Virus record (IMG/VR): IMGVR_UViG_3300009684_000144
Coordinates: 1-27,254 of that record
Direction: 5' to 3' (one strand)
From: a virus
Length of the DNA: 27,254 nucleotides
The notes beneath the pieces were generated by a model. That model was not told the origin of the DNA. It searched no databases and worked only from the letters and a program-made list of their open reading frames with translations. Positions within the stretch are counted from its first letter, which is position 1, and each line of letters opens with the position of its first letter. Below, piece after piece: positions 1 to 27,254 of the stretch. A program made the translations under genes and the position numbers.

Positions 1-743
1 CCTTGAGTGCCTTGAGTGCCTTGATTACCTTGGTATCCCTGGAAACCTTGATTTCCTTGGAAGCCTTGATTGCCTTGGGCACCTTGATTGCCTTGCACCC
101 CTTCGCCTGGAAATCCACGAAATCCCTGTGCTCCTTGACTGCCCTGGACGCCTTCACCTTGATAGCCTTGAAAACCTTGAAAACCAGTTGCTCCTTGATA
201 GCCTTGACGTCCCTGAGCACCTTGAGCACCATTGGCTCCTTGATATCCCTGGAAGCCTTGATTGCCCTGGAAGCCTTGATTGCCCTGCGCACCAACACTA
301 CCATCATAACCTAGTATACCCATACTACCAGTAAATCCAGCACCCTGTGTTCCTTGGAATCCTTGATTGCCCTGATATCCTTGAAAACCTTGATAACCTT
401 GATTACCTTGATAGCCTTGTCGTCCTTGGGCTCCTTGATATCCTTGGAATCCTTGTGATCCAGTTGCGCCTTGATAGCCTTGTCGTCCTTGGGCTCCTTG
501 ATAGCCCTGGAATCCTTGATAACCTTGATTGCCTTGATAGCCCTGTCGTCCTTGGGCTCCTTGATTGCCCTGTCGTCCTTGGGCTCCTCGATTTCCAGTA
601 TCTCCCTTGGTTCCTAGTAATAGTTGAGCTTTTTCAACAGTCAATGTCGAATTTACTGCTGAATCTTGTACAATGAACAGCGTTTCCCCCGGCGTAGGAT
701 TGTTTAAGACGGGTAAAGTAATTAAGTCTGGTCTAGTGGTCAT
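1..743 (-). CDS. Collagen-like fibre protein, 3' end outside window
   Basis: The minus-strand frame opens at an ATG at 741-743 and stays open to the left edge, so the gene is partial. The first ~45 residues form a non-repetitive head (MTTRPDLITLPVLN...), followed by at least 190 residues of Gly-X-Y triplets dominated by GNQG, GAQG, GRQG and GYQG. Collagen-like triplets form trimeric rods, and in phages they occur in tail fibres and other virion appendages. Gln at the third position replaces the hydroxyproline of animal collagen. A GATAAATA box at 772-779, one mismatch from the T4 late octamer, lies 28 nt upstream. The plus-strand open frames in this stretch are reading-frame echoes of the repeat. 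The structural role is inferred from composition. Confidence 0.85.
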   Translation of the reverse strand, partial: MTTRPDLITLPVLNNPTPGETLFIVQDSAVNSTLTVEKAQLLLGTKGDTGNRGAQGRQGNQGAQGRQGYQGNQGYQGFQGYQGAQGRQGYQGATGSQGFQGYQGAQGRQGYQGNQGYQGFQGYQGNQGFQGTQGAGFTGSMGILGYDGSVGAQGNQGFQGNQGFQGYQGANGAQGAQGRQGYQGATGFQGFQGYQGEGVQGSQGAQGFRGFPGEGVQGNQGAQGNQGFQGNQGFQGYQGNQGTQGTQ

Positions 744-771
744 TGATCTGATACCTATTATATATTTAGAG

Positions 772-779
772 TATTTATC
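772..779 (-). promoter_or_regulatory. Possible late promoter of the collagen-like gene
   Basis: On the minus strand the octamer GATAAATA lies 28 nt before the ATG. It differs by one base from the T4 late motif TATAAATA. No -35 element is needed for that class. Confidence 0.35.
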
Positions 780-825
780 AGCATCTGTTATACCCTAAAT
801 TATACAATATTTACCTGCAAGACCC

Positions 826-2088
826 TTATATTTTCAAGGTGTGCGGGAGTCTAGGTTCGCCGTCTTTTACACAGACCAACCATGCAGTTACCACGGGAAC
901 ATTGATACTGCGCAGCCATTCATTGGGAAACCAAGTTTCTCTGCGGAATTCTTGGAATCTAATTGTGGTATTTCTAATGTACTTGCCTACATTATAGTCG
1001 GTATAATAAAGAAAGCTGTTTTCGTTCCAATAACTTACGTGAGTAGGATCCTGGAATGCTCCGCGCCCATCTGTACTAGGCACTTCAATAAAGGCCCAGC
1101 CGCCATGTGCCAATACCCTATGTATCTCACGCATGGTTTTAATGGGGTCTTTCAAGTGTTCTATAACATGGCTAGCGTTGAGCACACCTACACTGTTATC
1201 AGGTAAGGGAATGCCTTGGTTCAAGTCACAGTTTATATCACCATCCTCTTGATCAATAACCAAGTATCCAGGTTTGCGATTGATGCCACCTCCCATATCC
1301 ACTTTGAGCAGTCCCTTAAGATCAGCATCTTTTTCTGCTAGAGCAACTGCGTAGTAATTAAACAGTTCCACAGTTTTGGTTTGTATATCTTGATTACGTT
1401 TAAGGAATGTGTTTTCTCCAGTGACACGATAGATATACAGAACCTTGGCAATGTGATGCATCTTAGTGGCCAGATAAGTTCTAATACAAAGTTCGTGATC
1501 ATCACAGATAGCCAGTTCAGGATTGTGTCCACCAATCTCATGATAGGTAGTGGTTCGCCATGCTCTAACGTGATCAGGTGCATACCAGATATAACCTATG
1601 CTGTGACTGCTGGGTGCAAATGTATTCATGGCAATTAGATCTCGCTCACCCCATTTGTAATCACGATGCGTCCAACCAAATGCAGGATTGTAGGGAATAA
1701 ATGTATCGGTCATGTGATAAACAGCATCGTCACTATAGGCAAAACCCACTTCAGGATCTTGAAATGCTTGATTCAATTCTTCTAAACAATCTTCAGTAAG
1801 AATGTCATCGTGGTCCACTTCCACTAGGACACTGCCTTCTCCCAAAGAAAATGCTGCCTGTTTTACAGCACCTACATTGGTATTATTGATCTCGGTTCTA
1901 ACGATTCTAACTTTTGAATTTAATCGAATTGATTCAGGGATATGTCTTACCTGGCATTTGCCATTGAGATATAATATCCATTCCCAATCTGTGTATGTTT
2001 GATTGACAATACTAGCGTAGAGTTCTAATAAAAAAGTGGGGTCTTTTTGATTGTGAGTAGGGGTAATAATGCTAAATTTATGTTTCAT
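826..2088 (-). CDS. GT2 glycosyltransferase fused to SAM-dependent methyltransferase
   Basis: This 420-aa protein has two domains. Residues 1-~240 are a GT-A fold family 2 glycosyltransferase: the opening FSIITPTHNQ, then VDHDD at 91-95 as the metal and sugar-nucleotide DxD-type site. Residues ~258-400 are a class I methyltransferase of the type-11 kind: DLNQGIPLPDNSV near 288-300, then ASHVIEHL at 305-312, followed by the helix REIHRVLAHGG. Phage enzymes of this build are expected to add and methylate sugars on virion proteins, DNA or host glycans; the substrate cannot be read from sequence. The ATG lies 3 nt after the stop of the oxygenase-like gene upstream, with no clear Shine-Dalgarno, so coupled translation is likely. 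Confidence 0.85.
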   Translation of the reverse strand: MKHKFSIITPTHNQKDPTFLLELYASIVNQTYTDWEWILYLNGKCQVRHIPESIRLNSKVRIVRTEINNTNVGAVKQAAFSLGEGSVLVEVDHDDILTEDCLEELNQAFQDPEVGFAYSDDAVYHMTDTFIPYNPAFGWTHRDYKWGERDLIAMNTFAPSSHSIGYIWYAPDHVRAWRTTTYHEIGGHNPELAICDDHELCIRTYLATKMHHIAKVLYIYRVTGENTFLKRNQDIQTKTVELFNYYAVALAEKDADLKGLLKVDMGGGINRKPGYLVIDQEDGDINCDLNQGIPLPDNSVGVLNASHVIEHLKDPIKTMREIHRVLAHGGWAFIEVPSTDGRGAFQDPTHVSYWNENSFLYYTDYNVGKYIRNTTIRFQEFRRETWFPNEWLRSINVPVVTAWLVCVKDGEPRLPHTLKI

Positions 2089-2091
2089 GGG

Positions 2092-2658
2092 TTAGTCAAA
2101 AAAGAATAAGTGGATCAATCTAGCGTCATGTATAGTTTGACCAAAGTAAGGGCCTGCTGCATGAATGCACTGAGCATCCATAATCACTAATCTATTATAT
2201 ACATTGGCCACAGAGTCTACAATTTGAAATTTAGTGCTATCTAAATATCCTCCGGCAAATGCCCCATTGATGGTTGCATCACCAGAATGTCGTGCACCAG
2301 TTAGAGTTGATGCTAACAAGTTTGTTCCACTCTGATACGGAGCATTGGGAGTTAGATAGATCATAGCTGCCCATTTTTGCGAGTCGTGATGGTAGACTTG
2401 CGGATCTTTGGCTGTGGTATATTGAAATTTACCACAGTGGCTATGTGATTCATTGAAATGTACAATTGGTTGCCCAATTATTTTTTCAAATGCTTCTCGA
2501 GTGCCATCGGCTATACATTGGTCAATGCTTCTAAAACCTTTGTAGAATCTTAGATCTTCTTGGTATTCGGACTTGAGCGCCAATGATCTAGTATGGTCAG
2601 GATCATCATAGAAATCATCTACGACAAATAGTTTTGGTTTGGATTTTGAAAGTATCAT
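2092..2658 (-). CDS. 2OG-Fe(II) oxygenase-like protein (DUF6445-type)
   Basis: The 188-aa protein has the facial-triad arrangement of 2-oxoglutarate/Fe(II) dioxygenases: H90-x-D92 in VYHHDSQKW, a distal H166 in CIHAAGPYFG, and R180 in DARLIHLFFF as a candidate 2OG-carboxylate ligand. A strand AAMIYLTP follows the HxD, as in the double-stranded beta-helix fold. Such enzymes hydroxylate proteins, sugars or nucleobases. Its position directly before the glycosyltransferase-methyltransferase gene suggests a joint modification pathway, which is inference. A TATAAT on the minus strand at 2669-2674 lies upstream of the ATG. Confidence 0.75.
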   Translation of the reverse strand: MILSKSKPKLFVVDDFYDDPDHTRSLALKSEYQEDLRFYKGFRSIDQCIADGTREAFEKIIGQPIVHFNESHSHCGKFQYTTAKDPQVYHHDSQKWAAMIYLTPNAPYQSGTNLLASTLTGARHSGDATINGAFAGGYLDSTKFQIVDSVANVYNRLVIMDAQCIHAAGPYFGQTIHDARLIHLFFFD

Positions 2659-2668
2659 AATGTTAAAT

Positions 2669-2697
2669 ATTATAGCAGTATTTAACAGAGAAGCAAA
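2669..2697 (-). promoter_or_regulatory. Weak sigma70-type promoter for the oxygenase operon
   Basis: On the minus strand TATAAT occupies 2674-2669. At 17 bp spacing the -35 would be TTTGCT (2697-2692), a poor match. The start codon is 10 nt past the -10. Confidence 0.3.
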
Positions 2698-2716
2698 CCT
2701 TTATTTTTATTTTTGG

Positions 2717-2745
2717 TTGCTCTTTGGAAAAAAACATGTTATAAT
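2717..2745 (+). promoter_or_regulatory. Promoter of the HNH gene
   Basis: TTGCTC at 2717-2722, a 17-bp spacer and a perfect TATAAT at 2740-2745. It leaves a leader of about 28 nt before the ATG at 2780. Confidence 0.5.
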
Positions 2746-2779
2746 TAAGCACAGATTTAATTACATAAATAATATTATC

Positions 2780-3292
2780 ATGTCAGCAACACTTATCCTT
2801 AATGCAGATGCATCCCCGATCTCAGTACTTCCATTGAGTGTTATCTCTTGGGAAGATGCTATACAATATATGGTATTGGATAAAGCCACGGTTCTGGAAT
2901 GGTATGAAGATTGGGTTGTACACAGCGCCACCTGGGAAACTCGTGTTCCTGCTGTTATGATTCTTAAGGATTACCAAAAGAAAAAGACCGGTGTGCGCTT
3001 TTCCAAGCAAAATGTATTCCTACGTGATCTATACACTTGCCAATACTGTGGTACTGATGTAACTGGCAGAACTGCCACATTAGACCACGTGCTGCCAGTT
3101 AGCCTGGGCGGTAAGACCACGTTTGAGAACACCTGCTGTGCCTGCGCTCGTTGCAATGCCAACAAGGGCAATGATAAGAAGATTGTTCCCAAAGTCAAGC
3201 CTATCAAACCTACCTACTTCCAATTGGTAGACAAGCGTAAGAAGATGCGGTTTGATCTGCGTCATCCAAGTTGGGCAGCGTACCTGGAATAA
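2780..3292 (+). CDS. HNH endonuclease
   Basis: The start is placed at ATG 2780 (170 aa) because it follows a TATAAT promoter and opens the conserved MSATLILNADASP sequence; the longer frame from 2639 would begin upstream of that promoter. The nuclease domain spans residues ~80-135. It has a zinc knuckle C87xxC90 and C122xxC125, the metal-binding D102-H103 of the first HNH strand, N117 in FENT, and N126 within CNANKG. The N-terminal ~75 residues are typical of small standalone phage HNH proteins. It could be a homing-type nuclease or a DNA-processing enzyme. It is monocistronic and points against its neighbours, as mobile HNH genes often do. Confidence 0.85.
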   Translation: MSATLILNADASPISVLPLSVISWEDAIQYMVLDKATVLEWYEDWVVHSATWETRVPAVMILKDYQKKKTGVRFSKQNVFLRDLYTCQYCGTDVTGRTATLDHVLPVSLGGKTTFENTCCACARCNANKGNDKKIVPKVKPIKPTYFQLVDKRKKMRFDLRHPSWAAYLE

Positions 3293-3294
3293 AG

Positions 3295-3319
3295 AAAAAG
3301 CCCCTAAGGGGCTTTTTTT
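3295..3319. terminator. Bidirectional intrinsic terminator
   Basis: AAAAAGCCCC and GGGGCTTTTT pair around a TAA loop, with a T-run on both strands. It ends the plus-strand HNH gene three nt after its stop and also closes the minus-strand ligase/IF-1 operon, whose last stop codon sits at its edge. Confidence 0.9.
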
Positions 3320-3530
3320 ATGACCATGTTAAAATGAACAGCATATATTGCTTTGAGTCATGCCATTTGACATTCAGTTTGGAATGACGATTCTTACTTT
3401 TGGCCACAGTTGCCTTGTAGGGTTTGAGAGCCTGTTCTATACTTGCTTCGGGGTCTGTGGCCATGTTATGGGCTACAAAGTTATTGAAATAACTACCAAC
3501 GTCAAATCTGTTGTATTGACGCTTGATCAT
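3318..3530 (-). CDS. Small protein of unknown function, coupled to IF-1
   Basis: The 70-aa protein is basic and aromatic-rich (begins [15 protein letters not shown]), with no transmembrane segment or motif I recognise. Its ATG overlaps the IF-1 stop by 4 nt (ATGA arrangement), so it is translated by reinitiation from the same mRNA. It is the last gene before the bidirectional terminator. The basic middle part ([16 protein letters not shown]) would fit nucleic-acid or ribosome binding, but this is only a composition argument. It does not resemble the small ribosomal proteins bS21 or bS18 by eye. Confidence 0.6.
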
Positions 3531-3748
3531 CGTTCTCTATAGGTAATCCGGCACTTTGATAAGTCGTAAACTGACATTTCAGTCTTGACTCGATCACCCA
3601 GCAAGATTTGAATTTTATTTTGGCGCATACGTCCACTGATGTGACCCAATACCAGGGCCTTGTTTTCTAACCTAACTCGAAACATGGCGCCGGGTAGTAC
3701 TTCCTCTACTATACCAGCCATTTCGATTGTATCTTCTGCTTTTGCCAC
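3527..3748 (-). CDS. infA: Translation initiation factor IF-1
   Basis: The 73-aa product is close in length to bacterial IF-1 (about 72 aa) and follows it almost throughout: an [22 protein letters not shown] opening strand pair, then [19 protein letters not shown], then [11 protein letters not shown] at the end, the signature of this single S1-like OB-fold protein. IF-1 binds the 30S A site during initiation and helps IF-2 and IF-3. The start is GTG at 3746-3748, placed directly after the TAA of the preceding gene, so translation is coupled. Family identity is very clear; the role in infection (biasing host ribosomes to phage mRNA) is inference. The GTG start would keep its level moderate. 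Confidence 0.95.
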
Positions 3749-3991
3749 TTACAAAGTTTCTCCCTTTAATCCTTTGATTACCATATCTTTGGCCCGTTGA
3801 TCTAAGTCTTTTTTTTCAGCTGCAAGCATTAACTCAGCCATTGTTTTTGTGTATTCAACAACGGCCACGCTGCCTGCATCAGTCCAATGATCATAGTCAG
3901 TGCTTATTTTGCTGCGGTAGTAGTATTTACTGTTATTCAGCAATTCCAGCATACTACTATATAAAATATCCTTTAATGCAGCTTTTTCCAT
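3749..3991 (-). CDS. Conserved phage protein of unknown function
   Basis: The 80-aa form starting at ATG 3989-3991 is preferred because it begins one base after the ligase stop; longer in-frame starts would lie inside the ligase gene. The protein is charged and predicted helical, ending in DLDQRAKDMVIKGLKGETL, with a Tyr-rich segment (KYYYRS) near residue 20. I recognise no domain. It sits between ligase and IF-1 and is transcribed with both, which fits an early metabolism operon. Confidence 0.7.
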   Translation of the reverse strand: MEKAALKDILYSSMLELLNNSKYYYRSKISTDYDHWTDAGSVAVVEYTKTMAELMLAAEKKDLDQRAKDMVIKGLKGETL

Positions 3992-3992
3992 G

Positions 3993-5309
3993 TTAGATTT
4001 TTTCACCAGCCATGAAGCCACGGAAACGCAGGAAGCGCGGAAAGCGTAGGCTATAAGTGCCATCTTGATTTTGTGTAATAGCATCTGCTCTCACTTCTAC
4101 AATTTGACGGGACAAGGTATCACGACTTTCCCAAAAACTAATTCGATCATCGTCACTAAAACCAGTGCCACAGTTGACAACAATATCTTTACCATCGTCG
4201 TGCCCGGCACAGACCAATGCACCCAGGCGTCCTGCATTTTTGCCAGTACCTTCTTCAACTGCTGTGACTTCCAAAGACACTTCAATAAAGGGTTTCATTT
4301 TGAGCCAGCTTACTGTGCGTTTGCACTCGTATACGGCATCTAGATCTTTGATCATAATGCCTTCAAAGCCTGCTTCAATAGCGTCTTTGTTGTATTGTTT
4401 GAATTCCAATTCACCAACATAACTATCCAGATCAACTTCAATCTGTGGAATAATATCAATGCTGCCAACTCGATCAAACACTGCCTTCATACTGCGCAGT
4501 AAAGCACTACGACGGCGCTGACCCATGGTGCTGGAACCGCGTTGGAATTCGCTAAGTGGCAGAATGTCAAACAGCATGAGACGTGCATCTTCACTCTTGA
4601 CATCACTCTTGCGGTGCACCTGTTTCATCAAGGCTTGGAAGCTAGAACTAACCATTTCACCATCTAGAACCATGCTGCGATCAAACAACTCAATGTTGGC
4701 TTCAATTGCCGCGGTAATATGGCTAAAGTTTTCCAGCAAGGTACCATTGCGGCTGTACATGGTAGCAGTACGATTTTCTGCATTGACCACTGTGATCACA
4801 CGAACGCCATCCAGCTTGGGTTCTAGCAGTTTCTTGCCTGTGATTTTCTTTTCATATTTGGCACCATCATGTGCCAACATGCATTCAAATACAGGGATAG
4901 TAAATTGTGGATAAGCCTTTTTGCACACACGATTGACCGTGCCTTCAGTAAAACCTGCTCGCATATCATTGATAAGAATACGTCGATACCAATCGTTCCA
5001 TTGGCTCTGTGTGCTGGCAGCAAGTGCTAGTTCAATAGCATCACGGGCATCATGTCCAGTAAGTTGGCGTGTAGATAGTAGGTGGCACAGTTCTTTAAAT
5101 GCAACCCAGGGAAGACCTTGACCATCTGGGCCACTGTGACTGGGAACTTTTTTAACACCAAATGTAATCATTGGGTCATAGCATAGACGCAGACCTTCAA
5201 ACAATTCCACGTTGTCAGCTTTGGCTTCTGCTTCCAGAATGGCTTCTTTATTCAATCGACTAGAGTGTTCTTCTAGACTACGGATAATACCGTCGCAATG
5301 TGAGTTCAT
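3993..5309 (-). CDS. ATP-dependent DNA ligase
   Basis: The 438-aa protein has the nucleotidyltransferase motifs in order: motif I PKLDGVR with the adenylated K165; LDGEMV at 215-220; LMLFDIL near 245; motif IV FEGIMIKD at 315-322; and motif V SWLKMKP at 334-340. Residues ~345-438 form the OB-fold. An N-terminal region of ~140 residues precedes motif I, as in T4-type ligases. It seals nicks during phage DNA replication and repair, forming an enzyme-AMP intermediate. It leads the operon ligase, 80-aa protein, IF-1, 70-aa protein, and has an early-type promoter 24 nt upstream plus an AAGGG ribosome site. Confidence 0.93.
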   Translation of the reverse strand: MNSHCDGIIRSLEEHSSRLNKEAILEAEAKADNVELFEGLRLCYDPMITFGVKKVPSHSGPDGQGLPWVAFKELCHLLSTRQLTGHDARDAIELALAASTQSQWNDWYRRILINDMRAGFTEGTVNRVCKKAYPQFTIPVFECMLAHDGAKYEKKITGKKLLEPKLDGVRVITVVNAENRTATMYSRNGTLLENFSHITAAIEANIELFDRSMVLDGEMVSSSFQALMKQVHRKSDVKSEDARLMLFDILPLSEFQRGSSTMGQRRRSALLRSMKAVFDRVGSIDIIPQIEVDLDSYVGELEFKQYNKDAIEAGFEGIMIKDLDAVYECKRTVSWLKMKPFIEVSLEVTAVEEGTGKNAGRLGALVCAGHDDGKDIVVNCGTGFSDDDRISFWESRDTLSRQIVEVRADAITQNQDGTYSLRFPRFLRFRGFMAGEKI

Positions 5310-5339
5310 TTAATACCCTTGTTGGTGTGTAATATATAG

Positions 5340-5368
5340 ATTATACACTAGATTGTAAAGCATGTCAA
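5340..5368 (-). promoter_or_regulatory. Early-type promoter of the ligase/IF-1 operon
   Basis: On the minus strand TTGACA (5368-5363), a 17-bp spacer and TATAAT (5345-5340). Both hexamers are perfect, and the leader that follows is ACAC-rich like those of the right-hand early genes. Confidence 0.85.
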
Positions 5369-5381
5369 CCTGATTCTGGAT

Positions 5382-5389
5382 TATAAATA
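5382..5389 (+). promoter_or_regulatory. T4-late-type promoter octamer
   Basis: An exact TATAAATA lies 17 nt before the ATG at 5407. There is no TTGACA at the right distance on this strand, as expected for the late class. This suggests that the divergent pair ligase (early) and 5407 gene (late) are expressed at different times. Confidence 0.5.
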
Positions 5390-5406
5390 CATTGTGAGGT
5401 AACATT

Positions 5407-5742
5407 ATGAACTACTGGTCAAGAGAAAATACCAAAGAATGGATTGCTCAACTTGAGGATCGAATCGAGGATATTGAGCACTACCTCAATAAAGCCATGA
5501 TATGGTGCGATCAACGTGGCATAGACGACGATAGAGTTGTGTTTATGTGCTGCTTCCTAACCTGCATTTGGGTTAGCCAACTGCGCTGTGAAGAAATAAC
5601 CTATGTTGAACTTATGGAAATCCTGGGCGTAGAAGCCCTGGATAGCGATAAAGAAAAGTTCTACGAACTAGATGATAGATATATAGGACTAACTCATAAC
5701 GAGTTGCTGGCCAACGCTGTTGCCCACTTTGATATTGATTAA
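5407..5742 (+). CDS. Acidic protein of unknown function
   Basis: The 111-aa protein is strongly acidic, with a helical N-terminus ([18 protein letters not shown]) and a hydrophobic Cys-rich centre ([18 protein letters not shown], residues ~45-62) that could be a buried helix or a membrane segment. A GAGGT ribosome site lies 7 nt before the ATG and an exact T4-late octamer lies 17 nt upstream. Its last 4 bases overlap the end of the convergent Fe-S carrier gene. No family is recognised. Confidence 0.75.
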
Positions 5743-6068
5743 ACTGAAAAAGAACTACCGCAACCACAGGTAGTAGTGGCGTTGGGGTTGTTGATTACAA
5801 ATTGTGACCCCATGAGTTCTTCAACATAATCCAAGGTAGCACCCTGCATATACTGCATACTCATTGCATCTACCAATAGAATCATTCCAGGTTTACGGAT
5901 AACAAAATCATCATCATTTTGAGTATCGTCGAGCGTAAATCCATAACTGAAACCTGAACAGCCACCACCTTGTACAAAGGCACGCATCCGGGTATTGGGA
6001 TTGTTTTCTTCGGCTAGGATATCTGCTATTTTTAGTATAGCAGATCCAGTAATTTCAATTTGTTCCAT
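5739..6068 (-). CDS. erpA: A-type iron-sulfur carrier (ErpA/IscA/HesB family)
   Basis: The 109-aa protein has the full length of the family and its three cluster ligands: C37 in [11 protein letters not shown], and C101 and C103 in the C-terminal [12 protein letters not shown]. The central segment with [31 protein letters not shown] matches ErpA/IscA closely. These proteins receive a [4Fe-4S] or [2Fe-2S] cluster from the assembly scaffold and pass it to apo-enzymes. As all ligands are intact, it is probably functional. In a phage it may mature Fe-S enzymes needed during infection; this is inference. It follows a small basic gene by 2 nt in the lysin cluster. The ErpA label over IscA is a best guess. 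Confidence 0.92.
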
Positions 6069-6070
6069 GC

Positions 6071-6331
6071 TTACTTTCTTGTAGGGCCGCTGTAGTCTTT
6101 GACTTTGCCACCATGGCGTTCACTTTTGGCTTTCTTGCCTTTGAGTCTGACACCACTACCTTTAACACCTTGTTGTCCCGTGCCATCGGTATGTTCGCTG
6201 TCATGCTTGAGTAATCCGTGACTGACACACTGACCATATCTCACATTGCTAAGACGGGAGCGACCTATCGAGCATTGGCTAGCAGTAGGTGCAGGTAAGT
6301 GTTTTTCAGTAAGCAGTTCTAAGATTCGCAT
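6071..6331 (-). CDS. Small basic protein of unknown function
   Basis: The start at ATG 6329-6331 (86 aa) is chosen over an upstream TTG because AGG lies just before it and the N-terminus [10 protein letters not shown] is of a kind common in phage proteins. The C-terminal half is rich in Lys, Gly, His and Ser ([28 protein letters not shown]), looks disordered and could bind nucleic acid. Two Cys residues occur (C19 and C35). It lies between a membrane protein and the Fe-S carrier in one minus-strand cluster. Confidence 0.6.
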
Positions 6332-6346
6332 ACACCTATTTATCAA

Positions 6347-6673
6347 TCACTTGAAGAGAATCAGTCCCATGATCAAAGTTTGTGCAGCAAAGCCCAAGCA
6401 GATTGTGGCAATATACAAAAAGTTGCGTTCAATTAGACTTTTAAAGAACAAGGTAATCAAGGCGCTCCAGACGAACACCATGAGATCCACTGGTGGTAGC
6501 CTGTCACTTTGAGCCAGAAGCACTGCAACCAGTGTAGGGATGCTGGCAAAGTGCAGCATGATAATGGTAATCCATCCCAGTGTATGTGCGCTGATCCTGC
6601 CCAAATGATCACGTAAAAATACGTAGACTGCTTCGGGTGCATGGCCAATTTTTTCCAGAATAACCGTTTTCAT
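6347..6673 (-). CDS. Integral membrane protein with three predicted helices
   Basis: The 108-aa protein has hydrophobic segments at ~30-54, ~62-79 and ~84-107. The N-terminal ~25 residues are amphipathic and cytoplasmic by the positive-inside rule (RDHLGR before helix 1). An AAGGA ribosome site precedes the ATG. It follows the SleB lysin gene by 8 nt, a position where holins are often found. However, three helices without a charged tail are not diagnostic, so holin is only a possibility. Confidence 0.7.
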   Translation of the reverse strand: MKTVILEKIGHAPEAVYVFLRDHLGRISAHTLGWITIIMLHFASIPTLVAVLLAQSDRLPPVDLMVFVWSALITLFFKSLIERNFLYIATICLGFAAQTLIMGLILFK

Positions 6674-6681
6674 TTTGATCC

Positions 6682-7260
6682 TTAATTATAAAAAATATGA
6701 TGTCCAATATGTGCCACAGGCTTCTTACCCCAATTGGGATTGATGTAGTCCCCATGAAAGTATAAAGCATTCTTCAAACTAGGTAAGGTGAACCCTTCTA
6801 GCAGAACTTTTTTAGCCACAGCCTCACTCTCAGTGTAGTTAGCCCGATTTACAGGTTTGAAAGAAATTTCTCTATCGCATACCCAAGAGAACTGGCATAG
6901 CACTTTTGTATATACTATATTCTTTTGGTAAATGACCTTACAGATATCTCCGGAGAATTCCCCACTGTTGGCTCTGTTAATTGTCACCTGTGCCACGGCC
7001 ACTTTGCCTTCAAATGGCTCACCACCTGCTTCGTGGTAAATGTTTTTAGAGAGACATGCCAATTGGCGTTCTCTTATTTCTAGTGTAACCTGTGCGGTTT
7101 CAGTTACTTCAGTTCGGGATAATTTGTTAGACACTGCCCAATTTAGCAATGAAACAGATCCCATCAATCCAATGACCATTAGCAAGATGCTAATAATTTT
7201 AAGAACGGACGATGAAGATTCTGTCGGTGTCTGTTCCCGGTCTAGCGCAATATCAGTCAT
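6682..7260 (-). CDS. SleB-type cell wall hydrolase with signal anchor (lysin)
   Basis: The 192-aa protein has a single N-terminal membrane helix (~19-43, VLKIISILLMVIGLMGSVSL) and a C-terminal Hydrolase_2 domain (~68-192). The domain begins CLSKNIYHEAGGEPFEGK, with E77 as the candidate catalytic acid, continues AVAQVTINRA, and ends ALYFHGDYINPNW. SleB-family enzymes are lytic transglycosylases or amidase-like enzymes of peptidoglycan. A retained N-terminal helix suggests export by the host Sec system as a signal-arrest-release type endolysin. A very strong AAAGGAGGT ribosome site lies 6 nt before the ATG. It heads the cluster with the membrane protein, the 86-aa protein and the Fe-S carrier. 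Confidence 0.88.
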   Translation of the reverse strand: MTDIALDREQTPTESSSSVLKIISILLMVIGLMGSVSLLNWAVSNKLSRTEVTETAQVTLEIRERQLACLSKNIYHEAGGEPFEGKVAVAQVTINRANSGEFSGDICKVIYQKNIVYTKVLCQFSWVCDREISFKPVNRANYTESEAVAKKVLLEGFTLPSLKNALYFHGDYINPNWGKKPVAHIGHHIFYN

Positions 7261-7293
7261 AATGACCTCCTTTTTCGTTAGCGGTTAAGTAGT

Positions 7294-7328
7294 TATCAAT
7301 AAAATGCAACTTTAGCACTTTATTGATA
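7294..7328 (-). terminator. AT-rich hairpin after the 1363-aa gene
   Basis: TATCAATAAA (7294-7303) and TTTATTGATA (7319-7328) form a perfect 10-bp inverted repeat with a 15-nt loop, about 25 nt past the stop of the large surface-protein gene. It could end that transcript or act as an operator for the lysin cluster; it has no clear T-run. Confidence 0.35.
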
Positions 7329-7352
7329 CAAAGTCAACGGCGTTTGGAGGAA

Positions 7353-10300
7353 TTATATAGTCGTTATCTTTGGTGTCCAGGTGTCATACTCAAAATCATC
7401 TTCCCTTGGCCATGATGAAACAGCATATTCATTGACAAAGAATGTATGGCTACCATTTAATACAAAGTTATAAAGTGTTGTATCTGATGGAAGATCATAT
7501 GCGTTTAAGGAATTTACTACTCTAGGTCCAGTAATAGTGTGTAATTCAGTACCTTGAGTTAGAGTATGAAGTCTTTCTCTAGATACACCCACATTCATTA
7601 ACATTTTTTCAGTGCCGTCGCCTAATATGCAGTTCCAATATACACCATACTCATTGTAGGTAGCATCATTATCTATTGAATACATTTTCTTATCACTAGA
7701 TATGTGAATTTCCTCATAGGTGGTATCATGTTCCTGATTGATTTTATACATTTTTCTATTGCCAAGTTTTACATGCATCAATGCAAGAATTTCATTTATT
7801 TCTCCAAATGCTCCTAAAACTTGATCTCCAACCTTGACATCTTCAATATTGATAAATCTGCCATCTGCCATGGCAATTGATGACCCTGCAAGATAGCAGG
7901 TACATCCAGCGGATGTGCCATCGCCGCCATCTTTATTATGAACTAATAGATCATTAACATAATATGTATGATCATTGTCCAACATTAGATTATATAACTG
8001 CTGTTGAGGTTGATCTTCATATTTTTCAATGCTATCGAGCATTATGTAAGAGCCATCCTTGCATAAAATTTCATCGCCGATGGCCAAATTGCCTATCAAT
8101 ATGTTGCTCAAGTGCGGTTCAAAGCGTTTGGCATTGTCTTGATCAATTGCTTTCCAACCAGACCGAGTCATTACAGGGTGTTCAGCGGTAATAAATTTAG
8201 CAGATCCATTAAATCCGTATAGCGTTCCATCCCGCACATCTGGAATAATTAGTTGTGGACGATCATGTGCGATAACTTGATTAGGGCCAGTTTGCCCAAG
8301 TACAAAGTCACCAACTTTGACATCCTCAATAGCAATTTGTTCACCACTTGCCAGTGTGACTAGCACACCCTTAACAAAGCAGGTCGGGGCCGTGCCGTTG
8401 AACCCACTACCTGTGCCTGTACTAACAGTACCACCGGTGGTAGTACCAACGTTACCACCAGTAGTAGAACCACCACCCGTAGTATTACCAGTAGTAGTAC
8501 CGCTATCCGCAGTATTACCAGTAGTGGTAGTACCTTCGGCAGCAGCGGCAGCAGCGGCAGCACCCAATGAAGCTGGATCCTGCCCCATGACTGCATTTGA
8601 AATTGCCTGAGCGGCGGCTGCGGCTTGTGCAGCAGCACCTTCACTAGCAGCAGCAGCCGCAGCCGCTTCGGATGCAACTGTACTTGGTGTGAAAGATTCT
8701 GCTATCTCACCAGTGACATCATTGGTAAAAGTTGTTATCATTCCTTCGTCATTGAAACTGACAAGACTTATAGTCCATCCACCTTGCACTGCATGGTTGC
8801 CACCGCCTCGCGGACCAGCTGTATATCCAGTAGTTGGTACATAAGACACTGGTATCTGATCAGGTTTTGGATATTCGGCAATAATAGTAGTAACTACACC
8901 ATTGAGATCAAATCCAGTAAATTGATGTGTATATATGCCAGTGCTATCTACAACACCATTTGCATTAATAGGTGTAGATTCTAATTGTGTATATCGTGTT
9001 CCTCTAGTAGAATAATAGTAAGAAGAATAAGGAAGATTACTAGTGGTAGCATAGTTGTTGGTATTGGTTGCAGTACCAGTCTTGCCATTTAAGGTTATAG
9101 CAAGATTACCAATACCATCATCTACTACAGTAAATAATGATTTGCTGGTATTGCCGTTAGGTGTGCCAAAAAAGTCTCCCCAACGAGTAAATTGTACAGC
9201 TTCATTGCCATCATCTGGTCTGGCCGCAGCGGTATCTTTAATACAATATAGATTACTTTGATATGTAACAGCTCGGCCTCCAGGTAACGGAATTCGATAC
9301 ACTTCGCTCCAATTGGGATAGGGATCAGCAGTACGCACTGGTGTGCGAGTGCTCCATACCTGTGTGCCATCGGGTGCCTTTATTACAATGGCAATGCTAC
9401 CTGGACCACTAGAATTTAGAATCTGAAGGTTAATGGTATGGGGGCCTGCTGCTAATGTTACCAATCCAACTTCGCTTGTAGAAAGACTACTGGTAGCATT
9501 TAGTTGCGTCCCACCATCAATATTAAATGATCCCACATTGTCTGCTGCAAATTCCCAAGAAAAGCGACCTGTAGTAGGTGCTGTGAATTTATAATATCTT
9601 GTCAGCGTTATATTAGTTGGATAATCTGTATTGGGGCGTACCCATACTCCATAATCATTTAAGAATTGACAGTAGGCTGATTGAGTAGGAACTTTATACA
9701 ATACTGTACCGTTGCTGTACTTATCGTCAGCTGTGATACCTAAATTATCCACGGTAACAGGCGTAAGACCGTCACTTAATATAGTTGCACTAGGTGTTCC
9801 TTGTACCCCTACACCCATTGTGATATATCGTTTACCTTCGATTATATCGTAACTCATGCCTATTACTGAATTGATAGCAGACTTGGCACTGATCCATGTA
9901 CCTAGGTTTCTAGATTGGTCATTAAGATTTCTAGTCACTGTAAATGTGATACTTCTAGTAATGGTTCTATTACCAACTAGTGTTAGTGATACACTGGCAG
10001 AATAAGTTCCATTGATCTTTCTAACCAGTGGATTAAAAGTAAGTGTAACCTGCCGGGCTGCACGATTAACCGTCATGGTAAAATAGTTATAATCCTGAGT
10101 CAATACAGGATCAGCATAATTTGTATCATATGTGGTATTGGCCACATAACTAAAAACTTGTGACACCAAAGACCCATTTGTGGCAGTTTTACTGATGGCA
10201 GCAGGTAAGAAGGTAAAATCAAATACAGGTTCAGTGACTGTAATGTTTACAGGTGTTGTAACAAAGCCCACGTCATTATCGGCCACTATGACTAGGATAG

Positions 10301-11444
10301 TATTAAATGTACCTTGTCTTATTGAATTATAATATGACATCTTCATTGTTACAGATTGATTTGGTTCTAGAGTTAACGGTTTGGTGGTGTCCCAACTTTC
10401 TTCATAGAATTTAGAACTTAGTCCAGACCCTGCTGGTAAGTTGGCTGTAATTCTACCAATACCCATGGCGGTGTTGCCCGAATTGGTCATAGTCACCAGT
10501 GAAGTTGAAGTCGTTCCGCTGGGCATAGTGATAGTAATAGGCGTTGGCGTAACACTTAGAATTTTGGTCACCGTAAGTCCACTGCCTGTGGTATTGTCTA
10601 GACCCAAGACTTTTTCAGTTTGTGGTAACGCAGGTGTAGGGACGCCGCCGCCAGCGGGCAATGCAACGTCTAATTTTATAGAGTAATGATATTCTACGGT
10701 ACTGGTTATGTCTATATCAGATGGTATAGCATCAGGATCTAATAATACAACTTCTGTTAGTGTCTGTGTTGCACTGATCTTAGAAAAATTTACGGTAATA
10801 CTATTAGCACCCGACGATTCTGTAATTGGAGTTACTGGCAATCCAGTAATGAAGTCAGTGGGACCGTAACCTTGTGTGGATAACTTTACATTTATAGCAT
10901 CAATAAGATCCTGCCATATTGCATCTTGCCCAGAATAGTTACCTGGTGTATAACTTAGTCTAACTCTAATATTACCACCTAGGTTGAAAAAGTAGCGGGC
11001 ATAATCAGCAGTTGACCAAGTGTGACGTACCCGGTGACGACGATTATTTCCCCAGGTTGCAGTAACTGTACTAGTACCGTTGTCAGAATTTACAGCCAGT
11101 TGATTGGCGGCCACTTGAGTACTATTGGCCAAGGCCTGGGTTGCATAGTCATCAAGTGTGTTAACAGTTGCAGCCGTGAGTACAACATTCTCATATTGGT
11201 CTGATGAATAATTGTATGTGCCTATCAATGTGGGACTTAACTTTACTCCTGTTTGATGCACAATACATCTATTGATATCAACATACAAGTTAAACCACTG
11301 TGCAGAAGTGATAGTAGTACCAGTTGTAACAGGAACACTATAAACACCTGTATACCCATAGTTGGTACTCAATACTGTATTGATCTTGCTTTGGATATCA
11401 TTGTATCCTACTGATGTTATAGTGGTGCTAGTAGTTACGGCCAT
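7353..11444 (-). CDS. Large virion surface protein with two tandem Hint domains
   Basis: The 1363-aa protein has an N-terminal head with the phage structural pattern YNDIQSKINTVLSTNYG. Many Thr/Ser-rich beta repeats follow (residues ~100-600). A PA14/carbohydrate-binding-like segment lies near 600-720 (YKFTAPTTGRFSWEFAADN). Ala-rich and Thr/Gly-rich linkers occupy ~918-1015. Hint domain 1 (C1022-N1170) starts CFVKGVLVTLASG, has TAEHPV as the TxxH block and ends VHN. Hint domain 2 (C1183-~1345) starts CYLAGSSIAMADG but ends YAVSS, without the terminal His-Asn. Hint domains catalyse an N-S acyl shift and self-cleavage or splicing. The protein is probably a tail adhesin whose C-terminal part is processed. 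A TGTAAATA late-like box precedes it. Confidence 0.85.
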   Translation of the reverse strand: MAVTTSTTITSVGYNDIQSKINTVLSTNYGYTGVYSVPVTTGTTITSAQWFNLYVDINRCIVHQTGVKLSPTLIGTYNYSSDQYENVVLTAATVNTLDDYATQALANSTQVAANQLAVNSDNGTSTVTATWGNNRRHRVRHTWSTADYARYFFNLGGNIRVRLSYTPGNYSGQDAIWQDLIDAINVKLSTQGYGPTDFITGLPVTPITESSGANSITVNFSKISATQTLTEVVLLDPDAIPSDIDITSTVEYHYSIKLDVALPAGGGVPTPALPQTEKVLGLDNTTGSGLTVTKILSVTPTPITITMPSGTTSTSLVTMTNSGNTAMGIGRITANLPAGSGLSSKFYEESWDTTKPLTLEPNQSVTMKMSYYNSIRQGTFNTILVIVADNDVGFVTTPVNITVTEPVFDFTFLPAAISKTATNGSLVSQVFSYVANTTYDTNYADPVLTQDYNYFTMTVNRAARQVTLTFNPLVRKINGTYSASVSLTLVGNRTITRSITFTVTRNLNDQSRNLGTWISAKSAINSVIGMSYDIIEGKRYITMGVGVQGTPSATILSDGLTPVTVDNLGITADDKYSNGTVLYKVPTQSAYCQFLNDYGVWVRPNTDYPTNITLTRYYKFTAPTTGRFSWEFAADNVGSFNIDGGTQLNATSSLSTSEVGLVTLAAGPHTINLQILNSSGPGSIAIVIKAPDGTQVWSTRTPVRTADPYPNWSEVYRIPLPGGRAVTYQSNLYCIKDTAAARPDDGNEAVQFTRWGDFFGTPNGNTSKSLFTVVDDGIGNLAITLNGKTGTATNTNNYATTSNLPYSSYYYSTRGTRYTQLESTPINANGVVDSTGIYTHQFTGFDLNGVVTTIIAEYPKPDQIPVSYVPTTGYTAGPRGGGNHAVQGGWTISLVSFNDEGMITTFTNDVTGEIAESFTPSTVASEAAAAAAASEGAAAQAAAAAQAISNAVMGQDPASLGAAAAAAAAEGTTTTGNTADSGTTTGNTTGGGSTTGGNVGTTTGGTVSTGTGSGFNGTAPTCFVKGVLVTLASGEQIAIEDVKVGDFVLGQTGPNQVIAHDRPQLIIPDVRDGTLYGFNGSAKFITAEHPVMTRSGWKAIDQDNAKRFEPHLSNILIGNLAIGDEILCKDGSYIMLDSIEKYEDQPQQQLYNLMLDNDHTYYVNDLLVHNKDGGDGTSAGCTCYLAGSSIAMADGRFINIEDVKVGDQVLGAFGEINEILALMHVKLGNRKMYKINQEHDTTYEEIHISSDKKMYSIDNDATYNEYGVYWNCILGDGTEKMLMNVGVSRERLHTLTQGTELHTITGPRVVNSLNAYDLPSDTTLYNFVLNGSHTFFVNEYAVSSWPREDDFEYDTWTPKITTI

Positions 11445-11504
11445 TTGAGTTCTCTTAAACTATTATTTACACTAAATTGCTCCACATTTATCCATGAGCA
11501 GGTA

Positions 11505-11533
11505 TTGAATTTGTAAATAAGTTAGTATATAAT
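11505..11533 (+). promoter_or_regulatory. Promoter of the first GT9-like gene, predicts leaderless mRNA
   Basis: TTGAAT (11505-11510), 17-bp spacer, TATAAT (11528-11533). The ATG at 11540 begins 7 nt after the last base of the -10, the usual transcription start position, and no Shine-Dalgarno fits. Confidence 0.65.
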
Positions 11534-11539
11534 ATAACT

Positions 11540-12304
11540 ATGAAAACATTTAAACACAGCGGCACATTGGGAGACTTGGTTTATAGTCTACCCATAGTAA
11601 AACATTTTGGAGGGGGCGAGTTTTATCTACATCTTGACCAAATTGACTGGATAGGTAAACATTACTATGGTTCAGAACCCAATCCTTTTCACAAGGGAAA
11701 GATGACACAAGGTGATTTTGAATTCATGAAGACATTCATGCAGGCACAGTCCTATATCACAGACTTTCAGGTATTGGATAGATCAACTGCTATCACACAC
11801 AACTTAGATAGATTTAGGGTTCCTTTTGTGGGACATCCTGGCAACTATGTGGATATCTATGCATCAGTATTTGGGCTGGATCAGGCAACATCGGATCAGT
11901 TGCGCACTACACCTTGGCTCACAGTTCCTACCACTCAAACAGTACCCAATAGACCCATTGTGATCAATCGTACTGCTAGATGGATTCCTGCAACACCTGG
12001 AGCACAGTGGGGAATATGGAAACAGCAGGGCATAGAAGAAAAATCAGTATTTGTTGGTTTACCCGAAGAACATCGGGCATTCTGTCAAGCAACCGGATGG
12101 ACGATTCCACATCAACCTACTCGGACCATGTTGGAACTGGCCGAATATATTGCAGGGGCAGAACAGTTTATTGGCAATCAAAGTGTGGCTCTAAGCATAG
12201 CAATTGGTCTGGGCAAAGAGTTCTATTGTGAGGCCCGTCGTGATATGCCCATAGAGCGAAACGAGTGCTATTTTCCCAAACAACCAAATGGTCATTATTT
12301 CTAA
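11540..12304 (+). CDS. Glycosyltransferase family 9-like protein (heptosyltransferase fold)
   Basis: The 254-aa protein begins FKHSGTLGDLVYSLPIVKHFGG, the glycine-rich loop of GT-B enzymes of the ADP-heptose:LPS heptosyltransferase kind, with GD at residues 11-12. Its end has FIGNQSVALSIAIGLGKEFY, the donor-binding region of the C-terminal Rossmann half. At 254 residues it is shorter than typical ~340-aa heptosyltransferases. It may act on phage or host glycans, but the donor is unknown. It is transcribed opposite to the adhesin gene and appears monocistronic. The promoter places the start codon at +1. Confidence 0.75.
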   Translation: MKTFKHSGTLGDLVYSLPIVKHFGGGEFYLHLDQIDWIGKHYYGSEPNPFHKGKMTQGDFEFMKTFMQAQSYITDFQVLDRSTAITHNLDRFRVPFVGHPGNYVDIYASVFGLDQATSDQLRTTPWLTVPTTQTVPNRPIVINRTARWIPATPGAQWGIWKQQGIEEKSVFVGLPEEHRAFCQATGWTIPHQPTRTMLELAEYIAGAEQFIGNQSVALSIAIGLGKEFYCEARRDMPIERNECYFPKQPNGHYF

Positions 12305-12311
12305 AAATCAG

Positions 12312-12340
12312 TTGACGAGAAGACAAATTCGTAGTATAAT
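12312..12340 (+). promoter_or_regulatory. Early-type promoter of the 51-aa gene
   Basis: TTGACG (12312-12317), 17-bp spacer, TATAAT (12335-12340), with a leader of about 43 nt ending in ACACAAGGAAAAATC before the ATG. Confidence 0.85.
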
Positions 12341-12389
12341 TTACTGGTAGTGAAGATTACTACATTTTATTAACACACAAGGAAAAATC

Positions 12390-12545
12390 ATGCGTTTATA
12401 TGAAGTTATCGTTCGTTTGCCCAATACCTACAATACTGCTACTCTGCAGATGCAGGCCAACAACGATTATGAGTGCAAGCAATTGGCAGAAGCACAGTAC
12501 GGTCGTGGCAACATTGTAAGCCACCGAGATATTACTCCCACTTGA
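12390..12545 (+). CDS. 51-aa conserved phage protein
   Basis: The 51-aa product (begins MRLYEVIVRLPNTYN, with QANNDYECKQLAEAQYGRGNIV in the middle) follows a pattern common in aquatic T4-like phages: a beta strand, a second strand, then an AEAQYG helix. Its function is not known to me. An AAGGA ribosome site lies 6 nt before the ATG and a near-perfect promoter precedes it. Right after the stop come two abutting perfect inverted repeats. Confidence 0.75.
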   Translation: MRLYEVIVRLPNTYNTATLQMQANNDYECKQLAEAQYGRGNIVSHRDITPT

Positions 12546-12551
12546 TCTATG

Positions 12552-12598
12552 AAGAGAATGAGCATCTCATTCTCTTATTACGTTCTATAGAACGTAAT
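12552..12598 (+). repeat. Two abutting perfect inverted repeats
   Basis: AAGAGAATGAG (12552-12562) pairs with CTCATTCTCTT (12566-12576) around a CAT loop. Directly adjacent, ATTACGTTCTA (12577-12587) and TAGAACGTAAT (12588-12598) form a 22-bp perfect palindrome. The first hairpin may terminate or stabilise the 51-aa mRNA; the palindrome looks like an operator for a dimeric regulator or a second hairpin. Confidence 0.6.
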
Positions 12599-12640
12599 GA
12601 ATTTACTTTGCCAATCACAACAACGGCGATCATTTTTAAT

Positions 12641-13492
12641 ATGAATAAGAAAATTGGAATTATACAATCGCGCGGCTTGGGCGATATTGTTATTGCCCTG
12701 CCTATTGCATGGGAATACCACAGTGCAGGTCATGAAATATACTGGCCCATATGCCAAGAATTTGTCAGCAGCTTCAAAGATGTTGCGCCCTGGGTCAATT
12801 GGCTACCAGTGGTAACTGATCCACAGGGCCTATTCTTTTTGGACACGCCCTTGAAGCTGTTGGAACAAAAAGGCATCACTGATTGGGATGACATACTGTA
12901 TCTATATCAGTACCTGAGTTCCGTTCCAGAGAAAACTGATCAGGATCTATTTGCTATGATGAAGTTTGATCAGTACAAGTATGCCACTACAGGAGTGGCA
13001 TTTAAAAAGAAATGGCAATTGGATCAGTGCATCACACGCAACACTCATCGTGAAGATGCATTGTATGCCAAACTGGTCAAACAGCCACGTTATATAGTTT
13101 ATCAAAATCATGCCAGCGATCTCAGTTACGATGTTGATCTCAGTTCAATAGATCCTGAGTTGCAGCGCATCGAAATCACTGAACAAACAGATTGTATCTT
13201 TGATTGGTGCAAGCTGTTGGACGGTGCAGAAATTGTGATATTGATTGACAGTGTGTTTGCCAATTTGATTGATCAATTGGATCTAGCTGCCACGGCGGAC
13301 AAATACTTCATGCGCAAATGGAATCGTAAGGTTGATGGCAATCCTGTATTCATGCAAGAATGGACCTACTTGCCCGTGTCATCCCCCGAGGGAGTGCAGG
13401 TGGGCAGTCTAACTGATAACCCTCCTCCCGAGATGAAGAAGGGCAATGCTGCTCAGATTCTCATGTCTAGATTAGGCAACATCAAATATTAA
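12641..13492 (+). CDS. Second GT9-like glycosyltransferase
   Basis: The start is set at ATG 12641 (283 aa), where the Rossmann strand IGIIQSRGLGDIVIALPIAWEY begins; the longer frame runs back through the 51-aa gene and the hairpins. The GLGDIV loop matches the GT9/heptosyltransferase N-terminal half and resembles TLGDLVYSLP of the first GT9-like gene, suggesting an old duplication. The C-terminal half (WCKLLDGAEIVILIDSVFANLIDQLDL) fits the GT9 donor site. Its last 11 bases overlap the convergent kelch-like gene. No good Shine-Dalgarno is seen. Acceptor and donor are unknown. Confidence 0.7.
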   Translation: MNKKIGIIQSRGLGDIVIALPIAWEYHSAGHEIYWPICQEFVSSFKDVAPWVNWLPVVTDPQGLFFLDTPLKLLEQKGITDWDDILYLYQYLSSVPEKTDQDLFAMMKFDQYKYATTGVAFKKKWQLDQCITRNTHREDALYAKLVKQPRYIVYQNHASDLSYDVDLSSIDPELQRIEITEQTDCIFDWCKLLDGAEIVILIDSVFANLIDQLDLAATADKYFMRKWNRKVDGNPVFMQEWTYLPVSSPEGVQVGSLTDNPPPEMKKGNAAQILMSRLGNIKY

Positions 13493-13778
13493 ATGTATGA
13501 GATACTAGATTAGTCATTGAAACCACATCAAATATATAACCATATCCAAATATTGCTCGATCACCGCCAAAACCAGCAGCAGCCAAGCTGTCTCTTGCTG
13601 TACCAACTCCTGCAACATCTGTACCAACAACACCGGTATTGGTTACAATATTGGTAACAGCGGAGAAGCCGGCACTGGCCAATCCATAACCAAATATAGC
13701 TCGTTCAAATCTGTTTAACGAATAGGACTGTGTGCCATCAGAATACAAAATACCTAAATTATTGAGTTGATCAGTCAT
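13482..13778 (-). CDS. Kelch-like repeat protein, very short
   Basis: The 98-aa protein carries the heptad RAIFGYG twice, at residues 26-32 and 74-80 (48-residue period), with TNLVS/TNIVTNTGVVGTDVAGVGTARDSLAAAGFGGD between. In other phages this repeat occurs many times in long tail-fibre or receptor proteins. Here only about one and a half repeats remain, so it may be a remnant, a small capping protein, or the end of a fibre. It has its own ATG and a CATAAATA late-like box 7 nt upstream, which argues for expression. Confidence 0.65.
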   Translation of the reverse strand: MTDQLNNLGILYSDGTQSYSLNRFERAIFGYGLASAGFSAVTNIVTNTGVVGTDVAGVGTARDSLAAAGFGGDRAIFGYGYIFDVVSMTNLVSHTFNI

Positions 13779-13806
13779 ATAGGCTTATTTATGCTAGATT
13801 GATGCT

Positions 13807-14538
13807 TTAATTTGCCCAGGATCCAGATGATTTAGTATGTATTGTATAGTTAACAACTCTATGTGCATGATCTTTTAATAAGATCATGTGTTGATCGGCC
13901 CTGAACATCAATTCCAAGGGTTCTCTAATGCCTTGTTCCAATACTCTGTTGAACATACGTTTAGCTGAGAACTGATCAATAACATAGGCCCAGGGTCCGG
14001 GCATGACTCTATAGTTGGTATTATGTTCGTGTAGTTTCCCACCTGTATCCAGACCTATTATGGAATTACGTGGTACGAAGTCCATAGGTAGACTATCTAA
14101 CCGTGCAGAGGATTCTAATACAATATGTGGCCTGCCTTGAACCATACAGTGATGCCATATGGTCATGTGATCAAATACCCTGGCAACTTCATGATACTCT
14201 AGTCTATGATTCATTAGACGTACTTGATTGACCCATGTTAGAGATTGATGTGCAGGGGGTATGATTAGATTTTTAAGTTCTACCCCTTGACAGTAGCTGG
14301 GTAGGTTAGTTAAAAAGTTATAGCTGGCAAATTCTGCAACATCTAAATTTAATGCACGGGCTGATTCCCGTGCAGCTTCGTAGCCCGGACCTTGTATTAC
14401 AGATACTGCATTAATTTTATGATCCCAAGAATTAATTAAACCCAAACCATTGACTTGCATTTCGTTTCTAGGGTTGATAAGCATACTATGATCTTCTAAC
14501 ATATTCCAATAATTACTCAAGGGCATCAATGGTTTCAT
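13807..14538 (-). CDS. GT25-like glycosyltransferase paralogue, acidic site altered
   Basis: The 243-aa protein aligns by eye with its upstream neighbour: HMTIWHHCMVQGRPHIVLESSARL (125-148) against HIALWVHCMTINRPIVILEHDAVM, and GPWAYVIDQFSAKRMFNRVLEQG against GLHAYAIDPFMARRLFAKVLTEG. Family 25 enzymes (LPS beta-galactosyltransferase type) use an acidic ExD motif there. This copy has E142-S-S144, so the Asp is lost and metal-dependent catalysis is doubtful. It may be a non-catalytic partner or may have changed donor use. The ATG overlaps the upstream stop by 4 nt (translational coupling), suggesting the pair acts together. Confidence 0.7.
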   Translation of the reverse strand: MKPLMPLSNYWNMLEDHSMLINPRNEMQVNGLGLINSWDHKINAVSVIQGPGYEAARESARALNLDVAEFASYNFLTNLPSYCQGVELKNLIIPPAHQSLTWVNQVRLMNHRLEYHEVARVFDHMTIWHHCMVQGRPHIVLESSARLDSLPMDFVPRNSIIGLDTGGKLHEHNTNYRVMPGPWAYVIDQFSAKRMFNRVLEQGIREPLELMFRADQHMILLKDHAHRVVNYTIHTKSSGSWAN

Positions 14539-15359
14539 TGGCTTACCCCGGGAACACTGTGCGTGTTCTTACGCCCTTGCATGACTGTACCGTCATCCTT
14601 GGCTATGGTACTGAACTTTGCTCTATCACCCTGAAATGCATAGATGCCAGTCTGTATCAGTTCAAAGTCAGTAACTTCTACTATGGTGTCTACTGGATTG
14701 GTCAGGCCTTCGGTTAGTACCTTAGCAAACAATCTGCGTGCCATAAATGGATCAATAGCATAGGCATGTAATCCCATGCTGTATAGATAATTGTAATTGA
14801 TTACAGATGTCATGGGCAGTCTGTGTTCTGCAGGTAGATAATTTTCTGGATCTAGATAATGATTGACCAACTCTGGGTAAGATTCAAGACCTGTTTGCTT
14901 GATTAAATTTGGTATTTCAAACCGGTGACCTAAATATTCTACACAATTATTCTGTGTCATGGTCTTGAATGGTCTGATCATTACAGCATCGTGCTCTAAT
15001 ATCACTATAGGCCGATTGATAGTCATGCAATGAACCCATAGAGCTATATGACTCAGGGCACAGGCAACTTCAGTTACACTTAATGCAGAGTCTAATACCT
15101 TGACCCATGACATGGCATCGGAGTTCTTAAGATGGTCAGGAGTGTATATAATTTTATGATCTGTGCCATCATATGCCCAAAATACTTCAGGGTTAGGTTG
15201 ACCAATCCTTAGACAGCTATTCAATGCTCTTGCAGCCTGTTCTTCACTGTTTGCATTACCCTGGATGGCAATGATCCTGGTTTCGGCTATGGCGGTGTCC
15301 CAATTATAATCTCTATTGAGACCAGCATCTGTTGCCCACTTAAATGTATCAGTAATCAT
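14535..15359 (-). CDS. GT25-like glycosyltransferase
   Basis: The 274-aa protein contains TEVACALSHIALWVHCMTINRPIVILEHDAVM (residues 97-127), the core pattern of glycosyltransferase family 25: a conserved SH-containing helix, a hydrophobic strand, then the acidic E122-H-D124 site. The C-terminal GLHAYAIDPFMARRLF matches the family end. It is presumably active, unlike its coupled downstream paralogue. Its location next to tail-fibre genes suggests modification of fibre proteins or of host polysaccharide. A TATAATTA box lies 6 nt before the ATG. Confidence 0.75.
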   Translation of the reverse strand: MITDTFKWATDAGLNRDYNWDTAIAETRIIAIQGNANSEEQAARALNSCLRIGQPNPEVFWAYDGTDHKIIYTPDHLKNSDAMSWVKVLDSALSVTEVACALSHIALWVHCMTINRPIVILEHDAVMIRPFKTMTQNNCVEYLGHRFEIPNLIKQTGLESYPELVNHYLDPENYLPAEHRLPMTSVINYNYLYSMGLHAYAIDPFMARRLFAKVLTEGLTNPVDTIVEVTDFELIQTGIYAFQGDRAKFSTIAKDDGTVMQGRKNTHSVPGVSQ

Positions 15360-15407
15360 ATACTGTAATTATACAGCCTTGATGACCCAAATGTCAAATA
15401 TTGAAAC

Positions 15408-15704
15408 TTATTCAACAGTGATTGTTGTGGATGTAGAAGTAGATGTGGATGCTGCCAGCAGAGATGCAAGTTCAGCCTCCATCTGTGCTCGTAAGGCTAC
15501 GGGATCTGGAATCTCATTCCCAGTTGCATCTCGCCAAGTTTGGCTACCATCCTCGTTGAATTCTACCACTGCCCAAAGGCTATTGTGGTTTAATCTCAAG
15601 TATGAGTGAATTATCTGCTGTGCTAGAATTGTAATCATATCCTGATCTGTATCGTAGAAGGTATATTCCCCTGTGATAAAATCACGTATTGCATATTTTT
15701 TCAT
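15408..15704 (-). CDS. Small tail-associated protein of unknown function
   Basis: The 98-aa protein begins MKKYAIRDFITGEYTFYDTDQD, includes LWAVVEFNEDGSQTWRDATGNEIPDP, and ends in a low-complexity Ser/Thr tail (STSTSTSTT). It begins one base after the stop of the polyglycine adhesin gene, so the two share an mRNA. Small genes after phage fibre genes are often fibre assembly chaperones, and that is the most likely role, but there is no motif to prove it. Confidence 0.65.
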   Translation of the reverse strand: MKKYAIRDFITGEYTFYDTDQDMITILAQQIIHSYLRLNHNSLWAVVEFNEDGSQTWRDATGNEIPDPVALRAQMEAELASLLAASTSTSTSTTITVE

Positions 15705-15705
15705 G

Positions 15706-16803
15706 TTAAACTATTGCCCCATATATTTTACCATTATTGGTTATTGTTACAGAATAACCCCCGCGATAAATGCCAGCGCCACCAAGTCCGCCTGCATTGC
15801 CATAGTAATCAGTTCCACCATTTGCTCCAAATCCGCCGCCGCCACCGCTGCCGCTGGGGTGAATTGCGTTGCCACCTGCATTACCACCTCTGCCGCCTGC
15901 ACCAGACCATTGAATAAAGTTACCTGTATAATTAGAGTTACCACCGCCGCCACCGCCAGTGGGGTTGGCAACGGTTATTAAGTTTACTCTTCCACCACCT
16001 CCACCACCAGTGTAACTACCACCATTACCGCCAACCCCACTATAATATCCGCCGCCACCACCTCCGGCCTGGCCGCCGCCACCGCCGCCGCCGTAGCCAC
16101 TAACACCACTATAGCGAGGGGCACCACCTGCCCCAGCATCAGTATAGTAGCCATAACCGGATAGGTAATTGTAAATGTAATGTTGGCCGGGGGGATATCC
16201 ACCACCACCTGCACCACTACCACCATCGGGGCCTGCACCTTCGCCGCCGCCACCGGCAATAGCTCCATAATTAATTATTTTTACACCTGAACCACCAAAT
16301 GTCAATCCATATGCTGCACCAGTGCCTAAGTATATGGCAGCGGACCCATCAGTTCCGTAGACCCCGCCACCTCCTTGTCCCATGATATTACCACGATTAA
16401 TCAAGGTAACTCCATTGGGCCAAGAACCACTGATGGTTAAAGCTGCACCGCCTGCTACATTACTATAGACAAATACATCAAAGGGTACAATGATGGTAAT
16501 ATACGAGTTGCCATCCCACCCTTTACTAATTGCCCAGCTGCGCAGATTGACGTTGGTAGTGTCCGAGTCAAATACAGCTTGAGATTGATGGCGAAATTTA
16601 TCTAGCCCAATGGGAACTAGAGTACTATCCGCAGGAATTAATCCATAACCAATATCAGGCAAATCATATCCTACAAAAGCTTCGGTTGTGAATGAATAAT
16701 CAGGCATGGTCTGACGATAGTATTCACCTAGAGATATTGGAGTAGTACCGCCAAACTCATTCTGCAAGTCAAGTAAAGATATAGGACCGGTAGGTAACGT
16801 CAT
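15706..16803 (-). CDS. Polyglycine-type tail-fibre adhesin
   Basis: The 365-aa protein starts with PISLLDLQNEFGGTTPISLGEYYR, an N-terminal pattern shared by phage virion proteins. Residues ~145-350 are glycine-rich with runs of 5-7 Gly separated by short polar loops (GGGGGGQAGG, YTGGGGGGRV). This is the build of T2/T6-type gp38 receptor-binding adhesins, where glycine runs form a polyglycine-II sandwich and the loops contact the receptor. The end SVTITNNGKIYGAIV is a typical beta closure. An exact T4-late octamer lies 5 nt before the ATG. The small gene 15408-15704 follows directly. Confidence 0.82.
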   Translation of the reverse strand: MTLPTGPISLLDLQNEFGGTTPISLGEYYRQTMPDYSFTTEAFVGYDLPDIGYGLIPADSTLVPIGLDKFRHQSQAVFDSDTTNVNLRSWAISKGWDGNSYITIIVPFDVFVYSNVAGGAALTISGSWPNGVTLINRGNIMGQGGGGVYGTDGSAAIYLGTGAAYGLTFGGSGVKIINYGAIAGGGGEGAGPDGGSGAGGGGYPPGQHYIYNYLSGYGYYTDAGAGGAPRYSGVSGYGGGGGGGQAGGGGGGYYSGVGGNGGSYTGGGGGGRVNLITVANPTGGGGGGNSNYTGNFIQWSGAGGRGGNAGGNAIHPSGSGGGGGFGANGGTDYYGNAGGLGGAGIYRGGYSVTITNNGKIYGAIV

Positions 16804-16808
16804 ACAGA

Positions 16809-16816
16809 TATTTATA
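16809..16816 (-). promoter_or_regulatory. T4-late-type promoter octamer of the adhesin operon
   Basis: TATAAATA is exact on the minus strand, ending 5 nt before the ATG at 16803. The expected transcription start falls at or next to the start codon, so the mRNA would have almost no leader. Confidence 0.5.
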
Positions 16817-17025
16817 CTAACTTAATAGACTTAACCAAATACCATGCAGATGATTACAGGATACTAGATATACGCTGTATTCGGGATCTCGATGATACAA
16901 TCTGGCTGGTAATGCCCATAATTGTATGTAATCACTTATCCTGTCCCTATTGTCCGGAGTTAATTCTAATGTAAGTAACATGGTAACAGTATTTACATAT
17001 ACACACATATACACATATCGACTTG

Positions 17026-17152
17026 AATACCCCGCTGTACTGCCATTACAGAAAACACAGTGCATAGACTCTACACACACACTGGTGCAATACCCCGCTG
17101 CAACGGCCTGGTCAAATACCCCGCTAGAGCACCCTGGGGCAAAACCCCGCTG
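17026..17152 (+). repeat. Four direct repeats AATACCCCGCTG
   Basis: Copies lie at 17026-17037, 17089-17100, 17115-17125 (11 nt) and 17141-17152 (T to A at the third base). The last three are spaced exactly 26 bp apart. A fifth exact 12-mer occurs inverted at 25541-25552, in the leader after a histone-like gene. They could be binding sites of a phage or host regulator. Confidence 0.65.
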
Positions 17153-17454
17153 CACGGGCGGGCTGTCCGTCGAGGTTACTGTGTACAAGACAGCAGTAGA
17201 GGCACGGTGATCAAAGGTGGTAGAACCCTGAGAATACAGTGAAGAAATCATGAGAATCGTGTGAATCAGCGTGGCACCATTTTACGATAGCCTCCACCGA
17301 CCACAGTGCCTCAAAATATTTTTACTCTAAAACCACCCAAGAAACTGCCGATCGGACCCAAAAACCCGGTGAAAACCCGGTGAAAAACCACCTGTTCTGT
17401 TGTTTTTTCACACATTTTTGACCCTTTTTTCATCCTGGGTATCAAGTATCCCAA

Positions 17455-17483
17455 TTGACCTACAGTGTGATCTAGTGTATAAT
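17455..17483 (+). promoter_or_regulatory. Promoter of the tRNA gene
   Basis: TTGACC, 17-bp spacer, TATAAT (17478-17483); the mature tRNA begins 25 nt after the -10. Confidence 0.85.
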
Positions 17484-17507
17484 AACTACTTGCTGTGCAA
17501 GCAGTGT

Positions 17508-17585
<78 letters not shown>

Positions 17586-17595
17586 TTCCCACAGT

Positions 17596-17631
17596 AATAC
17601 CAAAGTAAGTTTAGGGTGAATACCAAAGTAA
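17596..17631 (+). repeat. Direct repeat AATACCAAAGTAA, two copies
   Basis: Exact 13-mers at 17596-17608 and 17619-17631, 23 bp apart, between the tRNA and the DnaA-box array. Possible iteron-like or regulator sites. Confidence 0.5.
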
Positions 17632-17670
17632 ATCTAACCTTTCACTACACAGATCGGACTTGTCAACAAG

Positions 17671-17821
17671 TTATCCACAAGTTATCCACAGTCAAAGAGT
17701 TATACACATGATATCCACATGATATCCACAGTCAAAGAGTTATACACATGATATCCACATGATATCCACACCTTTATCCACAGGCCGGACTTATCCACAG
17801 TCAATCCACAAGTTATCCACA
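17671..17821 (+). other. Phased DnaA-box array, putative replication origin
   Basis: Seven exact matches to the DnaA-box consensus TTATNCACA lie on one strand: 17671, 17682, 17700, 17740, 17774, 17791 and 17813 (start positions). Five related 9-mers (ATATCCACA at 17711, 17722, 17751 and 17762; CAATCCACA at 17802) fill the gaps. Successive starts differ by 11, 18, 11, 11, 18, 11, 11, 12, 17, 11, 11 bp, so most boxes face the same side of the helix. Part of the array is an exact 40-bp tandem repeat (17701-17740 against 17741-17770). DnaA filaments assemble on such same-strand arrays at origins, and dense arrays also titrate DnaA. No gene is supported here. Confidence 0.7.
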
Positions 17822-17854
17822 CCTTACCAACAGACTTGTCCAAAGGCGTGAAGT

Positions 17855-17891
17855 GCCAGACCTGTTGTGAGAATACAACACAGAATCTGGC
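17855..17891 (+). other. Hairpin between the DnaA array and the first early gene
   Basis: GCCAGA (17855-17860) pairs with TCTGGC (17886-17891), with a second, bulged pairing CTGTTGT/ACAACACAG inside, followed by AAAAA. It may be a terminator shielding the array from upstream transcription or an origin element. Confidence 0.45.
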
Positions 17892-17900
17892 AAAAATGAG

Positions 17901-17929
17901 TTGACAAAGTGGTAAAACCTGTATATAAT
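17901..17929 (+). promoter_or_regulatory. Early promoter of 17936 gene, predicts leaderless mRNA
   Basis: TTGACA (17901-17906), 17-bp spacer, TATAAT (17924-17929). ATG 17936 lies at the expected +1. Confidence 0.85.
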
Positions 17930-17935
17930 ACACAC

Positions 17936-18283
17936 ATGGACACAAAGAACACACCCCGTAAGCGGCGACAAGATCGCAATCACATCATATACGAACTGGT
18001 AGTCAACGGTTTGAACTACATTGGTGTCACTGCTAAGACAGAGACTACTGTATTGAAATCGGTTCGTGTACGTGCTAATAAACACTGGTACCGTGCTCAC
18101 AGTGAGAACAAGGCCTGGTTACTTTGCGAAGCCCTGCGTGGTCTTGACAGTAAAGATGACATTGAGATCTTGGTGCATGAAGTCATACGTGGCAAAGCGG
18201 CTGCTCATAAGCGCGAAGTTGAGATCCGTAGACTGATTAACCCTGCACTGAACACGGACATTCGGGGTGACTTGACAGTGTGA
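17936..18283 (+). CDS. Probable GIY-YIG nuclease-like protein
   Basis: The start ATG 17936 (115 aa) is used because the alternative upstream start lies inside the promoter. Residues 16-32 (HIIYELVVNGLNYIGVT) match the GIY-YIG strand pair in the form xIY...YIG, followed by an R-rich helix and a H (RVRANKHWYRA), then E in KREVEIRRLINPALNTD, which fits the catalytic Glu and the closing NPxLN of the family. At 115 aa it contains little beyond the nuclease core. It may be a homing-type or host-DNA-degrading enzyme. Its 3' end carries the -35 of the next promoter. Confidence 0.6.
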   Translation: MDTKNTPRKRRQDRNHIIYELVVNGLNYIGVTAKTETTVLKSVRVRANKHWYRAHSENKAWLLCEALRGLDSKDDIEILVHEVIRGKAAAHKREVEIRRLINPALNTDIRGDLTV

Positions 18284-18300
18284 AGATTCCGTGTTATAAT
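18272..18300 (+). promoter_or_regulatory. Early promoter of 18327 gene
   Basis: TTGACA, 17-bp spacer, TATAAT (18295-18300). The -35 is inside the end of the GIY-YIG-like gene. Confidence 0.9.
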
Positions 18301-18326
18301 ACAGTCATTGCAACAAAGGAGACGCT

Positions 18327-18485
18327 ATGGGATCGTGGCTATTCAAAGACTTTCGAATTGGACGCATGTTTCACTTGAACGGCAATGACTATGTCAAGCA
18401 GAGCACCAGAACTGCTCGTATGCTGAGCACGGGACGAGTGTTCTACATTGGGCAGACAGAACTCATTTACCCTATCGCATACTAA
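18327..18485 (+). CDS. 52-aa protein of unknown function
   Basis: Begins MGSWLFKDFRIGRMFHLNG and ends ELIYPIAY. It is a short beta-rich basic protein with the look of a single barrel-like fold (GNDYVKQSTRTARMLSTGRVFYIG). An AAAGGAG ribosome site lies 6 nt before the ATG, 26 nt past a perfect promoter. The 67-aa gene follows 9 nt later on the same transcript. Confidence 0.75.
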   Translation: MGSWLFKDFRIGRMFHLNGNDYVKQSTRTARMLSTGRVFYIGQTELIYPIAY

Positions 18486-18494
18486 GGAGCACAC

Positions 18495-18698
18495 ATGAGC
18501 GGAGCATTCTTCTATATTGAATACCAAGACGGCGGTGTAGTCGAGAGGGAGTTCAAGACTCCGGCTCAGGCTCGTCGGGCCTACGAGAATTATGCTCGGC
18601 AACCTGAACTCACGGCTCGGGGTTGGGGATGGGACACTCGGTACGAGGCACCTGAATTGACCCAGCAGATCTTTGCAAAGAACTTGACCCTGGTCTGA
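18495..18698 (+). CDS. 67-aa protein of unknown function
   Basis: Begins MSGAFFYIEYQDGGVVERE, followed by a helix PAQARRAYENYAR. AAGGAG overlaps the stop region of the preceding gene and sets the start. It has no promoter of its own. The stop codon falls inside the loop of the terminator hairpin at 18686-18709. No domain recognised. Confidence 0.75.
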   Translation: MSGAFFYIEYQDGGVVEREFKTPAQARRAYENYARQPELTARGWGWDTRYEAPELTQQIFAKNLTLV

Positions 18699-18709
18699 AA
18701 AGGGTCTTT
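18686..18709 (+). terminator. GACCCT/AGGGTC hairpin
   Basis: GACCCT (18686-18691), 9-nt loop, AGGGTC (18701-18706), then TTT. The same arms recur before several other promoters in this half. Confidence 0.6.
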
Positions 18710-18711
18710 GG

Positions 18712-18740
18712 TTGACAATCAGGTAAAACCATTGTATAAT
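18712..18740 (+). promoter_or_regulatory. Early promoter of 18769 gene
   Basis: TTGACA, 17-bp spacer, TATAAT (18735-18740), then the shared TTACACACACTAAGGAG leader. Confidence 0.92.
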
Positions 18741-18768
18741 TAACGCTTACACACACTAAGGAGTTGAT

Positions 18769-19059
18769 ATGACGATTCAAACAGTTAACGCAGAGATCCT
18801 TGCAGGTAACTTCACCAACGATCAGTTGACCAGCATCATCGACGCTGTCAAGTTCGCTAGAGCACGCCTGGGCGAGTCGAACAAGCGGGCTCTGCGGGTT
18901 GGCGATCGTGTATCATTTGACAGCACTCGATTGGGCCGGAATGTTTCGGGAACCGTGCACAAGATTGCCATCAAGTATGTCACAGTGAACACTGCGCAGG
19001 GCTTGTGGAAAGTGCCTGCCAACATGTTGACGCCTGTGATGGATGCAGAGTTCGCATAA
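18769..19059 (+). CDS. 96-aa protein with KOW-like C-terminus, function unknown
   Basis: The N-terminal half is helical (NDQLTSIIDAVKFARARLGESNK). The C-terminal half, LRVGDRVSFDSTRLGRNVSGTVHKIAIKYVTVNT, is a small beta-barrel pattern (GDRV...G.V..I...V.V) like SH3/KOW-type domains that bind RNA or protein. This reading is by pattern only. AAGGAG lies 7 nt before the ATG. Its stop is followed after 3 nt by the next promoter. Confidence 0.75.
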   Translation: MTIQTVNAEILAGNFTNDQLTSIIDAVKFARARLGESNKRALRVGDRVSFDSTRLGRNVSGTVHKIAIKYVTVNTAQGLWKVPANMLTPVMDAEFA

Positions 19060-19061
19060 GG

Positions 19062-19090
19062 TTGACAGGGTGTAAGAACCCTGCTATAAT
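19062..19090 (+). promoter_or_regulatory. Early promoter of a candidate structured RNA
   Basis: TTGACA, 17-bp spacer, TATAAT (19085-19090). No AAGGAG leader follows, unlike the neighbours; instead comes the structured stretch 19097-19235. Confidence 0.88.
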
Positions 19091-19096
19091 ACAGGC

Positions 19097-19235
19097 TCAA
19101 CCGCAGACCGCACACACATACCGCCGGTCGAATCACGCTAAGAGCAATCTTAGAGTGCCGGAGATAGCTGCATGGTGGCTGAAGGTATGCTGGCTCAAAC
19201 AGTGGCGCCGCTGGGCGAGCCAGGGTGTGCGGTTT
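19097..19235 (+). ncRNA. Candidate structured RNA with closing stem and GNRA hairpin
   Basis: An own early promoter is followed by ~140 nt without a credible gene. Stems seen: a closing stem AGACCGCACAC (19105-19115) with GTGTGCGGTTT (19225-19235), one G-U pair; a hairpin CTAAGA/TCTTAG (19138-19153) capped by GCAA, extended by CAC/GTG across a G-A mismatch; and CTGGCTC (19190-19196) with GAGCCAG (19217-19223), enclosing CAGTG/CGCTG (19200-19213). The last arm abuts the closing stem, as in a coaxial stack at a multibranch junction. The RNA ends where the next promoter begins (19240), and no T-run terminator is seen. Confidence 0.5.
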
Positions 19236-19239
19236 CAGG

Positions 19240-19268
19240 TTGACAATCAGGTAGAACTCAGTTATAAT
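19240..19268 (+). promoter_or_regulatory. Early promoter of 19295 gene
   Basis: TTGACA, 17-bp spacer, TATAAT (19263-19268). Confidence 0.92.
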
Positions 19269-19294
19269 TACGACTTAGCAACAAAGGAACTGAC

Positions 19295-19669
19295 ATGCAG
19301 ACTTATTACGACGAACTGGCTCGTTACGAGCGTGATGGCTTTACTGTAATTGTGGACAAGACCTATGAAGACATGCACCCCCGGGACAGTTTCGACGACT
19401 CATGCCACGACATTGACGAGATCTGCCGCAAGATTGACAACGGCACCTACGATTGGTTTATGCTCCGTGTCCGCGTCATGGTTGAAGGACTCGAACTTGG
19501 TTCGTCCTACTTGGGCGGATGCTTATACAGTGACGCCCGAGACATCCTTACTGACGGGGTTGCCGAGGACTGCATTTGGGAGGCTTTGAATGAAGCCAAG
19601 CCCCGGGTCTATGCGTTGAAGCAGAAGTTCGCTGAGTTGAGCGATCGGGTTGACAGAGAGACTGTTTAG
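19295..19669 (+). CDS. 124-aa acidic protein of unknown function
   Basis: Begins MQTYYDELARYERDGFTVIVDKTYED. It is rich in Asp, Glu and aromatics; DWFMLRVRVMVEGLELGSSYLGGCLY (residues ~53-78) looks like a two-strand core and the C-terminus is helical. The charge and aspartate clusters (DSFDDSCHDIDE) would suit a DNA-mimic or metal-binding role, but no family is recognised. AAAGGA lies 7 nt before the ATG. The 3' end contains the next promoter. Confidence 0.78.
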   Translation: MQTYYDELARYERDGFTVIVDKTYEDMHPRDSFDDSCHDIDEICRKIDNGTYDWFMLRVRVMVEGLELGSSYLGGCLYSDARDILTDGVAEDCIWEALNEAKPRVYALKQKFAELSDRVDRETV

Positions 19670-19678
19670 TCGTATAAT
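19650..19678 (+). promoter_or_regulatory. Early promoter of 19708 gene
   Basis: TTGACA inside the end of the preceding gene, 17-bp spacer, TATAAT (19673-19678). Confidence 0.9.
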
Positions 19679-19707
19679 CGACACTCAACACACCAGGAGC
19701 GCATGAT

Positions 19708-19881
19708 ATGGCAGGCAAAGCAAAATCGGTTTACTTAACGGTCAGTCCACGCGGCAAGCTGAATCGAGTGTTCACCAAGGTGTTCTTCAATGCCAAGGAA
19801 CAGCGAGAGTTCGTCAAGAGTGAAGAGTTCCGTGCCCTGTATCCTGAAGAACACTTCTACTATGTGGTAGAAACCTACTAG
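19708..19881 (+). CDS. 57-aa protein of unknown function
   Basis: Start ATG 19708 (MAGKAKSVYLTVSPRG) is preferred over ATG 19703, which reads into another frame. AGGAG lies 9 nt upstream. The sequence alternates basic strands with a helix (FFNAKEQREFVKSEEF) and ends YYVVETY; it resembles the 67-aa gene product at 18495 in its strand-helix order. The stop overlaps an AAACCTAC/GTAGGGTTT hairpin that may terminate transcription. Confidence 0.75.
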   Translation: MAGKAKSVYLTVSPRGKLNRVFTKVFFNAKEQREFVKSEEFRALYPEEHFYYVVETY

Positions 19882-19897
19882 ACTGTAGGGTTTCTGG

Positions 19898-19926
19898 TTG
19901 ACAGGGCGCTGGATCCCAGTTATAAT
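19898..19926 (+). promoter_or_regulatory. Early promoter of 19955 gene
   Basis: TTGACA, 17-bp spacer, TATAAT (19921-19926), shared leader. Confidence 0.92.
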
Positions 19927-19954
19927 AACGGCTTACACACACCAAGGAGCAGAC

Positions 19955-20239
19955 ATGTTTACTACAGAGAATCAGAGAGCACTCAAAGCAGAGTTGGATC
20001 AGATGTACGCAGATCAGGGTGCTGCTTTCACAGCAGGCTACCTGAACAGCATGGCACAGGAGATGCTGATGCTCATGCCCAAGCGCCAGCAGAAGGCATT
20101 TATCCGGCAGGTGGCCACCTTTAATGGTCGTCAGCTGGTCACTGTAAAGAACTGCCTGACTGGTGCAGAAGTTGAGATCCGCAGGGAAGACCGGGGCACT
20201 GTGAACGATCCTAGCATGGAACGATTCCACAGCATGTGA
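19955..20239 (+). CDS. 94-aa helical protein of unknown function
   Basis: The start ATG 19955 follows AAGGAG by 7 nt; the longer frame would begin in the promoter. The protein is helical (FTTENQRALKAELDQMYAD...) with a Met/Gln-rich centre (MAQEMLMLMPKRQQKAFIRQ) and a basic/acidic tail. No motif recognised. Confidence 0.75.
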   Translation: MFTTENQRALKAELDQMYADQGAAFTAGYLNSMAQEMLMLMPKRQQKAFIRQVATFNGRQLVTVKNCLTGAEVEIRREDRGTVNDPSMERFHSM

Positions 20240-20241
20240 AC

Positions 20242-20270
20242 TTGACAGGCACCTGAAAAGGTGCTATAAT
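20242..20270 (+). promoter_or_regulatory. Early promoter of 20299 gene, hairpin in spacer
   Basis: TTGACA, 17-bp spacer, TATAAT (20265-20270). The spacer contains the inverted repeat GCACCT/AGGTGC. This promoter and the one at 20493 are almost identical from -35 to the ribosome site. Confidence 0.92.
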
Positions 20271-20298
20271 ACACACTTACACACACTAAGGAGCAGAG

Positions 20299-20484
20299 AT
20301 GACTGTAGAACAACTGATCGAACAGTGCCGCAAGGCCCAGCAAGACTTTAAGGCGCAGGACAAAAAGATGCGCAAGCCGACCTACCCGGGCTCGTTCAAC
20401 TGGCGGTGTGTGCCCAAAACAGATCGGCTTCACAAAACTTGGAAGCATCTTGAGGCTAGTTTGCTCAAAGAGATCTACAAATAA
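20299..20484 (+). CDS. 61-aa basic protein of unknown function
   Basis: Begins MTVEQLIEQCRKAQQDFKAQDKKM, a helix, then PTYPGSFNWRCVPKTDRLHKTWKHLEA. It is basic with three Trp/Phe-centred turns. AAGGAG lies 7 nt upstream. Only the left arm (CCCTA) of the usual terminator hairpin remains after the stop. Function unknown. Confidence 0.75.
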   Translation: MTVEQLIEQCRKAQQDFKAQDKKMRKPTYPGSFNWRCVPKTDRLHKTWKHLEASLLKEIYK

Positions 20485-20492
20485 CCCTACGG

Positions 20493-20521
20493 TTGACAAG
20501 CACCTGAAAAGGTGCTATAAT
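20493..20521 (+). promoter_or_regulatory. Early promoter of 20550 gene, hairpin in spacer
   Basis: TTGACA, 17-bp spacer with GCACCT/AGGTGC, TATAAT (20516-20521). Confidence 0.92.
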
Positions 20522-20549
20522 ACACACTTACACACACTAAGGAGCACTT

Positions 20550-20816
20550 ATGAAAGCATTGCAAGCCTACATTGATCGCAAGAACAAGTGGAACGCCATG
20601 TTCCGGGGCGAACAGTTTGAGATCCAGACTCGGGCAGGTCGACAGCGCCTGGCAGACCTCATCGACTGTGAACTCAGCCCCGAGAACCTCAGCTGTGATG
20701 GTGAACTGTCTGCTACTCAAACACGCCATCGCTACTTGGAATTGACCCGGGTGGCTCAGCAGTTGGTGCAGTTGGATCCCACTGTTAAGATCTACGAATT
20801 CTACACTGGAGAGTAA
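20550..20816 (+). CDS. 88-aa protein of unknown function
   Basis: Begins MKALQAYIDRKNKWNAMFRGE; mixed helix and strand, with ELTRVAQQLVQLDPTVKIYEFYTGE at the end. AAGGAG lies 7 nt before the ATG. The 65-aa gene starts one base after its TAA and is co-translated. No domain recognised. Confidence 0.75.
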   Translation: MKALQAYIDRKNKWNAMFRGEQFEIQTRAGRQRLADLIDCELSPENLSCDGELSATQTRHRYLELTRVAQQLVQLDPTVKIYEFYTGE

Positions 20817-20817
20817 C

Positions 20818-21015
20818 ATGAATCCAGAATTGGCTACACTGAAGACCTTGTTGGCCCACCACGATTGGACCTATGACCGCAGTGATGACTACACGGCCTG
20901 GACACGTGGTCAGACTGAGGCTCGAGCCATACAGGCAGAAGTCAAACGCCTCCGGGATCTGGGTCATTCCGATGAAGTCAATGCTCTAGTGGTCAAATAC
21001 GCTCCCAAGATATAA
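20818..21015 (+). CDS. 65-aa protein of unknown function
   Basis: Begins MNPELATLKTLLAHHDWTYDRSDDYTAW, followed by a helix QTEARAIQAEVKRLRDLGHSDEVNALVVKYAP. GGAGAG at the end of the preceding gene serves as the ribosome site. It has no own promoter, so it depends on the 20493 promoter. The HHDW...SDDY pattern is common in small phage proteins, but the role is unknown. Confidence 0.78.
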   Translation: MNPELATLKTLLAHHDWTYDRSDDYTAWTRGQTEARAIQAEVKRLRDLGHSDEVNALVVKYAPKI

Positions 21016-21032
21016 CCCTACTGCCTGTAGGG
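21016..21032 (+). terminator. CCCTAC/GTAGGG hairpin
   Basis: Six-bp stem with a TGCCT loop right after the 65-aa gene. A T-run is missing, so it may be a weak terminator or a 3' stabiliser. Confidence 0.45.
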
Positions 21033-21039
21033 GTATAGG

Positions 21040-21068
21040 TTGACACAGTGTGGGAAGTGCGTTATAAT
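21040..21068 (+). promoter_or_regulatory. Early promoter of 21097 gene
   Basis: TTGACA, 17-bp spacer, TATAAT (21063-21068), shared leader. Confidence 0.92.
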
Positions 21069-21096
21069 ACATGCTTACACACACTAAGGAGCTGAT

Positions 21097-21351
21097 ATGT
21101 TTACTGACTGCACTGCTTATGCTAAAGTTTTTGAAAACAAGCGTCTCAACACTGTTCGCATTCTAGCTACTTTTGACACCAGTCGTCGCAACAAGCACGG
21201 CGACATTGTTGTCACTGCGCAGAATGCAGTGTATGCTTCCGGCGATGTTGCCAGTATGCTAGACTCGTCTGCCAAACGTCAAGTGGCTGTTCAGCGCACA
21301 CTTGCAATCGTGCGTGAAGTGATGCGTACAGATCGCATCGTGCTAGTTTAA
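21097..21351 (+). CDS. 84-aa protein of unknown function
   Basis: Begins MFTDCTAYAKVFENKRLNTVRILATFD, two strands, then a helix near the end (QVAVQRTLAIVREVMRTDRIVLV). It is basic and lacks a membrane segment. AAGGAG lies 7 nt before the ATG. The stop codon is part of the terminator stem at 21351. Function unknown. Confidence 0.75.
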   Translation: MFTDCTAYAKVFENKRLNTVRILATFDTSRRNKHGDIVVTAQNAVYASGDVASMLDSSAKRQVAVQRTLAIVREVMRTDRIVLV

Positions 21352-21377
21352 AAGACCCTACACAGCATAGGGTCTTT
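21351..21377 (+). terminator. Terminator AAAGACCCTA/TAGGGTCTTT
   Basis: Ten-bp perfect stem with a 7-nt loop, starting inside the stop codon of the preceding gene and ending in TTT just before the next -35. It is the best preserved copy of the recurring hairpin. Confidence 0.75.
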
Positions 21378-21379
21378 GC

Positions 21380-21408
21380 TTGACAGCAGGGCCCTTTTGC
21401 GTTATAAT
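21380..21408 (+). promoter_or_regulatory. Early promoter of 21439 gene
   Basis: TTGACA, 17-bp spacer, TATAAT (21403-21408). Confidence 0.92.
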
Positions 21409-21438
21409 ACATGCTTACACACACTAAGGAGCTCTAAA

Positions 21439-21744
21439 ATGGCGCGAGTAACAAAATCTCATGCAGTGGCTATTAATAAAATTATGTTGCCACTTATTAA
21501 AACTGTAGCGTATTTTGATGCAGATGAGAAAGATCTCAGCATGTTTAAAATGTATGTAGATGACATTGCGCATAATGTCGCTGCTTTGCATGTGTTTAAT
21601 GACACGCTAGATGCAGCACAATTGCATGACAGTATTATGCTACAAGATACACTGCCGCGTGAGCACTTTTATGCAGTATTAAAATATATTGAAGATAATA
21701 ATTTGATACGTGCTAATGCATTTGTTTGCAAATCTCATGCTTGA
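21439..21744 (+). CDS. 101-aa helical protein, AT-richer than neighbours
   Basis: Start ATG 21439 (MARVTKSHAVAINKIMLPLIK) lies 8 nt after AAGGAGC; longer starts would lie in the promoter. The protein is all-helical by composition (FDADEKDLSMFKMYVDDIAHNVAAL). Its codons end in A or T much more often than those of the adjacent genes, which may mark a more recent arrival. The stop overlaps the start of the membrane-protein gene. Function unknown. Confidence 0.75.
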   Translation: MARVTKSHAVAINKIMLPLIKTVAYFDADEKDLSMFKMYVDDIAHNVAALHVFNDTLDAAQLHDSIMLQDTLPREHFYAVLKYIEDNNLIRANAFVCKSHA

Positions 21745-21961
21745 TAACGTTTTAAAGTGGAGTGCTACTATAATATTAATCATAGGCACAGCAGTAAACA
21801 ACTTGGGTTATCAGCCTGCAGGGCCCTTGCTGCTGCTAGCAGGGGGTGCCATATGGCTCGTGGTCAGCATACGTTGGAGAGAGCCCGCACTGATTGCAAC
21901 CAATGCGGTAATGACCCTGACAGGAGCAGGGGCTTTGCTGTACAAGTTGACACAGGGCTAA
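21737..21961 (+). CDS. Small membrane protein
   Basis: Start ATG 21737 (74 aa) overlaps the preceding stop by 8 nt; the upstream in-frame ATG at 21710 would extend a hydrophobic tag deeper into that gene. Hydrophobic helices at ~8-24, ~27-45 and ~50-71 (WSATIILIIGTAVNNLG, PLLLLAGGAIWLVVSI, VMTLTGAGALLYKL), with basic loops such as RWREP between the second and third. Similar small three-helix proteins occur in many T4-like phages with no known role. The 3' end holds the next promoter. Confidence 0.75.
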   Translation: MLDNVLKWSATIILIIGTAVNNLGYQPAGPLLLLAGGAIWLVVSIRWREPALIATNAVMTLTGAGALLYKLTQG

Positions 21962-21975
21962 GAAGTTGTTATAAT
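21947..21975 (+). promoter_or_regulatory. Early promoter of 22004 gene
   Basis: TTGACA inside the end of the membrane gene, 17-bp spacer, TATAAT (21970-21975). Confidence 0.92.
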
Positions 21976-22003
21976 ACATGCTTACACACACTAAGGAGCA
22001 CTT

Positions 22004-22165
22004 ATGCAAGTAAAACAGCAAATTTTAGCACTACTGATGCAGGTTGAGGAATTACTACTGGAGGCGCAGTGCGACGGCCAGCTGCTAGCAGATCTAGAAG
22101 TTTTTGAAGAGGTAGATGTTGCAGTAGCACATTTGTCACAAGTAGTTGACTATTACGTTGATTGA
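22004..22165 (+). CDS. 53-aa acidic helical protein
   Basis: Begins MQVKQQILALLMQVEELLLEA and ends AVAHLSQVVDYYVD. Leu/Glu-rich with heptad-like spacing of Leu in the first 40 residues, suggesting a short coiled coil or helical hairpin. AAGGAG lies 7 nt before the ATG. Its AT-rich codons resemble those of the 21439 gene. Function unknown. Confidence 0.72.
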   Translation: MQVKQQILALLMQVEELLLEAQCDGQLLADLEVFEEVDVAVAHLSQVVDYYVD

Positions 22166-22170
22166 TATGT

Positions 22171-22195
22171 AAAGACCCTAAGCCCTGTAGGGTCT
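22171..22195 (+). terminator. AGACCCTA/TAGGGTCT hairpin
   Basis: Eight-bp perfect stem with a 7-nt loop; the T-run seen in the 21351 copy is replaced by CAGG, so termination may be weak. Confidence 0.5.
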
Positions 22196-22199
22196 CAGG

Positions 22200-22228
22200 T
22201 TGACAACATGGTAAAACCATTGTATAAT
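22200..22228 (+). promoter_or_regulatory. Early promoter of 22256 gene
   Basis: TTGACA, 17-bp spacer, TATAAT (22223-22228). From -35 to -10 it nearly repeats the 18712 promoter. Confidence 0.92.
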
Positions 22229-22255
22229 TAGCACATACACACTAAGGAGCAGACG

Positions 22256-22468
22256 ATGTTTACACTGGAAAACGTAGAAAAAGTTTATAGTGGCCGGCCC
22301 GGATGTATGTGCGGCTGCAGAGGCCGATACACCACGCCCGAGCAGAGCGCTCGCAGTGTCAAAATCCTGTTTAATAAAGTAATGAATCATCCTGATCGCA
22401 TAGTAGAGCCCGGCAATGCTTGGCTTAACACAGGTACTCGCAATCTTGTTGTTTACTTTAAGGACTGA
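22256..22468 (+). CDS. 70-aa protein with a CxCxC-like cluster
   Basis: Begins MFTLENVEKVYSGRPGCMCGCRGRY: C17, C19 and C21 with adjacent Gly and Arg suggest a metal-binding or nucleic-acid-binding loop. The rest is mixed (SVKILFNKVMNHPDRIVEPG...LVVYFKD). The pattern G(K/R)xGCMCGCxGxY recurs in small phage and plasmid proteins, to my recollection, but its function is unknown. AAGGAG lies 8 nt upstream. The 78-aa gene follows 2 nt after the stop. Confidence 0.78.
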   Translation: MFTLENVEKVYSGRPGCMCGCRGRYTTPEQSARSVKILFNKVMNHPDRIVEPGNAWLNTGTRNLVVYFKD

Positions 22469-22470
22469 AC

Positions 22471-22707
22471 ATGATCACAGCAGACAAACTCCGCCTCCTG
22501 ACCAATATGCCAGCGGCCATGCTCACAATGGGTATCCAGCAGGCCGGCTACAAGAAGGACACGTTCACCAGTGCCAAGTTCCTAGGCCTGACCAATGCCA
22601 ACGAGTTCTGCTACATGGCTGTCTTTCCTGTGGAAGGCGGCACTGACTCTTGTAAGGTCTTTGTCCGGTATGACCCTACAGCGGACCAGGTCTCTATGGA
22701 CTACTAG
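22471..22707 (+). CDS. 78-aa protein of unknown function
   Basis: Begins MITADKLRLLTNMPAAMLTMGIQQAGYKK, then strand-rich (FCYMAVFPVEGGTDSCKVFVRYDPTADQVSMDY). It is co-transcribed with the CxCxC gene, with 2 nt between stop and ATG and no clear ribosome site, so it is coupled. The C-terminal strands resemble a small sandwich; no motif recognised. Confidence 0.75.
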   Translation: MITADKLRLLTNMPAAMLTMGIQQAGYKKDTFTSAKFLGLTNANEFCYMAVFPVEGGTDSCKVFVRYDPTADQVSMDY

Positions 22708-22708
22708 G

Positions 22709-22737
22709 TTGACAGAACAGCAGAACCTTGTTATAAT
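22709..22737 (+). promoter_or_regulatory. Early promoter of 22764 gene
   Basis: TTGACA starting two bases past the preceding stop, 17-bp spacer, TATAAT (22732-22737). Confidence 0.92.
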
Positions 22738-22763
22738 ACATGCTTACACACTAAGGAGCTGGT

Positions 22764-23003
22764 ATGAAAGTTAAAGATCTTATCGAGCAGTTGGGCTACA
22801 TGGACCAGGAAGCTGATGTGCATTTCAGCTACTGCTACGGTGATCACTGGCGCACACAGGTTGCCCCTACAGTTGACTCTGTAGAAGAAGGCCTGGTCAA
22901 GCACAGTGCCTACCACAGCATGGACAAGCTGATGGATGAGAACGACATGTATGAAGAAGACGGCGACTACGAAGGCACACGCCGCGTGGTTGTGCTAGGT
23001 TAA
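22764..23003 (+). CDS. 79-aa acidic protein, conserved type in aquatic phages
   Basis: Begins MKVKDLIEQLGYMDQEADVHFSYCYGDHW and ends YEGTRRVVVLG. The opening KVKDLIEQL...D..A.V.F.YxYGDHW is a frequent pattern in phage proteins of unknown function. It has a central acidic stretch (MDENDMYEEDGDYEG). AAGGAG lies 7 nt upstream. The Api92-like gene follows 19 nt later with its own AAGGAG but no promoter. Confidence 0.8.
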   Translation: MKVKDLIEQLGYMDQEADVHFSYCYGDHWRTQVAPTVDSVEEGLVKHSAYHSMDKLMDENDMYEEDGDYEGTRRVVVLG

Positions 23004-23022
23004 TTAACTTAAGGAGAAGATT

Positions 23023-23592
23023 ATGCCCAATTGGTGCTCTAATGGTTTGACGCTGACCCATAGCGATCCCGCAATGATTGATCGTGTGATCAAAGGCCAG
23101 GAGGGCCTGCTGCAAGAGTTCATCCCTTGCCCACAAGAACTGATTGACACTGTGAGTGGCTTCGTACCTGAGCAGGAGGCTTTAGAGGCTCAACAAGCGG
23201 CTAACCGTGAGAAGTATGGTTACTCTACTTGGTATGATCACAATGTGGCCGAGTGGGGCACCAAATGGGATTTCAGTGTAGACAGCATTGAGCGAGTAGA
23301 TGCCAACACCGTGCAGCTGAGTTTCGATACAGCATGGGCACCACCCGTTGCAGCCTATGGTCGTTTGGAGGCCATGGGCTTTGAGGTAGTAGCATTCTAC
23401 TACGAGCCTGGCATGGCCTTTGTGGGCAAGTATGCGGACGGTGACGATGACTGCTATGAGTACGGCGGTTACACTTCGTCCACGGTACGTGACTTGATTG
23501 GTGCAGAGTTGGATGACTACTTTGGCATCAGTGAGAACATGGCCCAGTGGGAAGAAGAGAACCAAGACGACGAGGACGAACAAGCTGAATAA
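23023..23592 (+). CDS. Api92-like ferredoxin-fold protein (DUF1281/YubB type)
   Basis: The 189-aa protein begins MPNWCSNGLTLTHSDPAMIDRV, the hallmark PNWCxNxL start of the Api92-like family found on phages and conjugative plasmids. Its centre has WGTKWDFSVDSI and LSFDTAWAPPVAAYGRLEAMGFEVVAFYYEPGMAFVGKY, a conserved block of the same family (W-G-TKWD, TAWxPP, YxExGxxFxG). The C-terminus is a 25-residue acidic tail. The fold is ferredoxin-like and the molecular function is unknown. It shares a transcript with the 79-aa gene and has a strong AAGGAG 7 nt before the ATG. Confidence 0.85.
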   Translation: MPNWCSNGLTLTHSDPAMIDRVIKGQEGLLQEFIPCPQELIDTVSGFVPEQEALEAQQAANREKYGYSTWYDHNVAEWGTKWDFSVDSIERVDANTVQLSFDTAWAPPVAAYGRLEAMGFEVVAFYYEPGMAFVGKYADGDDDCYEYGGYTSSTVRDLIGAELDDYFGISENMAQWEEENQDDEDEQAE

Positions 23593-23616
23593 CCCAGATG
23601 TCTGCAGGGTCTTTGG

Positions 23617-23645
23617 TTGACGACATCTAAGATCCCTGCTATAAT
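23617..23645 (+). promoter_or_regulatory. Early promoter upstream of the interrupted ORF, predicts leaderless start
   Basis: TTGACG, 17-bp spacer, TATAAT (23640-23645). ATG 23652 is at the expected +1. Confidence 0.85.
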
Positions 23646-23651
23646 ACACAC

Positions 23652-23774
23652 ATGAACAAGAAGACTGCGAATCTTTTTGTTGCACTCTAAGGTGTGAACT
23701 TAGAGTTGCCGGGTGTTAATGACAGTTTTGCGGCCCGCAAACAAACTAGAAAACGTCGAACACGCATTTGTTAA
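23652..23774 (+). other. Interrupted small ORF: 12 codons, TAA, then 26 in-frame codons
   Basis: ATG 23652 reads MNKKTANLFVAL and meets TAA at 23688-23690. The same frame then continues through a GTG at 23694 (NLELPGVNDSFAARKQTRKRRTRIC) to TAA 23772. The second part is strongly basic. The stop lies in the 5' arm of a perfect hairpin, ACTCTAAG/CTTAGAGT (8 bp, loop GTGTGAA). It may be a leader peptide plus a GTG-started peptide, a nonsense-broken gene, or simply the structured leader of the 46-aa gene downstream. I cannot decide between these. Confidence 0.35.
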
Positions 23775-23797
23775 TTGATACACACTAAGGACACGAT

Positions 23798-23938
23798 ATG
23801 ACCCTACCTAAACCAATCCCATCCAGCACCGGCGGTGTGATCACTTTCACTGCTACTGGCCTGAACCACAGTGCCGGCAAGGCCTACTCGGGCCGGATCG
23901 CTGCTCAAGAAGCCAAACAGAAACCCGGCAAGCGGTAA
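23798..23938 (+). CDS. 46-aa basic protein of unknown function
   Basis: Begins MTLPKPIPSSTGGVITFTATG and ends AKQKPGKR. It is Pro/Gly/Ser-rich at the front and basic at the end. AAGG lies 8 nt before the ATG at the end of the shared CACACTAAGG leader, but the promoter is 150 nt away (23617), so the leader is unusually long and structured. No family recognised. Confidence 0.65.
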   Translation: MTLPKPIPSSTGGVITFTATGLNHSAGKAYSGRIAAQEAKQKPGKR

Positions 23939-23947
23939 GGATACCGG

Positions 23948-23976
23948 TTGACAAGGCTGTCTATGTGCGTTATAAT
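23948..23976 (+). promoter_or_regulatory. Early promoter of a structured RNA, with inverted repeat around -10
   Basis: TTGACA (23948-23953), 17-bp spacer, TATAAT (23971-23976). GCTGTCTATGT (23956-23966) and ACATAGACAGC (23981-23991) form a perfect 11-bp inverted repeat flanking the -10, a plausible operator. Confidence 0.85.
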
Positions 23977-23982
23977 ACAAAC

Positions 23983-24105
23983 ATAGACAGCAACAAATTT
24001 GTTTAGTAAGTGCCTCTAGACTGAAGTCGGTCGAGATCTATGAATGCTCAGGCAGATGTATAGGAGTGAAGGCAAGCAGATAAGAGCACTTACTAAACAA
24101 AGAGG
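23983..24105 (+). ncRNA. Candidate structured RNA closed by a 16-bp perfect stem
   Basis: Between two early promoters lies ~120 nt with no AAGGAG-ATG cassette. TTTGTTTAGTAAGTGC (23998-24013) is exactly complementary to GCACTTACTAAACAAA (24086-24101); across a bulged C the stem extends by TCT/AGA. The 72-nt interior has weaker hairpins: GAC-TGAA-GTC near 24019-24028, and CTAT/ATAG enclosing TGC/GCA near 24037-24063. It is not a tRNA and has no T-run terminator; the next -35 starts 5 nt after the stem. A long closed stem with a conserved-looking interior suggests a stable functional RNA. Confidence 0.6.
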
Positions 24106-24134
24106 TTGACAGACTGATAAAACCCTGTTATAAT
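24106..24134 (+). promoter_or_regulatory. Early promoter of 24163 operon
   Basis: TTGACA, 17-bp spacer, TATAAT (24129-24134). Confidence 0.92.
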
Positions 24135-24162
24135 TAACACTTACACACACTAGGAGCAAGAA

Positions 24163-24642
24163 ATGGGAACACGCAGCACTATCGCACTTGAGTACGCAGA
24201 CGGCACAGTAGAGCAGGTTTACTGCCATTGGGATGGCTACTTGGATCACAATGGCAAGATCCTGTTTGAACATTATTCGGATCCGTTCCTACTGCGCGAT
24301 TTGATCAACATGGGCGGCATCAGTTCGCTGGGCAAGAGCATTGGCCGGAAGCATCCCTTCAGCCCTGCTTACAATGAGACTGACCCGGTGAAGAAGGCAG
24401 TAGTTCAAGCAGCATACGATGCCGCACATGAAGCAGGCTACACTACATTCTACACACGGGATCGCGGCGAGAGCTTGTCTGTTGAGAAGTTCAAGGACTT
24501 TGCTGACTACCGAGAAAACCACCAGTACGAAGAATACGAATACATTCTGCGTCAAGTTGACGACCAGGCTGTTTGGTATGTGGCCACAGACGGTGGCGAT
24601 TACACAGAATTGGAAACTCTACTTTTGAAGGAAACTGTATGA
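24163..24642 (+). CDS. Conserved phage protein (MGTRSTIA type), function unknown
   Basis: The 159-aa protein begins MGTRSTIALEYADGTVEQVYCHWDGYLDHNG, a block highly conserved in many phage and plasmid proteins: a strand, DGTV, the aromatic CHWDGYLxHNG motif, then EHY...LRDLIxxGGISSLG. The middle is a loop with ...TFYTRDRGE..., the end is strand-rich (AVWYVATDGGDYTELETLL). I do not know a verified function. TAGGAG precedes the ATG. It leads a three-gene set: it overlaps the next gene by 4 nt, and that gene overlaps the HTH-like gene. Confidence 0.82.
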   Translation: MGTRSTIALEYADGTVEQVYCHWDGYLDHNGKILFEHYSDPFLLRDLINMGGISSLGKSIGRKHPFSPAYNETDPVKKAVVQAAYDAAHEAGYTTFYTRDRGESLSVEKFKDFADYRENHQYEEYEYILRQVDDQAVWYVATDGGDYTELETLLLKETV

Positions 24643-24860
24643 AAAAGGTAGTAGTACGCACAGAGCTGATGCAAGAGCTTGAGGTTCCCGATGATTGGGA
24701 ACGTGAGCACGTCCTGGACTTCCTTAGCGAGTTCCAGTCATTCCGTACAGCCTTTCAAGGCGTCAGCAACGAAGATCAAACAGCCCGCATCCTGGACTTG
24801 GGTGTGGTCGTTGAAACAGTAGAACAATTGGGCGAGGAGGCTTACGATGAGCAAGATTAA
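24639..24860 (+). CDS. 73-aa acidic protein of unknown function
   Basis: ATG 24639 overlaps the preceding stop (ATGA). Begins MKKVVVRTELMQELEVPDDWEREHVLDFLSE and ends LGEEAYDEQD. The VPDDWER...VLDFLSE pattern is a strand followed by a helix. The 14-nt overlap with the next gene again indicates coupled translation. Confidence 0.75.
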   Translation: MKKVVVRTELMQELEVPDDWEREHVLDFLSEFQSFRTAFQGVSNEDQTARILDLGVVVETVEQLGEEAYDEQD

Positions 24861-25026
24861 AGATTTCATGTACGACATTGAACAATTGTACATTGAGGGC
24901 TTCAGTGCCAAAAGCATTGCAGTCCAACTGAGCGTGCCTTACGAAGAAGTATTGAGAGTTCTCCAGGGTTGGAGTGTTGCAGATTCACAACATGACGACG
25001 AGATCTACAGTCCTTATTCTGGTTGA
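24847..25026 (+). CDS. 59-aa helix-turn-helix-like protein
   Basis: Begins MSKIKDFMYDIEQLYIEGFSAKSIAVQL, followed by SVPYEEVLRVLQ. Residues ~18-38 (GFSAKSIAVQLSVPYEEVLRVL) have the spacing of a helix-turn-helix: a helix with Ala, a turn at LSVP, and a recognition-like helix. The tail is acidic. It could be a small regulator, but DNA binding is unproven. AGGAGG of the preceding gene's end provides its ribosome site. The stop overlaps the next promoter. Confidence 0.7.
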   Translation: MSKIKDFMYDIEQLYIEGFSAKSIAVQLSVPYEEVLRVLQGWSVADSQHDDEIYSPYSG

Positions 25027-25051
25027 CAGGTATCCAAAAGGCTTGTATAAT
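25023..25051 (+). promoter_or_regulatory. Early promoter of 25107 gene
   Basis: TTGACA overlapping the preceding stop, 17-bp spacer, TATAAT (25046-25051). An ATG at 25058 sits at the expected +1 and opens an 18-codon frame that overlaps the 25107 start. Confidence 0.9.
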
Positions 25052-25106
25052 TAACACATGATGAGCAATAGTGCAAGTCATACACAACACACAGAAGGAA
25101 ATGAAA

Positions 25107-25538
25107 ATGGATAAGATGTTTAAGTTTGCAGGTGTAAGCCGTAAAGATGGTGTTATGAAGGCTCGTTTCGCTAACGACCTGATGCGTGTCAAGGTCCTTG
25201 CCAAAACCGGCAGTTCCGACATTGACATGATTGAGTTGAAAGAAGCAATGACCAAAGCAGACGCTGTAGCGTTCCTGTTGAAGATTGATTTCGACAATGG
25301 CAACAAAGAAGTGCGTGCCGCATTGGAAGCAGAAGTTGAAAAGCGCACCGCACAGCCCAAAGCAGGCAATCGTGACGCTCCCAAGAAAGAAGCCAAGAAG
25401 CCCAAGAAGGCTCCTCCTGCCAAGACCAAGGCTGCTATCACTCTTGATACCATCAAGGCCAAGAAGGCTCCGGTAAGCACAAAGAGCAAGGCTCAGATTG
25501 AAGCCGAACTGGCTGCACTGGACGACGCACCGTTCTAA
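25107..25538 (+). CDS. 143-aa protein with histone-H1-like Lys/Pro/Ala tail
   Basis: ATG 25107 is chosen because AAGGAA lies 6 nt upstream; ATG 25101 would be too close. Residues ~1-85 form a globular acidic/basic domain (MFKFAGVSRKDGVMKARFAN...). Residues ~86-130 are a disordered Lys/Ala/Pro-rich stretch (PKKEAKKPKKAPPAKTK) like histone H1 or bacterial H1-like proteins. It may bind nucleic acid through the tail. The C-terminus turns acidic (AELAALDDAPF), similar to SSB-type tails that end in DDxPF and recruit partners. The globular part is not a recognised SSB OB-fold. Confidence 0.75.
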   Translation: MDKMFKFAGVSRKDGVMKARFANDLMRVKVLAKTGSSDIDMIELKEAMTKADAVAFLLKIDFDNGNKEVRAALEAEVEKRTAQPKAGNRDAPKKEAKKPKKAPPAKTKAAITLDTIKAKKAPVSTKSKAQIEAELAALDDAPF

Positions 25539-25604
25539 TCCAGCGGGGTATTCAGAGGCAGTGCCAATAAGTCCTCTAAAACTATATAAAAAAAGGAAAC
25601 AACA

Positions 25605-25748
25605 ATGGCAACCATAGTAGAACAGATCAAAGAACAATTGGCTACACACGGTATCACAGTGAGTGAAGTCAACGTGCCGGAAGAAAACGCCCAGGCTATC
25701 CTAGAAGCCTTGGAAAGTGTACCTGCACCAACTAGACCAGCAGAATGA
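25605..25748 (+). CDS. 47-aa protein of unknown function
   Basis: Begins MATIVEQIKEQLATHGITVSEVNVP. It is helical and acidic with a Pro-rich end. A weak AAAGGAA site lies 6 nt before the ATG. The 66-nt leader after the preceding gene holds the inverted AATACCCCGCTG copy and an AGAGG/CCTCT hairpin. The next gene overlaps by 4 nt. Confidence 0.7.
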   Translation: MATIVEQIKEQLATHGITVSEVNVPEENAQAILEALESVPAPTRPAE

Positions 25749-25963
25749 GCCGATTAAACTTCATTGGTCGTCAATGGACAGTGTTTGACGCTGCCAATCA
25801 GGACCATAGACAATGGTTTGCTGACTTTCAACGTGATCGTACCTGGGGACATTGCCCTGTAAGGTTTATTTCAGATGATGCCAGTGGTGACCTCCTGACC
25901 ATGATCCAACGTAGACTGATTGACTATTACACCAATAAAGAGTTTGGGCAAATTAAAGGTTGA
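25745..25963 (+). CDS. 72-aa conserved phage protein, function unknown
   Basis: Begins MSRLNFIGRQWTVFDAANQDHRQWFADFQRDRTWGHCPVRF and includes GDLLTMIQRRLIDYYTNKEF. This compact pattern (W.VFD..N..HR.WFA.FQ...WG.CPVRF) is frequent in T4-like and cyanophage-type genomes with no known role. ATGA overlap with the preceding gene; its 3' end contains a weak -35. Confidence 0.8.
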   Translation: MSRLNFIGRQWTVFDAANQDHRQWFADFQRDRTWGHCPVRFISDDASGDLLTMIQRRLIDYYTNKEFGQIKG

Positions 25964-25988
25964 CTTCCTGATGTTAGAACTGTAAACT
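25960..25988 (+). promoter_or_regulatory. Weaker early-type promoter of 26028 gene
   Basis: TTGACT, 17-bp spacer, TAAACT (25983-25988). It matches the spacing of the others but has a degenerate -10. Confidence 0.5.
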
Positions 25989-26027
25989 AGTTATTAACTG
26001 CTTGCAGTATAACATAAGGAAAACAAC

Positions 26028-26273
26028 ATGAGTTTCGTAAAATTGAAGACAACACAGAATGAGTTCTTGGAACAGCACCTACGTGGAACAGGCCGTGCAA
26101 TCAGCGCACGCCAGGCCAAAGCCACTTACGGTATCAAGAACATTCGTGCTCGAATGACAGAATTGCGCAGTGCCGGTTTGAAGGTGAACCGTACTGTCAA
26201 CACCGAAGGCCGCACAGCCTACACAATCAGCTCACGTGATGTGACTGGTAGCCGTGCTGCAATCTTTGGTTAA
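26028..26273 (+). CDS. Winged-helix/HTH DNA-binding protein
   Basis: The 81-aa protein reads FVKLKTTQNEFLEQHLRGTGRAISARQAKATYGIKNIRARMTELRSAGLKVNRTVNTEGRTAYTI. The order is an N-terminal helix, the helix pair ISARQAKATYGIKNIRARMTELR, then the wing KVNRTVNTEGRTAYTI, as in small helix-turn-helix phage proteins of the MarR/wHTH type. It is the most likely transcription regulator in the right half and could act on the shared promoters or on the repeats. A TAAGGAAAA ribosome site precedes the ATG. A structured non-coding stretch follows its stop. Confidence 0.8.
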   Translation: MSFVKLKTTQNEFLEQHLRGTGRAISARQAKATYGIKNIRARMTELRSAGLKVNRTVNTEGRTAYTISSRDVTGSRAAIFG

Positions 26274-26279
26274 AAAGAA

Positions 26280-26442
26280 CGCTCCAACCGTCCAGCAGTC
26301 GCGTACTGGACACAAGTCCCGGAGGTAGTGTGCCGGGCAAACCCCCAGAACCCCGCCTGCTGTGAAGCACGTGGGGTTCATCTTGATCTAGCGGCGCTTT
26401 AAACCGTCTACAGTGAACGATCGGATCTAGAGCAATGCTAGA
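26280..26442 (+). ncRNA. Candidate structured RNA or 3' UTR with GNRA-capped long hairpin
   Basis: The 220 nt after the HTH gene contain no credible gene but several stems: GTCCAG/CTGGAC (26290-26311); CCCGG/CCGGG (26318-26337); a long hairpin 26348-26379 made of GAACCCC/GGGGTTC, GC/GT with one G-U, a C-C mismatch, TGCT/AGCA and a GTGA tetraloop; and TCTAG/CTAGA (26426-26442). TTTAAACCG near 26398 may pair with CGGTTAAA near 26475. No promoter of its own is seen, so it may be processed from the HTH transcript, or act as its autoregulatory 3' element. Confidence 0.45.
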
Positions 26443-26499
26443 CCCTATCCCCAACAAGATCACGGCTAGAACAGCGGTTAAATCTTTGCCAGAAACAGG

Positions 26500-26528
26500 T
26501 TGACAAGACTCAAGAACCTTGCTATAAT
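26500..26528 (+). promoter_or_regulatory. Early promoter of 26553 gene
   Basis: TTGACA, 17-bp spacer, TATAAT (26523-26528), leader ACACACATAGACACTAAGGA. Confidence 0.92.
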
Positions 26529-26552
26529 ACACACATAGACACTAAGGAGCAG

Positions 26553-26750
26553 ATGATGGACAAGAGCACACACATCGAAGGCGGCAAAGAGTATACTGCA
26601 AAGCCAATCACAGCCGCAGAGATGACTCAGCAAGCTCAGATGATTATGGATCGCAAGACCGGCGAATGGTACGATCCCAAGCAGGCATTTGACGACATGA
26701 TGAACAAGCCTGAGATCACTGACTTGCTCAAGCGGTTGACAATACGCTGA
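26553..26750 (+). CDS. 65-aa protein of unknown function
   Basis: Two adjacent ATGs (26553 and 26556) are possible starts; AAGGAG lies 5 or 8 nt upstream, favouring 26556 slightly. Sequence: MMDKSTHIEGGKEYTAKPITAAEMTQQAQMIMDRKTGEWYDPKQAFDDMMNKPEITDLLKRLTIR, a helical, Met-rich protein. The 3' end holds the next -35. Function unknown. Confidence 0.75.
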   Translation: MMDKSTHIEGGKEYTAKPITAAEMTQQAQMIMDRKTGEWYDPKQAFDDMMNKPEITDLLKRLTIR

Positions 26751-26764
26751 TCTGGCGTTATAAT
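26736..26764 (+). promoter_or_regulatory. Early promoter of 26792 gene
   Basis: TTGACA inside the end of the preceding gene, 17-bp spacer, TATAAT (26759-26764). Confidence 0.92.
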
Positions 26765-26791
26765 ACACACATAGACACTAAGGAGCACAAG

Positions 26792-27070
26792 ATGCAATGG
26801 AACTTGGAAGGCAAACGAATCAATGGCATCTACATGGGACTGTTCGTCTACAGCGGCCTAGTGCTGGAAAGCCGTGTCAAATACGGTGGCCAAGTGCAAC
26901 ACACTGTGAAGGTAGACAAGCCCTTCAAGGTGTTTGGTGAGGTGCGGGAGCATATCCTTGTAGAGTCGGGAACAGGCGAGATCAATCGCATCCTGGACCA
27001 ACGTGATGCTGAGTATGAAGCACGCCAGACCAACGACACCTGGTACGACGACCAGTACGAACTGGAATAA
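26792..27070 (+). CDS. 92-aa beta-rich protein of unknown function
   Basis: Begins MQWNLEGKRINGIYMGLFVYSGLVLESRVKYGGQVQHTVKV. Alternating strands and turns up to DKPFKVFGEVREHILVE suggest a small beta barrel; the end is acidic (WYDDQYELE). The IxGxYxxxFxxSGxVxxSRVKYGGxxxHxV pattern occurs in other phage small proteins, in my recollection, without known role. AAGGAG lies 7 nt upstream. Confidence 0.78.
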   Translation: MQWNLEGKRINGIYMGLFVYSGLVLESRVKYGGQVQHTVKVDKPFKVFGEVREHILVESGTGEINRILDQRDAEYEARQTNDTWYDDQYELE

Positions 27071-27079
27071 CCCTACAGG

Positions 27080-27108
27080 TTGACAGGTTGTTCAAAAAGC
27101 CGTATAAT
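27080..27108 (+). promoter_or_regulatory. Early promoter of 27143 gene
   Basis: TTGACA, 17-bp spacer, TATAAT (27103-27108). Only a CCCTACAGG remnant of the terminator hairpin precedes it. Confidence 0.92.
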
Positions 27109-27142
27109 ACACACATAGACAGCAACACACTAGGAGCACAAG

Positions 27143-27254
27143 ATGGAAGCATTCAAGACTTGGGAAGAGATGACCGTACTGGAGCAGATGCAGTGCCAGT
27201 ACTGGGATATGTACAAGGATGCCTACGGTATCCGTCCACGCCACATGAACCTCG
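27143..27254 (+). CDS. Conserved phage protein, 3' end outside window
   Basis: Begins MEAFKTWEEMTVLEQMQCQYWDMYKDAYGIRPRHMNL and runs off the edge. The YWDMYKDxYGIRPRH block is a strongly conserved motif of a phage protein family of unknown function. TAGGAG lies 8 nt before the ATG. Confidence 0.8.
   Translation, partial: MEAFKTWEEMTVLEQMQCQYWDMYKDAYGIRPRHMNL

Follow-up and report, generated by a model that had tools for sequence, protein, structure and literature searches.

Gene Layout at the Locus

The window, i.e., the whole stretch of DNA that was analysed, is a 27,254-base virus record. An earlier note on this DNA had described an oxygenase-like gene and a fused glycosyltransferase-methyltransferase gene near its beginning, and both open reading frames lie where they had been placed, on the minus strand. 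The features of the locus, with the evidence for each, are as follows.

2092..2658, minus strand: OX, predicted stand-alone 2OG-Fe(II) oxygenase of 188 aa (PF20043 at 1.7e-7, phrog_1644 at 7e-25, 54-sequence alignment, AlphaFold model)
2383..2391, minus strand: predicted Fe(II) ligands H90-H91-D92 of OX, the HxD motif (codons read; H90 and D92 invariant in 54/54)
2161..2163, minus strand: predicted distal Fe(II) ligand H166 of OX (invariant in 54/54)
2119..2121, minus strand: R180 of OX, presumed 2-oxoglutarate-binding arginine (invariant in 54/54)
2089..2091, minus strand: gap of 3 nt separating the stop of OX from the start of GT-MT (sequence)
826..2088, minus strand: GT-MT, fused GT2-methyltransferase of 420 aa (Glycos_transf_2 and Methyltransf_11 profiles)
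1315..2088, minus strand: GT2 (GT-A) domain of GT-MT, about residues 1-258, with the D92-H-D94-D95 motif (PF00535 at 2.8e-13, invariant Asp, fold match)
826..1314, minus strand: class I SAM methyltransferase domain of GT-MT, about residues 259-420 (PF08241 at 1.6e-9, invariant residues)
1..743, minus strand: collagen-like fibre gene with a (Gly-X-Gln)n rod, candidate substrate (sequence, rod composition)

On the minus strand the 3' end of OX reads GAC TAA, followed by CCC and then by the GT-MT start codon, ATG at 2088. Because of this 3-nt gap and the common strand, OX and GT-MT are likely to be read as one transcript. The ATG of the rod gene (position 743, minus strand) lies 82 nt downstream of the GT-MT stop, which gives the order OX-GT-MT-collagen on the same strand. 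Its open reading frame is cut by the contig end, and 247 residues of (Gly-X-Y)n are visible.

Enzyme Classes of GT-MT and OX

The reading of GT-MT as a fusion of a GT2 glycosyltransferase with a methyltransferase was borne out by Pfam, where both profiles score above their curated cut-offs, Glycos_transf_2 with 50.6 bits (cut-off 23.3; 2.8e-13) and Methyltransf_11 with 38.7 bits (cut-off 21.2; 1.6e-9). In the alignment of this protein, D92, D94, and D95 of the GT domain and G266, D279, E310, and H311 of the methyltransferase domain are invariant in 39/39 sequences. The predicted model (pLDDT 91.8) matches the GT2 enzymes chondroitin polymerase (Z 22.6) and SpsA (Z 21.1) in a fold search that was dominated by the GT domain.

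For OX, the sole Pfam match at E ≤ 1 is DUF6445 (PF20043; 1.7e-7), and with 31.9 bits against a cut-off of 24 the protein is a member of this family, for which Pfam gives no function. In PHROGs it matches phrog_1644 (7e-25), which is labelled 'minor coat protein', and NCBIfam gave no match. None of the Pfam 2OG profiles matched OX at E ≤ 1, and neither a P4H or PLOD-L230 collagen hydroxylase profile nor a Tet_JBP profile was found in Pfam at that threshold. A PDB sequence search with OX, either singly or as a profile, returned nothing meaningful. Because no Pfam 2OG profile matches OX, the reading as an oxygenase, which the earlier note had already proposed, rests on conserved residues and the predicted fold, and these uphold it. 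H90, D92, H166, and R180 are invariant in 54/54 aligned OX domains, which were hand-picked from viral loci to span diversity and include five second copies. We take this HxD...H...R set to represent the three iron ligands and the distal arginine typical of 2OG-Fe(II) oxygenases, in which R180, by knowledge of the superfamily, presumably binds 2-oxoglutarate.

The AlphaFold model of OX (mean pLDDT 92.7) has the double-stranded beta-helix fold. Its top match in the PDB was human OGFOD1 (Z 14.0, rmsd 3.1, 159 residues aligned, 18% identity), followed by the Trichoplax prolyl hydroxylase (Z 13.4, rmsd 2.7, 147 aligned), PHD2 (Z 13.4, rmsd 3.2, 149 aligned), and the small-molecule epimerase SnoN (Z 13.3, rmsd 3.5, 157 aligned). 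The aminoglycoside enzyme HygX and the P4H of P. putida were also among the fold matches listed. The characterised proteins among the best 50 matches were 2OG oxygenases or their close kin, next to a few uncharacterised proteins. The invariant residues and the predicted fold thus indicate that OX belongs to the 2OG-Fe(II) oxygenase superfamily. Because the protein hydroxylases and SnoN are tied (Z within 1), the fold gives the superfamily and not the substrate.

Conservation of the Gene Pair in Viruses

Scans of viral contigs confirmed 133 relatives of OX and 129 of GT-MT, numbers that put the observation well beyond coincidence, and 80 were kept per scan (80 of 133 and 80 of 129, respectively). 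The best near-full-length identity among these viral relatives was 63% for OX and 71% for GT-MT. GT-MT was present in 74/80 loci of the OX scan (52/58 distinct), and OX in 51/80 loci of the GT-MT scan (35/47 distinct), where the loci lacking one partner are partly cut contigs or distant relatives. The two genes were neighbours, with stop-to-stop frames at most 40 nt apart, in 63 of the 80 distinct locus pairs. OX preceded GT-MT as in the window in 58 of these 80 pairs, the order was reversed in 5, and the genes lay farther apart or were otherwise placed in 17.

Furthermore, OX itself is often joined to a glycosyltransferase. Among 87 distinct near-complete OX sequences, 48 are fused C-terminal to a GT2 domain, 12 have a GT2 open reading frame directly upstream, 26 are of the stand-alone type seen in the window, and one is of another kind; the OX of the window thus has no GT2 fusion, in contrast to the 48/87 fused relatives. 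The longest fusions, e.g., those of contigs L113 and L027, carry a Methyltransf_24 domain before the GT2 domain. There are also loci in which the pair is incomplete, and some lineages have OX or GT-MT apart from fibre genes. Contig L133 carries GT-MT, but no OX was found in the 13 kb examined, and its record of 164.7 kb lacks a collagen run; S-CRM01 has GT-MT near psbA, with no OX match in the record.

Collagen-Like Genes Beside OX in Phages

Around the phage relatives, fibre and neck genes recur. The arrangement in contig L017 runs through three collagen-like genes, two 2OG-FeII_Oxy_3 oxygenases, a GT2-OX fusion, GT-MT, a head-tail adaptor, and a neck protein. A neck gene was found in 32/58 distinct loci of the OX scan. 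A collagen-like gene occurred in the locus of 29 of the 87 distinct OX, within 3 kb for 23 of them, many loci being cut by contig ends; where about 5 kb was available on both sides, distinct OX-scan loci had a collagen gene in 14/18 cases. The corresponding values for distinct loci of the GT-MT scan were 13/47 overall and 7/14 with about 5 kb on both sides. As a control, 80 neck-protein loci were used. Among those with at least 5 kb upstream, a collagen gene was present in 7/8 loci with the pair versus 3/28 without it, a comparison confounded by kinship as the 7 are close relatives.

At the level of whole records, a long Gly-X-Y run, defined as 13 GG spaced 9 bases apart (the signature of Gly-X-Y codons, counted irrespective of frame), was found in 18/19 OX-bearing records versus 3/11 control records (Fisher p 2e-4; 6e-4 after three near-duplicates were dropped). 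The 18 positive OX records comprise 17 IMG/VR contigs and the Synechococcus phage isolate DSL-LC02, and the exception is L079, which has OX and no run. The run counts include a record with four matches (L126) and a control record with two (L206). The 22 records were our own pick from the longer contigs plus two isolates, with L022 and L136 (both >50 kb) left out. The 11 controls are neck contigs of at least 30 kb that are pair-less in the examined part, to which their absence of OX refers, and are shorter on average. Three further records contain GT-MT or its GT part with no OX found, and of these L158 and S-CRM01 have a run and L133 has none; OX was looked for in L133 and L158 in part of the record only.

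The isolates give two different pictures. In DSL-LC02 the OX relative has FkbM-type and mannosyltransferase genes as neighbours, in a stretch bounded by tail-fibre genes and collagen-like genes. In S-SSM7 it stands in a cluster of sugar genes (UDP-glucose dehydrogenase, epimerase, and glycosyltransferases).

Bacterial Relatives of OX

A scan of bacterial genomes yielded 22 OX relatives, and a collagen-like open reading frame was present in 14/22 loci. Nine of these 14 are from Pandoraea, so that by lineage the count is 5/13 (Thiothrix, Pandoraea, Roseateles, Massilia, and an Ignavibacteriae MAG); some of the collagen-negative loci are short contigs. In Pandoraea, Roseateles, and Massilia, rod and OX are separated by 169 to 1276 nt. 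In two Thiothrix genomes, in surroundings that look chromosome-like by eye, all three genes recur: OX, a collagen-like gene at a distance of about 2.1 kb from it, and, in convergent orientation to OX, a homologue of GT-MT that has 38-39% identity and matches Glycos_transf_2 and Methyltransf_11. The Ignavibacteriae genome has many collagen-like places, and therefore the adjacency of OX and collagen there says little.

In Pandoraea, OX was detected at ≤1e-20 in 11/32 genomes and the rod at ≤5.4e-49 in the same 11. The rod lies near OX in all 11, with the qualification that in G438 the place beside OX is the weaker match (2e-32) and the best one is on another contig. Only 1/21 OX-less Pandoraea genomes gave weak rod matches (2.7e-8). 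The association has a Fisher p of 8e-9 if kinship is ignored. The same pattern would arise if two linked genes were transferred jointly, but linkage of this kind is itself the signature of a module. Among 399 genomes of the order of Massilia, OX-like matches at 1e-20 occurred in 5 and rods at 1e-15 in 15, with both in Massilia only; the other four OX-like matches are weaker (1.5e-22 to 1.8e-35) and without a rod. In the class of Thiothrix (369 genomes), OX at 1e-30 was confined to the two Thiothrix. Collagen genes were also found without OX, and one genome, G194, has a rod 72% like that of Pandoraea and no OX at ≤1e-20. The rod query behind these bacterial counts was taken from a single genome of Pandoraea and may therefore have missed divergent rods.

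The neighbours of OX in Pandoraea and Roseateles are of two kinds. One is a WbuX-like PP-loop enzyme matching TIGR03573 (N-acetyl sugar amidotransferase) at 1e-27 and 2e-26, below the cut-off, which could act on a sugar. The other is a radical SAM/SPASM enzyme near the FxsB/YhhB peptide maturases (6e-86 to 5e-93, below the cut-offs), which points to protein maturation. No glycosyltransferase was found among the scanned OX neighbours in these two genera.

Composition of the Rod and the Candidate Target Residue

The earlier note had taken the adjacent collagen-like rod to be rich in modifiable residues. The rod is real, but Pro and Lys are nearly absent from it, and Gln, Tyr, Asn, and Phe are the abundant residues. 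In the 61 counted triplets, position X is occupied by Tyr (21%), Asn (18%), Ala (18%), and Phe (18%), with Pro in 0/61, and position Y by Gln (82%), with no Pro and a single Lys; one extra Gly-Phe-Pro lies outside the counted tracts. Across 53 OX loci with a rod (4524 triplets), Y is Gln in 55%, Thr in 16%, Pro in 4.0%, and Lys in 1.3%, while X is Pro in 25.6%. A canonical collagen prolyl or lysyl hydroxylase was set aside on account of the scarcity of Pro and Lys at Y. Because these usual targets are nearly absent there, OX is unlikely to be an ordinary collagen hydroxylase acting on Pro or Lys at Y. Prolyl hydroxylation at X is still compatible with the relatives, where Pro at X is common.

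Gln at Y reaches 96% in the Pandoraea rods and is 4.9% in six pair-less neck loci, which represent few lineages. Published values for this position are 13.0% for viral collagens and 18.4% for those of Gram-positive bacteria (PMC3368898, Table 4). As a marker of the gene pair, Gln at Y is suggestive but weak, because the rods of Thiothrix and Ignavibacteriae have more Thr than Gln and because the G194 rod occurs without OX. The target candidates that remain are Gln (the boldest choice), Tyr, and Asn, besides some residue in the fibre head.

Proposed Function and Alternatives

We hypothesize that OX and GT-MT form a fibre-maturation cassette acting on a tail-fibre protein, most likely the adjacent collagen-like rod, and we consider this somewhat more probable than its opposite. 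OX would hydroxylate side chains of the tail-fibre protein, most likely of the (Gly-X-Gln) rod, the GT2 domain of GT-MT would glycosylate the resulting hydroxyl group or a different one, and the sugar would be methylated by the methyltransferase domain. In the relatives with a second GT2 domain fused ahead of OX, hydroxylation and glycosylation would be physically coupled. We infer the rod as substrate, the residue modified, the sugar used, and the order of the steps from the gene order, the enzyme classes with their invariant catalytic residues and predicted fold, the fusions, and the collagen linkage in phages and some bacteria. The OX-GT-MT-collagen order, the conservation of the pair, the GT2-OX fusions, the collagen linkage, the fold matches to protein hydroxylases, and the parallel with mimivirus L230 speak for the cassette. 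Against it stand the ambiguity of the fold, the Pro- and Lys-poor rod of the window, the sugar cluster of S-SSM7, the WbuX-like neighbour, the cases of S-CRM01, L133, and L079, and the occurrence of OX without rods and of rods without OX.

The best-placed alternative, which we nevertheless regard as unlikely, is that the genes alter host surface glycans (LPS or O-chain) against superinfection, where OX would oxidise a sugar or lipid part and GT-MT would add a methylated sugar. The OX relative amid the sugar genes of S-SSM7 fits this reading, as do nucleotide-sugar-like genes seen by eye upstream in L005 and L027 and the presence of the sugar and small-molecule 2OG enzymes HygX and SnoN among the fold matches; the glycosyltransferases of pelagimyophages are interpreted in this way in PMC7029224. 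On the other hand, OX is linked to collagen-like genes in phages and several bacteria, and its loci have the structural surroundings described above: in L017 the cassette sits between fibre genes and neck genes, and over half of the distinct OX-scan loci contain a neck gene.

A further possibility, to which we give a low probability, is that OX acts on a fibre glycan placed by glycosyltransferases, by oxidation, epimerisation, or demethylation, rather than on an amino acid. The GT2-OX fusion would suit a sugar as well as a peptide, HygX and the epimerase SnoN are among the fold matches, and the PP-loop enzyme encoded near the bacterial OX is similar to the N-acetyl sugar amidotransferase WbuX. 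The Pandoraea and Roseateles loci favour a peptide instead, as OX lies there near a rod and a peptide-maturase-like radical SAM enzyme, with no glycosyltransferase among the scanned neighbours.

The combination of a 2OG oxygenase with a glycosyltransferase is a known DNA-modification pattern. The earlier note had left the target as virion protein or DNA; its virion half gained support, in that OX tracks collagen-like genes in phages and several bacteria and the pair is kept among fibre and neck genes in related phages, whereas its DNA half found almost no profile support. Hypermodification of DNA, with a base hydroxylated and then glycosylated and methylated, is very improbable. The one profile match in its favour is that of the extra methyltransferase domain of L113 to phrog_2675, labelled 'DNA methyltransferase' (7.8e-10), but no TET/JBP-type or DNA-glycosyltransferase profile matched either window protein in Pfam, PHROGs, or NCBIfam, and both the structural-gene context and the bacterial OX that tracks collagen genes argue against it. 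A structural 'minor coat protein', as in the phrog_1644 label and the RefSeq annotation in S-SSM7, S-SSM4, and others, was rejected as scarcely credible in view of the invariant catalytic residues, the predicted 2OG-oxygenase fold, the GT2 fusions, and the presence in bacterial genomes, and the PHROGs label is probably wrong.

Relation to Known Systems and Biological Meaning

The proposed fibre-maturation cassette has its closest parallel in collagen-modifying systems. Mimivirus L230 is described as a lysyl hydroxylase and glucosyltransferase for viral collagen (PMC9546862). Like L230 and animal LH3/PLOD3, the cassette couples a 2OG oxygenase to a glycosyltransferase beside collagen-like candidate substrates; it differs from them in that OX belongs to DUF6445, the glycosyltransferase domains are GT2, a methyltransferase is added, the rods have almost no Lys, and the enzymes are unfused in the window. 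By analogy, it probably works like the L230 system without being a member of it, on another residue. A 2OG oxygenase together with collagen-like proteins is also shared with collagen P4H, including that of Bacillus anthracis, and the OX fold matches PHD2 and the P. putida P4H. In contrast to P4H substrates, Pro at Y is 0/61 in the window rod and 4% in the loci of relatives, and OX has no P4H profile match. The ribosomal prolyl hydroxylases OGFOD1/Tpa1 include the top fold match of OX, but the identity is 18% and the context differs. We know of no paired oxygenase or collagen rod in the virion glycosylation of mycobacteriophages. That system, in which glycans occur on virion proteins (Freeman 2023, as cited in PMC12619734), resembles the present proposal in that sugars are placed on virion proteins of a phage. 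The Pandoraea and Roseateles clusters described here (rod, PP-loop enzyme, OX, and FxsB/YhhB-like radical SAM enzyme) have the same OX family beside (Gly-X-Gln) rods and differ in having radical SAM and WbuX-like enzymes instead of glycosyltransferases. In the literature collection searched, we found no published account of DUF6445 and, judged by titles and the beginnings of abstracts, none of the OX/GT-MT cassette. The DUF6445 membership of OX comes by profile score, and the coat label attached to phrog_1644 is contradicted by the catalytic features.

A bolder proposal, which we put forward tentatively and which may well go too far, is that the OX subgroup of DUF6445 is a dedicated prokaryotic collagen-maturation family, hydroxylating the Y residue of (Gly-X-Gln) rods, probably Gln, which phages would then glycosylate and methylate and bacteria would process with radical SAM and amidotransferase-like enzymes. 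If true, phages and bacteria would possess their own equivalent of the animal hydroxylysine-glycoside system, in which other enzyme families act on another residue. Bacterial collagen-like proteins are described as mostly unmodified, with few exceptions named (PMC8968730). Because OX relatives in phages and in unrelated bacteria often occur with collagen-like genes, our results suggest a little-noticed microbial maturation route for collagen-like proteins, akin to animal collagen maturation. The cassette that recurs beside phage collagen-like fibres and the OX family beside bacterial collagen genes give DUF6445 a testable substrate class. Moreover, the cassette bears on the stability, shielding, and host specificity of phage fibres, and it could become a source of hydroxylated and glycosylated bacterial collagens for use as materials.

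Early promoters and a possible replication origin

In the right part of the window (17200-27254), small plus-strand ORFs are preceded by a series of early promoter units that resemble one another. Each unit is built of TTGACA, a 17-nt spacer and TATAAT, often followed by TTACACACACTAAGGAG and then ATG. In the whole window, 22 exact promoter matches were found against 0.05 expected; 20 of the 22 fall in 17200-27254, and all 20 of these lie on the plus strand. Within the same part, seven DnaA-box-like sites (TTATNCACA), all on the plus strand, are packed into 151 bases (17671-17821), and the window total is 9 against 1.95 expected. The cluster is possibly a replication origin.

Other genes of the window

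Three further minus-strand genes were identified as follows.

7353-11444, minus: protein of 1363 aa, ending C-terminally in a tandem pair of Hint-type domains
3527-3748, minus: translation initiation factor IF-1 homologue encoded by the phage (PF01176, 1.9e-22)
5739-6068, minus: IscA/HesB-type iron-sulphur assembly protein (PF01521, 7.6e-17), also a member of phage family phrog_17776

The Hint-type domains may serve the self-processing of a structural protein.

A second sugar cluster (11540-15359) adjoins a Gly-rich fibre-like gene (15706-16803). It includes a GT25 protein (9.6e-13), which has a neighbour with 25% identity to it, and GT25 is a family name shared with the human collagen galactosyltransferases GLT25D1/2, according to PMC9546862. 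Two other ORFs of the cluster resemble heptosyltransferases by eye; neither gave a match above the cut-off in the family search, and the second had no match in the PDB.

Neighbours and annotation of the oxygenase family

In one related locus, two further oxygenases lie directly ahead of GT2-OX, the DUF6445 oxygenase fused behind a GT2 domain.

L017:3517-4813: two 2OG-FeII_Oxy_3 oxygenases

Relatives of either one are present in 36 of the 58 distinct loci from the viral-contig search with the window oxygenase.

In Pandoraea and Roseateles (L169-L172, L179), a (Gly-X-Gln) rod is clustered with a PP-loop enzyme, a DUF6445 oxygenase and a radical SAM enzyme; the scan for protein families covered L169 and L179. 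Visual inspection suggests that rod and PP-loop protein of these clusters have a common N-terminal motif, which looks as if it were a peptide leader.

The label "minor coat protein" carried by the oxygenase family (phrog_1644; RefSeq S-SSM7 YP_004324316.1) is probably a propagated misannotation.
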